IMG/VR virus record: IMGVR_UViG_3300020205_000565 | Location: 1 to 64,000 of that record | Source: a virus | Strand: one strand, 5' to 3' | DNA: 64,000 nt | Shown: positions 1 through 64,000 of the stretch, piece by piece | Layout of the letters: each line of letters starts with the position of its first letter | Position numbering within the stretch: the stretch's first letter is position 1 | Notes under the pieces: generated by a model | Database searches by the model: none | Seen by the model: only the letters and a program-made list of their open reading frames with translations | What the model was told of the DNA's origin: nothing | Program-made: the position numbers and the translations under genes

Positions 1-93
1 GTCAATCTTATATACTCCTGTTTTCATTTGAGGTGTAGCAGTTTTAATCTTATCAAAAGCCGCTTTATCTCCACCATTCTGATACTTTTTCAT
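1..93 (-). CDS. Small KYQNGG-type protein, C-terminus cut by window edge
   Basis: An open frame starts with ATG at 93 and runs off the left edge; 31 residues are visible, beginning MKKYQNGGDKAAFDKIK. The start overlaps the stop of the upstream gene by one base (TAATG), which suggests coupled translation. The N-terminal KKYQNGG resembles KKYQGGG at the start of the preceding gene and Gly-Gly motifs in the giant virion proteins. I do not recognise a function; membership of the virion-associated Gly-Gly set is an inference. Confidence 0.6.
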   Translation of the reverse strand, partial: MKKYQNGGDKAAFDKIKTATPQMKTGVYKID

Positions 94-677
94 TACTTTT
101 TATTTTTAGTTTTACCGAATTTTGCTTTTTCCATTCTATCTACTTGATCTAGTGCTGTAACAGGTCCACCTTTCTTTTTACTATTTCTAGCATCTTCTAT
201 TTTTTGTTGCTCTCGCATCTGTTCACTAAATTTCATGCTATTCAGAGTAGATTCATAGTTATTATATTTAGATCTTTCTCTATCTGCCTTACCAGAACTT
301 ACATCTCTTTCTTTAGTTTTTGTTCTAGTTTGCGGAGTACCTTGCTTTCCTTGTGCATCATACGGATTAACTGTTACACTTTTTGTCTTTATCAATTTAC
401 CTTCAGGTGTTATTTCTCTAGTTCTGGTAACAGATTTGTCAGCTATAGCATTACGCACACTTCCTGTCCTTTCTTTATTAACTGTAGTTTTGTAACCTCT
501 TCCTGTATTTACTGGATTTGGATCACCAGTAAAGGCGGGTTGCTCACCAGTAGCACTCTGAGTTTTAGTTTTACTAAAAGAGTAATTTGGTGTTTTAATA
601 GAAAACTTAGGTGTTGTTATTGACGTACCAACTGATTCACCACCTCCTTGATACTTTTTTACTACTTTTTTTGCCAT
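93..677 (-). CDS. Basic, low-complexity protein with KKYQGGG N-terminus, unknown function
   Basis: The product is 194 residues if translation starts at 677 (MAKKVVKKYQGGGES). A longer reading from 710 would overlap the preceding gene, which ends at 689, so 677 is preferred. The protein is rich in Lys, Thr, Ser and Arg and predicted to be mostly disordered, with no membrane segment or recognisable enzyme motif. Two Gly-Gly motifs are visible: KKYQGGG near the N-terminus and KKKGGPVTALDQ near residue 170. It follows the lysis cassette in the same direction and is coupled by TAATG to the next gene. It may be a small structural or scaffold-like protein, but that is only inferred from the motif and the position. 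Confidence 0.65.
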   Translation of the reverse strand: MAKKVVKKYQGGGESVGTSITTPKFSIKTPNYSFSKTKTQSATGEQPAFTGDPNPVNTGRGYKTTVNKERTGSVRNAIADKSVTRTREITPEGKLIKTKSVTVNPYDAQGKQGTPQTRTKTKERDVSSGKADRERSKYNNYESTLNSMKFSEQMREQQKIEDARNSKKKGGPVTALDQVDRMEKAKFGKTKNKK

Positions 678-688
678 TGTTTTATTTT

Positions 689-835
689 TTAAGATCCGCA
701 ATATAAACAACCGTCGTCTGCGTCCTCGCTATCGCCGGCTAATATTTTTTTACATTCAGTATCCACTTGCTCCTCGGACCATTGTGGATGAAATGCTTTT
801 ACCTGAGCTCTAAGAAATAGATAGTTATTATCCAT
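689..835 (-). CDS. 48-residue acidic protein ending CLYCGS
   Basis: This short frame starts MDNNYLFLRAQVKAFHP and ends with the tail DDGCLYCGS. Its ATG directly follows the stop of the upstream 46-residue gene (TAAATG), and its stop lies 11 bases before the next start, so it fits the packed operon. The C-terminal CxxC could bind a metal or form a disulfide. A helix-like SEEQVDTECKKIL segment precedes it. I do not recognise the family. Confidence 0.55.
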   Translation of the reverse strand: MDNNYLFLRAQVKAFHPQWSEEQVDTECKKILAGDSEDADDGCLYCGS

Positions 836-976
836 TTACTTCTTGCCCATCTTCTTCATGAACATTTTAGGTTTAGCATTTGCTTTACCTACTGCTCCAC
901 CTTTTTTAAAGTTCTTACCGTTAACACGTGATAGAGCTGTCATAGGGGACGCGATTACTTTAGGTTTTTCAGCCAT
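836..976 (-). CDS. 46-residue highly basic protein with KKGG motif
   Basis: The frame starts MAEKPKVIASPMTALSRVN and ends in a Lys/Met-rich tail (FMKKMGKK). A central NFKKGGAVGK matches the Gly-Gly motif seen in other virion-type proteins of this window. It lies 11 bases after the spanin-like gene and directly abuts the 48-residue gene. The strong positive charge suggests contact with nucleic acid or an acidic protein surface, but no function is recognised. Confidence 0.6.
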   Translation of the reverse strand: MAEKPKVIASPMTALSRVNGKNFKKGGAVGKANAKPKMFMKKMGKK

Positions 977-987
977 TGTATTATATA

Positions 988-1452
988 TTAGTTAGTTACT
1001 ATAAGTAAAGTTAATAAAAAAACAGATACTCCTCCAAATATCCAGGTGTTTCTTTTTGCAATTCCTAGATTATTTTGTGAAATATGCAGGGAATCTCTGG
1101 TTTCTACTAGGTCTGATTGTAAAACAAAGTTTCTATCAAGGCATTCTGTTGTTCTCTGTGTTGCTGCATCCAGGTATCCGCCCATCTTTTTGATCTCAAA
1201 CTCCTTATCCGAAATGCGGAGTTCATAGGTCTTAATGATCTTGTCTTTACCTGCAATGCTTTTCTGCAAGTAGTCATAGTCCACAATAGATTTAAGCAAG
1301 AGCTCCTCTTGTTTATCTGTGAAGAAGATACCTTTGTTACCATTGTAGTTAATTCTTTGGGGAGTAAGCTGCCCATATACGGTCCCGCTGCTCATCATTT
1401 GCGTTAGGGATAATAGCAATAAGTATATCCCGATCACCTTTATCTTTGTCAT
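988..1452 (-). CDS. Spanin-like protein with signal peptide and C-terminal membrane anchor
   Basis: The 154-residue product starts with a basic hydrophobic segment (MTKIKVIGIYLLLLSLTQ) like a signal peptide or anchor. A charged, coiled-coil-like stretch follows (about residues 45-120), then a C-terminal hydrophobic helix (WIFGGVSVFLLTLLIV). The start lies inside the upstream gene in another frame, with 104 bases of overlap, which recalls nested Rz/Rz1 spanin pairs. There is no lipobox cysteine after the leader, so it is not a classical outer-membrane lipoprotein spanin. The position after transpeptidase-like and holin-like genes supports a role in the final, envelope-disrupting step of lysis. 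This is an inference from topology and context; sequence homology was not tested. Confidence 0.55.
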   Translation of the reverse strand: MTKIKVIGIYLLLLSLTQMMSSGTVYGQLTPQRINYNGNKGIFFTDKQEELLLKSIVDYDYLQKSIAGKDKIIKTYELRISDKEFEIKKMGGYLDAATQRTTECLDRNFVLQSDLVETRDSLHISQNNLGIAKRNTWIFGGVSVFLLTLLIVTN

Positions 1453-1714
1453 CTTTTTTGTTTATAGTGTTTATACTGTTAACTCTTTGAATATCAACTA
1501 TATGCAAACTATCTTGCAGTATCTTAAGCTTTAATGAATCTACTAAGATGCTATCCCTTACATCATCCGCATATGCTTGACGTTTAAGATCTTCTATGTT
1601 AAGATCCTTTACCTTATTCTTATATTGCAATATTGCGATAAAGGTTACAATAGATACAAGGGCTACTGCTACAGCTATATCACTGTACAGTTTCTTCAAC
1701 TGGCGGTTTGTCAT
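1349..1714 (-). CDS. Rz-like inner-membrane spanin candidate
   Basis: The preferred start is MTNRQLKKLYSDIAVAVAL at 1714 (121 residues); 1720 and 1765 are alternative in-frame starts that overlap the holin-like gene more. One N-terminal membrane segment (about IAVAVALVSIVTFIAIL) is followed by a charged helical region with many Lys, Asp and Ser residues. This is the usual inner-membrane spanin layout of a short cytoplasmic tail, one helix and a periplasmic coiled coil. The 5' end overlaps the holin-like gene and the 3' end overlaps the next spanin-like gene, as in compact lysis cassettes. The function is assigned from topology and position only. Confidence 0.55.
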   Translation of the reverse strand: MTNRQLKKLYSDIAVAVALVSIVTFIAILQYKNKVKDLNIEDLKRQAYADDVRDSILVDSLKLKILQDSLHIVDIQRVNSINTINKKDDKDKGDRDILIAIIPNANDEQRDRIWAAYSPKN

Positions 1715-1952
1715 TGGCATCTTCCTTGGGTTTATTAAGTTTCTGTAAGAATACTGATTCAACAACTGTTCCTATAAATGCTCCGGCGCCAATGTACATT
1801 AAGGTATTATACATGTACTCAGGAGTCTTAAACTCTGTAAATGTACCAATCCATGCTAAAGCTGATCCTGTTATAACACAGTAGAGACCAATAAGTCTTT
1901 TAGAACTCTGGTCTCCCTCATGGCTTAGTATAGACATGATCCACTTCTTCAT
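1680..1952 (-). CDS. Holin-like small membrane protein
   Basis: This 90-residue protein has two hydrophobic segments, about GLYCVITGSALAWIGTF and YIGAGAFIGTVVESVFL, and a charged C-terminal tail rich in Lys, Glu and Asp. That size and topology fit class II holins, which form membrane holes to trigger lysis. Its ATG overlaps the stop of the transpeptidase-like gene (TAATG), and spanin-like genes follow. Some phage holin families begin with a similar short basic amphipathic stretch (MKKWIMSILSHEG), but I cannot name the family. The assignment rests on topology plus the neighbouring lysis genes. Confidence 0.65.
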   Translation of the reverse strand: MKKWIMSILSHEGDQSSKRLIGLYCVITGSALAWIGTFTEFKTPEYMYNTLMYIGAGAFIGTVVESVFLQKLNKPKEDANDKPPVEETVQ

Positions 1953-2497
1953 TAGAATTCTCTTAACAAAGTGTAAGTAAATGCACTTTTACCTGACTTT
2001 TCACAAGCTGCTAATAAGCTAGCAAATTCTTTAGGGTCATTAAGTACTTGACATCCTGCTGACCATTTATCTACAATAGAACTTATAGCTGATGGATTGG
2101 CACGGTGAATGTTAATACCAAACATACCTGTATCTTCTTTACCATTTTCTTCAGAAAGATCATTCTTATTGTTATCACGGTATACAGTAATAGGCTTAGC
2201 TTGGGTTAAAGCTTTATACTTACCTTGGTGTAATCCTAACTTCCAACTGTCGACATATTGTCCTGGTTTCAATACTGCTGTACCTTTTGGGTTCATCAAG
2301 TTTTTTAACCAGTGGGTCCCCGGGTTAGTAGTACAAGTATAGCGGAACATAATAGGTCCGTTAACTAAGTAGATGTTATCATCAAACTTGTTCTTCTCAT
2401 TTGCTGCCGAACGCACTCCTACTAAATGGAAGTTTGGCCATTGATGTCCAAGTTCTTTAAACTTGTTTTCTAATTCTACGTACGAATATGTTTTCAT
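1952..2497 (-). CDS. L,D-transpeptidase-like catalytic protein, probable lysis enzyme
   Basis: The 181-residue protein carries His131 followed by Ser146-Ala-Gly-Cys149 (FGINIHRAN ... KWSAGCQV). This matches the YkuD/L,D-transpeptidase signature, in which a His precedes a [S/T]xGC block and the Cys is the nucleophile. The rest of the fold is beta-rich (for example KFDDNIYLV, KPITVYRD), as in that family. No signal peptide is seen, so export through a holin is plausible. It heads a cluster with holin-like and spanin-like genes, so it is probably the endolysin, cutting or modifying peptidoglycan cross-links. Phage members of this fold may act as peptidases rather than transpeptidases; sequence alone does not decide. 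Confidence 0.7.
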   Translation of the reverse strand: MKTYSYVELENKFKELGHQWPNFHLVGVRSAANEKNKFDDNIYLVNGPIMFRYTCTTNPGTHWLKNLMNPKGTAVLKPGQYVDSWKLGLHQGKYKALTQAKPITVYRDNNKNDLSEENGKEDTGMFGINIHRANPSAISSIVDKWSAGCQVLNDPKEFASLLAACEKSGKSAFTYTLLREF

Positions 2498-2514
2498 ATA
2501 TATAATATAATAAA

Positions 2515-5500
2515 TTATCTCCAGTTTTGTCCCTTAACCCAGTTAGTAATTGCCATATCAGGTGATAAAGTTTTACCACTTAGACCTATAGACCTAAAGA
2601 AGTACGTTAGTACCTTAGATCCTGCATACCAGTTCTCGCCTTCTTTTTGCATCCAAGAGTATGGACCTTGACGCTGATCAAAGTATGCTTTAGAATCATC
2701 TGTTCCAAATAAGTTATGCCCGGCATGCTGAGTAAGGCCTACTATTATTTTTTTATAGTTGTCCCAAGTATTGTTCATTGATACAGACTCCATACTAAGC
2801 ATATCTATATAGTTATCTGCACCATATCCCGGTATAGGTAACCATTGCATAGACTCGTTCTTTAGTTGCATTGTCATATATAGAGCGTGGTTAGTAAGCC
2901 AGCCCGACATATTAAATGGATCTTCGTTATCACTAACTCCTAAGAATGGTAATGGGCCAGACCTCTCACGTAGTTTAGCAAACTTTCTAGGATCCTTATC
3001 ATCGAATCCAAATAACATAGAGATAGCCATGGTAAATGCTACAACGTATGCTACATCCATAATAGTTTTTAGCATAGCAGATTTCTCTGTATCAGATAAG
3101 AAGTTAGCATACTCTCCTCTAGTTTTTATTATTCTTCCAAAAGCTGATAATGCTTCTAGGTGAAATCCTAATGCTGTATCTCCTACGGCCGCATCATATC
3201 TAGCTCTTACTGTTCCTTTTCTTATTGAACCTCTATGTTGTAATCGGTTCATGAACATACGTAAGAACCAGCGCTTAAATGCAATAGCAAATCGGAAGGC
3301 CACATATCTATCTGCCTCTGCATAGTCAAACTTAGCAAAGGAACCTGCAAGATTATTTACTACTCCCTGAACTCTATTCTTAAACGCTTTAAATTTAGAA
3401 CCACCTATTCCCCATTCTGGATCGATACCTTCCTTTAATCTTATCTGACCGTCTACTGTTTCCCAGGCATCTATATAGGCTATCTTTTTTGTTACGCCGT
3501 TTATAGTTTGTGTAACAGATTTTTCATGGTGCATCATAGCTCCGAAGATGGAAAGAGTTGAATTTAATTCTGTCCACTTACGGAAACTTGTCATCCAAGA
3601 TAGTCCTCCTAATGCATCTTTAGTAACAGATCTTGATCCATGTTCTACAAACTTATCTTGGAATCTTCCCTGATAAGCATCGAAGATCTCAACTAACTGA
3701 GTATTATGGGACTTAGGTCCAAACTTATATATCTCTAGACTAATTTCCCAGCTTACCTTATTAGAGAAAGCTGTACCTTGGGCATAGCTAGCATGGTTAA
3801 AGTACTTTCCTCCGGCTGATTCAATAAGAGATTGTATGCGTAGACCAAAGGAGTTCTTTAAAGCTGATGGTATATCCATAGCAAAGTATCCAAAAGCGGA
3901 AGCTCCCATGATTTGATCAGCCATCTTATGTACCCACATGTTATCGCTGTCTTGTCCAATAACCCCTTTGTTTAATTTACCTTCAAATTCTCTTTCTACA
4001 AAGTTGTCAATAGCCTTTTGCCTTACGGACTTTTCTCCCTTACTTACTAGCTTGGTACCTTTCTCAAACATTCCGGTCAAGCTAAAGTTATCCAACATGT
4101 CTTTGCTGATACCCTTTACTTGTCTTACAACATTTGCCGGATCGGCAAGTACAGTTTGTAAAGCTCTAGCCATAGGATTCATTGCTATCAAAGCTCTTTG
4201 CTTTTCGGCAGAGATCATATATCTCATTATACCGTAAGTAAGATCTAATGAAACTTCGTTAGCCTGTATATCTGATAAACCGTTTATAGGTACACCTGCG
4301 AATTGATCATCGAACATATCGCCCTTGATCATATCTTGCTGAGTAGTAAAGTTATATCCTCTATCGTAGTCGTCTCCTTCTCCTCCACTCCAGAAAGCTT
4401 TTACTCTTTTCCACCATGAGCTTACAGGATTTTCTACCTTACCTTCTACAGTAAACATATTCATCTTAGACTCGTAGCCGCTTCGTAGGAAACGTGGTAC
4501 GTCTAGGTAAAGTTTAGATGGGTCAGGGTTTCCTTCTTGGAATTGCAGATGCCATTTAGATAAAGCTATTATTGCAGCATGCAAAGCCTTATCGTTTTTA
4601 GCTACGTCAAAGTATTGTTGATTAACATATCTATCGTCCGGCGCATCTAGTTTTGGTAACCAGTTACCTTTGTTATCTTTGTTAGCTAGAGTAGGATCTC
4701 CCATCTCTAATGCTTCTAACATAGTAACTTCTTTATTTACATATTGATCTTTTACTATTCTCTCATAGTAGGTCATGTTAGGTATAGAAGGAAGAACTTC
4801 TGGTTCCCCATCAGAGTTTTTAAACTCGTGTGTCTCTAAGTACTCTGCAGATTTAGGTCTAGTAACACTCCAAGATTTAACTCTTTGGATTTTCATATAC
4901 TCGTTACCTTCCTTATCTCTAGCCCTAGACATAATGTGGTTAGTTCTAAACCATTCTGCTACCTCTTCACTTTGCTCATCTAAGAAGTTTAAGAAATCTT
5001 CATTAAGAATTTGATGAGCATTGGTCTTATCAATATCTTTAAATTTAAATCTTTCCTGCATCTCTTCTAGATCTACATAACTCATTAAGTTATTTATAGT
5101 ATCTACATAGTAGTCAGTAGGGATAGACGTTTGAAGTTCTGCAAGGTCTTCCCATAATTCATACAGTCTTTTTTTATCTGCTGTATTTAGTTCGTTTTTG
5201 CTCTTCTTAATTAAAAGATCATTCGCATCCATTCTTTCGGCAGGAGTTACATCCTCGCCGTTTTTAAGTCTAGCAAAATAATTACTAAGGATCTCATGTT
5301 CATTTGCTGTAAGCCCTGACGCCTTTGCAATATTCTTTTTAGCTAGCTCCAATAGTTGTTCAGTCCTTTTGATCTCAGCTATATTTCTAATATCCATCGC
5401 AGTAGCTTCTGGTTGCATATCATCATCACGATATGGGCTCATAAGCTGACTAAGCTTTTCGTATAAGGTACTAATATCTGCTTCTACTGTTGAATCTTTA

Positions 5501-8268
5501 GGTAGTCGAGAAGTAATACTTTTTATCTCATCAAGAATTTCTTTTTGCTTTTCGTAAAAAGAATCTTTGATTTTGATTCTAGTATTCTGCATAATCCATT
5601 TCTCACGTAGACGATTGAATTGAGGGCTACCCTTTTCAAATTTTCTGTCAATAAGAAACTGCTCGTGGGCAGCTAAAGAATTAATAAACAAATCAGGTAA
5701 TAACTCCTCTTTATATAGCTCACGAGATACATTTCTAAATTCTCTTAAGCGTTCTGCTACTTCAAGATCAGCTACTCTTTTTAATTCACCACTAGGTAAG
5801 TAGTTAGAATGTAATTGACGATACTCTCTCCATAGCATATCTAATTCCTCAGTAGCATCCAATCTTTCCATAGTGGTTTGATTAGACATACCCGTTGTGA
5901 TATTCTGAATCTTTGCAAGTACTTCATTTCTTGCGGCTTCTGCTCTAGCTCCTACCTCATCATTCTCCCCTTTACGAAAAACTTCATGACGAGCATAGTA
6001 CTCTTTAGTAAACTCGGTGTGGAAGTATTCTCTTTCAAACTTTTGTTTTGCTAACTTAAGTTTTAATACTTCATCTGTGTTACCACTTGCTACAGCTTGT
6101 TCTTCGGCTAGGCGAATTTCATTTCGCATTCTATCTAAGTCCTCTCTGTATCCTTTAAAAGGATTAAGTAAGGTGTTAACATCTTTGCTTTCGTATATAC
6201 CAGTCTCTTTATTTTTACCACCTTTCTTATCTAAGAAGGTAGCTCTTCTACCGAATGCTGCGGGATTAGATTGGTTATAGCCGGCCGCTTCTAGTAAAGG
6301 CTTTACTTCAGTTAGGAATGCATTACCTTTCTGTTGAGCAGAAGTAAATACATCTGTCATCTTGTTTTTAACAAACGTTGCAAAACCAAATACTACAGGA
6401 TCCTGGTTATATATAAACCCTTCTAAGAAAGAGTTCAAAGCATGAGCATCTCCTAGACGACCCAGCATTAAGTATTCAATCTTTTCTGGAGTTAAGTAAG
6501 CTCCTTCTTTATAGCTTATAGTTTTAAGTCTTTCGTATACTTCTTTCTCGGAAGTAGAAAGAGCTTCTCCCTTATCTACTCTTTCTTTTAATCTTAGGAA
6601 ATTTCTTAGAGCATCTCCGCTAAGCCCCCAATAATCTTTTTGACGTAATTCAACTATAGTAGGAGATGCTCCTCTCTTTTTTAAATCGGTAATAAGATCA
6701 TTATATCTCTGGTCGATTCTTTCCTGCATTGGTGCTAACGTCTCTTTAATAAGAGAAGATGTTCCTGCAAAATATACCTTACTTGTAAGATTACGCGCAG
6801 TCTTAATCTCGCTATCAAGGGAGCCTAATAGTTCGTAGATAGGGTTACCGGTAGTGATTTCTCCAGCAACTTTGGCATCATCTAATTTCTGCTGGAAGTC
6901 ACCTAAGAAATTCTCCCAATAGTTTATAATGTTATTATAGTAGAATACTTTAGCTACGTTTCCTTGAGAGTCGGTATCTTTTACTAAACGAACAAGCTCC
7001 GTATTTAAACGGCGAATCATATACTTAGTACGCAGTAAGCTATTTATAAATGCTTCAGTATGCTTTCTTGCAAATTCAACATCTCTTTTTAGCTTACTCA
7101 TTTCGTTAGTAAGAGTAGCCGAGATGTCTTGGTAAGGTGCTAGGTTTTTGTAGATCTCATCTAAGTCAGACTTATCAAATGCATCTTTTAATAATTGCTT
7201 CATCCCCTCATAGTCCTTATTGTTCTCCAATAGATTAATTTGTTTCTTAATCATTGTAAAGAATAAGTTCGTACTTCTCTGAAGATCATTATCATTAAAT
7301 GCTTTTAATGCATTTACGTAATCCGTTACTTCGCTTGTATAAGCAGCCACATCTTCTTGGCTTACTCCTTCTAGGTTTATGTCAAACTGTTCCAGTACTA
7401 ACATGTTACCTAGATCGGCCAGTGTTGTATTCTGATCTAAGTTTTCTACTTTAACTTTTTCTACGGTCTCACCAAATACTTTTCTTAGTATCTGACGTAA
7501 TGCAAAAAGGAAGTTCTTAATAAACTTATTAAATGCTGAATCCTTATTAGCTACAGCCTGGTCTGTCAATGACATTACCAATGCTTCTTCCAATATAATA
7601 GGATCATTCTCAGTTAGTGTAGGGTACTGATCTTTAGCTAGTTGTAATAAAGTTTGTCCTGCCGCAGTACTTGTAAGTTCTGTAGCAAGTTTATTAAACA
7701 ATGTAGGATTGCTTATTCGTATAGCTCTTATAAGAGGGTGAGCAAATTCGTGAAGAACTGTTTTCTCTGTTACCAATTCAGGTATCATATAAACAGTTCC
7801 TCCTAGGAAGAATGCGGGTTGACCTTTCCACTGGTTAACATTCTTTGTTAGCTCGGCCGCTTCTTGCGGTGTAATAAACTGATAAGGTACATTAAGATTA
7901 GAGCTAAGGTTCATAGCTAAAACGCTTACTGTAGCTGCAGCTTTTAGATTAGACTGAGATTGTGTATCAAGTTGTATAGGATTCTTTAGGACCTGATACT
8001 CCGGGAATGCATTCATTACATCTCCGAAACCAGCATATAGATCTGGCATAATTGCTTGTCTTCCTTCAGTATTCCATACATCCATATTATCCATTAGAGT
8101 TTTAAACTCCTCATTAGTAGGTACAGCAGGTTCTGCTCCAATAGGAAGATTTTTATTCTTCTGCATGAAAGCCCGAAGAACTTCCGTAGAAGCTCTTGGA
8201 CCTAAGCCTATCTGCTTAGCGTATGCTGTTAGTTCGTCTAATGAATTCGGTAATGGACAAGCGCTCAT
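2515..8268 (-). CDS. Giant virion protein with gluzincin-like domain (1,917 residues)
   Basis: The N-terminal part contains a zincin motif HEFAH at residues 173-177. About 50 residues later comes PIILEEALVM, with Glu227/228 as a possible third zinc ligand, the pattern of gluzincin metallopeptidases. The middle (about residues 300-1,100) is long, charged and helical. The C-terminal third has a hydrophobic helix near residue 1,730 (YVVAFTMAISMLFGF). The gene starts 11 bases after the stop of the RNA-polymerase gene and precedes the lysis cassette. In crAss-like phages a second large polymerase-associated virion protein follows the RNA-polymerase gene. This gene holds that position, but no polymerase motif is visible. 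A role as ejected cargo is inferred. Confidence 0.65.
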   Translation of the reverse strand: MSACPLPNSLDELTAYAKQIGLGPRASTEVLRAFMQKNKNLPIGAEPAVPTNEEFKTLMDNMDVWNTEGRQAIMPDLYAGFGDVMNAFPEYQVLKNPIQLDTQSQSNLKAAATVSVLAMNLSSNLNVPYQFITPQEAAELTKNVNQWKGQPAFFLGGTVYMIPELVTEKTVLHEFAHPLIRAIRISNPTLFNKLATELTSTAAGQTLLQLAKDQYPTLTENDPIILEEALVMSLTDQAVANKDSAFNKFIKNFLFALRQILRKVFGETVEKVKVENLDQNTTLADLGNMLVLEQFDINLEGVSQEDVAAYTSEVTDYVNALKAFNDNDLQRSTNLFFTMIKKQINLLENNKDYEGMKQLLKDAFDKSDLDEIYKNLAPYQDISATLTNEMSKLKRDVEFARKHTEAFINSLLRTKYMIRRLNTELVRLVKDTDSQGNVAKVFYYNNIINYWENFLGDFQQKLDDAKVAGEITTGNPIYELLGSLDSEIKTARNLTSKVYFAGTSSLIKETLAPMQERIDQRYNDLITDLKKRGASPTIVELRQKDYWGLSGDALRNFLRLKERVDKGEALSTSEKEVYERLKTISYKEGAYLTPEKIEYLMLGRLGDAHALNSFLEGFIYNQDPVVFGFATFVKNKMTDVFTSAQQKGNAFLTEVKPLLEAAGYNQSNPAAFGRRATFLDKKGGKNKETGIYESKDVNTLLNPFKGYREDLDRMRNEIRLAEEQAVASGNTDEVLKLKLAKQKFEREYFHTEFTKEYYARHEVFRKGENDEVGARAEAARNEVLAKIQNITTGMSNQTTMERLDATEELDMLWREYRQLHSNYLPSGELKRVADLEVAERLREFRNVSRELYKEELLPDLFINSLAAHEQFLIDRKFEKGSPQFNRLREKWIMQNTRIKIKDSFYEKQKEILDEIKSITSRLPKDSTVEADISTLYEKLSQLMSPYRDDDMQPEATAMDIRNIAEIKRTEQLLELAKKNIAKASGLTANEHEILSNYFARLKNGEDVTPAERMDANDLLIKKSKNELNTADKKRLYELWEDLAELQTSIPTDYYVDTINNLMSYVDLEEMQERFKFKDIDKTNAHQILNEDFLNFLDEQSEEVAEWFRTNHIMSRARDKEGNEYMKIQRVKSWSVTRPKSAEYLETHEFKNSDGEPEVLPSIPNMTYYERIVKDQYVNKEVTMLEALEMGDPTLANKDNKGNWLPKLDAPDDRYVNQQYFDVAKNDKALHAAIIALSKWHLQFQEGNPDPSKLYLDVPRFLRSGYESKMNMFTVEGKVENPVSSWWKRVKAFWSGGEGDDYDRGYNFTTQQDMIKGDMFDDQFAGVPINGLSDIQANEVSLDLTYGIMRYMISAEKQRALIAMNPMARALQTVLADPANVVRQVKGISKDMLDNFSLTGMFEKGTKLVSKGEKSVRQKAIDNFVEREFEGKLNKGVIGQDSDNMWVHKMADQIMGASAFGYFAMDIPSALKNSFGLRIQSLIESAGGKYFNHASYAQGTAFSNKVSWEISLEIYKFGPKSHNTQLVEIFDAYQGRFQDKFVEHGSRSVTKDALGGLSWMTSFRKWTELNSTLSIFGAMMHHEKSVTQTINGVTKKIAYIDAWETVDGQIRLKEGIDPEWGIGGSKFKAFKNRVQGVVNNLAGSFAKFDYAEADRYVAFRFAIAFKRWFLRMFMNRLQHRGSIRKGTVRARYDAAVGDTALGFHLEALSAFGRIIKTRGEYANFLSDTEKSAMLKTIMDVAYVVAFTMAISMLFGFDDKDPRKFAKLRERSGPLPFLGVSDNEDPFNMSGWLTNHALYMTMQLKNESMQWLPIPGYGADNYIDMLSMESVSMNNTWDNYKKIIVGLTQHAGHNLFGTDDSKAYFDQRQGPYSWMQKEGENWYAGSKVLTYFFRSIGLSGKTLSPDMAITNWVKGQNWR

Positions 8269-8279
8269 CTTTAATTATT

Positions 8280-11200
8280 TTAACATTTTTTATTTTGCTC
8301 AATGATCTCATCATCTGTAATAGGCTGTCCTTCTTGGACAACAGCTCTTCCTTGAGGAAGTAATAAGTAATGAGGATTGATGTACCCAAAGTTACGATAT
8401 AATTGTTCTGATAGATACAAGAATGTTTGCGGCGCAGTCCCTTTTAAAGTAGGTCTGCTAATAGTCGGAGCATTCTCTACGTATCCGATCATGTACTGAC
8501 CGTAACCAAAGTCGTCAAATACTAAGTACTTCTGGGGACCAGGTTCAGCAAGATATTCTTTAATATCTTTAATCGCTTCGTCGATCATCTCTTTATTATT
8601 ATCTAAAGTTTCATCGGTTAATGCATCAGACATATTAATTTTATCTGAACCTACCTTGGTAGGGGAAGGTCCAACCTTAGTAGAAAGACCAAAACCATTA
8701 TCACCTAATGCTCTCCATACGCTATTTGTTCCAGCAGTATTTCCTTTTAGATTTAAGAAGTCATTAAATATCATTAAAGCATTCGGGTAATCCTGTCTAA
8801 TGATTCGAGCAGTCTCTTCAGTAAGAACTCCTTTTCCAGCAGTACCAGAAACTTTATCTAAAGCATATCTAAAAGTTCTAAGTCCTGTAACATTATCTTC
8901 TAGGATAGACAGAAGCTTTGAGGATGCAATATCTTCCTCGGTCTTATAGAGTTTACCAGTTTCAGATGGTACTAATGTTTTATTATCGAAATCATTATTA
9001 AAGTCTATAGAAGGTGTTACTCCTTCTGCTTTATTTGTAAAGGCATAGGCAATATTTGTAGCTCTAGAAAGCGCAACATACTTCATTTGATTTCTTTCTT
9101 CGGCGTCCTTAGAAATATCAATAGTGTCTAGATCTACGAATATGTTTGTATAAGTAGAACCTTGAGACTTGTGAATAGTATGAGCATATCCATAGTCAAG
9201 AGTTTTCTTTAGGACTGTTCTAAGTTTACCTGTTTTAGGATCAACCTTATCTCCTTGTACTTTTCTATTTAAAGCGAAGGAGTTCATAAAATCGTACCAG
9301 TGTTTAAACAAAGAACGGTTTTTATTACCGAGTGCTGCTAATGCCTCACTTTGGCGACCTAGTTCTTTAAACTGCTCCTCACTATTACTGTTATCAAGTA
9401 TGAATACTTCTACCGGTTTAATTTTAGAATCGGATATATCCTGAAGAGTAATATTATATCCTGACATTACCATTGGTTGTAAATTTAAACCAGCATCTCT
9501 TAATGCTTTTTCTCCAACGTTTTTACTTTCAACATATTCAACATTAGTTACTACATAATCGACAGAGTTATTAATTGAATAAACACCTTGTCTATTTTTA
9601 TTATAGTTATCATACCCCATTAAGATTTCTCCTACAACGTATGGTTCAGAATAACCAAGACCTTTACGTATAACTTCATTAAGTATAGTAACTCTTTCAT
9701 TAGTATAGGTTATTGCTCTAACAAAGTTTCTATTGGTTTTAAAACTATCTGATTGAAAAGCTTTTACCACATCTTTAGCAAATTGCTTCCCTGAATCAGT
9801 AAATACTATTCCTTGATTACCAATAATTTCTGACTTGTATCCAAATGTTGGAAATTCAGACTTCATGTTATTACGAATAGAATCCAAGATTGGTCCTAAA
9901 GGATTATCTCCGGCCTGACGTTCAACTTGAGTAAGCTCAGACTTATTAGTTACCTCTTTAAATACAGGAGAATTTTCTTTTTCTAGCGTTACAGTATTAC
10001 CATCTTCTTCTGAAACAGGTTTAAGCTGTGCGGGGTCACCGATAAATATTACTTGTTGTTGATTCTTTTCAGCTCTTTGTTTTATAAAGTCAAATAAGTC
10101 TGGTCCAATAAAAGATGACTCGTCTATAATAAGAACGTCAGTAGGAAATGCTCCATCAGCAACAATGCTCATATTAAGTTTTTCTAGATCAACTTGCGTT
10201 GGATCTATATTAGGAGCTAGCGCTAAAACATTATGAATTGTTTTAGTCTGTCTACTAATAGCATTGGATAACACTCCTTTAGCTTTATGAGTAGTAGCAG
10301 TAACATCGTTACTGATGTTTCTTTTTCTTAGATATTCAAGTAAGATTTTAGTAATACTTGTTTTACCCGTACCAGCATATCCCATAAGGGTATACATGTT
10401 ATCGGTAATATCTTTAGATGTTGTATCAAAGCCCTTGCTTATAAATTCTGCAATGTTATTAAGAGCTTCTACCTGCTGATCGTTTGGTGTAAAGGATATA
10501 CCTAACTGTGTTAAGTTAATGGGTATACCTCCTACCATAACGTTTCTAGCTTCAGCTTCTTCAGCAGCTCTCTCTGCTTCAGCAGCAGCTTCAATAGATC
10601 TTTGAAGAGCCTCTGGATCTAGATTGTATATTACATTTTCAGGTATGTTACCCTCGGCATCTGCTATTTTTGCAAGTAGCGGATTAGTAGCCCAGTTTTT
10701 AATTTTCTTACTTAGATAGTTACTTCTTAAGTACTGACTAGTAACGAATGTATTCTGGTAATCTCTGAGCACTTGCTCTATCTCATCATATTTTAGTTCC
10801 TCTGTAAACTCCTTATATGGTTTTTCAAATAGGGCCATAGACATTTCTGTCGGTACTGCACGAACCATAGAGAATGTACTTCTTGTATCTGTACCAGACT
10901 GTAGTATAGAGAACAAACCAAACTTTTGGAATAGGTTAGATATTCTCTCGTTCTCTACAGGATCTGTTGACTTGATAACACTAGGATTTGCTAAGTCTTG
11001 TAAGTTGTTATGGTAGATGTTTAGATCATCTGCCGTATACAAAGTATTAGCAAACTTTAAGTTAGTAAGAGTAGTAGTTGTATAAGGTTTAGTTACCGCT
11101 TCTAGGTTTGAGAGTACTGAATACTTTTCAAACAAGTCCGGGTTACTTTCTTTAAGCTGCATGATCTGACGACCATACGCCTTCTCCCCATAGAATAAAT

Positions 11201-14200
11201 GACCATGAAGATTTAGATTACCTAATGCTTTATCTCTAAGTACAGACTCATAAGCTTTATACTCAGGTGTGTATTTCTCATCAGCCTGGTTCTTATAGTG
11301 AGCTAGATATTTTTTATAGTCAGGAGTGGTACTGATATTCTCTTTAGAATTCTCAGGATAGCTTCTTAATACTTCTCTCTCGAATACGAACTTGGTAAAC
11401 AATTGTTTACCTGTTACAGGATCGTACATATCAAATACAATGTTATCTACCGGCGCAGCAAACTGCCATGCGCTTTGTTTACTGTATTGCTTAGTAGCAA
11501 ATAAACTATTGATCTGATTTCTATCTACGTATAAGGTACCTTCTTTTACTCTAGCAGCAGCTTTTAAATTCTTTACATCTTCTATCTCAACTTCTACATC
11601 CTTACCTTGGTATGACTTAGTAGCGGGATTGAACTTATAATAAGATCTTTGGAATAAGAAACTCATAAGATCGTTTCTCAACGTTCTCTGTAATGTTTCG
11701 TCATCCATACCTGTAGCTTTTTTAATACCGAATGAAAGATTCTTACCGTCTCCTTGTCTACGGAATATATTCTGAACCATGTTATTTACCTGTTCGCTAT
11801 CACGTAGAGGAAACAAATTATGATATCTGTCGATAATAAAGTCTTGAATCTTAAATGCACTGATAGGCGACTCTTCTGAGATCCTTCTGATTGACTCTGC
11901 ACTAATACCATTTGTAAGATTATCCATTTTCTCTAGCTTCATACGAGCATCAAGCAGTGTGCTAGTCTTATCGTTATCAAACTTAAGAGCCTGTGTAAGC
12001 TGTGTAATCTGACCGGCCATTTCTTGAATCATAATAAACTGAGAGAATACAGCTCTATCTAATTCGTTGTAACCTTCTCCTTCTTTTTTCTTAAGATTCT
12101 TTTTAAGCTCTTCTTTTGAATAATCCTCAAGCTTAGGAGCAGACTCATTTAATAGTTCCCAGATAAGAGTCTTATCATAAATAGGATTGTCTCCACGTAG
12201 TCTCTTATTTAAATATTTTGAAGGATCATTTGTAAAGCCGTTCTCTTTATTAAACAGTATTTCATTACGAGCTTCTATTCTGTGGAATAATCCTACATCC
12301 TCCTGACCAATAGGTACAGCAAACTTACTCTTAAGTAAGCGTTGTTTGCCTAAGAATTCCTTGATGATCGGTTGCGATACAAAATAGATTGCTTGGTCAA
12401 TAGGTACACCGGCCTGAATCATAAATAACAATGAAGGTATAACCTCCTTGTTACCTTGAATATCAAAGATCCATGCATCTTTTGCAACGTCTACCGCTCC
12501 ATTAATCATTTGGTTAATGATATCAGCAACACGATTACTTAAGTCAGCAGAGTAAGCAGATGATAAAGATATATTACCGTCAATATTATTATGCGGTAAG
12601 TATAAAGTTTGGTCTGCATATACCTCAGTACCATCCTCCTTATAGGTAAGGATACGATCTTTGCTCATTACTAATCCAGTACGTGCAAACAAAGTATTAA
12701 ATGTATTTGCTACTGCAATTATACCAAGTACCGCTTTACCAATACTATTAGACTGATGCTTATATAAGTTACGGCCTAGCTCAAATATTTCTGTTGGTGA
12801 GCGCTTACCTCCAGGAGCTTCTCCTCTATCTATGAAAGCCATGTCATTAGCAATACCTTTAAGGATGTCAATACCGTTAGGAGTAATAAGTTTAATTCTA
12901 TTCTCCTGCATTGAAAGAATACCTACGCTGTCTTTAATCAAAGCGTTTTCTATACCCTTAACTGATTTTCTACTCTTGTCTAGTTTAACAGTGATCTCTT
13001 CCTCTGATAGATTATCTACTAATTCTAAGATCATAACCTCTTCATCAGTGAATGCTTCTTCGTTATCTAGGTCAGCATACTTTTCTTCTAACTCGTTAAT
13101 CTCTTCTCTAGTTACATCGCGGCCGAACTCTTCGCTAATAGCTTTGATACTCTTATCAGAAATCTTTTTATACTTAGCTGAAATGTTAGGCATCATTGTA
13201 AACATCTTATCGATGTCAAAGTCACCACCTGATTTAGCTACAATCTCTGCTGGAAGAATTACAATGTTACCTGCTTCTTCTGGTAAGAATTCAAATACCT
13301 CCATGAATTCCATAGAGTTAAGACCCTGTACTGGAATACGTGCAGCTACTAGTGTAACAAATGATCTGTTTTTATCTACAGGTTCTATTTCAGAAACTCC
13401 TGTAAAGTTTTTAGCACCGCCTGCTAAGTAAGCTTGGTATTGAGCTTCTGCGTCCTCTACTTTATCTACAACTATAATGTCCAGGTTTGCTCCGTCCTTT
13501 GACTTAACTGTATCATGAGTATAGTAGTCTCCAAGAATTTTAATTCCGTGATACTCTCCACCTTTAACACGTTCTCCATCTTTAGTGTTAGGAGTAAGCT
13601 GAGACATTAATTCAGGGGTCAACTCTGATTTAAGCACAAACAGTTTAGTGTCGCCTTTAGTATTATCTAGTTTAGCAAAAGCTTTACTGTATATTTCCTG
13701 GTTAGGATTAATTGGTTTATCTAACCAGTTTTCATCTTTAATTAATCTATTAAGAGCTTGAATAGGAGTGATACCAGTCTTAGCTAATGCTAATACATCA
13801 GGATGATATAATAATTTTTTGAATCCGCCTTGAAGAGCAATCTTAATCTTCATTGCTGCAGTAGAGCCATCCGCTTTCTTACGGTAGAATGTTAATCCAT
13901 TGGTACCATAGTTCTGAATCTCTTCTTCTGTAGCGTTACGCATATCGTTATTAGCGTTTTCAAATCCTACTCCAGATACTTGAACTAATGTTTCTCCAGT
14001 AATCTTTTGGTTGATCAAACGCTTTTGTATAACGGCAACTAAAAGCTTCTCTATCTTATCAGCAGAAAAGGATAGGTCTAAGCTTTGCTTAGGTTCTTTA
14101 GTAATACCATCATAATCTATAAAGTCAATCTCGTGATCCGATAAGTCTTGTCTTGTAAGTTCTTTCTTAACAAAGTCAAGAAGGCTCTTCATGTCAGATC

Positions 14201-17200
14201 CAATTTCTTTTACAAGCTTGTCTTTCTTAAGTTGAACTAACGCTTCTAGGTTAGCCTCATATCTTATAAGTCTCTTGTAGTTTTTAGATGACATCTTCTC
14301 TTCCTTAGAAGCAGCTTCCCAAGCTTGTATTCTTTCCCATGGATCAGCAAAGTCAAATGTTTTCCAGTCTGTTGGAACTCCATTCTCCATTAAGCCATCC
14401 TCAATAAGTTTACGAAGCTGCGTAGAGAAAGTAACCTTCTCGTTAAAGTGGTCGTGTACTTCCAACTGATCTTTAAAGTAATCCATAAAGATTTCGTTAG
14501 GCGTAAATTCAAAGCCCTCCTCGTTAATAGCTAATGTCTTATTAGTATTACTCTTAGAGTCATTATAGAATTTATCAACAGTACCATTTTTAGTCAGGCT
14601 GTTAATCTTGGAACCTGACTTTAATAATGCATAGTCAATTCCTTTCTCTAACATTTTTGCTTGAAGCTGATCTAAGTTCTTACCCTTAATTATATTAGGG
14701 ATAAGAGGCATCAAAGAGAACTTATGGAATCCCAGTACTGGTAGACCCTCTGTCTTAAGTGCTCCCCAGTATTGCATTTTTTTAACAGGGAAGAATTTAA
14801 GAACATCTTCTGTAACTTCTTCTCCCTTAACAATCTTATTATAAATAGATTCTTGTACAGGGCTCCATTTTTTTAGTGACATAAGTAACGCGCGGTATGC
14901 ATCAAAGTTTATCCAACCTTGTCCATCACCTTCTGTCATTCCAGCATATTCGCTGAATCGTTTTGTTATAGCAGCTATAGTTTGAGCAATCTGTTCCTTT
15001 GAAGCTTTAAGTTTTGTAAGACGATCTGTCTCAAACTCTATTGCCTCTTTTAAATACTCCTCGTAATATACCGATTGAGTTTTAGCATCTTGCATTACTG
15101 CAGATGTCATAGTCTTACCAAACTTCTTTGGTTTAAACCCAAGTCTTGCCGCCTCACTGCTAGCTGCAAGTTTAGCATTAATATACTCTTGCATGTATAT
15201 ATCAGTACGTGGGATTCCTCCAGTAGCTCCGAGACCGGAATTACGTTTGAAGAAGTCAGCCTCGTCTTTAAATAAAGCAGGATCTCCGTAGAATACTAAA
15301 GTAGTCTCAAGTGTATGTACCCAGCTGTTTGCTACATAAGCTTCAGCCATGTCTTTTAACAACTGTTCTCTACGTTCAGTAGTAAGAGCTTGTGGAGATC
15401 TAACCCCCATCTTGTTTAATACTTGATCAGCCAACTGAGGATTATTATAAAATCCCATATCAGCTAATGACTGCTCAAACTCTTCTACCTGACCTGATAA
15501 ATAGTTTCCTATCTGTTGTTCAATAGAATTTTTTAACTCTACTCTCTTAGGATCATTAAGATACTTTTCGAGATCTTCTTTTGTAAGAACAGGTTCCGAT
15601 AAAGAGGAAGTACGAGCTTTCTTTATTTTAGTTTTCGTTGTCTCATCTAAGATCTTATCAAAGATTACAAACTCTGATCCTGCTTCTGCATAGGTTTTAT
15701 CTCCTACGGTAGCTAGACCTGCGGGATCTCCATCTTTAAGTTTCTGAATACGTTCGTACTCTGCGCCTAGATGTTCAAATAAGTCTTTAGTAAATTGTAT
15801 TCTACCCGCAGATGGCGCCTCAGAATTAGATCTTTGTGTAAAGGATGCAAGATCAATTAAATGCTTTAATGCTTTACCTTTTGGATCAGTAGCAATTAAT
15901 CTATATAGGTATGTAGTAGATTTATCAGAATGACGAGTAGCCTCTGATACTCCGTACAACATCATCATATAGAAGTCTTGTAAAATCTTTGTGGTCTCAT
16001 CAGCATTTGATGAAGCAATACCGCTTTCATTTACCAGACCTTTAACGTTAGTTATTTCTACAGAAGTACCTGACATATTTAACAGCTCGATCTGAGCTCT
16101 TACTACATCACCGTAACTTGATTCGTATACAATCTTTTTTCCATTCTCATCAAATAATCTTCTCATGATCTTTGATGCCTTCATAAAAGGATTACGAGAC
16201 GTAGATAAGTGATTCATACTTAAGTCATCTGCATTACTAACGCCTTCTTGTGTAAGATCGGTTAGTGTCTCAGCGGCATTAATATTATCCACCATGTTCA
16301 TTAACGTACCACGTAGAGATTTCTCGTATTGGTTTTCTCCTTCAGCATTAGATACGGTAGTATCAGAGAAGTCATCTGACCAAGTAAGGTGGAAGTTCTG
16401 TATAGTATTATACTTAATAGATACACCACTAAGCTTATTACTTACTTTAAAGTCATCAATAGCAACTTTATATTCTTTAACTATATCACTAGGCTTTCTG
16501 ATTATAATCGGATTTGCTCCAGCATACTTATTATTATACGGATAGATACCATATAGTATAGTCGTATGTACATCATAGATAGCCTTAAACGTAGGATTGT
16601 TTTTATTGGATAGAGCTTTACGTACGGTAGCGTTATTTTCTAACGGCATACCTATGGCCTCCATAAATTCAAATACAGTATTTAAGTTGTTTATAGATAA
16701 GGTACGATTAAAGTTTTCTGCAACAGCCTGGATATTTAGCGTATTAACGTTATCTGCTCCTACTGTAATGTATTTACCTGGAGCTGCTACAGCAAAGTGG
16801 TTATCCCATTTGGCACCAACCTTACTGTATTCACCACCTGCTCTAGTAGGAGTAACTTTAAATGTAGTTACCTTTTCTTTAATAGGTTTGTTACCCTCCA
16901 TTAAAACTTCTCCCGTCTCTGGATCTACAGCCTCTATCATCTGTGTAGAGAAAGAAGCACGTAATGCCATAAGCGGGATACGCTTCATAGTAAGGATAGC
17001 AGTAATCTCTGTCCACAACTCTTGAGAGCTAGTCTCCATGTTAGATGGTAGTCCTACCTTAGCAAGGAATTGTCCAATAGCCGGGTAATCTACCGCAGCC
17101 TCAGCAAGTCTATTATAAACATCTTGGATATTTCTAGATCCGTCTGTAATGTTATAGATACGATTCCATGCAGCATTAGGATCCATAAGTTGAGGGAAGC

Positions 17201-20200
17201 CTAGTCTGTTCTCTCTAACTGTACCGTCAGGCTTGTAGGCATATAGACCACGAATAGTGTATAGAAGAATAGAAGATGCTTTCTCCTTACCTGACATCTC
17301 GTTACCAGATTTAGATTCGAACTCGTTCTTGATAGCTAATTTACTATCATCGACCTTATCCATCTCCGTCAGCTGTCGGTCATCGAACTCCATAAACTTA
17401 CTAGTCTCCATGTGGTACTTCATCACCCCTGTTGGCTTAAGAACCTCATCGGGCTTACCAAAGTGTTTTACCGCATAGGCTAGTGTATCTAGTTCATAGT
17501 CTATATCTTGTGTATCTAGTCCTTTAGCTTCCATGTCAGCTCTATCTAGATATACGTTCTCTAACTGTTTAGTCAGTTCTTGTAATACGTATTTGTATAC
17601 TGTAATCCGTCCTTTTACTGTACGGATAGCAGCAGTAGTAAATACATTAGTCTTACCTCCGTTTAGTTTAGATATCGCCTCAACGAATAATGAATCTACA
17701 GTAGACCCTATTAATTGAGATGTCTCATAGTCTAGTTTAGATTTGCCGATTTTATCCTGTGGAGTAGTTGTAGTTACTACCTTATTCAAAGTAGTAAATA
17801 CTCTATTAGCCTGGTCAAATGTAAACTGGTTTAGATCTCCTACTCTTAGTTTCTCGTACAGCTCGTTAGTATAGCTGTTATTGTTACCATTAGTAATAAC
17901 GTCATCAGCATTAGTCTTACCGAACAATGACTTTAAGAATTCAAATATCTTTTGGAAGATGTTCTTCTTAACAGGAGTCTTGTCTAGTACTTTCTTTCCT
18001 TTGCCGAGCATATACTCGCGGAAGTCTTCTGCTAAGTATTCTTCTAGCTGTTCTTCCGTAGCCTCTTTAAAAGTTACAGTACTTCCGTCAAATGCCACAA
18101 ACGATCCTTTGTTGGATCTTGTCTCGTCATATAGTTTCTCTCTTTCTACACTAGTCAAGAACATCTGTGTAAAGCCATGCCATGCTTCGTGGTATAGATC
18201 AGAGTAATCCGATCCTTTAAACAGTGTAATACCGTTTACATCCCAGCGAGCAATACCGTTTTTAGTAGCAGTATTGATAGCATTGAACATTACCTTAAAT
18301 GGTATATGTTCCTTAAGCGGACTGTTCTCGTACCAGGTTTTAGCTAAGGCAATCTGTTCTCTAGTTGCTTTAAGATTACCCTGAATACCTAACTTGTTCT
18401 TACCGTTCTTATTGATGAAGTCATCATCGTTCATCAAGTCATCTAATGCGCTGCTATCAGCACTTGATCTTCCCCTACGGAATATCTGTTGAGCCTCTAT
18501 CTTCTGTACAACCTCTTCTGCTTTTTGCTCTACTGGCGTAATATCAGTAGGAGTTTTAGTTCCCTCTAAAATAGATAGTTCTGTATCATAGTTTACGGAT
18601 TTACCTAATTGATAATAGAACGGACTCTGTATAAGAAATGAATCAACAACATCTTTTAATTCTGATTCACTTATATTACTCTTATCTAACTTACCTATTT
18701 CTTTTAGCGTACGATCAATGAGACTTAAAGTCATATCATCTTTACCTACTGGTGTATACACAGTAGATGCTTTTTTAAGTACGGCCTCAATTGTATTAAT
18801 TGTAGAAAGTGGAGTACCCTTAGCAAGAAGTTCTTTAAATGCCTTACGAATATTCTTTCCTCTAACACCTATAAGTGCAGTAATACCACGAAAGTCAACT
18901 TGCAGCTCGCCTGCTGCTACAGCTTCTTGTCTCTCCGCTCTTTGTTTTATTAAACTTTCATCATTTTTTGTTGCACCTTCTATTTGAGATTTAAATGCCT
19001 TAACTGCCTCAGATCCTGGTAGATTAACTTCTTTTGCAGCTTTAGGAGCTTGCTTAGTCTTGCCAAAAGTTTTTTCGTATACTTTACGTATAGCTCTTGA
19101 AGCAGCCTCCTCTTTTTCTTTTCCCTTATATTTTCCAGTATCTGTGGTAGTACCCCACTTAGTTACTTTACCACTAGCGTCTTTTTCTAATGGCATAGGG
19201 TATGATTCAATATCTCTTGATCCTACGCCTGCAAAGTTCTTAGTAAGGGTTGGAACTTCAGTATTTGTAAATTTAGTTCCGTCCCATTTTGTCCAGCTCT
19301 CACTTGTAATATCCCAAACATAAACAGGTTTGTTTAACTTAATACCGAGTTGTACTGCCGTATTAGTTCCGCCTGTTACAGCATCTCCTTTTTTATTTAA
19401 AGTAGCAACCGCAAATACAGAATCTGAATTAGCAACTTGGTAGTAGTTTCTTACTTGTAAGTTTCCTTCAGTAGTGTTTGGATATCTTTTACCTAATAAC
19501 TTTTCTACCTCATCTCTTGCAGCTTCCATTTGTTCTTCTGTAAGAACAGTAGCTTGCACACCGGCAGCTTTAAGTTGTTTAGATAAGGTAGTATTAGCTT
19601 TTTCTCTATAGTGTCTATGTTGTATAACACCGAATTCTCTACCAACTAAATCCCAAAAAGTATCTCCGCCGTATGCTCCTCCAGAATGATTAACAAACTC
19701 TTCTGGTTTATTTTCTGTAGTAGGTTTAGTTTCTTTTAAAGCAGCTAGTTCTGCATTGTATTTAGAATCTAACCATTCTTCAGCAGCCTTGTATGGATCA
19801 GGATATTCATTGATATCAAATGATTTTTGTTCTCCGTGATTCTTAATTATATACGAGTCCTGTGCAATTGGCTTTACTGCGTCTAACTCATTATAATTAA
19901 AAGGTCTTACATAAGTAACAGTAACAGCAGTTACTTGATCTGTTTCATTATCTACCCTCTCTCGTAAGCTAATTAAATTTTTTCTTCTTTCTATATCAGC
20001 TACTCTAGGATCTGTAGGTTTAGTTCCTTGTAAACGGCTAATTATTATATCATACTTATCATAAATAACTTTATAGATACCATATAAAACACCTGGCATG
20101 TTACCCTGCTTTTCACCATAGGTATCAGGATAGTCATCTATATTAGGTATTGCTTTACGAAGATCTATTTGTTCTTGCGCTCTAAGCTTAGTTACTTTTT

Positions 20201-21938
20201 CATCGTTAGTTTCTTCAATCTCTTCCTCTATATTTTCCTCATCTAGTAATACCTTGTCGCCATTGCTAGGATCAATAAGTAGAGTAAAGTATGGGTTATA
20301 TCTTTTAAGTTCCCCATCTTCGTCTAACTCCACATTCATGTTTGTGTTCTGCTCCAAGTAAGTCATGTAAGGAACAGAGTCTATATTGAATGTACCATTA
20401 GGATTTCTAGAAAACACTGTAACATTTTTGTTGCTGTTAGCAAGTGGTAATGCTATAATACTCTTTCTATTAAATCCGTCAGGTTGTTTTAAGAAGACAC
20501 TCTTTAAAGTTTCGGCTGCGTCGCTTGCTGAAAGCATGAGGGGTTGACCCTCTAACTTAACATATATTGCTCCGCTACTTTTATCTAGACCATACTGGAT
20601 ATCTTTAACTGAGTTAAGTATGTATGTAGCAAGTATGTCAACCTTCTCTTTGTTGCTTAGAGGTTGGCCGTCAGTTTTATTAACGGATTTCGTTAACATT
20701 TCTGCTAGGTTTGTTGCAACTTCTTCTGATATATTTTTAGGCGCTACTAATACAGGGTACTTGGATAAAGCTGGAGTAACGTATACTCCTGAAAAAGCTC
20801 CCGGCTTTAATTTATCCTTACTATAGAAAGCAAAGCTTAACGGTTCATTTTTAAAAATTCTAGTTTGAAACGGAACCATTTCAGGATTCTTATCTACTAT
20901 AGCACCGTAGCTTCCTCCAGCAATAGAATACATGATGCTATTACCTTCTCTTGCTTTAATGTAATCATAAGCTTTCGCTAGTTGCTCAAATCCACCTCTT
21001 AGGTATTCTCTTGCTTCTTCAAGAGACATTCCTAAGTTCTTAGCTACCTCTGCAGCAGTTTGGGTATTGTTAACGTTATCTACATCGAATAACTTGTTAG
21101 GCCCTCTCTTAGGTAAGAATCGAGTATTGTAATAAGCTAAAGTTCCATTTTTGGTAACTTCTGCCTTATCGTTAAATCGAAGCTCGTTACCATTTTTGTC
21201 AACTAATACGTAGACAAAAGCATTATTATAGTCTTCGATTATATAGTCTTGATCAACACCAGATTCAATAACTTCTTTTACATTAGGGAAGGTATCGTTA
21301 ATAGCGATTTTATTATATCGCATCATCTTAACAAAGATTCCTCCAACTACTCCAGGGTATTCAGTTCCTTTTGCTAATATAGCTTTAGTAATTGTGCTAT
21401 ATATTTTCATTCTAGGATCTCTTGGTGAGCCGGGCTTACCAGATAATATCTCCTGCATACTTGTTGACACAGGATCAAATGGTTTTCTTGTCTCCTGATA
21501 GATCGTAGAATTAGCAGCATTTTTTTTTGCTACGTATTCTTGCTGTTGTTCTTTCTCAAGATCTTCTTTTACTTCAGCAAGGTTCTTAGCTGGATTAACA
21601 GTAACGCCTAAGTAATCTACTACGACTTGGAAACCTTTCTTATCGTCTCCTGCTAGTCTAGCTGTCTTATATAATTCAGCAATATCTAATCCTTGCTCAG
21701 GTAAGTTCTCAAGAGTACTATCTACTCCTAAAAGCTGTTTGATGAAAGGAAGGGATACTCTAGCATAGTCCAAAGCTAAGTTCTGGTTCTGCGTTGCAGT
21801 ATTAACTTGATTGTAGAGACCAGATAGATAATCTTTGAGATCAAAGTTATTCTTGTTATCTACATAAGTCAAAAGATCCTTCGCGATTTTAGTACGAAGG
21901 ATCCTTAATTGTTTATTACTTAGGGTACAGTTAATCAT
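8280..21938 (-). CDS. Giant fusion: SLOG-like domain, zincin, crAss-type virion RNA polymerase, SF1 helicase (4,552 residues)
   Basis: Domains in order: (1) residues about 750-960, a YspA/SLOG-like Rossmann module (NHSGGAYGGDTFWD, GGTNTAVQLGI, NFAGVGSRDIE); (2) a zincin motif HEAWH at 1250-1254; (3) an RNA polymerase with SGGDFDIDKMF, Asp2906, Asp2908 and Asp2910 being the metal-binding triad known from crAss-like phage gp66 and related double-psi-barrel polymerases, preceded by RIPVQGLNS; (4) an SF1 helicase with Walker A GYAGTGKT (Lys3859), Walker B LIIDESS, GDPAQLKPV, then HKSQGSTY and YVALSRA near 4250-4290. crAss gp66 is about 2,200 residues, so this protein is roughly twice as long. It is coupled to the upstream gene by TAATG. 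It probably enters the cell with the DNA to transcribe early genes. The polymerase and helicase calls are strong; virion location is inferred. Confidence 0.88.
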   Translation of the reverse strand: MINCTLSNKQLRILRTKIAKDLLTYVDNKNNFDLKDYLSGLYNQVNTATQNQNLALDYARVSLPFIKQLLGVDSTLENLPEQGLDIAELYKTARLAGDDKKGFQVVVDYLGVTVNPAKNLAEVKEDLEKEQQQEYVAKKNAANSTIYQETRKPFDPVSTSMQEILSGKPGSPRDPRMKIYSTITKAILAKGTEYPGVVGGIFVKMMRYNKIAINDTFPNVKEVIESGVDQDYIIEDYNNAFVYVLVDKNGNELRFNDKAEVTKNGTLAYYNTRFLPKRGPNKLFDVDNVNNTQTAAEVAKNLGMSLEEAREYLRGGFEQLAKAYDYIKAREGNSIMYSIAGGSYGAIVDKNPEMVPFQTRIFKNEPLSFAFYSKDKLKPGAFSGVYVTPALSKYPVLVAPKNISEEVATNLAEMLTKSVNKTDGQPLSNKEKVDILATYILNSVKDIQYGLDKSSGAIYVKLEGQPLMLSASDAAETLKSVFLKQPDGFNRKSIIALPLANSNKNVTVFSRNPNGTFNIDSVPYMTYLEQNTNMNVELDEDGELKRYNPYFTLLIDPSNGDKVLLDEENIEEEIEETNDEKVTKLRAQEQIDLRKAIPNIDDYPDTYGEKQGNMPGVLYGIYKVIYDKYDIIISRLQGTKPTDPRVADIERRKNLISLRERVDNETDQVTAVTVTYVRPFNYNELDAVKPIAQDSYIIKNHGEQKSFDINEYPDPYKAAEEWLDSKYNAELAALKETKPTTENKPEEFVNHSGGAYGGDTFWDLVGREFGVIQHRHYREKANTTLSKQLKAAGVQATVLTEEQMEAARDEVEKLLGKRYPNTTEGNLQVRNYYQVANSDSVFAVATLNKKGDAVTGGTNTAVQLGIKLNKPVYVWDITSESWTKWDGTKFTNTEVPTLTKNFAGVGSRDIESYPMPLEKDASGKVTKWGTTTDTGKYKGKEKEEAASRAIRKVYEKTFGKTKQAPKAAKEVNLPGSEAVKAFKSQIEGATKNDESLIKQRAERQEAVAAGELQVDFRGITALIGVRGKNIRKAFKELLAKGTPLSTINTIEAVLKKASTVYTPVGKDDMTLSLIDRTLKEIGKLDKSNISESELKDVVDSFLIQSPFYYQLGKSVNYDTELSILEGTKTPTDITPVEQKAEEVVQKIEAQQIFRRGRSSADSSALDDLMNDDDFINKNGKNKLGIQGNLKATREQIALAKTWYENSPLKEHIPFKVMFNAINTATKNGIARWDVNGITLFKGSDYSDLYHEAWHGFTQMFLTSVEREKLYDETRSNKGSFVAFDGSTVTFKEATEEQLEEYLAEDFREYMLGKGKKVLDKTPVKKNIFQKIFEFLKSLFGKTNADDVITNGNNNSYTNELYEKLRVGDLNQFTFDQANRVFTTLNKVVTTTTPQDKIGKSKLDYETSQLIGSTVDSLFVEAISKLNGGKTNVFTTAAIRTVKGRITVYKYVLQELTKQLENVYLDRADMEAKGLDTQDIDYELDTLAYAVKHFGKPDEVLKPTGVMKYHMETSKFMEFDDRQLTEMDKVDDSKLAIKNEFESKSGNEMSGKEKASSILLYTIRGLYAYKPDGTVRENRLGFPQLMDPNAAWNRIYNITDGSRNIQDVYNRLAEAAVDYPAIGQFLAKVGLPSNMETSSQELWTEITAILTMKRIPLMALRASFSTQMIEAVDPETGEVLMEGNKPIKEKVTTFKVTPTRAGGEYSKVGAKWDNHFAVAAPGKYITVGADNVNTLNIQAVAENFNRTLSINNLNTVFEFMEAIGMPLENNATVRKALSNKNNPTFKAIYDVHTTILYGIYPYNNKYAGANPIIIRKPSDIVKEYKVAIDDFKVSNKLSGVSIKYNTIQNFHLTWSDDFSDTTVSNAEGENQYEKSLRGTLMNMVDNINAAETLTDLTQEGVSNADDLSMNHLSTSRNPFMKASKIMRRLFDENGKKIVYESSYGDVVRAQIELLNMSGTSVEITNVKGLVNESGIASSNADETTKILQDFYMMMLYGVSEATRHSDKSTTYLYRLIATDPKGKALKHLIDLASFTQRSNSEAPSAGRIQFTKDLFEHLGAEYERIQKLKDGDPAGLATVGDKTYAEAGSEFVIFDKILDETTKTKIKKARTSSLSEPVLTKEDLEKYLNDPKRVELKNSIEQQIGNYLSGQVEEFEQSLADMGFYNNPQLADQVLNKMGVRSPQALTTERREQLLKDMAEAYVANSWVHTLETTLVFYGDPALFKDEADFFKRNSGLGATGGIPRTDIYMQEYINAKLAASSEAARLGFKPKKFGKTMTSAVMQDAKTQSVYYEEYLKEAIEFETDRLTKLKASKEQIAQTIAAITKRFSEYAGMTEGDGQGWINFDAYRALLMSLKKWSPVQESIYNKIVKGEEVTEDVLKFFPVKKMQYWGALKTEGLPVLGFHKFSLMPLIPNIIKGKNLDQLQAKMLEKGIDYALLKSGSKINSLTKNGTVDKFYNDSKSNTNKTLAINEEGFEFTPNEIFMDYFKDQLEVHDHFNEKVTFSTQLRKLIEDGLMENGVPTDWKTFDFADPWERIQAWEAASKEEKMSSKNYKRLIRYEANLEALVQLKKDKLVKEIGSDMKSLLDFVKKELTRQDLSDHEIDFIDYDGITKEPKQSLDLSFSADKIEKLLVAVIQKRLINQKITGETLVQVSGVGFENANNDMRNATEEEIQNYGTNGLTFYRKKADGSTAAMKIKIALQGGFKKLLYHPDVLALAKTGITPIQALNRLIKDENWLDKPINPNQEIYSKAFAKLDNTKGDTKLFVLKSELTPELMSQLTPNTKDGERVKGGEYHGIKILGDYYTHDTVKSKDGANLDIIVVDKVEDAEAQYQAYLAGGAKNFTGVSEIEPVDKNRSFVTLVAARIPVQGLNSMEFMEVFEFLPEEAGNIVILPAEIVAKSGGDFDIDKMFTMMPNISAKYKKISDKSIKAISEEFGRDVTREEINELEEKYADLDNEEAFTDEEVMILELVDNLSEEEITVKLDKSRKSVKGIENALIKDSVGILSMQENRIKLITPNGIDILKGIANDMAFIDRGEAPGGKRSPTEIFELGRNLYKHQSNSIGKAVLGIIAVANTFNTLFARTGLVMSKDRILTYKEDGTEVYADQTLYLPHNNIDGNISLSSAYSADLSNRVADIINQMINGAVDVAKDAWIFDIQGNKEVIPSLLFMIQAGVPIDQAIYFVSQPIIKEFLGKQRLLKSKFAVPIGQEDVGLFHRIEARNEILFNKENGFTNDPSKYLNKRLRGDNPIYDKTLIWELLNESAPKLEDYSKEELKKNLKKKEGEGYNELDRAVFSQFIMIQEMAGQITQLTQALKFDNDKTSTLLDARMKLEKMDNLTNGISAESIRRISEESPISAFKIQDFIIDRYHNLFPLRDSEQVNNMVQNIFRRQGDGKNLSFGIKKATGMDDETLQRTLRNDLMSFLFQRSYYKFNPATKSYQGKDVEVEIEDVKNLKAAARVKEGTLYVDRNQINSLFATKQYSKQSAWQFAAPVDNIVFDMYDPVTGKQLFTKFVFEREVLRSYPENSKENISTTPDYKKYLAHYKNQADEKYTPEYKAYESVLRDKALGNLNLHGHLFYGEKAYGRQIMQLKESNPDLFEKYSVLSNLEAVTKPYTTTTLTNLKFANTLYTADDLNIYHNNLQDLANPSVIKSTDPVENERISNLFQKFGLFSILQSGTDTRSTFSMVRAVPTEMSMALFEKPYKEFTEELKYDEIEQVLRDYQNTFVTSQYLRSNYLSKKIKNWATNPLLAKIADAEGNIPENVIYNLDPEALQRSIEAAAEAERAAEEAEARNVMVGGIPINLTQLGISFTPNDQQVEALNNIAEFISKGFDTTSKDITDNMYTLMGYAGTGKTSITKILLEYLRKRNISNDVTATTHKAKGVLSNAISRQTKTIHNVLALAPNIDPTQVDLEKLNMSIVADGAFPTDVLIIDESSFIGPDLFDFIKQRAEKNQQQVIFIGDPAQLKPVSEEDGNTVTLEKENSPVFKEVTNKSELTQVERQAGDNPLGPILDSIRNNMKSEFPTFGYKSEIIGNQGIVFTDSGKQFAKDVVKAFQSDSFKTNRNFVRAITYTNERVTILNEVIRKGLGYSEPYVVGEILMGYDNYNKNRQGVYSINNSVDYVVTNVEYVESKNVGEKALRDAGLNLQPMVMSGYNITLQDISDSKIKPVEVFILDNSNSEEQFKELGRQSEALAALGNKNRSLFKHWYDFMNSFALNRKVQGDKVDPKTGKLRTVLKKTLDYGYAHTIHKSQGSTYTNIFVDLDTIDISKDAEERNQMKYVALSRATNIAYAFTNKAEGVTPSIDFNNDFDNKTLVPSETGKLYKTEEDIASSKLLSILEDNVTGLRTFRYALDKVSGTAGKGVLTEETARIIRQDYPNALMIFNDFLNLKGNTAGTNSVWRALGDNGFGLSTKVGPSPTKVGSDKINMSDALTDETLDNNKEMIDEAIKDIKEYLAEPGPQKYLVFDDFGYGQYMIGYVENAPTISRPTLKGTAPQTFLYLSEQLYRNFGYINPHYLLLPQGRAVVQEGQPITDDEIIEQNKKC

Positions 21939-24900
21939 TATTCGCAGCCAAATGAGTTAGTAAATTCATCATCTATATCTTCGGCAGAATTGTTCTTCGC
22001 CTTTTCCATATCTTCTTTGATAACATCGGTATTGTTGATGTCTGTTGCTGTCTCCATATTAGAATTGGAGTTCTGTTTTTCATCTGCCGTTATGGTAACA
22101 GTTGGTTCAAGCTTCTCAGTACCAGCACGATACATGTACTCGGCACCATTTTCGAATTCGTCATTTGTGATATTCATAACTTCGTCTGAATTAAGTCGTT
22201 TGAATTTAACGGTCCCATTAGTAGTGTTCTTTCCGAGAATTTGTACAATACCGCTTCGGCCGTACGTTTTTCTATCTTTCATTACCACTAAATCGTTCTT
22301 CTCTACTTCTTCAAAGGTAGGAATTTTTGAGGACAATTCCTGCATTTTTCTGTCCATAAGTTCTTTAAATTCTTCAGCAGTCATGTTCTCATCCTCAAGA
22401 ACTAAAGAACTAGTTTCAGTATTGATGTCATCAAGTTCCTCCATAGATTTAGCATTCTCAATGCTCTCTCTTACTTTGCCTTTGTACTTCTCTTTAAGAG
22501 TTGTAGCTTTAGCTTTTCCTGTAAGTACATCTACAATAGGGGAATCAATCTCTAGGATCTGGATGCTTCTTTTAACCTTTGTTTTCTTAGCGGCTGTCTC
22601 GTATGCTCGTATTCTAGCTACGGCATCTTTACCGGCTTTATCAACAATAACATTATCATTAGTGTGGATAAGTACCATATCTGCCTTCTGAGCAAATCTA
22701 CCAATAGTTGTAACTACAGTATCTCCCGCGTTAACAGCGGCTTCCATTTTAGCTAAAGCATCGTCGTAAATCTTTTCGGCTAATTTCTTATCCTTCACGA
22801 ACATCTTATACATGACTGTATCTATCTTCTCGCCCTTAAGATCAACGCCGTTATCGGCCATAGCTTCTGCTAGTAAGGTGTCTCCGTTAATAACGCCTTC
22901 TTTCAGGCTATCTACATCATCTACGCTACTTGCTAAAGTGGTGTATATTAAAAGACCTTTAAACTTATCCTTAAGTTTAGACTTAGGTTTTCCACCCTTC
23001 TTATGTAGTTCTATAGCCGCAAGTGCCTCAGCTTCAGTACTTAATGCAATTCCTATAATCTCTCCATCTTTTGTTACATCTATAATACCATTATCATAAG
23101 TAGTGACTTCATAACCGTCTACCATTTTCTTAGATACTACGTTAGACGTACTCGTACTTGTAGGAGTACCTGTGAGATTATTTCTTTTATTATAACCTTC
23201 GATAACCTTTTTAGCTCTTTCACTTTGTTTAATAAACTTTGTAATCGCGCTATCTGGGATAATTGGTTTATTATTAGTAATCTGCTCTTGGTTAAATATC
23301 TTAAGTTCTGCACGTAATATCGTTTGCAGATCTTTCGGCATATCGTTGAATGGTGTATCTACAGTAATTGCAGCAGCCCCAGTATCAGTTGGAGTAATTC
23401 CTGTGTCATCCGTGCTACCTATAATAGGATTGTTTTCAACCTTATTAGAAATAATACCAATGGCCTCAGTTAAAGCTGTATTAGAAGAACTGTTAACAAA
23501 TCCTAATATCTTAGCTATGAATTGTCTGATTCCATCTAAGACCTCCTGCCACATATTCTTGTTTGTATTCTTATAAGGAATAGCTTCTAGTTCCATCTGA
23601 GCAACCGGATTGGTTAATGCTTCAGATAAAAAGGCTTGTGGACTAGACAACATAAATCTAAACATTGCCTGCAGATTAGGATCCTTTATAGAATCTTTAT
23701 TTGCTTCATAATATTCTCTTGCCGCATCCATAAGATTTGTAGTAGCCTTACTAAACTTGTCGTCTAATAATCCTTCATCTACAACTTTTTGAATCATCGG
23801 ATTTAATACAGAGTATTCTAAAGATACCTGAGCTTCGCCATAGTCCTTTGAAGAATATCTTAAATCTATCGTTATACCCGCAGTTTTAGAATACGTAAAT
23901 GCTTTAGATGCAGTAGAAGCAATTTCTATTTGATCTGTATCTTTAACCGTAGTCAGCATTCGTCGTGCTAATGCTTTGGCCCCAGGCTTACTAAACTTAT
24001 TCTTAATGATATAGTTTAGTAAGTCTTTAGTTGCCACCATTTGACTCTTAAGCTTAGGATCTAATCCTAGAGCTTTCATAAAGTCTTTGTATGTTCTAGT
24101 ATCGTCTTTTTCTGTAAAGTCGTAAGGTCTTTGGAAAGACTCTGCACCTTCCTCAGCAATTTGTTTTCCTGCTAACGTAAATCCATTAGCCTCTTCAAAC
24201 TCTTCTAAGAATTCTAAGATTTCTCTATATTTAAGACTACTTGGTTCAATAGCTTTTTTACTACCAGCATCTATAAACACAGAAGGAATACTTTCTCCCT
24301 TTACAAGTTTATCAATTTCCTCTGGCATAAAGAATACATTGAACTTTGTATAGATCTCACTAAGAAGTTTGTTAGTTTGCATACGAGCACTATAAGTGTT
24401 CCAAGCTTCCTCTAACTTCTTAGCTGCAATTTCTTGTGCAGCTTTAGCAGCAGCACTAAACTTTTTAGACGCTTCTGCAAAATACATAGGATCGTTAAGT
24501 AAGTTAACGTTCATACTAGCTGCTCTTGCATCTACTCCTAATTCTAAATAATCTTCTAAGTATGAGAATACTCTATCTACATCTGTAGATATAATAGGTT
24601 GGCCACCGTCTTCTGAATTCTCAGCAAGTACTTTTAAATACTCTTCTAGGTCAGCCTTAAGTTCTTTTTTAAAATAGTCTACACTACGAGAAGCTGGATC
24701 CGATCCTTCAAAGTCTATTTCTAGCTGTTGAGCACTCGTTCCTATCCCTTTTAAAGTCTTAGCGTTTATACTAACAACTTTAGTTTTTACTTCCCCGTTC
24801 TTATCAGTATACTGGATCGTTACTTTGGTATTTGTCTTTTTAATTACTTTACCAGAAATAGGTAATCCAGATTTTGGTTGGTAACTAACTGTTGAACCTA

Positions 24901-27571
24901 CCGCAATACTTTCATTTGTTGTAACATCATTTTTAATTTCATCAGTTCTTTCTGTACTAGTTGCAGCTTTACGAGCTCTCTCTACCTCAAGACCATGATT
25001 GATCATGCTGTTCTTAATACGCTCTAAAGAATCAAACTGCTTTTGTTTCTTAGCAGAAATCTCTTTCTGTTTAGCATCACCTTGAGCATAGATCTTAATT
25101 TCATCTTTAAGTGTCTCAAGCTCTGCATCTAATTGAACCTCATTAAAAATACTTGTTATTCTTCCCGCTTTAGCTTTTGCTAATACAGGATCTGCTGCCA
25201 CAGCCTCCAGCAAGGAAGCCATACGACTTTGTGCTCTGTCATATGTATATTCATTATATATAGCCTGTTTTCTAGCTTCTTCAAATCCAAAGTAATCTAA
25301 TCTTTCGACAAAATCTTCAGCCTCTGCCGAAAATGGATTTTTAATGCTAGAATATTTTTCGTGACGAGCTTTAATATCATTAGTTTTCTTTAGGATAGAA
25401 TCTAATCTTCCTCTTAGATCTTTATTAAACTCATCTTTATTTCCCGACTCTGACGTATAACCAAATGCTTGAGAAAGCTCGTCATCATTTAGTTTCTGGT
25501 AATCTTCAATTTGATTTGTAAATAAATCAACATACCCTTTATCTAAAAGGGTTTGTACATTACTAAATATTGAATCTTGTACCGCGTCCCCGTGTTCTTT
25601 TTTATCGCCGTTTGCTTCAGCACGATCCATAATTTCTGAAAAGTCTTTCTGAGCTTTAATGTTAGCGCTCATAGGATCAAATACTTTTTTAGGATCTGCC
25701 GCAACATCATTCATGAAGCTCGTGATCTTAGCTCGTTCTGTTTCTCTTTCAGCTTTTTGTCTAGCGTATGCCTCAGGATTTTTACGTTTATTATAAATAT
25801 CTTGTGCAAGTTGTGGAGCAGCCTGTGTAAGAAGAGACTGTGGTCCTTGTACCAAACCTCCCATTAAGAAACCTGATAAGAATGTTTCAGCTCCTTGTCC
25901 ACTTAACTGTGATCCAAATCCTTCAGATAACATTTGCTTATAATAAGCTGTTCCAGCTATCTCCGGGCTAATGTATGAGTTAACATAGTAATCGGTCATA
26001 GCCTTAGAGATAGACTCTTGATATGATTCTTGTAAACCTTCTGCTAAGTTAGCTGCCATATAACGCATACCATTCTTAGCTAAGTTTGCTGGCTTAAACT
26101 GATTAATAGTATGCTTAACATACTTTTTAGTAAACCAGCTCCTAGGGTTAGCTGTATCTATAAATCCTGAAAATTTATTCTTTCCTGCTTTCTGAACTAC
26201 ATTTTCTACCATTGTGCCTAAACCACCTTTAGTAAGTTCTCTAAATGGTTTAAATCCGCCTAGGGCTTTTTCAAATACAATCTTGTTAGAAAAAAATATA
26301 GCAGGTACGTTAGCAAGTGTTGTATTAACTCCAGCCTTCTTAGCTTGAGCCATAATATTATTAAGGTCATCTCCTACTGGAGCTTGTCCTGTTTCGCTAA
26401 TGTGATTTTGAATTAGTTTATCAAATGTTTCATTCTGAACCATTCCTCCTTCTAAACGTGATTCTGCTAAAGCTGTATTCATCATACGGATATCCCTATA
26501 GAATGCTCCAAATGTTTTAGACGTTTTAGCAAAGTCCGTCATCTTATCAAAACCATTTGCTCCAGTACGTAAGTTTTTTACAGTCTCCGTTAAGTCACCA
26601 AAAGGATTTACAAAGTTACCTACGCCATTCCAAAACTTCCGTGCTCCATTAACATCATTAAGTGAGTTACTGGCAGTACTTAATGAATGACCAACCTGTT
26701 CAACAGTTTTACTATTTTTAATTGCATCCGCAGACTTATCAGCAATATTACCCAAGTCTTTAAGTCTATCAAAATTCTTTGCTGTACGCAGTAATGCTAC
26801 TTCACCTAAAGCCCCTTCAGTAAGAGCTGTTGCTCCCCATAACGCTACTTCCTCTGCTACAATTTCTCCAATAACTCCAAAGGTATATGCAGAGTTTGCA
26901 AACTGATTAGTTACAAATCCTCCTACACCTCCTCGAGTTGATGCAGCAATCCCCATTGCTTTAGACATTTCTCTAGCTGCTTTTGTATCTCCGTTTGCAT
27001 TTAATGAGAATAGATCATCCCAGTTATTAAATGTTTGTGATGCCCCAATACCAGCAAGTCCCATCCATTGTCCTGCAGCTCTACTAAAATCATCAGTCCA
27101 AGTACTATTTTTATTATAGTATGCTTCGTTATCTGCAGATGGATTCCAACCTAACTCTTTAAACTTAGGGTGGTTATAGTATCGATCAAAATTAAATTGT
27201 TTTCCTGTTCCGCTTGCTATTCCCCAAACCTTTGCTTGTTCAAGACCTCTGACTTGAGGATATGCTCCAGGCTGATAGTTATTAGCAATAAGTTTATTAA
27301 CATAATCAGACGTACCCGCAGCTTTACTAGGTGGAGCTTGGTTAAAATTAGCGTAGCCACTTTTATACGGTTCGTAAGCATTGGTGCCTAAGTTCTGTGG
27401 TATTCCATTAGGTATTTGTTTACCCATAGATGTTCCCATTATTTGACTAATGCCCGAATGAATCCTTGGCATATTTTGATCTATGTAACTTTTAGCATTA
27501 GCTAAAGCACCTAGATATTGATCTATTGGATCTTGTTTAACATCCGGTTGTATATCAGAAGCAAATCTCAT
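21938..27571 (-). CDS. Giant virion cargo/ejection-type protein (1,877 residues)
   Basis: The N-terminal 600 residues contain Gly/Ala-rich and hydrophobic stretches (about residues 200-265, and GAETFLSGFLMGGLVQG near 560). These resemble membrane-interacting regions of phage internal proteins. The centre is charged and helical. Near residue 890 a short beta-rich segment (VSYQPKSGLPISGKVI) and near 1,770 another (YGRSGIVQILGK) look like SH3/KOW-type barrels. Near residue 1,600 is an unrecognised alpha/beta region (NAGDTVVTTIGRFAQKADMV). Both ends are coupled to neighbours by TAATG. It lies between two crAss-type cargo genes, so a role in ejection or envelope passage is likely. No catalytic motif is recognised. 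Confidence 0.6.
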   Translation of the reverse strand: MRFASDIQPDVKQDPIDQYLGALANAKSYIDQNMPRIHSGISQIMGTSMGKQIPNGIPQNLGTNAYEPYKSGYANFNQAPPSKAAGTSDYVNKLIANNYQPGAYPQVRGLEQAKVWGIASGTGKQFNFDRYYNHPKFKELGWNPSADNEAYYNKNSTWTDDFSRAAGQWMGLAGIGASQTFNNWDDLFSLNANGDTKAAREMSKAMGIAASTRGGVGGFVTNQFANSAYTFGVIGEIVAEEVALWGATALTEGALGEVALLRTAKNFDRLKDLGNIADKSADAIKNSKTVEQVGHSLSTASNSLNDVNGARKFWNGVGNFVNPFGDLTETVKNLRTGANGFDKMTDFAKTSKTFGAFYRDIRMMNTALAESRLEGGMVQNETFDKLIQNHISETGQAPVGDDLNNIMAQAKKAGVNTTLANVPAIFFSNKIVFEKALGGFKPFRELTKGGLGTMVENVVQKAGKNKFSGFIDTANPRSWFTKKYVKHTINQFKPANLAKNGMRYMAANLAEGLQESYQESISKAMTDYYVNSYISPEIAGTAYYKQMLSEGFGSQLSGQGAETFLSGFLMGGLVQGPQSLLTQAAPQLAQDIYNKRKNPEAYARQKAERETERAKITSFMNDVAADPKKVFDPMSANIKAQKDFSEIMDRAEANGDKKEHGDAVQDSIFSNVQTLLDKGYVDLFTNQIEDYQKLNDDELSQAFGYTSESGNKDEFNKDLRGRLDSILKKTNDIKARHEKYSSIKNPFSAEAEDFVERLDYFGFEEARKQAIYNEYTYDRAQSRMASLLEAVAADPVLAKAKAGRITSIFNEVQLDAELETLKDEIKIYAQGDAKQKEISAKKQKQFDSLERIKNSMINHGLEVERARKAATSTERTDEIKNDVTTNESIAVGSTVSYQPKSGLPISGKVIKKTNTKVTIQYTDKNGEVKTKVVSINAKTLKGIGTSAQQLEIDFEGSDPASRSVDYFKKELKADLEEYLKVLAENSEDGGQPIISTDVDRVFSYLEDYLELGVDARAASMNVNLLNDPMYFAEASKKFSAAAKAAQEIAAKKLEEAWNTYSARMQTNKLLSEIYTKFNVFFMPEEIDKLVKGESIPSVFIDAGSKKAIEPSSLKYREILEFLEEFEEANGFTLAGKQIAEEGAESFQRPYDFTEKDDTRTYKDFMKALGLDPKLKSQMVATKDLLNYIIKNKFSKPGAKALARRMLTTVKDTDQIEIASTASKAFTYSKTAGITIDLRYSSKDYGEAQVSLEYSVLNPMIQKVVDEGLLDDKFSKATTNLMDAAREYYEANKDSIKDPNLQAMFRFMLSSPQAFLSEALTNPVAQMELEAIPYKNTNKNMWQEVLDGIRQFIAKILGFVNSSSNTALTEAIGIISNKVENNPIIGSTDDTGITPTDTGAAAITVDTPFNDMPKDLQTILRAELKIFNQEQITNNKPIIPDSAITKFIKQSERAKKVIEGYNKRNNLTGTPTSTSTSNVVSKKMVDGYEVTTYDNGIIDVTKDGEIIGIALSTEAEALAAIELHKKGGKPKSKLKDKFKGLLIYTTLASSVDDVDSLKEGVINGDTLLAEAMADNGVDLKGEKIDTVMYKMFVKDKKLAEKIYDDALAKMEAAVNAGDTVVTTIGRFAQKADMVLIHTNDNVIVDKAGKDAVARIRAYETAAKKTKVKRSIQILEIDSPIVDVLTGKAKATTLKEKYKGKVRESIENAKSMEELDDINTETSSLVLEDENMTAEEFKELMDRKMQELSSKIPTFEEVEKNDLVVMKDRKTYGRSGIVQILGKNTTNGTVKFKRLNSDEVMNITNDEFENGAEYMYRAGTEKLEPTVTITADEKQNSNSNMETATDINNTDVIKEDMEKAKNNSAEDIDDEFTNSFGCE

Positions 27572-30500
27572 TATTGTTGCGGTTGCGGTTGGAAAGCGTT
27601 AACATCTTTTATTTTATTTGTGCTTGCATTAGAAAGGTCTCCCTTCATTTGCATATTTGCCTGGCCTACATTAGATATTGTTCCTTTCCATGTGTTATAA
27701 ACTGAATTAATATTTTCATTATATACTGTACCGAAAACAGGAGTATTTACAGTTTCACCATTTGCGTTTATAGACGGGATAGATCCATTAAGACTAATTC
27801 CCCCTAGAGCATCTCTAGAGAATTTAATGCTACCTCCATTAGGATCACTAACTTCTAGTTTACCGCGCTCGTATAGAAATTCTTCCATTGTGCTTTGCAT
27901 ACTTCTAAATGGAGCAGACTCTGCTTTATCAGAATCAATAAAGAATGTTACTTCAGGTAATTCACCTTTTGACATTCTTGTTGCTAATTCACTAGTAATG
28001 CCGGGACTATCACCGCTCCCTTTATGAGCTTCAACAAATGCAGGATTAAACGTAAAAGTTGCTGCTACTTTGTTACCATCATTAGCTGCTACATTGTAAT
28101 AAGTCCATTTACCTGACGGACGTTTTGCGGCAGCTTCTGTATCATTCTTACCGCCATAATTTAAAGAGGCGGCTTGCATAGCAAAGTATACTGATGCGGC
28201 TGCTGTTTTACTATTTTCGGTATCCTCGTAAACGTCTCTAGTAATATTAAAACCATTACCAAACATAAACTTGGCACCCTTTTGATTTCTAAATTGATCA
28301 GATGTAGCAGCAGGACCTAGATCTTTTGCAAATAAAGACATTGCATCTTTAAATGGTAATTCGTTATAGAAGACAGGATCAAACTTAGCGCTAAGAGCTT
28401 CACCAACTAAAGCGCTAACTCCTTCAGCACTAGACATTAGGTTAGGGTTAAATGTTGTAATACCTACGTATGCATCTGGATTTTTAGAAAGAGTTTCATA
28501 TGCTTCTTGTAAATCTTCATAGTGATCAATTGCATCTTCTCGCATATCAGCAAGACGTTCTTCTTCTGGTATAGCATAAGTATCAGCTCTCTGATAACCG
28601 CCTGCTTTACTTTTAGGATAATATTGTTCGTTGTCTTTATATGTTGCAAGGAAGTCGCTTACATATTCTTCTTGCGTTTTTATTCTTGATTTATCAGCAG
28701 TAAAAAATTGACCAGCGTTGTATGGATCAACTCCTGATTCGTTTGACAAAACTGGAATTAATTTATTATGATTTTCTACAGTTACCGCCTGCATTTCAGA
28801 AAGAACTTTATTTACAGTTCCTATTCTACTATTATTATCATTAATAACTTTAAGGGCATATTGTGCAGCAGGATTAGATTTATCAGTAATACCTATTGTT
28901 CCTGTTCTTGATGCAATACGATCATTTACTTTCTGCCAGTAGTCTCCGCTATTTGGATCAGTTATACCTATAGATTGGTCAAATGAAATTAATTCATATT
29001 TACCATCTGCTGTTTGTTTAACAAGTCCCGATTGAGATTTAACTTTATCAGGTACTGTTATCGTTTGGTCTCCTGCTAATCCATAATACAAGTCTGAACC
29101 TCCCTTAGCTCCTATTGTCACACCTGCTGCAATACCTGCTGCTGCTACTGGAGTAGCTGCGCCAAAACTAAAAACTTCTCCTGCACCAGATAAAGCTGTT
29201 AAACCAATTCCTCCTATAGTTTCTAGTAAGCCCATTCCGGCTTGTCCCCAATCTGTGGGAGCATCTTGACTATAAGTATATCCTTTTTCTACAACCTCGT
29301 TATATAAACCTAAGTCTTCGTTGACTTGCTGACGGATCATATTTTTTTCCTCTTCCGTCTTAGCCTGGTCTATTCTATTATTTTGTAAATCAAGATAGGC
29401 TTTAGCATTTGTCTGTGTACCTATTCTACCAGCTTGTGATACAGAAGATTGTGCGGATGCATTCTGGTCCATTACTGCAATATCTCCGGCAACATTTCCT
29501 CCACCGGTACCAGATTCTTTAGTATATCCAGAATATTCTCCGCCGGTAGTAAAGGGAGCTTGTCCTGGTAAGCCTCCGCCATTTTCTTTTATCATGGCCA
29601 GCATGACATCAAGTTCTGCTAACTTCAGGTCGTATCCAAACTTCTGAGCATTTTCTGCTACGCGGAAAGCATGCTCTTGGGCGTTAACGGCAAATGGATC
29701 TGCTTCAAACTTTAAGATTTTCATCTTAGCGTTAGCATAAGATCTAGCTGTTTCATTAACTAGATTATCCATTAGGAAGTAGCTCATGGCATTGTCTACT
29801 CTGTAGCGTAATCCTTCTATATCTTGTTCGTCAAAGTTTATAGCATCTGTTTGAGATAGTACTTCTTTGTTTACTTGATCTACAGTAGCCATTACCTGTT
29901 CATCCTTAATACTATTTTGATATAAGGCAATAAGGTCTTTATCAAGATCTGGGTCAACCCCTTCAGTTCTAATTTTATTCTCTAATACCTTCTTAGTACT
30001 TTTGGCATTATCATTACTTTTGGTAGTAACTGTATTTCTCTCTCTGTAGTAAGCGTTAATCTCGTCTACTCTAGTTTTTAAGTATTCTTTTTCTGCAGCT
30101 AATTCATCTCCGCCGTACTTTTCAGCTCCTGCCTTCATAGCATTTTTACGGTCTACGTAAGCTTGCGTTGCAAACATGTCTTTAATACGAGGGTCTCCTG
30201 CTACAACGGATCCAAATATATCTTGTAGTTTAGGAATAGCTGCCTCTCCATTGGCATATACAATATTGTACATTCCAGTTTGGGTAAGAGTCTCTGGGTT
30301 AATGTCGTTATCTTTACCAAACTTATAAAGCTTTTCTGCTGCATTTACAAATGGTACATATCTAGGAGCTGAGAATCTAAGTGACTGCTCATCAGTAGAC
30401 TTAGCAAAGTCTTCTCTCTGAAACTCTAATCCTCTATCTCCTTCTGCCCACCATTTAACTTCTGTTTCTTTTGGATCCGGGTTATCTCTAAGGGCCTGGC

Positions 30501-30864
30501 TTTTCTTTCTAGCGTTACCATACTGCTTAGTATAAGATAAGTCAGCTCTAAAATAATCGTTATCGATAAGAGGTTGAAATAACTTATTAGCTTTCTGGAC
30601 GTTCTCAGGTAGAGATAAGTCTACTCCTGATAAACGTTTAATTTCATTGTCTATCCCTGTAAAGAATTCGTTTCTTCTTTGTACGTTAGGTTCTCTAGTT
30701 AGCTCAGAATTAAGTAGTTGACCATAAGCCGCGCTAATTTTAGCGTAGCCGGCATCGTACTGTCCTTGCTTGGTCTCTAGGGCCTTTTGAAAGAAGTTAA
30801 AGTCCGGCTGAAAAGGCTGGAGCTTAGGGATGTAATCTGTTATTCCTTGTATGTAGGTTGCCAT
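27571..30864 (-). CDS. crAss-like virion cargo protein (1,097 residues)
   Basis: The N-terminus (YIPKLQPFQPDFNFFQKAL, then ETKQGQYDAGYAKISAAYG) resembles a conserved large virion protein in crAss-like phages of Bacteroidota; this is from memory and not checked by search. The first 350 residues are helical and charged. Residues about 540-600 form a Gly/Ala-rich hydrophobic segment (GGIGLTALSGAGEVFSFG, then AAAGIAAGVTIGAKGG) that could insert into a membrane. The rest is mixed alpha/beta without recognised motifs. Its stop overlaps the start of the 1,877-residue gene (TAATG), so the two products are probably made in fixed proportion. A role as internal or ejected protein is inferred. Confidence 0.65.
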   Translation of the reverse strand: MATYIQGITDYIPKLQPFQPDFNFFQKALETKQGQYDAGYAKISAAYGQLLNSELTREPNVQRRNEFFTGIDNEIKRLSGVDLSLPENVQKANKLFQPLIDNDYFRADLSYTKQYGNARKKSQALRDNPDPKETEVKWWAEGDRGLEFQREDFAKSTDEQSLRFSAPRYVPFVNAAEKLYKFGKDNDINPETLTQTGMYNIVYANGEAAIPKLQDIFGSVVAGDPRIKDMFATQAYVDRKNAMKAGAEKYGGDELAAEKEYLKTRVDEINAYYRERNTVTTKSNDNAKSTKKVLENKIRTEGVDPDLDKDLIALYQNSIKDEQVMATVDQVNKEVLSQTDAINFDEQDIEGLRYRVDNAMSYFLMDNLVNETARSYANAKMKILKFEADPFAVNAQEHAFRVAENAQKFGYDLKLAELDVMLAMIKENGGGLPGQAPFTTGGEYSGYTKESGTGGGNVAGDIAVMDQNASAQSSVSQAGRIGTQTNAKAYLDLQNNRIDQAKTEEEKNMIRQQVNEDLGLYNEVVEKGYTYSQDAPTDWGQAGMGLLETIGGIGLTALSGAGEVFSFGAATPVAAAGIAAGVTIGAKGGSDLYYGLAGDQTITVPDKVKSQSGLVKQTADGKYELISFDQSIGITDPNSGDYWQKVNDRIASRTGTIGITDKSNPAAQYALKVINDNNSRIGTVNKVLSEMQAVTVENHNKLIPVLSNESGVDPYNAGQFFTADKSRIKTQEEYVSDFLATYKDNEQYYPKSKAGGYQRADTYAIPEEERLADMREDAIDHYEDLQEAYETLSKNPDAYVGITTFNPNLMSSAEGVSALVGEALSAKFDPVFYNELPFKDAMSLFAKDLGPAATSDQFRNQKGAKFMFGNGFNITRDVYEDTENSKTAAASVYFAMQAASLNYGGKNDTEAAAKRPSGKWTYYNVAANDGNKVAATFTFNPAFVEAHKGSGDSPGITSELATRMSKGELPEVTFFIDSDKAESAPFRSMQSTMEEFLYERGKLEVSDPNGGSIKFSRDALGGISLNGSIPSINANGETVNTPVFGTVYNENINSVYNTWKGTISNVGQANMQMKGDLSNASTNKIKDVNAFQPQPQQ

Positions 30865-30883
30865 ATCTTATTGTAAAAATACG

Positions 30884-30913
30884 AAAAAAAATCTTTAAAG
30901 TTTAATAAACTTT
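30884..30913 (-). terminator. AT-rich hairpin with T8 run, weak terminator candidate
   Basis: In the 64-base gap between two giant genes, the inverted repeat AAAGTTTA-x-TAAACTTT (30897-30913) is followed on the minus strand by AAAGA and eight T residues (30884-30891). The stem is almost all A-T, so termination would be partial at best. It could lower, rather than stop, transcription into the polymerase-coding part of the operon. Confidence 0.35.
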
Positions 30914-30928
30914 TTAAGTTTAAATTTA

Positions 30929-33808
30929 TTATAGTAAACCAACTATATAACTATAAGGAACACTTCCTCCCTCTTCGAAATAGTAATTAGGATTATTTCC
31001 TACCCCTGGATCTACTGAAGCGGGCATCATACCGTTGTAAGCATTATAGAAGTTAGCATCCATAGGATTTCCCATACCTACATTACCTTTACCTTTTGTC
31101 CAAACGTTTGATAAAGGTCCGGCGTATTCTCTAGCTAAGTCTGGGTTATCTCTTAAGAACTCTGCAAACTGTTGAGCATCATTATGACTAAGCATTGCAT
31201 TTTGGTTAGCTACCATTTCTCTATTTGGAGCAAAGAATAGTTCACCGCCAGCCGCAGGATTAATTCCATATTCTGGATACATCGTATTCAGGGTTTGTGC
31301 TTTAGCTCTATTAGTAATTCTATTAGCTTCAGCTTGAGCATATGCATCACGAGCCTCACGTTTAGCGTTATCGTAGTTCTGGTTGGTTGTATTAACTTTA
31401 TCTACGTAAGCCATCATCTGGCCGGCATTAAACTTCTGAGCGTCGTTCATTATATCAGCTTGCTTGTAAGCAAATTCGTTAGCTGTTCCAACGTTAAGAT
31501 TATTATACTTACCCATTATCTTAGCAACGTTATCTGCCAAACTTCCAGATGCTCCTGCTATTCTAGCGCCTAATGATTGTGAAGATCCCGATGTACCTCT
31601 AAATGCATCGGACGTTTCTGTAAGCAAAGCATTGTTAGCTTGAATTTCTTGCTCTGGATTATAAGGAGTTGGCTCAGGTAACATAGGTTCGTATGATGAA
31701 AGAGACGGATAATATCTGTTGATATTAAACATGTTTCTTCTAGCATTACCTTCTAGTATGCGGTCCTGTATAAAGTCTGGCGTAGGTTTTCCTGTTTGAT
31801 ACCTTGGAGATTCTCCAGCAGTAGGGTCTAATAATCTTTCGGTCTCTTCTACTGTATCTTCAAGAGGATTTACTTTTCTATCGTATGTAAATGCATCAGC
31901 ATGCTCTAATCCTAATTTCTTATCATCGCTTAATCCTGGACGGAATTGATCTGGTTTAAAGAAATGTTCTACAGCATCTACATAGTTAAGATTAGGTATA
32001 ACGTTACCGTCTTTATCTTTAATCTCCCTAGCCGTTCTAACTCTCTTATTACCTTTAACAAATGCAGGTGTGTACAAGAGATCAGGATTATTAATATTAG
32101 CAGAAATATGTGGATCATTTATATCCATACCTAAAGAGTAGAACATATTTTTTCTGTTCTTTAACTTATCTTCTGCTGATGCCGCATCCCAATCATCTGC
32201 CGTCTTACCAGGATTTCTAGCTTGCCAGAAACGGTACTCATAAAACTTAGGGTCTGTATAACCAAAGAAACCTGTATTCTCAGAAGACTGTAAAGCAATC
32301 TGGTATTCTTTTTCACCAGGTACGCCTAGTACATTATCCTCAGCGCCGTAAGATAAAAACTTAGTTAGGAAATCTTTTTCTGCAGTAGTCATCTTATCAC
32401 GTGCAGCTTTAAAAATATGCCATCCTGGATCTTTATCTGCTTTGCCATCGTTGTCTGAATCCCATCTAGTAGCATGGTATTCTGCTCCTCCGGCCGCTGC
32501 TAATTTATCAAGAATTACTTTGGCTTTTTTCTTATCTTCTTCAAGATTTCCAGTATAGTTTGTTTTACCAGACTTAGTTGAAGCAATAGGTTTAGTCACA
32601 TCATACTCTTGAACTTGGTAGTACTTACCATCCTCTTCGTAAATATCTCCTTTGGTTACAGCTTCAATTTTAGGCTTAAGCTTAGTCTTATCAGCTACAG
32701 CAGGTTTAGTAACTTTCTTTACTATATACTGTTTACCGTTCTTTGTTATAAGCTTTTCTCCTTCTTGTAATGTATAGTCCTGACTAGTATTACTAGTTGA
32801 TATATTATTAATATCATTTATACGAACACCTCGGCCGTCCTCATAGTAAGTATTGCCATTAGCATCTTTACGAAGATAGATACCAGTACTTGCATCTGGT
32901 CTAGGTCCTCTGTTATTATTTGCAGCATAGGTAGGTTGATTTCGAATCTGCTCTAACAACTGAGTATAATAGTTATTATAATACTCTCGTTCAGCAGTTC
33001 TTTGTGCTCTACGCTGCATCCGTCTTTCCATTCTAGGATTATATACATCCTGTTCAGGATCAGTTTGACCTCCAGGTGCATACTGTCTTAAATGATTCAT
33101 CTGTCCCCCGTGTCTAGCCATAGGCATTTGCTGAGGCATCATTTCAGATTGTTGACCTTCCATAGCGCCTTGTTGCATAGCCATCATTTCTTCTTGCCCA
33201 GGTTGAGGTGCTCCCTCAGGCTGTGGATTCATATCTCTTGGTAAAAACATTGCGGGATCTAAGTTATACTTAGCCATGTATGGCATAGATGCTGTAGCTA
33301 TTCCTCCCGGAAATCCTTTCATTGATTCTTGGATCATAGCTAGCTTACCTAACTTAACGTTATAGTTAGCAATAACCATCTCCGCTGTATTAACTTGTAA
33401 TGCATCAGAATTAGGATCTTGTAATATCTTACGGTAAGTATTCATGTCGTACTTCTTTGCAATCTCTGCTGGAGTATAACCTCCTTTTTTTGCCGGTAAC
33501 CCAAATTCTGCAAGTAATACGTCATCCTTAATTCTCATAGATCGTGTATCACTAAAGATAAATGATTCAGGCGGGACAGCTAAAGCAACTCCCCCTTCAA
33601 AGTGACGCTTACCTCTAATGTTATAGTGTGCAGGTCCTCCTTGTTTATTAGGAATGTAAACTGTTTCGCCTCCTTCGGCTTCTAGATTAGCAGCATCCCT
33701 AGGTACTGCACTTAACGTATTACGAACTTCTACTTGTTTTTTACCAAGCTTATTCGGAATATACTGTGGGGCCATTTGGTTCCCCGTCTTTATGTTGTTA
33801 CCGTACAT
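30929..33808 (-). CDS. crAss-like virion structural/cargo protein (959 residues)
   Basis: Near residues 45-100 the segment GGETVYIPN, IRGKRHFEGGVALAVP, PESFIFSDTRSMRI resembles a module I associate with large structural proteins of crAss-like phages. It is followed by Gln/Met/Pro-rich low complexity (about 195-235). Several Gly-Gly motifs occur: PAKKGGYTP, MARHGGQMNH, YAPGGQTD and a C-terminal EEGGSVPYSYIVGLL. The start lies 2 bases after the stop of the 1,291-residue gene. No catalytic site is recognised. A virion location is likely from context and from the Gly-Gly motifs shared with its neighbours. Confidence 0.65.
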   Translation of the reverse strand: MYGNNIKTGNQMAPQYIPNKLGKKQVEVRNTLSAVPRDAANLEAEGGETVYIPNKQGGPAHYNIRGKRHFEGGVALAVPPESFIFSDTRSMRIKDDVLLAEFGLPAKKGGYTPAEIAKKYDMNTYRKILQDPNSDALQVNTAEMVIANYNVKLGKLAMIQESMKGFPGGIATASMPYMAKYNLDPAMFLPRDMNPQPEGAPQPGQEEMMAMQQGAMEGQQSEMMPQQMPMARHGGQMNHLRQYAPGGQTDPEQDVYNPRMERRMQRRAQRTAEREYYNNYYTQLLEQIRNQPTYAANNNRGPRPDASTGIYLRKDANGNTYYEDGRGVRINDINNISTSNTSQDYTLQEGEKLITKNGKQYIVKKVTKPAVADKTKLKPKIEAVTKGDIYEEDGKYYQVQEYDVTKPIASTKSGKTNYTGNLEEDKKKAKVILDKLAAAGGAEYHATRWDSDNDGKADKDPGWHIFKAARDKMTTAEKDFLTKFLSYGAEDNVLGVPGEKEYQIALQSSENTGFFGYTDPKFYEYRFWQARNPGKTADDWDAASAEDKLKNRKNMFYSLGMDINDPHISANINNPDLLYTPAFVKGNKRVRTAREIKDKDGNVIPNLNYVDAVEHFFKPDQFRPGLSDDKKLGLEHADAFTYDRKVNPLEDTVEETERLLDPTAGESPRYQTGKPTPDFIQDRILEGNARRNMFNINRYYPSLSSYEPMLPEPTPYNPEQEIQANNALLTETSDAFRGTSGSSQSLGARIAGASGSLADNVAKIMGKYNNLNVGTANEFAYKQADIMNDAQKFNAGQMMAYVDKVNTTNQNYDNAKREARDAYAQAEANRITNRAKAQTLNTMYPEYGINPAAGGELFFAPNREMVANQNAMLSHNDAQQFAEFLRDNPDLAREYAGPLSNVWTKGKGNVGMGNPMDANFYNAYNGMMPASVDPGVGNNPNYYFEEGGSVPYSYIVGLL

Positions 33809-33810
33809 AT

Positions 33811-36800
33811 TTATAGATATGAAAGTTTACCACCTCTTTTTATAATCTGGTTTATTTGATCTTCTGTCAAATATACCTCGTCTCCTTCTTTTAAGTTCTC
33901 CATCATGCTGCCGCCCATCTGAGCATAAGTATTAAATCCAGAATGGAAAGCGTCATTACCATCAGGGTTTCTCTTACCTCTACGGAAGTCACCAGATAAA
34001 ATATCATAGTTTCCTTCTGTGCTTCTCATAGGATTAAAGTTATTAGACGCTTGACTCCTTGTTTTGTACTCAGTTTCGGCATATGCTGCATCTCTTCTTT
34101 TAAGCAAGTTAGTTGCAAAGTTAATAGCTGCAAGATCTTTCTCAGGATTACGAACTTTTTTCTTTTTAAACTTTGATTCTACATCAAAGCCATCGCCCAT
34201 AGCTGTATCCTTATCTTCACTTTTCATTTTTCTTGAAAGATCACTTAAATCAGTAACTATAGGCTTTCCATTAAGGTCTTTAACGCCTAGATCTATTTTA
34301 TCTGTCGAAAAATCATGCGACATAGGTTTACCAAACATATCTGTAACACCTAGGTCAAGTTTGTTATCATATAAGCTATTCATATGATTCTGTATCATTT
34401 CTTGTGAACTAGGTAATGACCAATCCATAATAGGAGTTGTACCAGGTTGTGCAGAACCAAATGGTCCACCATCATCGTATCTTCTCATAAATCTATGTAA
34501 GGATCCGCCTTCTTTTTTAAAGTATTGAGGTGCAGTATAACCAGTAGCTGGGCTAAAGTAAGTCTGATCTATGTAGTCTTGTACAGCACCAGATCTTCCT
34601 GACCAAGCGTTATACTGAGTACCCGGTCCACCACTATTACTAGGAAAATCTGTTAGTACCCCACCCGCTAAATCATCAGTCCTAAGATTAGCATAAATAA
34701 CTTTTCTATGATCTGTTATAGAAGATGTAAATGCTTGAGGATCATCCGCATACTGTTGATTAATAAGATCTTTGTTATCCTTCCATAACTGATCAGCATT
34801 TGTTTTTAACCAACTTCTATATTCAGGATTACTAATTACTGGACTACCTTTTCCTGTATAACCTTTATCTACACCAGCAGCTCCTAACACCATTACTCTA
34901 GGATCATAACCCGCATTAAATACCTGATCCGCAGCAATCTCTCTAATTGGAGCAGGCATGTCATTAAAAGATTCCCACAGAGCTTTCTTTTTTGGATCTT
35001 TGGCCATTACCGAATCCCAATCTTGTTTTACCTTATTAGCATCAGGGTACATGAATTGTCCAGCACTTTTATCTACGGCATAGTTTTTCCAGCTTGGATC
35101 ATAGTTATCCGGAAGAGCAAGTCCCGCAGGTTTAGTGCCAAACCACTCACCTTCTGTTTTAACTATTTGATTTTGCGTTCTGTTTAAATCAAAATCAGGA
35201 GGAGTATAAGAAGGTGTTGATGGATTAGAAGGAGTTGATGGAGCCGACGGATTTTTACTAACAGTATTTCCTGGCTTTTGATTAGTACTATTAGCTGTAT
35301 TAGTACTATTAGCTGTATTAGTAGTATTAGTAGTATTAGTAGTATTAGTAGTATTAGTAGTATTAGAACTGCTACTAGGATTTGCAGTGTTATCGGCATT
35401 TCCATTATAACTAAAAGTCATTGACTTAAGTCTATTACCCGGATCCCTTGCTATACGAGTTTTAATCTCAGATACACCAAGTAACTGTGGATTACCATAA
35501 CTACCAGCTAACATCTTTTCTCTAAAGTCTTTTGTAAGTCTGTTCTTAGAGATAACTCCTAAGTTTCTACCTCTCATGCTTCCGTAAGCAGCATAGGGAT
35601 TATATCCACCGTAAGGATTATAATTGTCATAATCCTGAGTTCCTCTTGAAGATTGGGGATTATATCCTAGAATTTCCCTTGTGACAGGATCTACAGCATA
35701 TCTTACTCCGTTAATTACTGTTGTATTCTCATTAGTCGAGTTATTATGACCATCATAAAGTATATTACGATTGTCAGTTCCAATGATCTCAGATCCGTTT
35801 GGAGCAGTTTTTTTCTCTGTTTCTTTAGGAAGGTTATTTGGTTTATACCAACCCCCATTAGGGTTTTTAACATACCCTTGATCAGTAAACATTTTATCTT
35901 CTTCTGGACTACCAGTAGTAGTTAATGTATTATTAGCAGTAGTACTAGGCTCTTTATCTCCTTGATACTTTTTTAAAGCTCCTCCGTCTCTATAAGGGAT
36001 TTGCTCATAGCCAATACCTTTATTAAATCTATCTAAAGCATTTCTTTGTCGGGTATTATCTAAATTAGGAACAGACCATCCTGGTCCTTCTTTAGGGTAT
36101 ATATACTCTGTGCCAGCAGAATTATCAAGAGAATCGCTATAAGCACCTTGCATCATATCTCTAAACTGAGCACCATACTGGGGACCAACTCTATTAAATA
36201 TATTATACGCCCCTATTTGTTGTTCAGACATAGCCTCCTCATTAGCAAGATCTCTGTTGTACTTATCTAAAAACTGATTGTAGGCAGCATTTTCTGGATG
36301 CCCTAAAACATTCCTTTCGAGGTCCAAAGTACGTTTTCCATAAAGTTTATGTTTCTTCATGTCAATTCCGGAGTTATCTAAATCCACCCCATAAATGCTT
36401 TTCATAGGAAAACCATGGTAGTCTAATTCTGTCCAAGGGTAGACAGTACCATAACCATTATAAGCTTGTCTTCTAAGAAGTTCATCATTGCCATATCCTA
36501 GTCTAATAGCTTCTTTATCTTTTTCGGTTTTAGCAAAAGCCATATCATATGCCGCACCCCTATTTTGAGGATCGCGATAATCTAAAACATGACCGTAGTT
36601 AGGATCAGTTTTTCCTAGATTTGATTCTTGAAGAGCAATAGACATTAATTCTTGAGGACTCTGACCATACTCTCTAGCCGCTCTTGCAATCTCACCTATT
36701 ACGCCTGTATGATAATCACCACTTTTTAGATCCACATTTGGATTAATAGGTTTACCCGAAGTAGCATTAATAGTACGAGGGTCATTGATATGTACACGAC

Positions 36801-37686
36801 TTGGATAACTTGGTGCTTTATATTGTGGATGTTTCTTACCATAACCCCAATTAGACTTTCTATAACTATCAATATCATCGTGCCCCATTTCTAAGGCGCG
36901 TTTATATACATCTAGGTTCATTGCATTCTCAAGTACCCCACTTAAACCGTCCTGAGCTCTTGGTAAAGCTCCTCCATCTCTTTTAGTAAAGAGTAAGTCA
37001 TCTCCAAAGTTGTTAGCGTAGTTAGGATCGTTTGGTCTAAAAGGTTCTTGAGGATATGTGCTTGTAGGGGGTTGTGAGGGAGGAGTAGGTTTTTTAACGC
37101 CCGGTCTATCCCTATAGATATTCTTTTCTTTATAGTAATAATCATTAGGACCTAATGCTCCCATTCTTTGCACATAACCGGATACAGCATTTTGGCTTAA
37201 ACGATTAAGGTAGTTAGAATTTTTTGCGTATGCGTTTAAGTTTCCGGGATCATATGAATTCATAGGGTCGCTGCCCATACCCATACCATACTGAGCCATA
37301 GGCTGTTCTTGGTCTTGTTCCATGACGGCTTTCTCAAGATTTTTCTCAGCAGCATCGCGAATCTTTTGAATAAAAGTATTCATTCGATCACTATAAAAGC
37401 TCGTGTCTTCGTCCTCTTCTTCTACTGCGTTTGGATCGCCTCCTTCTTGCATCATAGGAAAACCATTGCTATAGTAATGGTCAAAGTCCTGCATAGTTTT
37501 TTCGTTTACTCCTCCTAAGTTTGCACCTGTTTGGTATTCAGGTAATCCCATAGGAGAAGCTCCCATAGATCCTACCGAACCTCCGTCAGGCATCCTTAAG
37601 AATAAATTACTTCCGCCATTCTGGAATCTTAGAGGAATCATTGTTCCTCCTTCCTTAGACTTATATCGATTGATCATTTTATTCAT
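33811..37686 (-). CDS. Virion-associated murein hydrolase with Gly-Gly motifs (1,291 residues)
   Basis: A lytic-transglycosylase-like segment is visible: GEIARAAREYGQSPQELM then IALQESNLGK, with Glu354 in the position of the catalytic acid of SLT/lysozyme-like enzymes. A second region (about 835-1,040: KTEGEWFGT, SAGQFMYPD, AADQVFNAGYDPRV) may be another lysozyme-like fold, but I cannot name it. A Thr/Asn repeat linker separates them. At least seven Gly-Gly motifs are present, for example RFQNGGSN, MPDGGSVG, KRDGGALPRAQDG, YRDGGALKKYQGD, KKEGGSLHRF and a C-terminal KRGGKLSYL. It probably opens the cell wall during DNA entry. Confidence 0.65.
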   Translation of the reverse strand: MNKMINRYKSKEGGTMIPLRFQNGGSNLFLRMPDGGSVGSMGASPMGLPEYQTGANLGGVNEKTMQDFDHYYSNGFPMMQEGGDPNAVEEEDEDTSFYSDRMNTFIQKIRDAAEKNLEKAVMEQDQEQPMAQYGMGMGSDPMNSYDPGNLNAYAKNSNYLNRLSQNAVSGYVQRMGALGPNDYYYKEKNIYRDRPGVKKPTPPSQPPTSTYPQEPFRPNDPNYANNFGDDLLFTKRDGGALPRAQDGLSGVLENAMNLDVYKRALEMGHDDIDSYRKSNWGYGKKHPQYKAPSYPSRVHINDPRTINATSGKPINPNVDLKSGDYHTGVIGEIARAAREYGQSPQELMSIALQESNLGKTDPNYGHVLDYRDPQNRGAAYDMAFAKTEKDKEAIRLGYGNDELLRRQAYNGYGTVYPWTELDYHGFPMKSIYGVDLDNSGIDMKKHKLYGKRTLDLERNVLGHPENAAYNQFLDKYNRDLANEEAMSEQQIGAYNIFNRVGPQYGAQFRDMMQGAYSDSLDNSAGTEYIYPKEGPGWSVPNLDNTRQRNALDRFNKGIGYEQIPYRDGGALKKYQGDKEPSTTANNTLTTTGSPEEDKMFTDQGYVKNPNGGWYKPNNLPKETEKKTAPNGSEIIGTDNRNILYDGHNNSTNENTTVINGVRYAVDPVTREILGYNPQSSRGTQDYDNYNPYGGYNPYAAYGSMRGRNLGVISKNRLTKDFREKMLAGSYGNPQLLGVSEIKTRIARDPGNRLKSMTFSYNGNADNTANPSSSSNTTNTTNTTNTTNTTNTANSTNTANSTNQKPGNTVSKNPSAPSTPSNPSTPSYTPPDFDLNRTQNQIVKTEGEWFGTKPAGLALPDNYDPSWKNYAVDKSAGQFMYPDANKVKQDWDSVMAKDPKKKALWESFNDMPAPIREIAADQVFNAGYDPRVMVLGAAGVDKGYTGKGSPVISNPEYRSWLKTNADQLWKDNKDLINQQYADDPQAFTSSITDHRKVIYANLRTDDLAGGVLTDFPSNSGGPGTQYNAWSGRSGAVQDYIDQTYFSPATGYTAPQYFKKEGGSLHRFMRRYDDGGPFGSAQPGTTPIMDWSLPSSQEMIQNHMNSLYDNKLDLGVTDMFGKPMSHDFSTDKIDLGVKDLNGKPIVTDLSDLSRKMKSEDKDTAMGDGFDVESKFKKKKVRNPEKDLAAINFATNLLKRRDAAYAETEYKTRSQASNNFNPMRSTEGNYDILSGDFRRGKRNPDGNDAFHSGFNTYAQMGGSMMENLKEGDEVYLTEDQINQIIKRGGKLSYL
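35281..35366 (-). repeat. Degenerate 9-base tandem repeat encoding a Thr/Asn/Ala linker
   Basis: The unit, close to AGTAGTATT on the plus strand, repeats about nine times. It encodes TNT/TNA/TNS triplets in the 1,291-residue protein. Nine-base slippage would keep the frame and change only linker length. Confidence 0.85.
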
Positions 37687-37726
37687 AATGTGCTAAGATA
37701 AGCATTATACTATAAGATACTGATTT

Positions 37727-40690
37727 TTACTTGGTTTTCCAATTGTTAGGTAAGGCGTTTATTTTTACGCGTTTAGTCTCTCCTCCCTTTTTTTGTTTAG
37801 GATAAGTTGGACCATAAAGCTCACGTAACTTAGTTTGTAAATCGGATAGGTATTTTGCTTGATTAGGGGTAAGCTCCCGCATTTTTACAGTTCCTGCGGC
37901 ATCATCCCAGTATTTCATGCTGTTATTAAAATCACCTATTTCAGATAAAAGTCTTTTACGTACATTCGATACATGTTGTGTAGATGTGTAATCTAATAGA
38001 CCATGTGACATAAATGGTTTTCCAATAAATTTATCAAGCTTAACTGTAAAACCCCTTGGTGTTTCCATAGTTTGCGGTAGATTTGGATTTGTTGCACCTG
38101 TAGGAATGGTTTTCATAAAAAGTTTGTCTTGTACTTTTGTAGGGAGTAACCCTTGTATTTTTTTGGGAACTAAATCTGAAAATTTTATGAATGGTTCTAT
38201 GTCCCATATGTCATTATATTCTAAACCATTTTCCATTAATCTTTGGTTATATCCGCCCAGCAGGTAGTTATCTCTATGTAATGTTATAGCCTTGTCTAAA
38301 GGTTGCATAACCTCAGAAAACTTACTAGATCCTTCGCCTGTAAGTCCTCTAGACATCCTATCAACTACTCCTGCAAATACTTTATCTTCAGGAATATTAT
38401 AAATATCCATTCCTCTTAAAGATCCCGGTGGATAAGCAGCATGCAGGCTAGGAGCAGTATTCGCCATATTAAAAGTTCCGAATTGTTGGGGCATACCTAG
38501 ATATGCTCTCCATCCGTCACTTCTTATTTGATTTTCAGCAAGTCTTTCTTCCCAAGCAGCCTTACTCATTTGAGTTCGTAAATTATTTTTCCAACCACCC
38601 CCTCTAATATTACTTATCGTCTGCTGAACTTTATTTTGAGCTGGACCGAAACCCGAATATCCAATAGGTGTGAGATAATGATTAGCTAGTTCTGAGAATA
38701 TTGGTTTATATCCTTGTCGTTGATTAGATGTTATACCTACTTCAGCAAGTTGTCTCTGAGCAATTTCAAAATCAGTTAAACCTGCCTGTAGTCCTTCATT
38801 TTGAATTTGAGCTAATGCTCTTCTTGTATTATACGATTCCATAAAAGCCGAAGTAATAGGCATTGCCGCCTCTACTCCTGTTTTTATTATAGCTCCTGCA
38901 AAAGGCGCTATTTCTAAAGCAGTAAATAAATTCTTAGCAACAGCATCTGCATAATCAAGCGGATTACCTGTAGAGTTAGCATGTTTCCAAGGTTCCGAAA
39001 CTCCTCCGCTCATTATTGTATTTGCCCCCTTTACTCCAAATCCGTAAGTTAAAGCATTACCTGCATTAAGCCAAGGAACAGCTTTTGGGGCTGCATTTAG
39101 GAGTTGTCTTACACCAGCCCCCGTAGCTTGCATAAGGGGGGATGATGATGTTGCTCCGTAAAGCATTTCTCCAAGACCTGCTAATCCCGCTTCACCAAGA
39201 GCAACAGGGGCCATTAATAAACTTTCAAAAATAGGCACACTAGGTAAACCTGCCGGATCGTTAGGATACGGCATCTGCCAGTCCGGATCTCCCGGTTGAG
39301 GAATCCTAGGTGTTAAACCATTTACCTGATCCCATTTTGCAACAAATTCATCTTCTGCCATTCTTCTATCAGCAGCAGCATTAGCGTCAGCTTCTTCTTT
39401 AAGTTGTTTAAAATTAGCTGGTAACTTTTGTGTAGGTACTTTAGTAGACTCTGATACTGCTGTAGGTCTAGCAACTTTCCTTACATCTCCAACAAGATTT
39501 TGTTTTACAGGAGGAGCTGCATTTTTATAGTCAAGTATGTTTCTCCAATCTGGTGGGCCGTACTGAGCTTTAGGTAAACTATTTATCTTAACTCTTCTTA
39601 GATCTGGTACAGAGATACCTCCTCCGCTTTTATACTTAGGGTATTGACCGCTTTTTAACAAATCTATCTTTTGTTCTAAGTCAAGAGCTGGTCTATAGTT
39701 ACGTCCAACTGATGGAGAGGCTGAACCAAAAGGAGCAATTTGATTCAGTTCAGTCTGAAGTGCTTTTGACAAATCGTCAACATACATGGTTGATGTATAG
39801 TTTAGGTTACCGTGCGACATGAATGGCTTTCCAACAAATTTACTTACCGGAATTTTCATTTGTCTAGCTTGTGTAACAAAGAATGGTTGATTACTATAGC
39901 CGCTAGAAGTATGGCTAGGATGTGTTGAGGCACGTGATATAGGAACCTCCTTATAAAAAAGTTTTTCTTTCCATTTTTCCGGCATGACCCTTTTAACGCT
40001 TTTTGGTACCAAGGATGAAAAATTAATTGTCGGATCTAAATCCCATATATCGTTATACTGTAATCCATCTTTTGTTAGTACTTTATTATACCCTCCCATA
40101 AGTATAGGATCCCTATCTAATAATATTGGTTTATCTAAGGGGCCCATACCATCTTCGCGTAGGCCGTATCTTGGCCCAATTGTATTAGTTACTTCGTCAA
40201 AGCCGGTACCAAATATTCTGTTTTCGGGAATATTATAAATATCCATTCCTGCTAAAGATCCAGGCTTATAGGCCGGATGCATTACTGGAGCAGTATTTGC
40301 CATATTAAAAGTAAAATTTTTCTGAGGCATACCTAAATAAGTTCTCCATGCGTCATCTCTTATATTCAGATCACGATTTGCCTGACGTATAGCATTTGCT
40401 TCAGCTGCAGATGTTTCTGCAGTTATGTTTCCCATAGCTGCTCGTCTTGGAGCTTCCCATCCATTAGTTTTAATATTACTCAAGGTTTGTGCAATCTTTG
40501 ACTCACCTGCTCCGGTGTATCCAAAAGGCGTTACATACTTATTAAATAATTCTGATGCACCTGGGAAATACCCCCTACGTTGATTAGCTGTTATACCTAC
40601 ATCTGATAATTGTTTTTGTGCAATTTCAAAATCGTTTAGTCCTAGGGCCCTACCTCTTCTTTCAATTTCAGATAGTTGTCGTCCTACTTT
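37727..40690 (-). repeat. Two diverged copies of a ~370-residue module (D1, D2)
   Basis: Copy D1 is about 39,570-40,690 and D2 about 37,727-38,860. Matching landmarks occur in the same order: EIAQ[KR]QL, VGIT[AS]NQR, TP[FI]GY[TS]G, G[MW]..YLGMPQ, NMANTAP, GMDIYNIPE, YNDIWD, KFVGKPFMSHG or KFIGKPFMSHG, and a closing Gly-Gly/RVKIN motif. Similarity is at protein level; the DNA copies are well diverged. Confidence 0.85.
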
Positions 40691-43600
40691 TGTAGTATAA
40701 TTACTAATCTGATTAGGGAGTCTAGGTATACCCCTAACAGCAGGAACTGCTGCAGATAAATCTAAATAATTACTTACTGCGTGATCTCTATATTTAGGGT
40801 CAAATAATCCTAAGGTTTGTCCTAATAAATATTCACCCGGATGATCTACAATTTGTTCTCCTTGCCTATAAGCAGCGTTCCCTAAAAATCCTGGTAGACC
40901 TGCTGCCATATCTACTACAGAAGTCATAGGCGATCCTACACCATAACCTTCATAAGGATTATGCATTCCCATGTATCCACTTGGAATATCATAACCTCTA
41001 TTAACAGCAGCTATAGTTTCCATAGGATGGCTTATAGCAGTCCATGCTCGTCTTGCAAATTTCTCAGTATCACTTCTAGTATCTGCACTAAGTTCATCCC
41101 TGCGTTTCAGTGCCTCCGGTAAAGCATCATAAGCTGCTTTTTCTTTCATCATATCTAAAATCTGCGGACCACTTAAACCTTCCCAATCTATAGGGGCATT
41201 AAACATATTAGCAGGCCTTGTAGATTCTGCTACGGCTGACCCTGATATTAGATCCTGATTCATTTTTTTGAAATCAAAATCTGAAAAAACATTTTCATTT
41301 GCTGGGGCTGCTGATGCAGTCTTAGGTCTTGGTCGGAGATCAAATGTATGTTTATATTCATCAGGGATATTAATCCCAAGTTGAGGTTTAAAGTTAATAC
41401 TAGGAGTAGGTAGTTTCTTTTGTTGGAGATTAGCTGGAATATTTAATTTAACCTGCCCTTTAAGTTGATACTTATCTAGTTCTCCGCCTTCCTGTAATTT
41501 AAAACTTTCACTTGCTTCGTTCTTTCTCCTTTTTTGTAATCGTTTCTGTTGTTCTCTAAAGTCCTCAACTTCATTGATAGCATCCTTTACATCAGTATAC
41601 ATTTTAATATCAGGATTATAATTTACACGAGCTGTACCCCCGCTTGGACTATAAAATTGATTTTGTTGCGCATCATCTAACCATTGTGATGTAAGGGTAG
41701 CACCTAATAATTTTGAGGTATAAGTACCATCGCCATTATCTTTCTTGTAATGCAAATAAGAAACACCAGGATTACCACTATCTTGTAATGTATAATTTTC
41801 ACTGGAATCCTGAAATGTCTTAGAGTCTTCTTTAATATCTTCCGGTTGACCTTTTACTTCTACAGGTTTATCTATTACAGGTGTTTCTTGTTGTTTAGGT
41901 GTTTCTTCTTTTTTAGGAGGATTAAGTTTTGCTTTTAATTCTTTAATTGCGGAAGCCTTATCTTTATAAGGACTACCGCTTGTTCCAAACTTTTCTAAAC
42001 GTTGTATCCTTTGTTTAGTAGTAAGTTTTTTCCAAGGAGTTACTGCAAGTTTATCGTAAGTATAAATAGAAACCTGGTCACCTGATACTAGATCTTCCAT
42101 GCCCTTTAAATACTGAGGAGATATTCTAGTGTCATATAGCTGCATAGGTGAATCCATATTAAGAATAGTATTTGCGTTTTCCCTCTGTTGAAACTTATAA
42201 TCATCTAACTTTTGGTATGCGTCAGTATCCCAAACGGGGTCTTGAAGACCATTGGTTGTCATGACTTCACCATTTTTGTATTTAGTTCCAGGTATTGATT
42301 TACCAGGAATAAGTCTAGAAATTTTCATATTGTCATATATCCATTCTCTATCCTCTGGTTTAAACTGAACAGGTCCGCTATGAAAGCGTTTAGTATATCC
42401 AGCAGACTTATAAAAATTCATTATATCATTTGCATGGTTTGCTACCATACTAGAATCTGCTGCCGTTGCTAATCCTCTTTGTGCTTTAGGTAATTCACCG
42501 CCCTTCTTACCCATTGGTATAGCATATGGATCTTTTTTATTACCCGTAGATACTTGAGAGTCATGAATCTTTTTTAGTAAGTCTCCTCTACCACGAATTA
42601 ATTTGTATAGGTCAAAACTTGTACCATCGTTATTTTTAATATCAGCATCAATGATGCTTTGTATTTCCTCATTAGTATAATCTTTTACAGGATCAATATT
42701 ATTTTGCATACGCCATTCATTTAGTCTGGCTCTTATTTCAGTAGGATTATAATAATAGTCTGTTAATTTCTGCTTTTCACCAAAAAGACTTCCTAAACCA
42801 CTTGATGAGTCCATGTCCTCCTTATTAGCAAAGGGTAAATAAACACCGCTTGCTTTATTAACTTGATCGGTACCTTCAGGACTTGGTTGTTTATATTCCT
42901 GCGGAATAATATTATCTAGTACGGCATCTTCTTTATTGTATGCTGGAGTTAACATTCCAGCAGGATTTTGAGGATGATTATAATCTAAATAGTGACTCTC
43001 TTCATGAGCCATTACACTTGGATTTTTAAATCCACTTGGTGGTATGAATATAGAATTCATTAACGGTAATATGTTTACAGCGCGCGAAGCCATGTATACC
43101 CCTCCTGTATCAGGATGATCTTTGTCATACTCTTCTTGAGAACCATAAGGCTGAAAGTCTACATTTGGTAGTCCCGCAAGTCTTCTATTAGCAACTTCTG
43201 TAAATTGCGGAAGTGCTGCTCTTTTAGTATACCAGTCCCTATAAAAATCATTAACCTGATCCCTACTTTGAAAATAGTCATTTCTAAGTTCAGGATCATA
43301 ACTATTCCAATCAATGTAATTCTGTGAATGTCTTACTCCTGATGGTATTCTTGCTTCTGGTAAATCACCTGTAAATCCTAAACCCGGATATAACCCATAT
43401 GGGTTATATCTTCCAAGATAAGGAACCTCACCGTCGTATGAATATTGAATATCAGGTGATGGACCTAATTCAGCATCTACCTGACTCATAGAAGGTACGT
43501 TATCCATTCTAAAGGCAGAGGAACCATCAGGGTCATTTATGTGGCTCATGAAATAGTCAAGTCGTTTTTCCCCCAACTTCTGATCTCTAAAAAACCTATC

Positions 43601-46507
43601 TTGCTCTTCTAAAGGAAGTTGTTCTTTTTGAAGTGGTGTTAATTTCATAAATTTATCCCAATCATCCCACGTAGGTGTGCCCCCGTTTTGAAATTTAGCA
43701 GGTGTATATTTAGTATCAGGAGCTTTCGTAGGTTTAGGTGCTCCTGTAATAAACCCTTTTAAAGTTCTTCTAACTGAGCTGTTAGCATAATCTTGAATAG
43801 CATTAGTTCCTACTCTGTTATAAAGGTAGTTACCATCTTTAGATTTACTTTTATGTCTCCAAGGTTTTTCAGGATCTACAGCTCCACCATATGCATAGCC
43901 TCCTGCTTTTTTCTCCGCTTCTATTTCTTCTTGTACTTTTTTCAGTCTTGCTTTTTCTTGATCTCTTTGTTGCTGTTGATATTGTTCATAGGCAGCTTTT
44001 TCAGCATTTACCTCATCAACATTTCTCTTTTGCATTTCTAAAGCTTTTTTTCTAGTCCCGCGTCGTTCTTCAATAATATCAAGAGGTTGTCGTAAGTCAT
44101 GCCACATCCGGGCATTGGGATTAAAGTCCACACGTGCGGTACCTCCAGCTATGCTATCAAATTCTTTTTGTTGGTCAGGAGTTAAATAGTCTTCTGTTAA
44201 AACAACCCCCATGTTGCCACTTTTACCATGGACAACCTCGCCATTCTCATCATAAACTGTTCTATACAAATAAGCAGCACCTCCCCCATTACCTGTTTCA
44301 TGTAATGAATAATTTTCTCTTGCGCCACTCTGTACAGTTTGTTCTGACTTCTTCCCAGTATTACTTTTATTATCTTCCTGACCTACCTGCTCTTTTGAAT
44401 TAGAGGTTGACGTAGTGGCGCCGCTACTTGTACCTGTGTTAGAAATAACATCTGTTGTTTTACCGGAAAGAAGATTTATTACAGTCTCTCTAGGATTACT
44501 TTCAGATTTAATCTTATTAAGCAATTCTATGTTTTGCTTACCGGTACCACTATAATCTTTTATTCCGTATTTCTCAGCTAGTTTTTTCCTTTCGGAATAG
44601 CTACTTTGTTTTTTATCTAATCCTAATTCGGTTCTCATATAGTAACCTATATCAGTATTAGCGTTTGGTTCTTTTTTAACTATATTAATAGCTTCGTAAA
44701 CACCATTTCCGCTAGTTGAATTACTACGAGTTTTTGGTTTTTTGGCCCACTTATTTTGGTCATATTCAGCCGCCCCCGACTGTGTAGCAGGGTACCCAGA
44801 CTTAGCAGCATTAGCTATTGTCTGTGCATCATATACCATAGGGTTTTTACCCCATTTATTTTTTTCGTATAGCGCCGCTCCTTCTTGTGTTGCAGCATAT
44901 CCTGATTTAGCAGCATTACTTATGGTTTGTTTATCATACCCTTCAGCACGTCTTCCGCCATGAGCCATAGCAATGTCTGGATAATTTTGGATAAGTCTTG
45001 GATCATTCCAATCTTTAAATGGAGTACCGTCCAATATGCCATACTCTAATCTTTTTCTTTTATCTTCAGGACTTAGTATAGACCAAGGAGCCGTATAAAA
45101 TTTTTCATATATCGGCATGTCGACAATATCCGCGTTACCTGAAAAATATCCCGGAGCCGTACCTTGCAAACTAAAAGTAGATCTTGGATCTATTCTGATG
45201 TCGTATAATGCTTTTGGGGCATCTGTATTAAGAATTTTCTTATGGTCATCAGCATATTGTCTAAATCTATACGCGTTTTCCCATTCGGCAAGACTTTCGT
45301 TAGTTAAATTTTGTACACCTCCAATAAGATTAAGTCCTCCTGCTAGCGCCATTGCCCCAGCTTCCCCTAAACTAAGAGAAGGTATTTCAACGTCGAACTT
45401 AGGTAAGTCTATTGCAAGACCGCCCTGGCCTAAATCATCTGATCCTATAATTGTTTGTCTTCCTCCCACATGCAAAGTTGTCGGAGTAGTGGATTTATCT
45501 GCAGCTTTTTTAATCTTATCCATACCTATCATCCTCACACCATTTCTAGATCTGGCTGGTTCTTTATCTCCAACTTTAGATCCTCCATAGTAACCTTGAG
45601 AATTATACCAATCTATGACTTGTTGAGCAGAGTTTGCTACATCAAGGGAATCTTGAAAACTAGCAGGGCCACCAGGACCACCAGGGCCACCAGAGCCTCT
45701 TCCATACTGTGCTTTAGGTAATGAATGTATCTTAACTCTTTTCATTGCCCCGCCATTTTTCTTATTTGGAAAAATAGATGAGTTACCCTCTTTTATATAT
45801 TGCTCATATTGTCTAGCCTCCCCCTCTAATGTTGATGGATCTGCATATTGTAAATTTTCAGCACCAACAAAAGATAAGTGACCATTCTCGTCTGGTTCAG
45901 AACCATTTCTTAGTTTATCCCTAGGAATAAACTGTAAACTTGGATCTTGCGCAATCATGTTATCTATAGTTCTATTTACGTCATTATCTCTTCTATTATA
46001 GTAACCTTCAATTGCTTCATTAGATGCTGTAGTCAAATTAGGTCTTTTACCTAATGGACCTAGAGAACTCATTCCACCGCTTAAATTTTGCAAGTGATGT
46101 AATAGTTCATGCTGCATCCACCAATCATTATTCTCTATTGAGCCTGGTCTTGTATCTTGATTAATTTGACCTTGTACTGGGTTATATCCTGTATACTCAT
46201 CTGTTTCATTTATTCTAGGATAAACAAAATTTTGTAAAGCCTCTCTATATTGTGGAGGTAGTTGGTAGGATGGTCCTCCCATTTGAGCCATAGGAATTTC
46301 GTAGACCGAATTACCCGGAAACTGATAGTCTGCGCCAGGCATCATAAGTTTCCGGTTGCCAAAGTTATCAATACCTAGTATGGGTCCTTTTCTTAAAGGT
46401 GTTCCATCATCTTCTTTCATGGTAATCATGCCAGAAGGAATTTGAAGATAAGGTTCGTTCTTGTCCTTAGAATTTTTTTTATAACCTTTGGTCGAAACTT
46501 TAGCCAT
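37727..46507 (-). CDS. Giant modular virion protein with two zincin motifs and tandem duplications (2,926 residues)
   Basis: The protein has a duplicated A-B-C block (about residues 80-870 and 1,090-1,680), then a duplicated D module (about 1,940-2,310 and 2,550-2,926). A carries zincin motifs HELLHH (133-138) and HEESH (1168-1172), each with a later Glu-containing EARQYEQY or TEIRARLNEW. B pairs DWYNSQGYYGG with NFYKSAGYTKR. C pairs ENYSLHETGN with ENYTLQDSGN (both followed by GGTARVxxNP). D pairs AQKQLSDVGITANQRRGY with AQRQLAEVGITSNQRQGY, then GMDIYNIPE and GKPFMSHG. Module ends carry motifs such as KNGGAMKRVKIHSLPKAQYG, KKGGELPKAQRG and KKGGETKRVKINALP. A short GPGGPGGP run is at about residue 275. 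It is coupled to the upstream gene by TAATG. Function is unknown; virion cargo with protease domains, or a polyprotein, is plausible. Confidence 0.7.
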   Translation of the reverse strand: MAKVSTKGYKKNSKDKNEPYLQIPSGMITMKEDDGTPLRKGPILGIDNFGNRKLMMPGADYQFPGNSVYEIPMAQMGGPSYQLPPQYREALQNFVYPRINETDEYTGYNPVQGQINQDTRPGSIENNDWWMQHELLHHLQNLSGGMSSLGPLGKRPNLTTASNEAIEGYYNRRDNDVNRTIDNMIAQDPSLQFIPRDKLRNGSEPDENGHLSFVGAENLQYADPSTLEGEARQYEQYIKEGNSSIFPNKKNGGAMKRVKIHSLPKAQYGRGSGGPGGPGGPASFQDSLDVANSAQQVIDWYNSQGYYGGSKVGDKEPARSRNGVRMIGMDKIKKAADKSTTPTTLHVGGRQTIIGSDDLGQGGLAIDLPKFDVEIPSLSLGEAGAMALAGGLNLIGGVQNLTNESLAEWENAYRFRQYADDHKKILNTDAPKALYDIRIDPRSTFSLQGTAPGYFSGNADIVDMPIYEKFYTAPWSILSPEDKRKRLEYGILDGTPFKDWNDPRLIQNYPDIAMAHGGRRAEGYDKQTISNAAKSGYAATQEGAALYEKNKWGKNPMVYDAQTIANAAKSGYPATQSGAAEYDQNKWAKKPKTRSNSTSGNGVYEAINIVKKEPNANTDIGYYMRTELGLDKKQSSYSERKKLAEKYGIKDYSGTGKQNIELLNKIKSESNPRETVINLLSGKTTDVISNTGTSSGATTSTSNSKEQVGQEDNKSNTGKKSEQTVQSGARENYSLHETGNGGGAAYLYRTVYDENGEVVHGKSGNMGVVLTEDYLTPDQQKEFDSIAGGTARVDFNPNARMWHDLRQPLDIIEERRGTRKKALEMQKRNVDEVNAEKAAYEQYQQQQRDQEKARLKKVQEEIEAEKKAGGYAYGGAVDPEKPWRHKSKSKDGNYLYNRVGTNAIQDYANSSVRRTLKGFITGAPKPTKAPDTKYTPAKFQNGGTPTWDDWDKFMKLTPLQKEQLPLEEQDRFFRDQKLGEKRLDYFMSHINDPDGSSAFRMDNVPSMSQVDAELGPSPDIQYSYDGEVPYLGRYNPYGLYPGLGFTGDLPEARIPSGVRHSQNYIDWNSYDPELRNDYFQSRDQVNDFYRDWYTKRAALPQFTEVANRRLAGLPNVDFQPYGSQEEYDKDHPDTGGVYMASRAVNILPLMNSIFIPPSGFKNPSVMAHEESHYLDYNHPQNPAGMLTPAYNKEDAVLDNIIPQEYKQPSPEGTDQVNKASGVYLPFANKEDMDSSSGLGSLFGEKQKLTDYYYNPTEIRARLNEWRMQNNIDPVKDYTNEEIQSIIDADIKNNDGTSFDLYKLIRGRGDLLKKIHDSQVSTGNKKDPYAIPMGKKGGELPKAQRGLATAADSSMVANHANDIMNFYKSAGYTKRFHSGPVQFKPEDREWIYDNMKISRLIPGKSIPGTKYKNGEVMTTNGLQDPVWDTDAYQKLDDYKFQQRENANTILNMDSPMQLYDTRISPQYLKGMEDLVSGDQVSIYTYDKLAVTPWKKLTTKQRIQRLEKFGTSGSPYKDKASAIKELKAKLNPPKKEETPKQQETPVIDKPVEVKGQPEDIKEDSKTFQDSSENYTLQDSGNPGVSYLHYKKDNGDGTYTSKLLGATLTSQWLDDAQQNQFYSPSGGTARVNYNPDIKMYTDVKDAINEVEDFREQQKRLQKRRKNEASESFKLQEGGELDKYQLKGQVKLNIPANLQQKKLPTPSINFKPQLGINIPDEYKHTFDLRPRPKTASAAPANENVFSDFDFKKMNQDLISGSAVAESTRPANMFNAPIDWEGLSGPQILDMMKEKAAYDALPEALKRRDELSADTRSDTEKFARRAWTAISHPMETIAAVNRGYDIPSGYMGMHNPYEGYGVGSPMTSVVDMAAGLPGFLGNAAYRQGEQIVDHPGEYLLGQTLGLFDPKYRDHAVSNYLDLSAAVPAVRGIPRLPNQISNYTTKVGRQLSEIERRGRALGLNDFEIAQKQLSDVGITANQRRGYFPGASELFNKYVTPFGYTGAGESKIAQTLSNIKTNGWEAPRRAAMGNITAETSAAEANAIRQANRDLNIRDDAWRTYLGMPQKNFTFNMANTAPVMHPAYKPGSLAGMDIYNIPENRIFGTGFDEVTNTIGPRYGLREDGMGPLDKPILLDRDPILMGGYNKVLTKDGLQYNDIWDLDPTINFSSLVPKSVKRVMPEKWKEKLFYKEVPISRASTHPSHTSSGYSNQPFFVTQARQMKIPVSKFVGKPFMSHGNLNYTSTMYVDDLSKALQTELNQIAPFGSASPSVGRNYRPALDLEQKIDLLKSGQYPKYKSGGGISVPDLRRVKINSLPKAQYGPPDWRNILDYKNAAPPVKQNLVGDVRKVARPTAVSESTKVPTQKLPANFKQLKEEADANAAADRRMAEDEFVAKWDQVNGLTPRIPQPGDPDWQMPYPNDPAGLPSVPIFESLLMAPVALGEAGLAGLGEMLYGATSSSPLMQATGAGVRQLLNAAPKAVPWLNAGNALTYGFGVKGANTIMSGGVSEPWKHANSTGNPLDYADAVAKNLFTALEIAPFAGAIIKTGVEAAMPITSAFMESYNTRRALAQIQNEGLQAGLTDFEIAQRQLAEVGITSNQRQGYKPIFSELANHYLTPIGYSGFGPAQNKVQQTISNIRGGGWKNNLRTQMSKAAWEERLAENQIRSDGWRAYLGMPQQFGTFNMANTAPSLHAAYPPGSLRGMDIYNIPEDKVFAGVVDRMSRGLTGEGSSKFSEVMQPLDKAITLHRDNYLLGGYNQRLMENGLEYNDIWDIEPFIKFSDLVPKKIQGLLPTKVQDKLFMKTIPTGATNPNLPQTMETPRGFTVKLDKFIGKPFMSHGLLDYTSTQHVSNVRKRLLSEIGDFNNSMKYWDDAAGTVKMRELTPNQAKYLSDLQTKLRELYGPTYPKQKKGGETKRVKINALPNNWKTK
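44729..44938 (-). repeat. Two tandem 35-residue repeats
   Basis: Residues 524-593 of the 2,926-residue protein are two units that begin YDKQTISNAAKSGYAATQ and YDAQTIANAAKSGYPATQ and end in NKWGKNP and NKWAKKP. Two short copies in direct tandem suggest recent local duplication. Confidence 0.9.
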
Positions 46508-49500
46508 TAGCGAGGGGAGTTAAGTAGTTTATTATTAGTCACCTTAAGTAGCATCTTCACATTATCAGATACAGTTCTTATTAACACAACGTGATTAGCG
46601 TAATGTCTAAACTTCTTTCTTTCGAAAGGTGACTTATTTAAGTTAATGTTGTTATTATTTAATGTACGAATATAACCGTTAAGTTCTGTATTCCAAATAG
46701 GTTGTTGTACTAAAATTCCTCCGGCCTGAAATTCTCCACGGTTTCTAGTGAAGTCCCAGAACTGATTGAATCTATACTTTTGTTCTTCCTTAGAGAATAA
46801 AATGTTTATGATGCCTGTTGTTGCATCTATCTGAGGATAGTTTACAATTATCGGGGCATTGTTTTTAGGACTAAGATTTAATCTTAGGTTACCGGAAACT
46901 TGCTCGTTATTATAAACGATAGCTCTATCAAAGTTAAAGTCTAATACCTCGTAACGATCAATACCATCTTGGTCATAAACATAGCATTCAAGTAAGTACT
47001 CTATGCTTCTTGTTGTAGTAACAGTTTGACCAGTAGCAGAAATATAATCTATCTCAAATGGATAGTCTGCCCCATAGTAGTTACAGAACTTAGATGTATT
47101 ATTATAGTGCTTCCAGATCTTACCAATTCCGTTATCGGTCTTAGTAGTAAGGAATCCTTTAATGTTAGATATACCAAGTTCCGGATGCCAGTCGTGGAAG
47201 GATAACCAAGCTTTAATTTTAGGATCAAAGCTTATTGTCCAGGATACGTTATCGAAGTAAATCGGATTTCCTAGTTCGATAGCATTATTACCATAGTAAA
47301 ATTGATCCCCTTTCCGAATAGTAACCACACCAATAAACTCGTCTTTAACTTTATAGTCAGTTTTAGAGAAGTATATAATTTGGTTTTCGTTATCAAACGT
47401 TGTTTGACATCCGATACCCATTATGGGATTTCCTACCAGCGGGAAGTCTGGGAACTGATCTAATAGGAAATAATGTAGGTACTTAGAGAACCACCACTTC
47501 ATTCCTAAGTCTGAGATAGGCTGCATTCCTTCTGCTACTGTAAAGATCTTACCTTGAGAAGCGCTCATCCAGTATACACCGGCCGGAGTATTAATTACTG
47601 ATAGTCTATCCTGGCAAGAGCCATGTTGGAATTCTATATCAGCGTTACTTAAAGTTTGTAACGGTTGGCTAAATAGGCCACCGTCTCCAATAGTAATCTT
47701 TGTACCTGATGTAGTTTGTAAACTATCTACAGCATTAAACATTACCGGGCTAGCTTTCTCTTGAAGAATAATAGCACCGTTTCTATTGATAGATTTAAAT
47801 GCCGTTACCTTACTATCGAAATCATAGTAGTTATTTACTAAGAATATCTGCCAGTAATCTTTCTTGTCCTCCTGACTATTTGGTAAGGAGTAGATTACTC
47901 TATACGGATAATACTGATAGCATGTCTCGGCAACATATGGATCGTAAGATCTATTCTGCATAGATCCCCATGTTATATAATTATTCATCGTACGAGATAC
48001 TCCTAGGGAGATGTCGTAGTTAAAGTAATTACCAAACTTGATTATACTTGTATCAAATAATCCTTTAAGATCTTTAGTACCATAAGGATTGTAGAACTTC
48101 TCTTCTGGTAATTCTCCTTCATCTCTTAAGTCAATATTATATTCAGATTCTACAAAGAAGTCTCTTACTCCAGATTGGAATAAATACATTGTTCCGCGTA
48201 AAACACCTATGATGCCTTTATTTAAGCCTACACCACCTGTATCATCATTTACAGCTTCTGTTGTTTGTGCACCTGCATACTTATCTAGATTATATTTTCC
48301 AGAAGGCATTGCGTCCCTTATATTACCAGCAGATATACCTAGTATCCCGTTTGAAACGTTTTGCATAAACTCACTTGCTGAAAACTTAGTAAAGTCTGCC
48401 CAAAAACGAGGATAGCTTATCATGTACTTGAGCGTATAGTCTATCTCAGTTCCTGCGGGAACATCATATAACCAGTCATAGAAATAGAAGAAAGTATTTT
48501 TCTCTGTATAACGACCTACATACGTATCGCCTCCAAATACAGCTGGGGATTTTATAACTACTACCTGCCCAGCATCAGCTTGAGTAAGTTCCTGGTTGAA
48601 AGACGTTTTAAATCTATTAACACAACCTGTAGTAATTTGATTAGCTGATTCTATTTGACCATACTGATTACGAAGTCTAATTTTAAGAGCTCCATACATA
48701 CAAGATGTTGTAGCAAAGAATTTACCTGATGTTGGATTGGCCGTAGTTATATCTCTGTTTATAACATCGTATGGTGTATTATCTCCCGGATCGCCACCAT
48801 TTATTCCAGCATAAGCTCCTGCGTAAATGCTATTCTGAATAGCGGAACCAACAGTTTGTATAGATCCATCTGTGACAGTTGGCGCAAAAGCATTCTGCAT
48901 GAAGATAGGATTATCTACAATAGAACCATTAAGATTTTTACCTAGATGAATTGCTACGCAGTTAGGTCTAAATAAATTATTAACTTTATAGTTACCTATA
49001 AACTGGAACTGACCTTTTAAGTAAGAAACATCATTAATTAATCTTCGAGTATTACCGCTTCCTTGATACGCTGTTTTAATATTACCCGGCTGCAGTTTAT
49101 GTAGATCAAGATGACTAACAGTACGAAGAACAAAATCTCTATACGGTGCTAGAGCATACATTAAATCAAGTATACTATCTATACCTTGTGACCAGTAGTA
49201 TGCAAAAGTTACAATACTATTTCCGGCTAATACACCTGTTGGAACATATTGATAATCTCCATACGTAAGAGATCTACTTAAAGAAGGTGGTGCTAATCCA
49301 GCTGATGATGTACCCGATGTTGCTGATTGGGCTATTATATAAGCTGCTAATGCTTCATTCTCATCGGCATTAAGAGATGGATTTAATCCACCTAGTGCAG
49401 CAGCAAGTAAATGCACCGATGTCGCTGCAAGCGCGTCAATTCCCGTTATTCCTAAAGCAATAATTGCAGACTGTACTGCTGTAGCAGGAGATGCAACTGC

Positions 49501-51852
49501 GGCATTTACCGGTATAGCCTGATTTGTAATTCTTTGACCACGAACAGCTTTTGCAGCAATACCTAAACCAGCAACAGCTGCTATAATAAAGGCTCTATTT
49601 GTTAATAACTTCTCTCGTGGATGATCGGGCACAGATTCAAACTGACCCTCCATATTATATTTATCTCCTAATTGGCCATATAATTTTAATTCATTTACAG
49701 ATAAAAATGGATACTCTAAATTTGTATCAGGGGAATGAAATGTAAGATACGATGACTCATATGGTACTACATTTGAATTATAACCTAACCAACTAGAAGG
49801 TTTATTCTGCTCACTACCTTGCATGGAATCTAGTGGCACAGCATCATTATAATTTGTTAAGGTAAAGTCGATACCTAAATAATTACCAACGTAGTTAGGA
49901 TAGAGAATCTTATCTCCAGTAGCAATACCAAAGGGTGCTCCACTTCCTGTTGTAGATGCGCCAGCTTCTCTATAAGAACGCATGTTATTAACGGCTCCTT
50001 TTGCTACAACCGTTTTATTTCCTTGTCTTGAAGCACGGAGTATTTCATATCCTACAATACCCGGAATAATATTTCCTTGATTATCTCTAGGAGCTTTTAT
50101 ATTTCCAAATCTAACACCTAGTAAACGAATTGCTTTAGGTTTAGCTGGAGTAAGATTTCCGTTTGTTGCAAGAAAATAATCATCTACACGGATGTGCGTA
50201 GTATTCTGGTTAACATAAAGATCGCCAAACTGACTACCGTTCGAATTTAAAAAATCAGAAGGCATCTTGTGATGTCTTATCTGTTTACCGCATAAATCAT
50301 ATGCTGGATTATTTCCAGAAATTGTAAACAAACTAGGATTAGATGATGCGTCCCATACCTCTGGATTATTATTTGGATACTGCTCAGTTGATTCCCAGTA
50401 ACCCATTTTACCTGATGCTATAATCTGACCAGGAGTTACTGCAGAATTATTTAGCGGTAGCCCTTGTAAGTCTAATGGATAAGCAGTATTAATTACTTCC
50501 CATACTTTTGTTTGGTAGTCATTATCTTGAGCATATTCAATATTGTCTAGATCACTAGGACTATAATTTTGTAATTCCCAGTCAAATGCTTCTCTCCCAG
50601 GTATATGATATGAGCTAGATTTCTTACCATCGTTGTATACAAATCTTATCCAGAATGCATATACTTCATCTCGCATGTAACCAACTGTACTACCACCTTT
50701 ACGGTAATAGTCCCAAGGCTGCTCTACCATAATCCATTCAGTATCAATCTGATTAGCAAATGGTTGGTAGTTAAAGTCAAACTTTTCTGTTGGCGCTACA
50801 CGAATAAGATATCCATTAACATCGTACATTGCCTCAGATTTATCATAGCCCGGAGTACGTAACGGAATGTATTCTAATGGAATAGAAGTTAATGTAGCTG
50901 ATACATAGTCAAAACTTATAGAATGTGTTTGGGTACTATAGAATCCTACTTGAGATGCGACAGTTTGCTGATCAGTAGTATGTACTACAACTAACTGAAA
51001 CTCAGTAAAGTTTTCTGTATCTAAATTAGTAAAGCTTACATCTAAAGAACTACCTGCCGTATTAGGCGAAAACAAAGCTTGTATATTAGACGGAGAAAAA
51101 TAATCAGTAACTCTTTGCTGATTATCTGAGTAAGCAATTACCGCATAGTATGATCCGTTTCGTAATTGACCCCCTGACAAACCCTTACTAACTGTAACAC
51201 AAGGGATTAGCATGCGTTTATTTAAACGTATTTTTTCGCAGTCTAGAGCAAGCGGGATTTGGTTTTGGCATATAGTGCAGTCGGCATTTATTCCGGCCTG
51301 TACATTATCGCAGATATAAGGAACTCCTGGCCAAGGTTCGTTAATATATATATCAGGATAGCTAGCTAGTTCAACCGGGCCAATGTTTAATTTACGACTT
51401 ACATTTAGACCATCGTCCCAATATAGATCCCAACTACAGTCAAATTTAGTTTTAGCATCTCCAATAATTAAGTTCTCCCTATTGAAGTTTAGACACTGAT
51501 CATTTACTATAGGTATATAAGTACAGCTTGGTTCGTGAAATAATCCAATCTCTGAATTAGTATCATCAGTAGAAAAGACTGCAAAGTAATCTTGATAAAT
51601 AGGAATAGTACCTATTATGGTATACGGGGCCTGTGTACAGAACTCGTTTGCTGGCTCATTGCCAAGCAAACCTATATCTCCGGACTTACTATTATTAGCA
51701 GCATTTCGTGCATGATTCCACGTACCCTCAGGAGCATACGTGACATCATAGTCTTTAACCATGCCTTTGTTAAAAGCATTGGTAGTTCCATCAGACGTAT
51801 TAGCCTGAGGTGTGCTATCAGCACTAGCTTGGGATGCTCTTTGTTTAGCCAT
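46507..51852 (-). CDS. Large tail protein, P22 gp10/crAss muzzle-like candidate (1,781 residues)
   Basis: The N-terminal half is beta-rich and recalls the very large tail stabilisation or muzzle proteins of crAss-like phages: NAFNKGMVKDYDVTYAPEGT, then FCTQAPYTIIGTIPI, YYAVIAYSDNQQRVTDYF. That match is from memory. A surprising hydrophobic Ala-rich stretch lies at about residues 747-850 (AFIIAAVAGLGIAAKAV, IIALGITGIDALAATSV). The gene follows two connector-like genes (3-base gap) and is joined by TAATG to the giant cargo genes, as expected for a distal tail component made just before the cargo. There is no enzyme motif. Tail location is inferred from context and length. Confidence 0.6.
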   Translation of the reverse strand: MAKQRASQASADSTPQANTSDGTTNAFNKGMVKDYDVTYAPEGTWNHARNAANNSKSGDIGLLGNEPANEFCTQAPYTIIGTIPIYQDYFAVFSTDDTNSEIGLFHEPSCTYIPIVNDQCLNFNRENLIIGDAKTKFDCSWDLYWDDGLNVSRKLNIGPVELASYPDIYINEPWPGVPYICDNVQAGINADCTICQNQIPLALDCEKIRLNKRMLIPCVTVSKGLSGGQLRNGSYYAVIAYSDNQQRVTDYFSPSNIQALFSPNTAGSSLDVSFTNLDTENFTEFQLVVVHTTDQQTVASQVGFYSTQTHSISFDYVSATLTSIPLEYIPLRTPGYDKSEAMYDVNGYLIRVAPTEKFDFNYQPFANQIDTEWIMVEQPWDYYRKGGSTVGYMRDEVYAFWIRFVYNDGKKSSSYHIPGREAFDWELQNYSPSDLDNIEYAQDNDYQTKVWEVINTAYPLDLQGLPLNNSAVTPGQIIASGKMGYWESTEQYPNNNPEVWDASSNPSLFTISGNNPAYDLCGKQIRHHKMPSDFLNSNGSQFGDLYVNQNTTHIRVDDYFLATNGNLTPAKPKAIRLLGVRFGNIKAPRDNQGNIIPGIVGYEILRASRQGNKTVVAKGAVNNMRSYREAGASTTGSGAPFGIATGDKILYPNYVGNYLGIDFTLTNYNDAVPLDSMQGSEQNKPSSWLGYNSNVVPYESSYLTFHSPDTNLEYPFLSVNELKLYGQLGDKYNMEGQFESVPDHPREKLLTNRAFIIAAVAGLGIAAKAVRGQRITNQAIPVNAAVASPATAVQSAIIALGITGIDALAATSVHLLAAALGGLNPSLNADENEALAAYIIAQSATSGTSSAGLAPPSLSRSLTYGDYQYVPTGVLAGNSIVTFAYYWSQGIDSILDLMYALAPYRDFVLRTVSHLDLHKLQPGNIKTAYQGSGNTRRLINDVSYLKGQFQFIGNYKVNNLFRPNCVAIHLGKNLNGSIVDNPIFMQNAFAPTVTDGSIQTVGSAIQNSIYAGAYAGINGGDPGDNTPYDVINRDITTANPTSGKFFATTSCMYGALKIRLRNQYGQIESANQITTGCVNRFKTSFNQELTQADAGQVVVIKSPAVFGGDTYVGRYTEKNTFFYFYDWLYDVPAGTEIDYTLKYMISYPRFWADFTKFSASEFMQNVSNGILGISAGNIRDAMPSGKYNLDKYAGAQTTEAVNDDTGGVGLNKGIIGVLRGTMYLFQSGVRDFFVESEYNIDLRDEGELPEEKFYNPYGTKDLKGLFDTSIIKFGNYFNYDISLGVSRTMNNYITWGSMQNRSYDPYVAETCYQYYPYRVIYSLPNSQEDKKDYWQIFLVNNYYDFDSKVTAFKSINRNGAIILQEKASPVMFNAVDSLQTTSGTKITIGDGGLFSQPLQTLSNADIEFQHGSCQDRLSVINTPAGVYWMSASQGKIFTVAEGMQPISDLGMKWWFSKYLHYFLLDQFPDFPLVGNPIMGIGCQTTFDNENQIIYFSKTDYKVKDEFIGVVTIRKGDQFYYGNNAIELGNPIYFDNVSWTISFDPKIKAWLSFHDWHPELGISNIKGFLTTKTDNGIGKIWKHYNNTSKFCNYYGADYPFEIDYISATGQTVTTTRSIEYLLECYVYDQDGIDRYEVLDFNFDRAIVYNNEQVSGNLRLNLSPKNNAPIIVNYPQIDATTGIINILFSKEEQKYRFNQFWDFTRNRGEFQAGGILVQQPIWNTELNGYIRTLNNNNINLNKSPFERKKFRHYANHVVLIRTVSDNVKMLLKVTNNKLLNSPR

Positions 51853-51854
51853 GA

Positions 51855-52808
51855 TTAAACACCGTTATTTACTCTTAGGTTACTCATTGGACTAGGATAT
51901 GACTTAAACATATCATAGTACTTACCATACATTGCTTTACGGTTCATAGTCCATACTTTCTCCATCTCAGAGAAGTTAGGAGTATTAACTACTGTAAGTG
52001 CATTGTTTCTTGCTGCACGATATTCTTGTGCAACTAGCTGAACTTGATTTGTTACGTTTACCCCATCCATTACCAAGTTCTCTAGAATACGTTTCTTTAA
52101 TCCATATTCGTAATACTCGTTAAGATAAGGATGATCAGGAACCATTAAGTGCCCTTCAGCATCCTCTAAAGTTCCCTGGTAGTTTATATAAATTTTAGCT
52201 TCATCAGTACAGTGATTAGTACCATCATTATTTCTACGGTCATGATTATTATGCGTATTAAGATAAAGCCAACCGTCTTTAATATAAGCTTCATCCCTTG
52301 CCATAGATTGAAGATTCGGACAATCGCAATCTATAAATTGTGAGTTTCTAAATCTAATTGGGGCAAATGTTTTATAAGTTCTCGTTTGATTATTAATTAC
52401 TTGAATCAACTGGTATTCAGTTCCGCACTGTGTTAGACATACAGGTTGAGATGGTAAGGATACATCTGAACAATAGTTAGCCTCTACCCACGGTCTCCAT
52501 TTTGGAGTAACATCTTGAATATTAGTACCTTGCGGCATTGACACATCCTCTGTGTATTCTCCGCATATCAATGCGAAGTTCATTACATAGAAGTCATCTG
52601 GTAAGCGTACGCGACCCTTTTCTACGTATAATAATCTTTCTTTAGTCATGTATATACGTAGGCCAAGATCATAATTAATACGTGTAGCTACTTTGAGTAG
52701 CTGCGAAGGATCTACGCTTCCGTCGGTAACTAAACTTTTTAAATCAAGCTTGACATCTTCAAGTAGTGATTCAAAAGTTCTATATTTAAGAGTGTAATTA
52801 TAGTTCAT
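51855..52808 (-). CDS. Connector / tail-tubular-like protein (317 residues)
   Basis: The helical N-terminus (TFESLLEDVKLDLKSLV), the following RLLYVEKGRVRLPDDFYVMN and the late PYLNEYYEYGLKKRILENL resemble ring or tail-tubular proteins of crAss-like and P22-type podoviruses. The middle holds a Cys-rich insertion (about residues 120-165). The ATG overlaps the stop of the 222-residue gene (ATGA), so the two are translationally coupled. It probably belongs to the head-tail connector or upper tail, just before the large tail gene. The match is by pattern and position only. Confidence 0.55.
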   Translation of the reverse strand: MNYNYTLKYRTFESLLEDVKLDLKSLVTDGSVDPSQLLKVATRINYDLGLRIYMTKERLLYVEKGRVRLPDDFYVMNFALICGEYTEDVSMPQGTNIQDVTPKWRPWVEANYCSDVSLPSQPVCLTQCGTEYQLIQVINNQTRTYKTFAPIRFRNSQFIDCDCPNLQSMARDEAYIKDGWLYLNTHNNHDRRNNDGTNHCTDEAKIYINYQGTLEDAEGHLMVPDHPYLNEYYEYGLKKRILENLVMDGVNVTNQVQLVAQEYRAARNNALTVVNTPNFSEMEKVWTMNRKAMYGKYYDMFKSYPSPMSNLRVNNGV

Positions 52809-53473
52809 GATCTATATACGGATTGTTTATCTGAAATAAATTGGTCTTGAGGTATTTGAGCAGACTTCATGAAGTCAGCAACTACCTGCTGCTCTATCTC
52901 TGCAAAAAGTTCAGGTGGTACCCCTAATAATTCTTGTTGACGCTGCATGCATGGATCTTCACAACTAAAGCCCATAACTCCAGCATCAAAGATTCCTTCT
53001 ACGGATAATCCTTCCCATTCAACATTTGGAATATAGATATAGTTATCCATAAGCCAGAAGTAGGTATTCTTATTATATCTAAAAGCGGATGTCTTACTCA
53101 TGCTATTATATAACGTAGGAGTTGTCCGATAGGCTTCTGTAAAGCCGTCCATAGAAGTTACAGTACGTAGCAATGGACCCTGAGGTCCTTCCATTATATT
53201 TGGTATTCTAGTTTGTGTACGTTTAATTGTACAACCTGATTTAGGCTCACAGCAGGCTTCTACTTTATCTACGTCTATTAGTGGTATGCAGGGTAGACGT
53301 TTAAACATACTAGAGAACTTTGTTCCTGTTCCCTGGTTACTTTGACGTTTAATATACATCCCAGCGTATTTCATTATAAGACTATAGATAACACGGTCTG
53401 TGATAAAGTCATCCATGTCTACAGCCTTAATAATGTTTCTAACACGAGATACTGCTTCTCCTACTGTTTTCAT
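52805..53473 (-). CDS. Connector / ring-like virion protein (222 residues)
   Basis: The protein begins with a helical MKTVGEAVSRVRNIIKAVD and ends with helices (LFAEIEQQVVADFMKSAQ), with a beta-rich middle (NTYFWLMDNYIYIPNVEW). This layout resembles small head-tail ring proteins of tailed phages. It contains several cysteines (VEACCEPKSGC, SCEDPC). It sits between the IHF-like gene (2-base gap) and the 317-residue gene (4-base overlap). Its stop is TGA, one of the few non-TAA stops here. No closer family is recognised. Confidence 0.55.
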   Translation of the reverse strand: MKTVGEAVSRVRNIIKAVDMDDFITDRVIYSLIMKYAGMYIKRQSNQGTGTKFSSMFKRLPCIPLIDVDKVEACCEPKSGCTIKRTQTRIPNIMEGPQGPLLRTVTSMDGFTEAYRTTPTLYNSMSKTSAFRYNKNTYFWLMDNYIYIPNVEWEGLSVEGIFDAGVMGFSCEDPCMQRQQELLGVPPELFAEIEQQVVADFMKSAQIPQDQFISDKQSVYRS

Positions 53474-53475
53474 AA

Positions 53476-54063
53476 TTAATCTTTTAGATCAAATTCGTTA
53501 TATTCTATTAACTTCTCTTTTGTTTGTCTAGCTATTCGATTCTTCATGCAGGCTTTATCAAATAGTTTTGATACAGTAAACATCTTATCTATTACTATAA
53601 ACTTCTTCCAGTTGTCCCGGAACTCTTTAGTAACAGCTCGTTTAAAATATCTGTTAGCAGTAAATCCCCATAGAACCCTGTCTCGTAGTTTGTATCGAGA
53701 CTGATAGTTGCTGTAGAATATCTTACTAATGTAACCATCTGTATCCCAGTTCTTATGAGTAACCTTAACGCCATACTTAATGGACTTACCATAATCTATA
53801 TTTTCTTTAATAGGTTGCTGACAAGCTCCAATAAAAAGGTAACCTAGATTCTCTGGTAACTCTATACCGTCTCTGTTTTCAATCGTTTCTCTCCAAAGCT
53901 TTTCGTTAAAAGCCTTTACTATTTTTTTAGTTAACGCTAGGTCAACATCTTTGTGTTCTGGATACTTAGCTTTAAAGTCTTTAATATACTGTTTAGTAAT
54001 TAACTTAACTTTTGGGGCTCTATATCTCGGGGCATTTAAGTTTGGTTTTTTGAAGTTCTGCAT
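53476..54063 (-). CDS. Basic protein with possible HU/IHF-like domain (195 residues)
   Basis: Residues about 40-90 (ALTKKIVKAFNEKLWRETI, then GIELPENLGYLFIGAC) resemble the helix-then-GV.L..LG.. pattern of HU/IHF proteins. crAss-like phages encode an IHF-type subunit between their connector genes, the same place as here. The rest is Lys/Arg-rich (DNWKKFIVIDKMFTVSK). A basic N-terminus (KKPNLNAPRYRAPKVKL) may contact DNA. It is the first gene after the promoter at 54,128. Either a DNA-binding virion protein or a structural protein with a borrowed fold is possible. Confidence 0.5.
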   Translation of the reverse strand: MQNFKKPNLNAPRYRAPKVKLITKQYIKDFKAKYPEHKDVDLALTKKIVKAFNEKLWRETIENRDGIELPENLGYLFIGACQQPIKENIDYGKSIKYGVKVTHKNWDTDGYISKIFYSNYQSRYKLRDRVLWGFTANRYFKRAVTKEFRDNWKKFIVIDKMFTVSKLFDKACMKNRIARQTKEKLIEYNEFDLKD

Positions 54064-54127
54064 ACGCCTTAGTACAATTTACGAAATTTATTCTAGCTTT
54101 AAAAGTAATACATCATTGAATACTAAA

Positions 54128-54135
54128 CAAATATA
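54128..54135 (-). promoter_or_regulatory. Bacteroidota-type -7 box TATATTTG
   Basis: On the minus strand the sequence CACTATATTTG lies just after the terminator T-run. TATATTTG fits the TAnnTTTG -7 box of Bacteroidota promoters. No convincing -33 TTTG was found at the usual distance. The first start codon is about 64 bases downstream. Confidence 0.6.
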
Positions 54136-54138
54136 GTG

Positions 54139-54165
54139 AAAAACCCCCAAGCCATTGCCTGAGGG
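54139..54165 (-). terminator. Rho-independent terminator after fibre operon
   Basis: On the minus strand CCCTCAGGC pairs with GGCTTGGGGG's first nine usable bases (nine base pairs, two of them G-U) around an AATG loop, followed by five T residues. It ends the unit that finishes with the 188-residue gene, 38 bases after its stop. Confidence 0.85.
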
Positions 54166-54203
54166 TCTCTCTTGTTTAGTCACGCTAAACCAACAAACGT
54201 GGA

Positions 54204-54770
54204 CTATAATGCCGGTAGTGTCTTTATAATTATAATAGCGCTGGTAGAACTTGCTGCGTCATCTATACAATTTGTTCTTACTTGAAAATAATAATTAGTA
54301 TTAGGAGTTAGCAAAGTAAGCGTATAACTATTCGTAGTTAAGTTAGCCGTAGACGTCCATACCCCGGGGATAGTTCCGTAATCTACATTATAATAATCAG
54401 CTCCAGTAAGTTCCCACGTAAGTATAATTGTAGTTGTACCTACATAAGTAGGATGTACATTAATAGGGGGAAGACAGTCAGTATCCCAGCTTTGTACAGA
54501 CATGGCCTGATAAGCGTTCTCTAGAGATGCTCCTGCAGGTAATGCTGGATAGTAACCATTATCTGAAATAGTATTACCAAACTGATATATAGAATATAGA
54601 GAACTATGTTTTACACAAGTATCCTGGATAGTTTCATAACACGGAGTTGGATCCGGGCAAGTTATATCTGGAGGACATGTGAAAACAGCAGCAGTTGTAA
54701 GGGGTAAATCCTTACAACCGCATAAGTTAGTTGATGATACTGTATTAGAACCGCAAGTTGTGCAAGCCAT
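54204..54770 (-). CDS. Fibronectin-III-domain virion protein (188 residues)
   Basis: The N-terminal 60 residues are Cys-rich (MACTTCGSNTVSSTNLCGC, FTCPPDITCPDPTPC). The C-terminal 95 residues look like one FN3 domain: TTIILTWELTGADYYNVDYG, then SYTLTLLTPNTNYYFQVRT. FN3 domains are common in exposed phage fibre and decoration proteins. It is the last gene before the terminator, 12 bases after the 491-residue gene, and uses TAG as stop. Probably a surface fibre or decoration protein. Confidence 0.65.
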   Translation of the reverse strand: MACTTCGSNTVSSTNLCGCKDLPLTTAAVFTCPPDITCPDPTPCYETIQDTCVKHSSLYSIYQFGNTISDNGYYPALPAGASLENAYQAMSVQSWDTDCLPPINVHPTYVGTTTIILTWELTGADYYNVDYGTIPGVWTSTANLTTNSYTLTLLTPNTNYYFQVRTNCIDDAASSTSAIIIIKTLPAL

Positions 54771-54782
54771 ATTTTTAGTTTA

Positions 54783-56258
54783 TTAAGCCGTCTCTACTGA
54801 TTGATAATCACAATCCTTAATGATACCGCCTACGATTACTCTTACTCTAACATTATAGGTAGTACTTGGTGTAAGCCCCGTTAACGTTCCAGTTATGGCA
54901 CCAGATGCAGGATTTACAATAGTAGCTGTTGTTACTACAGCAGTTATACCGTTGTTCCAACATTCTACTATGTAAGTTACACCTGCACTAATAGGGTTAG
55001 TAAAGCTAAAATCTATATAGTCCCAAGGCGACCCTACAGCGTAGCTCATAGCGGGGCAAGTATCAAAGTTCTCTACTCCTACAGTTAAACATTTGTTACA
55101 TGTAAGGTCTCCGTCAGAAGCACATACATCTAATTTAACTGTATAGTCTGTATACAAGTTTAATAACGATACTGATAGATCAATAAGTTGCGTAGCTCCA
55201 CCAAGGTTAGGTATAACCGATACCTGTGTTGTATATGTTAGGCCGAAGGCATCTGTAATAGTAACAAACATACCTCCCGCAAAACAGTCTACAAATGATC
55301 CAGCAGATCCTGTAAATGCTAGCTCTATATTAGGAGTAGAAAACTGAGCATCCATTATTATTTGAACATCGTCACAAGTAGTATTGCAACAGTTTGTAAC
55401 TATGTTTTGTACAGCAGATCGCATATCACATACAGTAACCCATAGGTTATTTACAGCTGCTGCCATAGTATTTACATCTCCCGCGTTGAGCCAACCTGGT
55501 AAACCAGCCATAGAAATGGTAGGATTACTTAAGGTAGGTGAAGTATCAAGATTAATACACTGTTGTCCAATTGCTGAAGTAATTTCTCCAGGATTTCCAG
55601 TAGCGGTTCGTAAATCACAAAATGCTGCCTCAAGCTCTTCTACAAAATCTACTATAGGAATATTTGTAGCGCCTGTTATACATACACTAGACGGTACAAT
55701 TATCTGATCTTTTATAGACTTAACTAAACCTCCCGCTGGAAATACAACTTGAGATATAGAGTCAATTTCTTTAGTATGTAAAGTAAGAGTTTTATTTATA
55801 GTTACTGTGCCATCTATAATTCCACAAATAGTGTTTCCGATTAATGTAGCAAAGTCAGTAACTGAAAGTTGAACAACCATATCCCCTAAAGGATTAGGAA
55901 ATTGCAAACATTCAGGAACTGGTACTAAGCAAGCTAATGTTGCAGCACAGTCCGCTGGTGAATTAGTGGACGGAGTACTTTGCATAGCACAAAGCTGATC
56001 CAAAATGAATTGGATAATATCCTTAACACTTGTTGGCACAGGTGAGATAGGAGGGAAACAACTTACGTCAAATCCGGATACTTTTAATTCATCAAGAAGT
56101 GTACATAGTTCCGTTGCAACTTTATAAGTTACATCGGAAATACTATCTCCTTTGCATAAGTTAATGCAAGAGATATCTGGACCTTGCCAGATAACACAGT
56201 TACTTGATAACGGTGTACAGCCTCTTTGTGTATTCGTAGGTTCTAGTGGAAGTGCCAT
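54783..56258 (-). CDS. Fibre-like protein with C-terminal FN3 domain (491 residues)
   Basis: The first 300 residues contain many hydrophobic and Cys residues (SSNCVIWQGPDISCINLC, GFDVSCFPPISPV) and alternate helical and loop segments. They may form a trimeric shaft, but no repeat is clear. From about residue 305 two beta domains follow. The last is FN3-like (YIDFSFTNPISAGVTYIVEC, LTGLTPSTTYNVRVRV). It lies between two other Cys-rich proteins of the fibre operon. A receptor-binding or head-fibre role is likely by context; the exact site in the virion is unknown. Confidence 0.6.
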   Translation of the reverse strand: MALPLEPTNTQRGCTPLSSNCVIWQGPDISCINLCKGDSISDVTYKVATELCTLLDELKVSGFDVSCFPPISPVPTSVKDIIQFILDQLCAMQSTPSTNSPADCAATLACLVPVPECLQFPNPLGDMVVQLSVTDFATLIGNTICGIIDGTVTINKTLTLHTKEIDSISQVVFPAGGLVKSIKDQIIVPSSVCITGATNIPIVDFVEELEAAFCDLRTATGNPGEITSAIGQQCINLDTSPTLSNPTISMAGLPGWLNAGDVNTMAAAVNNLWVTVCDMRSAVQNIVTNCCNTTCDDVQIIMDAQFSTPNIELAFTGSAGSFVDCFAGGMFVTITDAFGLTYTTQVSVIPNLGGATQLIDLSVSLLNLYTDYTVKLDVCASDGDLTCNKCLTVGVENFDTCPAMSYAVGSPWDYIDFSFTNPISAGVTYIVECWNNGITAVVTTATIVNPASGAITGTLTGLTPSTTYNVRVRVIVGGIIKDCDYQSVETA

Positions 56259-56286
56259 ATATATAATTTACAAAATTTTTATCTAA

Positions 56287-57087
56287 TTAACTAGGTTCTG
56301 GACAAATAATTGGGATTACGGCAACCGGTATCGTACAAGCATTTGGATCTGTCATTACAGAATAATCGGATTGCTCTTTCTTAATCCATAGTTTATCTAA
56401 GTCTATAGTATCGCAACAGTTACCATATCCGTTTTTAAGGCCAAGGAATAACTTATAGTATCCGTTAGCAAATTTGATATTAGCATTGATGTCGCATTCT
56501 CCTTGAGTAACCTGATAAAATAATCTAGGGGACTTAGGGATTGTTTCAGAATAAGGTAATGGTAATGTGTCAGGCGAGCTTCCGGGTACTGGAAAAGGAT
56601 CTGGTGGTGGGGGATAAGGTCCTCCCAAACAACAAGGACAGTCCTCAAATGAATTTAAGAATGTTACTGTCTCAGTAGATGCAACTACCGAAATACTTAC
56701 TTCCCAACAACCGGGGTACTCCGAAATGGTTATAACTGATCCATCATAGCTAACATCAATCCCATCAACATTTAATATTGTACCGTCTTGACAATTAGTT
56801 AATTCAATACTTGATACCGGACAACCCGCTGCTCCAAAAGTAGCTAAAGCAACATCTGTAACAATAGCTCCTACTTGACAGTTTGCTGCATAATCTCCGC
56901 AAGTACCACTGCAACATACGCTATCTATCAGCCAGGTTCCTGGTAATAGTGGATCAGTCGTACTAAAGTTATTACCAACTTCGGCATCCCATATAGTATA
57001 CGTTGGAGATCCTTCTAGACCAATATTAAGCCATACTATAGTTCCAGTTTCACAGTTTACTATTTTTAAACAGCAGATTATAATCAT
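56287..57087 (-). CDS. Cys-rich beta-domain protein (266 residues)
   Basis: At least two units of a Cys-rich beta motif are visible: a Cys near a hydrophobic strand (CCLKIVNCETGTIVWLN; IELTNCQDGTILNVDGI), then PGCWEVSISV and FEDCPCC. The same pattern occurs at the C-terminus of the 938-residue gene just upstream, so the units probably share an origin. A Pro-rich hinge (GGPYPPPPDPFPVPG) separates them from a C-terminal domain containing a metal-like CDIN and CCDTID. The ATG is one base after the upstream stop. Probably an exposed fibre component; no name is recognised. Confidence 0.6.
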   Translation of the reverse strand: MIIICCLKIVNCETGTIVWLNIGLEGSPTYTIWDAEVGNNFSTTDPLLPGTWLIDSVCCSGTCGDYAANCQVGAIVTDVALATFGAAGCPVSSIELTNCQDGTILNVDGIDVSYDGSVITISEYPGCWEVSISVVASTETVTFLNSFEDCPCCLGGPYPPPPDPFPVPGSSPDTLPLPYSETIPKSPRLFYQVTQGECDINANIKFANGYYKLFLGLKNGYGNCCDTIDLDKLWIKKEQSDYSVMTDPNACTIPVAVIPIICPEPS

Positions 57088-57088
57088 A

Positions 57089-59905
57089 TTAGCAGAGATA
57101 AGATAAGCAGGTTGGACAATCGTTATAAGCTACATCTACAGTTACTACTACTTGTGGTAAGAATGTAAATGTTTCTTCTATAGTAAAGCATATGTCAGGA
57201 TATTCTACAAATGTTAGTATAGGTAGATTCTGGTTTGTACCGCCGGTTAAATATGATGACAAATCTGTAGTAGTTTGCAATAGTGGAGTAGTCTCTCCGC
57301 ACCTTATTAAATTATAATAAGGGGTAACTTCGTTATCCTGATTACAATCTATACAGTCTGTATATGCCGTAATCTGATCAACGGTAATGTTTAAAGTAGT
57401 AGAATTAGTGCATGCGCTATTTAAACTTACATATAGACATACTTCAACGCCTTCAATAAATATATACTGGTCTATAAACTGAGCCATAAAATCGTTATCC
57501 TGACCCGTAGTATTTACAGAGGCATATACTGTATTATCAGCGCAGTTGATTAAATCATAGCAACAGGTATTAAACGGTATTGCCGATACACAGTTACAAT
57601 AATAAACTAGTGTTGTTGGATCCTGTATTATTTGACAAGGGTTCGTACACGTTAAAGACGACTGTGAAATAGCACAAACTATTGACGCCGATATAGATAG
57701 GCCTATTCCAGCATATGCACTAGGAATAAGATCAGTTTGATAATAATCCGGTAAGCCTGAAACAGCATTACTAGGGAATTTATCTGACGTTGTATAACTT
57801 CCATTCCAGCTTGGGCAAGTTCCAATATTTATTTCACCAGCAGTTTGTGAAATGTTATCACCACCATCTTTTAAAACATTTCCAAAAATAGATGAGTTAT
57901 CTAAATAGCAAGGTGTTACTAAGTCTGTTGGATCTATTCCAACAAAAGCGCCTTTAGTAATATTTTGCTCTATAGTTTGTCCTGTAATTAATAATGTTAT
58001 TTCAGTTGATCCTCCACTTCCTACATTAGGTACAGCAGTTCCCGCTTTAATTTCTTGAGCTAAATCCATTGTAGCAATGTAATCAGCAAGTCTTCTATTT
58101 TGATAAGTAGTTTGAATGATGCTGGTAATATCATTTACACCATAGAATCCGCATACCTGATTTGCAGGAGTAGTTCCAAATGATGTTATAATAGCTGGTA
58201 ATGTAACACCATAATTCGTAAGTAAGGCATTAGGATCAATATAATTAGGCCAACCATCTGTCACAAATAAAATCTTTTTATTTGCAGCAGGTCTACTATT
58301 TGTTCCCCAAACTACATCATAACCCCTACCTAAACCCGCAAAACTATTTGTAAAACCGATTCCCTGCGTAGGAAGTATTCCATATATATCAGGAGTAGTT
58401 CCTGAGGCTCCTGCTAAGGGGAGACCCATAGCATTAATTGCATTTTTAAGTAATCCCGCATTAGATACAGTACCCGCCGGAGAATTATTAGCTCCTCCTG
58501 ATTCCCAGGCTGTTGGGCCGTAATTTAAACTAACGCCTCCCACTGTTGCATAAGAAGCTGCATCAAAGAATACAACTCCTACTCTAATGTCTCCAGAAGT
58601 AATTCGACCTAAGCTGTTCGCAAGAGTATTTAAGTTGCCATTAATGTCATATCCCATCTCTAGACCATCAACAATACTCCTAAGCATATTCTTATACTCC
58701 GGCATTTCTTCTTGAGTAATAGATCCTGAGATATCTATAACTATTGCTACATCAGTTTCACAAGCTACAGGATTTGTCCCTTCGCAATCACCTGTTACTG
58801 GATTATATACTAACCCCTCTGGACACATTGGGGTATTACTAATACATTGTTGGGATGTCTCATCCCATGAGAAACCTGGTTCACATCCGCAGCCTACTAT
58901 AGCCGATACAGCCGGAAACATTGGGAAAAATGTAGGATCAGTATTTGTATTATTAATATTACTACCGTTATCAGCTGTATAAAATATATCTGTTCCATTA
59001 CCTACAGCAAATCCTTTACCACTTAAGTAAAAATCTATTCCACTAAGATTGGGCCCACCAAAATCATAAACTGTAGTAGGTGTTGTAGCAAAGTCATCTG
59101 TAGTAGCATATAATTTTGTACGGCTATTTACGTAGAGCGTTCCTTCAGCATAGCTTATGTTTTTAATACTCGTAACTACAAAATGCGCATCAGGAAATGA
59201 ATAAATTAAAGTAAATGCTGCGGACGCCACTGACCTATATACACCGTCTAAAGTAACAGCATACAATGTATCTGTTGCTAGGACATAGTGTAGGGCGCCT
59301 ACAATATTAGATGCCCCAGGAGTTCCAAGTAAGGCAAATGACGCAGCATTATCTATACTTTTAAATACTCTTGTTGGATTTAGTGCCGTACCTAAACCTA
59401 CTGCTGCATATACATTTATATCGTCTCCTGCTAGCGCATAAATCTCAGGATTTCCTGAACCATAAATTGCTGCTGAAGTAATAGTAGTATTAAATCCTCC
59501 GGCAGGATTTGATGTAATACGTTTTAATATATAAGCAATAGTTGGTTGGTTGCTTGCTGCCGTATAAGCATTAAGCCCATCCTCTGTAAAAAGAGTAGTA
59601 TTATAACCACCTATAGATGAGCCGACAGGTACCGTACTTGCCCAAGTGCCTGGGGCAGGAGCAAACGCTGTAGTACCACCATCGTAAGAAATAACAATAC
59701 CAGGATGTGTTAATGCAGTTAAATATGACGTAGTGCATACAACAGTATTTGAATCATCGGGGCTTACTATTAACCCTGCTATTATCCCATCATACTGAGG
59801 AAAGTACGATGTGTAAGTCCAAGTTGCCCCTAAATCATTAGAGTATTTAAGTTGACCTTTACCACCAGCATCTATTCCCGATACATATACTTTTACTGCA
59901 GACAT
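57089..59905 (-). CDS. Adhesin-like protein: BNR-type propeller, von Willebrand A domain, Cys-rich tail (938 residues)
   Basis: The first 330 residues show Asp-box/BNR repeats (YSNDLGATWTY, SYDGGTTAF, TADNGSNI), typical of beta-propellers of the sialidase or sortilin type. Two short Cys-rich units follow (CEPGFSWDETSQQC, CPEGLVYNPVTGDC). From about 385 comes a von Willebrand A domain with the MIDAS motif DISGS (Asp391, Ser393, Ser395) and FVTDGWPN (Asp550). The C-terminus has Cys-rich units (CCYDLINCADNTVY, YNDCPTCLSYLC). Metal-dependent binding to a surface ligand is expected for vWA with an intact MIDAS. It follows the tiny zinc-ribbon-like gene by 2 bases. A receptor-binding or host-adhesion role is inferred. 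Confidence 0.75.
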   Translation of the reverse strand: MSAVKVYVSGIDAGGKGQLKYSNDLGATWTYTSYFPQYDGIIAGLIVSPDDSNTVVCTTSYLTALTHPGIVISYDGGTTAFAPAPGTWASTVPVGSSIGGYNTTLFTEDGLNAYTAASNQPTIAYILKRITSNPAGGFNTTITSAAIYGSGNPEIYALAGDDINVYAAVGLGTALNPTRVFKSIDNAASFALLGTPGASNIVGALHYVLATDTLYAVTLDGVYRSVASAAFTLIYSFPDAHFVVTSIKNISYAEGTLYVNSRTKLYATTDDFATTPTTVYDFGGPNLSGIDFYLSGKGFAVGNGTDIFYTADNGSNINNTNTDPTFFPMFPAVSAIVGCGCEPGFSWDETSQQCISNTPMCPEGLVYNPVTGDCEGTNPVACETDVAIVIDISGSITQEEMPEYKNMLRSIVDGLEMGYDINGNLNTLANSLGRITSGDIRVGVVFFDAASYATVGGVSLNYGPTAWESGGANNSPAGTVSNAGLLKNAINAMGLPLAGASGTTPDIYGILPTQGIGFTNSFAGLGRGYDVVWGTNSRPAANKKILFVTDGWPNYIDPNALLTNYGVTLPAIITSFGTTPANQVCGFYGVNDITSIIQTTYQNRRLADYIATMDLAQEIKAGTAVPNVGSGGSTEITLLITGQTIEQNITKGAFVGIDPTDLVTPCYLDNSSIFGNVLKDGGDNISQTAGEINIGTCPSWNGSYTTSDKFPSNAVSGLPDYYQTDLIPSAYAGIGLSISASIVCAISQSSLTCTNPCQIIQDPTTLVYYCNCVSAIPFNTCCYDLINCADNTVYASVNTTGQDNDFMAQFIDQYIFIEGVEVCLYVSLNSACTNSTTLNITVDQITAYTDCIDCNQDNEVTPYYNLIRCGETTPLLQTTTDLSSYLTGGTNQNLPILTFVEYPDICFTIEETFTFLPQVVVTVDVAYNDCPTCLSYLC

Positions 59906-59907
59906 AT

Positions 59908-60054
59908 TTAAGTTGTTTGTGGCAAAGCAGACTTTGGAGCCGGCTTAGCCTGTAATTGTTTAATACAGTTTGTACATCCTTGTTTTCCGTCAGGTGTTAC
60001 TCTTTTCTGACATCCGCAGGACATCATATTTCCGCAGTTTGAACATTTTGCCAT
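59908..60054 (-). CDS. 48-residue zinc-ribbon-like protein
   Basis: The frame starts MAKCSNCGNMMSCGCQKRV and continues to GCTNCIKQLQAK. Paired CxxC and CGC/CTNC knuckles suggest a small zinc-binding module. Its stop lies 2 bases before the adhesin start and it begins 27 bases after the 190-residue gene, so it is part of the operon. I associate similar tiny CxxC proteins with structural clusters of aquatic Bacteroidota phages, from memory only. Its role is unknown. Confidence 0.65.
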   Translation of the reverse strand: MAKCSNCGNMMSCGCQKRVTPDGKQGCTNCIKQLQAKPAPKSALPQTT

Positions 60055-60081
60055 TGAAGTAATATATTGGTTTTTAACTAA

Positions 60082-60654
60082 TTAGCAATTTCCGCATCCA
60101 CAGCTACAAGCTAATTTATCTAGTCTCGTAAGCACATAATTATAAATAGCCATCCCCTGCGATGGAGAATGGCAATATTCTACTTTAGCTTTAGCTGCCT
60201 TAAGCATAGTAGTAAGAAGTTGTACTTCTTGTAGTTTCGCTTTAATAGGAGCCTGAGGCTCGCAGTTTGGTACATCTAGACAACATAGAAGCTCATTGAT
60301 TTTATTCATCGCCTCTGTAGTCCTCAGATGGTTATATTCCACATAAACAAATTGGTGTGGGGCTACGCTATATCTAATAACATAAACTCCATCTACAACA
60401 TTGTTTCTATAGCTATCGCAGTTAGTAGTTTGTGTATCTAATCCACAAGCTGTGATATTAACATCAAAGCTGCTTGTCGTACTAACGGTACCAAGGTCTT
60501 CAAATACGGAAGCCGTGGTAAAACCAGGACAAGTTATCTCTAATCGAGGACATTCAATAGGTACGTTAATATTGTACGTACTTGTATCTACTATACGAAT
60601 TACGCAAGTAGTTAACGTATCTGGAATATCTAAAGATAATAAGTGTTGTGCCAT
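60082..60654 (-). CDS. Conserved virion-cluster protein (190 residues), first gene of fibre operon
   Basis: The N-terminal half is beta-rich (HLLSLDIPDTLTTCVIRIVD, FDVNITACGLDTQ, GVYVIRYSVAPHQFVYVEYN). The C-terminal half is helical (AMNKINELLCCLD, KAKVEYCHSPSQGMAIYNYV), ending in the Cys cluster CSCGCGNC. I have seen this layout in structural clusters of aquatic phages, but no function is known to me. The -7 box at 60,667-60,674 lies only about 13 bases upstream of the ATG, which implies a very short leader. It may be a fibre adaptor or chaperone. Confidence 0.6.
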   Translation of the reverse strand: MAQHLLSLDIPDTLTTCVIRIVDTSTYNINVPIECPRLEITCPGFTTASVFEDLGTVSTTSSFDVNITACGLDTQTTNCDSYRNNVVDGVYVIRYSVAPHQFVYVEYNHLRTTEAMNKINELLCCLDVPNCEPQAPIKAKLQEVQLLTTMLKAAKAKVEYCHSPSQGMAIYNYVLTRLDKLACSCGCGNC

Positions 60655-60666
60655 AGTACTAAGTTA

Positions 60667-60674
60667 CAAAGATA
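60667..60674 (-). promoter_or_regulatory. Bacteroidota-type -7 box TATCTTTG
   Basis: On the minus strand ACACTATATCTTTGTAAC follows the terminator T-run. TATCTTTG fits TAnnTTTG and shares the preceding CACTA with the box at 54,128. Transcription would start only a few bases before the ATG at 60,654. Confidence 0.65.
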
Positions 60675-60682
60675 TAGTGTAA

Positions 60683-60725
60683 AAATAAAAAAGGGAAGGA
60701 GTTTTTTTTGGCTCCCTCCCTTTTT
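60683..60725 (-). terminator. Strong rho-independent terminator after the 503-residue gene
   Basis: The minus-strand RNA forms GGGAGGGAG paired with CTCCTTCCC (nine pairs, one G-U) around an A-rich loop, flanked by A5 and T6 that can extend the stem. The odd pair is G-U on the minus strand but A-C on the plus strand, so the signal is built for minus-strand transcripts. Confidence 0.9.
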
Positions 60726-60742
60726 AAAAGTATTAGTTAAGA

Positions 60743-62254
60743 TTATCTTTCGTTGTTCTGGTTAGGATCAACTGGTGTGCAAGTCTCTGGACAGTTATAA
60801 GGAGTCATGCTCTCACAAGCGCCACAGTTCTCTAACCAGGTATTTACAAACTTTTCAAAGTCTATCAATGATGGGTCAAAGAATGTGATTAGATCACCTT
60901 CTGAATAAGTACTATAATCACCTGTAACAGTAATTGTAGTACCAGTGATTCCAGCAATGATACCATCATCATCAAATCCAGTACCATCGTATAGAAAACC
61001 GACTCCTCCGCCTACGTAAGCACCTAGGGTAGATTCTACAGTAAATGTAGTTAAACCAGTTCCTGCATTATATGTAGGATTAGATGTAGCAACTGTATTC
61101 AATTGTGGAGCACCAGCGATCTCTAACAAGTACTGCTCATTATCAAATGTTCCAGTTGGGTTGTTAAAGCGAGGTACACTATGTTGGATATAGTAACTAG
61201 TGTAGTACGATGTACGGCTAATTGCTGCAGTAACGTCATTACCGTTAGTGATCTCACGAATACGTAAGTCAGTTCCAGTATAGAAAGGTTGTTGCATGTA
61301 ACCTTCGGTTAAGATAAGTTCACGAATAACATTTTCTCCTGTTCCTTTTAACTGAATTGGTTGACATTTATCATTTTCACAAAGACCTGTAAAAGCACAA
61401 GGATCTCCGTTAAGATCTACTTCAGAAGCATAAAGCTTAACTGGCTCCAAGAATGATATAATAGAATCATTAGGGTAGAAAGTACAATCTTGGAAACGAG
61501 TATCAGCATAAGCTCCAGTGATAATTAAACCAGCAAGAGTGTTCTCATCTGTTCCTGGAGGGAAAGCAGCACCTTCTAAAGTATAAGGTAACAATGCTTC
61601 AGCAGTTGTGCTATCGTCAGTATTAACTGGTTCGAATGCCTGCCAAGTCAATCCAGCATCAGTAGAGTAAGTAATTGTTACGTGGATGAATGGGTTAATC
61701 AAAATGCTATTCAAGAAGTCATAAGCCCATTTAGTGTAAACAATTAAAGGGTTAACAGCTACTGGAGCAATTGCATCATCAGGACAACATCCTGTGTAAG
61801 CACCAGAAGTGTAGTAAGAGTTACGAGTTAAGTAACGTAATGCAGGTGATCCTTTAATATCCAAACGCAAAGAATAAGTTTCTCCACATAAGAATTGCTT
61901 AGCGCAAGTTCCTTCATAATTGTCTCCGTTAGCGCCTACAGTAATCTGTGCTTGCTGTGGAGTACAAGGAAGAACCTTGTAGAAGCGGTGTACATACTTA
62001 GGGTTGATAGTCTTAGACTTTACAGACTCGGAATATCCACCGTGGAATTTACCAATTTTGTCATTTGGATGAATAGATGCAGAAACTAAAACTGCTGGGC
62101 AGCATCCTTCAGGAGCTGACTCAAACTGTTTCCAAGTTTTAGGATCATAAAATGCAAATTGTCCAAGAGTAAGCTCGTTGGTAGCATCACCATTTGTTAC
62201 GAAACCAGCGGTCCCGACAAAGGTTTTGTTAAAGGCATGATTAAAATAAGCCAT
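60743..62254 (-). CDS. Abundant virion protein, candidate major capsid or tube protein (503 residues)
   Basis: The protein starts MAYFNHAFNKTFVGTAGFV and has KFHGGYSESVKSKTINPKYV and LRLDIKGSPALRYLTRNSYY. I associate this layout with highly conserved structural proteins of aquatic Bacteroidota phages, from memory. It is mostly beta, with no membrane or enzyme motifs, and has many cysteines (EGCCPAV, SGAYTGCCPDD, LENCGACES). Its own leader region and strong terminator suggest high, separately tuned expression, as for a major capsid protein. Position between connector-like genes and fibres also fits. An HK97-type fold is not obvious by eye, so a tube or other main structural protein remains possible. 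Confidence 0.5.
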   Translation of the reverse strand: MAYFNHAFNKTFVGTAGFVTNGDATNELTLGQFAFYDPKTWKQFESAPEGCCPAVLVSASIHPNDKIGKFHGGYSESVKSKTINPKYVHRFYKVLPCTPQQAQITVGANGDNYEGTCAKQFLCGETYSLRLDIKGSPALRYLTRNSYYTSGAYTGCCPDDAIAPVAVNPLIVYTKWAYDFLNSILINPFIHVTITYSTDAGLTWQAFEPVNTDDSTTAEALLPYTLEGAAFPPGTDENTLAGLIITGAYADTRFQDCTFYPNDSIISFLEPVKLYASEVDLNGDPCAFTGLCENDKCQPIQLKGTGENVIRELILTEGYMQQPFYTGTDLRIREITNGNDVTAAISRTSYYTSYYIQHSVPRFNNPTGTFDNEQYLLEIAGAPQLNTVATSNPTYNAGTGLTTFTVESTLGAYVGGGVGFLYDGTGFDDDGIIAGITGTTITVTGDYSTYSEGDLITFFDPSLIDFEKFVNTWLENCGACESMTPYNCPETCTPVDPNQNNER

Positions 62255-62275
62255 GTTTTTTGTTTTTAAGGGTTA

Positions 62276-62313
62276 TAAATATATATTTAATATAAGGAAA
62301 GTTTTTGTTCCTT
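62276..62313 (-). promoter_or_regulatory. Hairpin and -7-like box before the 503-residue gene
   Basis: In the 67-base gap after the ferritin gene, the inverted repeat AAGGAA/TTCCTT (62,294-62,313) lacks a U-run. It is followed on the minus strand by TATATTTA (62,276-62,283), one mismatch from TAnnTTTG. It may be an RNA-processing or attenuation site plus an internal promoter; weak evidence. Confidence 0.3.
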
Positions 62314-62321
62314 CCAAATTT

Positions 62322-62915
62322 TTACAAATAATCTTTCATCTCGTGGTCCAGTAAGCGCATTGCTGTCTTATCTGTACCAAAAGCATTTAACTGGTCAACC
62401 CAGTTCTGCATCTTGTTATGCTCCTCTACCTGTTCTTTTAAATAAGCTAAAGCAAACTCATATAACATATGGTCCGCTTTCTTCATAGCGTCACCTGCTA
62501 AATCTTTGATCTGCTTAGTCACAGTGATCTCATGATCATAAGACATCTGTATAATTTCAGGAAGACCGTTAAAGGTTTGGTTAGGCGAATCTAGTTTTGG
62601 GGTAAGCGGTTGTACTCCCATGGATAATAAGTAGGTTCTTGCTAAGTCTGAATGAGACATCTCTTCATTAGAGTATCTGCGCCATAGTTTAGCAGCATTA
62701 ACATAACCGTTGTTATCTAACCACATCGACATAGCCAAGTATATTCTACCTGAGTATTCCTCTTGTTGTACACGATAGTTTAGATACTCTACACAGTCAT
62801 CTGATAAAAGTATGTTCTTACCTTTTGTAGATGGTGCTTTCTTTATAGTTGATGCGGCAGGACTGGTAATACCTACTACTTCTCGCTTCAATAAATTTCT
62901 CGGTTGTTCCGCCAT
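62322..62915 (-). CDS. Ferritin (FtnA-type), phage-encoded, with N-terminal extension
   Basis: The 197-residue protein aligns by eye with bacterial non-haem ferritins. Ferroxidase-site equivalents are present: Glu52 (QQEEYSG), Glu85 and His88 (NEEMSHSD), Glu129 (YDHEITVT), and Glu161-Gln162 with Glu164/Glu165 (KEQVEEHNK). The four-helix spacing is kept. Bacterial FtnA is about 165 residues; the extra length is mainly a basic N-terminal extension of about 35 residues (LLKREVVGITSPAAS). It would oxidise Fe(II) and store iron in a 24-mer cage. It sits between a connector-like gene (12 bases) and the 503-residue virion gene (67 bases), not in a metabolic cluster. Whether the protein is in the virion or acts in the host is unknown. 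Confidence 0.92.
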   Translation of the reverse strand: MAEQPRNLLKREVVGITSPAASTIKKAPSTKGKNILLSDDCVEYLNYRVQQEEYSGRIYLAMSMWLDNNGYVNAAKLWRRYSNEEMSHSDLARTYLLSMGVQPLTPKLDSPNQTFNGLPEIIQMSYDHEITVTKQIKDLAGDAMKKADHMLYEFALAYLKEQVEEHNKMQNWVDQLNAFGTDKTAMRLLDHEMKDYL

Positions 62916-62927
62916 TATTTCTAGTTA

Positions 62928-63635
62928 TTAAGTGTTTTCTTCTCCAGATGATTTAGCAATCGAGTATTGATTCATAGACTCAATATCTCCTGCAAGTACC
63001 TGTACTGTTTCATCTATAAGTACTTCTATAATATTATCTGCAAATTCGCAAATAATATCAGCAGTAGATACCTGTAATGTGTAAGGGTCAGTACAGCCCT
63101 CTATCTGAATTAGGACAGGATTCCTATAGTACATCAGATAACAGTTAACAACTTCAAAGTCGTTATCATTATATATACGTACTCTATCTCCTACAAGAGT
63201 ACAGAATGTTTCTCCCCATTCAAAACTAGGCTTACGTAAATAATCCTGTAGGTAAACGGGAACATTCTGTTCTTCAGCAAGATAAGTAACGGTTATACTC
63301 TGTGGATCTTCGCAACATCCTTTTCTAGCATTAGCGTCTATACGCTTAAACTGTAGATAGTCTGCTGGAAAAAGTTCAGTTTCTTGGTATAGGTTTTTTG
63401 GATAAAGTTCTACCAATACCTCTTTTAGTAAGTTCTGAAGATCATCTACTTTACGGGTAGACTGTTCATCTCCTTGCTTTTCAGCATTCATACCAATAAG
63501 TTGGCGACGGACCCATTGAATCTGTGCCTTATTAAAGGCCTCTACAATTTGCCAGCATTCGAAGTTATCGTAATCATTGCTGGCAAGCTTATTAAGTCGT
63601 TGCTTAATCTTAAGCTGTAGAGTAGTATTGTTCAT
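62928..63635 (-). CDS. Connector-like virion protein (235 residues)
   Basis: The helical N-terminus (LKIKQRLNKLASNDYDNFEC, WQIVEAFNKAQIQWVRRQL), the beta middle (GDRVRIYNDNDFEVVNCYLM) and the C-terminal helix pair with AGDIESMNQY resemble small head-tail connector or neck proteins of tailed phages. The ending motif DETVQVLAGDIES is the most distinctive part. Its ATG overlaps the stop of the 65-residue gene (TAATG). A head-completion or adaptor role is inferred from pattern and position. Confidence 0.55.
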   Translation of the reverse strand: MNNTTLQLKIKQRLNKLASNDYDNFECWQIVEAFNKAQIQWVRRQLIGMNAEKQGDEQSTRKVDDLQNLLKEVLVELYPKNLYQETELFPADYLQFKRIDANARKGCCEDPQSITVTYLAEEQNVPVYLQDYLRKPSFEWGETFCTLVGDRVRIYNDNDFEVVNCYLMYYRNPVLIQIEGCTDPYTLQVSTADIICEFADNIIEVLIDETVQVLAGDIESMNQYSIAKSSGEENT

Positions 63636-63832
63636 TATCCGTTAACGCGTTTCAAGTTTGGGTTTGCTTTTTTAGCAGCAGAAGAAGCCTTACGAGCAGC
63701 AGAAGCTAAGATAGCTCCAGCAGCTGCTTTAGACACACCTTGCTTTTTTGCAATACTTGATTGTACTGCTTTAAATCCTGGATGACTTCCTCCTTTTTTA
63801 TAGGATCCGCCACATTTTGCACAACCTGCCAT
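63635..63832 (-). CDS. 65-residue basic protein with CxxC and KKGG motifs
   Basis: The protein starts MAGCAKCGGSYKKGGSHPG and continues with a basic helix-loop pattern (IAKKQGVSKAAAGAILASA, KKANPNLKRVNG). Both a CxxC and the Gly-Gly motif are present. Small basic proteins of this kind recur in the structural clusters of large aquatic phages; this is from memory. It may bind DNA or an acidic capsid surface. It is coupled by TAATG to the connector-like gene. Confidence 0.65.
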   Translation of the reverse strand: MAGCAKCGGSYKKGGSHPGFKAVQSSIAKKQGVSKAAAGAILASAARKASSAAKKANPNLKRVNG

Positions 63833-63844
63833 AGTACTATAGTT

Positions 63845-64000
63845 TTAACATTTCCATTTTCTAAGCGACTTGTTGATTCTGCTATCAGGATCATTAGCCG
63901 TTTTTGTGCTAGTAAGCTTCTTCTTCATACCAGACATTCTAGCACAGAAGCTTTTCTTTCTAGAACCACCTTCAGGTTGAGGAGCTTTCAGGTTCCCGCC
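63845..64000 (-). CDS. C-terminal part of a conserved small basic phage protein ending KSLRKWKC
   Basis: The frame enters from the right edge; 51 residues are visible before the stop. The sequence SRKKSFCARMSGMKKKLTST and TANDPDSRINKSLRKWKC matches a small family I know from cyanophage and other marine phage genomes near structural genes, with the closing LRKW.C. The start lies outside the window. It also carries EGGSRKK. Function is not established. Confidence 0.65.
   Translation of the reverse strand, partial: GGNLKAPQPEGGSRKKSFCARMSGMKKKLTSTKTANDPDSRINKSLRKWKC

Follow-up and report, generated by a model that had tools for sequence, protein, structure and literature searches.

The window, by which we mean the whole 64,000-nucleotide stretch of viral DNA analysed, carries a giant gene on its minus strand that begins with an ATG at position 21938 and runs uninterrupted to 8280, with another large gene directly downstream. 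The features referred to below are the following, residues being those of the giant protein unless stated otherwise.

8280..21938, minus strand: giant protein gene (4,552 aa, 512 kDa), predicted RNA polymerase chassis of the virion type, to which SLOG, HExxH (zincin-like), and SF1 helicase domains are joined
20169..21938, minus strand: conserved N-terminal region, residues 1-590 (family alignment)
18549..20021, minus strand: variable slot A, residues 640-1130, with a SLOG domain here and AlkB-like, DUF7831, possibly ART, or nothing recognised in relatives
19287..19700, minus strand: SLOG/DprA-like domain, residues 747-884, with SGGAYGGDT at 752 (PHROG 768, E = 1.5e-10)
17904..18491, minus strand: zincin-like domain, residues 1150-1345, with HEAWH at 1250-1254 and conserved E1299, E1300, and E1304 on the next long helix
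10806..17903, minus strand: RNA polymerase region, residues 1346-3711 (sequence, profile, and family alignment)
11799..15341, minus strand: modelled catalytic core, residues 2200-3380 (match to phi14:2 gp66, 6vr4)
13368..13706, minus strand: insertion of ~110 residues, 2745-2857, just before the DFDID part (family alignment)
13209..13223, minus strand: predicted catalytic DFDID, residues 2906-2910 (D[FY]D[IV]D in 86/86 clusters)
8913..10805, minus strand: variable slot B, residues 3712-4342, holding the helicase here
8994..10541, minus strand: SF1 Dda-like helicase, residues 3800-4315, with Walker A GYAGTGKT at 3853-3860, DESS, GDPAQL, HKSQGST, and YVALSR
8283..8912, minus strand: conserved C-terminal region, residues 4343-4552, retained when the helicase is absent
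2515..8268, minus strand: downstream 1,917-aa protein (hhalign prob 69 to phi14:2 gp65 and 97.7 to the cr118_1 downstream protein)

By sequence comparison, the virus is best read as a phage lineage related to Crassvirales: the best phage match of TerL is cr55_1 (25.5% over 88%, E = 1e-44). The MCP gives a less clear picture, its best match being Leptolyngbya phage Lbo-JY46 (28.4%), followed by csAssE-Sib and the Cellulophaga phages phi17:2 and phi4:1. Bifidobacterium was dropped as a candidate host, the sole match in the genome-contig profile search being a 3.5-kb contig of a MAG bin, which is probably mis-binned.

The reality of the giant frame

A preliminary description of this DNA had placed four motifs in one uninterrupted frame, and so they lie, SGGAYGGDT, HEAWH, DFDID, and GYAGTGKT each occurring once (at 752, 1250, 2906, and 3853); the location of the frame on the minus strand was absent from that description. 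In 2,000 shuffles of the protein, HE..H appeared in 43, the Walker A pattern G..G.GK[ST] in 18, SGGA.GGD in 1, and D.D.D in 1,404, so that DFDID alone does not rise above chance, and the domain features are taken as real because of homology to PDB, PHROG, and Pfam entries, which goes beyond motifs.

Relatives were grouped at 95% identity over the DFDID part into 86 clusters (window included) from 133 loci, many of which are the same contig repeated. IMG/VR contains at least 500 relatives in all. In 64 of the clusters, including the window, the frame lies wholly within its contig, and all but one of these (63/64) have a single frame of 3,107-4,904 codons, counted from stop to stop in the relatives; given these relatives, the giant frame is not an assembly artefact. 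The exception is L123, where the frame is broken and the half that was counted spans 1,277 codons; this and a frameshift within the helicase of L008 relative to L009 are the little that speaks for an error of assembly or gene calling. Against such an error, independent contigs and named genomes show the same long frames, and in no measured part does dN/dS relative to the relative L002 reach 1: it amounts to 0.12 in the polymerase, 0.17 in the HExxH domain, 0.20 in the helicase, and 0.33 in the SLOG domain, with slot A as a whole at 0.51 and everything else at or below 0.33. The giant protein is thus under purifying selection, and an artefact of assembly, already refuted by the independent relatives, or of gene calling can be given practically no credence.

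The RNA polymerase core and its closest counterparts

The crAss-type virion RNA polymerase, a single chain with two barrels, has a solved structure. On the evidence of sequence and structural modelling, the giant protein contains an enzyme of this type, of the phi14:2 gp66 family: the polymerase matches gp66 (PDB 6vr4) with E = 4.6e-24 by sequence and 2.7e-41 by profile, and the AlphaFold model of residues 2200-3380 (pLDDT 81.5) has 6vr4_A as its top PDB match (Foldseek E = 2.6e-33; VIA Z 26.0, rmsd 2.8, 824 residues), the next structural match being QDE-1 at VIA Z 12.4. The earlier assignment of the DFDID region to a double-psi-barrel polymerase of the crAss-like gp66 family is thereby borne out. 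The insertion at 2745-2857, modelled with low confidence, is found in the window, L002, L003, and L004, and not in L006, L007, L009, L010, L012, or L013.

The polymerase fold and the catalytic DFDID are shared with phi14:2, and the genes follow in a similar order, one for a gp65-like protein coming directly behind. In phi14:2, in contrast, gp66 (2,180 aa) and gp67 (1,797 aa) are separate genes, and their products have neither an HExxH nor a significant match to a helicase or a SLOG domain. The downstream 1,917-aa protein of the window, which bears a second invariant HExxH (HEFAH, residues 173-177), is likely the counterpart of the RNA polymerase-associated gp65, as judged from its profile matches. 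The database record of phi14:2 annotates g065-g068 from MS/MS virion proteomics, and crAss001 virions are reported to contain gp47, gp49, and gp50 (PMC10172136). By analogy with these two phages, the giant protein would be packaged in the virion and injected.

Closer in architecture are the giants of Suoliviridae (cr118_1, QOR58373.1; cr50_1, QOR58058.1; cr109_1; cr10_1; cr55_1), single proteins of 4,328-4,946 aa, each having an HExxH and DFD[IV]D, but with only ~17-20% identity to the window protein. Helicase and polymerase share one protein in cr118_1 (4,946 aa) and cr50_1 (4,774 aa), and a SLOG is present in cr109_1 (DprA-like) and cr10_1 (cpYpsA), located C-terminally in both; unlike in the window, helicase and SLOG occur together in none of the five by profile search. 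When the N-terminal 1,800-2,000 aa of these five proteins were compared with PHROG profiles, no match was obtained.

The HExxH domain

Wherever the domain profile, itself built from rows having HExxH, was matched (77 clusters), the HExxH is intact, as it is in 5/5 Suoliviridae giants. Of the possible zincin proposed earlier, the motif and the conserved downstream glutamates stand, but the fold was not recovered. The AlphaFold model of residues 745-1485 has a mean pLDDT of 54.8, better around the HExxH helices; with this model, Foldseek returned nothing below E = 0.6, and no zincin is among the best 50 of 259 chains with VIA Z ≥ 2. There is no Pfam peptidase above the cut-off for the HExxH row of the window. 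When 29 rows (the last being the SLOG piece of L002) were compared with Pfam at E 0.5, 62 families matched, and the peptidase names among the 25 commonest of them are Peptidase_C97 (2 rows, best 0.011) and Tox-MPTase2 (1 row, 0.0033). In a comparison with gp50 of N4, the polymerase of which is of an unrelated single-subunit type, the alignment falls at HELVH of gp50 (prob 0.3).

Since phi14:2 gp67 is devoid of HExxH (hhalign match of gp67 at the site, prob 0.4, not significant), the site is dispensable in some relatives. In crAss001, HEAFH is retained in gp47, which is encoded apart from the polymerase; a role in self-processing alone is thereby made less likely. The same protein contradicts a loss of the HExxH upon separation of the gp67 and gp66 genes, as phi14:2 had hinted. 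Protease activity nevertheless remains the presumed function of this domain.

Two slots with exchangeable contents

In an alignment of the window with nine relatives, blocks 1-590, ~1138-2740, 2857-3711, and 4343-4552 are constant, and 640-1130 (slot A) and 3712-4342 (slot B) are variable. Across the family, the polymerase core is constant while the content of the two slots turns over. In slot B of the 80 clusters with the C-terminal end on the contig, the helicase is found in 16, and other contents at ≥50 bits are AlkB-like (8), NADAR (5), DUF7831 (4), SLOG (4), kinase-like (3), and cpYpsA-like (2) domains; in 48 of the 80 nothing is recognised at this threshold, the slot being empty or holding unrecognised domains, from which it follows that a payload is not obligatory. 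A NADAR domain is also present in cr126_1, a relative of Kolpuevirus 'frurule', which is cultured on Bacteroides cellulosilyticus. The cassette types rest on Pfam or PHROG matches of seed members and the profiles were seeded from the same cluster set, so these counts are of relatives of what Pfam or PHROGs named. Seeds of AlkB, NADAR, DUF7831, and SLOG were re-found by profiles built without them (17 seeds, 15.5-187.9 bits); for example, the AlkB-like match of L013, on which the case of exchange given below depends, reaches 27.4 bits versus a Pfam cut-off of 31.2, and 120.5 bits with the profile of the other AlkB-like members.

In slot A of the window, the SLOG-like module of the preliminary description turns out to be DprA-like, according to PHROG 768 and the GG-rich signature; it was also recovered by a profile built without the window sequence, and Pfam yielded cpYpsA at E = 0.1 only. 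In relatives, ART is possibly a slot A cassette, both Pfam matches being below the cut-off and the two members not retrieving each other; cpYpsA matches in slot A (22-48 bits, one seed) and DUF7831 matches below 50 bits were left uncounted. An ATP-cone domain at approximately residues 1029-1112 is not claimed, the matches being too weak (Z 5.4-6.0; Pfam E = 0.059).

Such slots in a polymerase were not found described in the open-licence literature, as far as the available portions of the sources extend (including PMC7886860, PMC10172136, PMC5512222, PMC7824862, PMC11054128, and PMC12386605). The slot system appears to be the new part, the polymerase-helicase fusion having already been deposited (cr118_1 and cr50_1).

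The helicase and its relation to the polymerase

The slot B domain of the window is an SF1 Dda-like helicase by motifs and profile, as had been proposed: motifs I, II, III, V, and VI are present, and it matches the PHROG Dda-like helicase (E = 6.5e-79), Pfam AAA_30 (E = 7e-20), and T4 Dda in the PDB (E = 1.5e-12). SF1 motifs and sequence similarity connect it with T4-type Dda (PDB 3upu), which differs in being a stand-alone protein of ~440 aa rather than one domain of a 512-kDa chain.

The preliminary description saw in this fusion a self-contained machine, of which the domains and the polymerase family stand but an obligate helicase-polymerase unit is not supported. As a working part of the polymerase, the helicase would open promoters or the template, or draw in the genome at entry, with the fusion holding the two enzymes together. 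The window helicase, with its motifs preserved, a low dN/dS, and a location after the polymerase, is compatible with such coupling, as is the presence of fused helicases in several separate polymerase lineages. Moreover, in 10 examined records with the fusion, which may be incomplete, the fused copy is the sole strong Dda-like helicase. Near the window it is also stable (8/9 clusters of the window's clade), so that, with no second strong copy in fused records, the helicase may serve the whole infection. SLOG accompanies the helicase in 6/16 helicase clusters and is in 0/64 others (Fisher p = 2.7e-5, ignoring the kinship of clusters), which would fit a functional kit or, alternatively, a helicase job tied to the polymerase.

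Against coupling, the fused helicase is confined to 16/86 clusters, always in slot B, and the other 70 have the same core with no helicase match (6 of the 70 being cut before the slot end); AlkB-like, NADAR, and kinase-like domains take the same slot. L010 and L012 lack the helicase inside the helicase clade, and elsewhere in L012 (124 kb) there is only a 45-position, 17.9-bit Dda-like match. A gene split in two is ruled out in L010/L012, where the 3,340-aa protein begins at the same N-terminus in the alignment and the upstream 1,290-aa gene encodes another protein. In addition, the helicase and polymerase trees disagree. The L051 polymerase is sister to that of L013 (SH-aLRT 100), whose slot B is AlkB-like, and the helicase of L051 falls with those of cr50_1 and L126-L150 (100/100); a single clade of L051 and window-group helicases, a group chosen for the AU test after a first tree had been seen, is rejected (p = 1.5e-10). 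On the 86-row polymerase tree (81 clusters and 5 named phages, five clusters with a cut core being left out), the helicase label requires 9 changes, of which starred branches demand at least 6. L057, taken as a copy of L070, was left out of the 37-row tree, and L054 and two proteobacterial-phage helicases out of the second helicase tree. Taken together, a helicase working as part of the polymerase seems unlikely.

It could also be that an ordinary replication or recombination helicase was moved into a late, highly expressed gene, the joining being functionally meaningless and the protein cut after synthesis. Seven Intestiviridae and Crevaviridae records do have a separate Dda-like helicase of 480-500 aa, with uracil-DNA glycosylase or DNA polymerase genes close by in several cases; in the 10 fused records, a strong separate copy was not found beside the fused one. 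Yet no fused copy belongs to the single starred clade that unites the seven separate helicases of crassviruses. Furthermore, among 11 IMG/VR records without the fused helicase, which were hand-picked, include near-copies of each other, and may each be incomplete, a strong stand-alone Dda-like helicase exists in 2, a partial match below 20 bits in 2, and none in 7, leaving 9/11 without a strong one; and the AlkB-like, NADAR, and SLOG domains that occupy the same slots do not belong to replication. Such a fusion of mere convenience is considered quite improbable. The long-branched fused helicase of L069 falls beside the separate-helicase clade with weak support.

The polymerase as a proposed carrier of exchangeable enzymes

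The reading that we favour, and hold to be fairly probable, is that a single-chain crAss-type virion RNA polymerase serves as a carrier, or chassis, with two cassette slots for exchangeable enzymes. The constant chassis would consist of the N-terminal region, the zincin-like HExxH domain, the polymerase, and the C-terminal region, with interchangeable enzymes placed before the HExxH domain (slot A) and between the polymerase and the C-terminal region (slot B); in the window, the payload would be the DprA-like SLOG and the Dda-like SF1 helicase, respectively. Packed in the capsid, the giant protein would enter with the DNA and transcribe the early genes, and the payload enzymes, acting on nucleic acid or ADP-ribose signals, would be delivered ready-made ahead of any phage gene expression. 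The window payload may contribute strand opening and recombination-type DNA binding, and those of relatives alkylation reversal, ADP-ribose removal, or end repair. The HExxH domain would probably cleave the chain at some stage, freeing the parts. The payload role of the slot enzymes is itself presumptive, their best reading being repair or counter-defence enzymes carried by the virion polymerase. More tentatively, with chances that we place a little short of even, crAss-related phages may use the polymerase-protease scaffold as a standard delivery vehicle, in which lineage-specific kits (helicase plus DprA-like SLOG, AlkB, NADAR, or kinase) bring repair or counter-defence alongside transcription and are freed by the HExxH protease.

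There are precedents for parts of this arrangement. Iyer et al. 2017 (PMC5512222) describe polyvalent proteins, injected multidomain proteins in which zincin-like peptidases are combined with diverse enzymes acting on nucleic acids or nucleotides, and peptidase processing and a jump-start of transcription have been proposed for them; N4-like virion polymerases are described there as always fused to zincin-like peptidases. The giant protein resembles them in having disparate enzyme domains and a zincin-like domain, here by motif only, in one chain, but no crAss-type polymerase with fixed slots was found in the available portion of PMC5512222. The 5,002-residue virion protein of P23-45 likewise has a fused cellular-type RNA polymerase, which transcribes pre-early genes; it differs in that the polymerase is fused to the tail tape measure, and the available portion of PMC10770324 mentions no exchangeable enzyme slots.

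If relatives indeed carry exchangeable enzymes, the slots would amount to a direct list of what is needed in the first minutes of infection, before expression, and would be a place to seek new counter-defence enzymes, particularly among the 48 of 80 slots B without a match at 50 bits. Names in the databases are corrected as well, since at least two entries called 'DNA helicase' are RNA polymerases to which a helicase is attached. The Suoliviridae giants are deposited as 'DNA helicase', 'DprA-like', or 'hypothetical', cr118_1 and cr50_1 bearing only the first of these names.

Domain architecture of the giant protein

Alignment of the window protein with nine relatives separates four constant blocks from two variable stretches, slots A and B; the parts are as follows:

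21938..8280, minus strand: ORF of the giant protein (4,552 aa, 512 kDa, stop-free)
Residues 640-1130, minus strand: slot A, a variable stretch in the alignment
Residues 747-884, minus strand: SLOG/DprA-like domain (PHROG DprA-like family, E 1.5e-10)
Residues 1150-1345, minus strand: HExxH domain (HEAWH, followed by a conserved EExLAE in a later helix)
Residues 3712-4342, minus strand: slot B, a variable stretch in the alignment
Residues 3800-4315, minus strand: Dda-like SF1 helicase (PHROG 325, E 6.5e-79; Pfam AAA_30, E 7e-20)

The single stop-free frame and the four motifs of the preliminary description were all found where it had placed them, and its SLOG-like and SF1 helicase assignments are borne out by these family matches; the helicase carries motifs I, II, III, V and VI. 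In a shuffled-protein test, HE..H, Walker A and SGGA.GGD are improbable by chance, while a shuffled sequence contains D.D.D 1.25 times on average; the polymerase assignment must therefore rely on homology. A PDB sequence search matched 6vr4_A (E 4.6e-24), the virion RNA polymerase (gp66) of Cellulophaga phage phi14:2; residues 2863-3217 pair with 1332-1690 of the chain across DFDID, and 2329-2463 with 967-1098. Gp66 also matches a profile of 32 relatives (probability 100, E 2.7e-41, 883 columns). Modelled with AlphaFold, residues 2200-3380 (pLDDT 81.5, pTM 0.80) superimpose on 6vr4_A with Z 26.0 and an rmsd of 2.8 over 824 residues, the next structural match being the RNA-interference polymerase QDE-1 (Z 12.4). 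The match of the DFDID region to a double-psi-barrel polymerase structure, proposed at the outset as a check, was obtained with 6vr4_A on top (E 2.6e-33).

Three IMG/VR scans, together with the window, gave 133 polymerase loci (many of them one contig refetched), which fall into 86 clusters when grouped at 95% identity. The final scan supplied the best 80 of at least 500 relatives, and all cluster counts rest on the sample so assembled. D[FY]D[IV]D is kept in 86/86 clusters. Directly N-terminal of the DFDID part lies a 110-residue insertion (window 13368-13706), mostly at pLDDT <50 in the model and present, among 10 aligned proteins, only in the window, L002, L003 and L004 (L-numbers denote loci or records of relatives). 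In cr108_1 (L017), the polymerase gene is split directly after the first Asp of DFDID into genes 8128-17031 and 17322-19718; the alignment to the window protein is interrupted between its residues 2906 and 2907, and 290 bases separate the annotated genes, much as an intron would do.

The HExxH profile matches 77 of the 86 clusters, with the site intact in 77/77. The nine without a match comprise eight that the contig truncates at the 5' end and L123, whose frame is broken so that the domain lies in the other half. All five Suoliviridae giants carry HExxH. Of the zincin proposed earlier, HEAWH stands and is joined by EExLAE; the fold was not confirmed for residues 1150-1345 by the AlphaFold model, fold searches or Pfam. 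The downstream 1,917-aa protein (window 2515-8268, minus strand) has its own HEFAH (residues 173-177), invariant in 8/8 aligned proteins, and the phi14:2 neighbour protein gp65 (L026) carries HEIMH at residue 245; with these motifs, two zincin-like sites may be present in the transcription block.

Exchangeable contents of the two slots

Slot A holds SLOG in the window and in L002, the latter with an additional AlkB-like oxygenase (PF13532, E 1.1e-6, below the curated cut-off); L055 has an AlkB-like domain above cut-off (E 8.3e-8), L045 has DUF7831 (E 3.3e-37), and ART-PolyVal matches in L013 and L055 are both below cut-off. In the 69 clusters whose N-terminus is complete and which have the HExxH domain, slot A contains, at 50 bits, AlkB-like domains in 2, SLOG in 2, DUF7831 in 1 and an ART-like domain in 1. 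Slot B carries the helicase in 16 of the 86 clusters, and elsewhere, singly or in tandem, AlkB-like domains (best E 3.3e-19; L068 and L059 above the Pfam cut-off, L013, L053 and L054 below), NADAR (best E 4.9e-13), DUF7831 (best E 1.7e-36) or kinase-like AAA_33 (E 3.2e-19). At 50 bits or more, the 80 clusters with the C-terminal end on the contig show helicase in 16, AlkB-like in 8, NADAR in 5, DUF7831 in 4, SLOG in 4, kinase-like in 3, cpYpsA-like in 2 and none in 48. Slot B is empty in L010 and L012, which retain the C-terminal block. In leave-one-out profiles, AlkB-like, NADAR, DUF7831 and SLOG seeds were each recovered by the remaining members, most weakly L059 (15.5 bits) and L054 DUF7831 (22.3 bits); neither of the two ART members recovers the other. 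In L071, a kinase-like AAA_33 domain (residues 826-976) directly behind the HExxH domain lies outside both slots, a possible third insertion site.

Among named crassviruses, cr118_1 and cr50_1 (Suoliviridae) have polymerase, HExxH and helicase in one CDS deposited as "DNA helicase"; GenBank already contains polymerase-helicase fusions, filed under a different name. In other crassviruses the helicase is a separate protein of 480-500 aa. On the C-terminal side, a DprA-like SLOG is found in cr109_1 (TAG read as glutamine) and a cpYpsA SLOG in cr10_1, and the cr126_1 (Steigviridae) polymerase CDS has NADAR at residues 51-195 (156.8 bits, annotated DUF1768).

Turnover of the helicase

The polymerases of L051 and L013 are sisters (SH-aLRT 100), but slot B differs, with a helicase in L051 and an AlkB-like domain in L013. 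The L051 helicase groups with cr50_1 and L126-L150 (100/100), apart from the window group, and forcing it into the latter lowers the log-likelihood by 94 units (AU p 1.5e-10). The L054 helicase falls outside all these groups, its best phage matches being Dda-like helicases of proteobacterial phages. On the 86-row polymerase tree, the helicase label requires 9 changes (at least 6 by starred branches); such changes would be gains, losses or transfers, which the trees do not separate, and old helicase duplicates with later loss may also lie behind the discord between helicase and polymerase trees. Where present, the helicase is under purifying selection (dN/dS 0.20). The helicase frame is interrupted in L008 (about 15800) but not in the closely related L009; a sequencing error may be the cause.

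Among 11 picked helicase-less IMG/VR records, a strong stand-alone Dda-like helicase is present in 2, a partial match under 20 bits in 2 and none in 7; the polymerase thus does not seem to need this helicase. That the helicase is a working part of the polymerase in this lineage, one coupled entry and early-transcription machine as first proposed, is unlikely, being superfluous to account for the data and leaving the other slot contents unexplained.

Proposed role

SLOG occurs only together with the helicase (6/16 helicase clusters versus 0/64 others; Fisher p 2.7e-5, kinship of clusters ignored), in at least three arrangements within the 86-cluster sample: in slot A (window; L082, the cluster of L002), ahead of the helicase in slot B (L127, L128, L152) and behind it (L069); the two may form a kit. 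Beyond the cluster set, SLOG stands without helicase in cr109_1, and helicase without SLOG in cr118_1 and cr50_1. DprA-like proteins, Dda helicases and AlkB have single-stranded or damaged DNA as substrates, and NADAR acts on ADP-ribose, which suggests that the slot enzymes serve repair or counter-defence on incoming DNA.

By analogy, the best reading is that the giant protein is a virion-borne early polymerase bringing the slot enzymes along. It would be carried in the virion like its counterparts in phi14:2 (located there by MS/MS annotation notes) and crAss001 (according to passages of PMC10172136), would transcribe early genes after entry, and the slot enzymes would arrive with it; the conserved HExxH domain may separate parts of the chain, as passages of PMC5512222 propose for the peptidase domain of polyvalent proteins. 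The polymerase, the fused-peptidase idea and giant virion polymerases are already known; for fixed slots with exchangeable enzymes, no description was found in the titles, abstract starts and passages of the open-licence literature searched.

The window virus

The 82-kb record is probably incomplete, since near relatives reach 113-124 kb in their largest records. Its TerL is closest to crassvirus cr55_1 (25.5% over 88%), and both portal and MCP have matches among the PHROG families. The MCP (3138-4754 of L025, a later stretch of the same record; record bases 66137-67753) is closest to the cyanophage Lbo-JY46 of Leptolyngbya (28.4% over 99%), which gave no match to the polymerase profile, followed by csAssE-Sib and Cellulophaga phages. 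The window also encodes a 2,926-aa protein with no Pfam match at E 0.01 (37727-46507) and a 938-aa protein (57089-59905) with a short, 34-residue von Willebrand A match (PF00092, E 1.1e-6).
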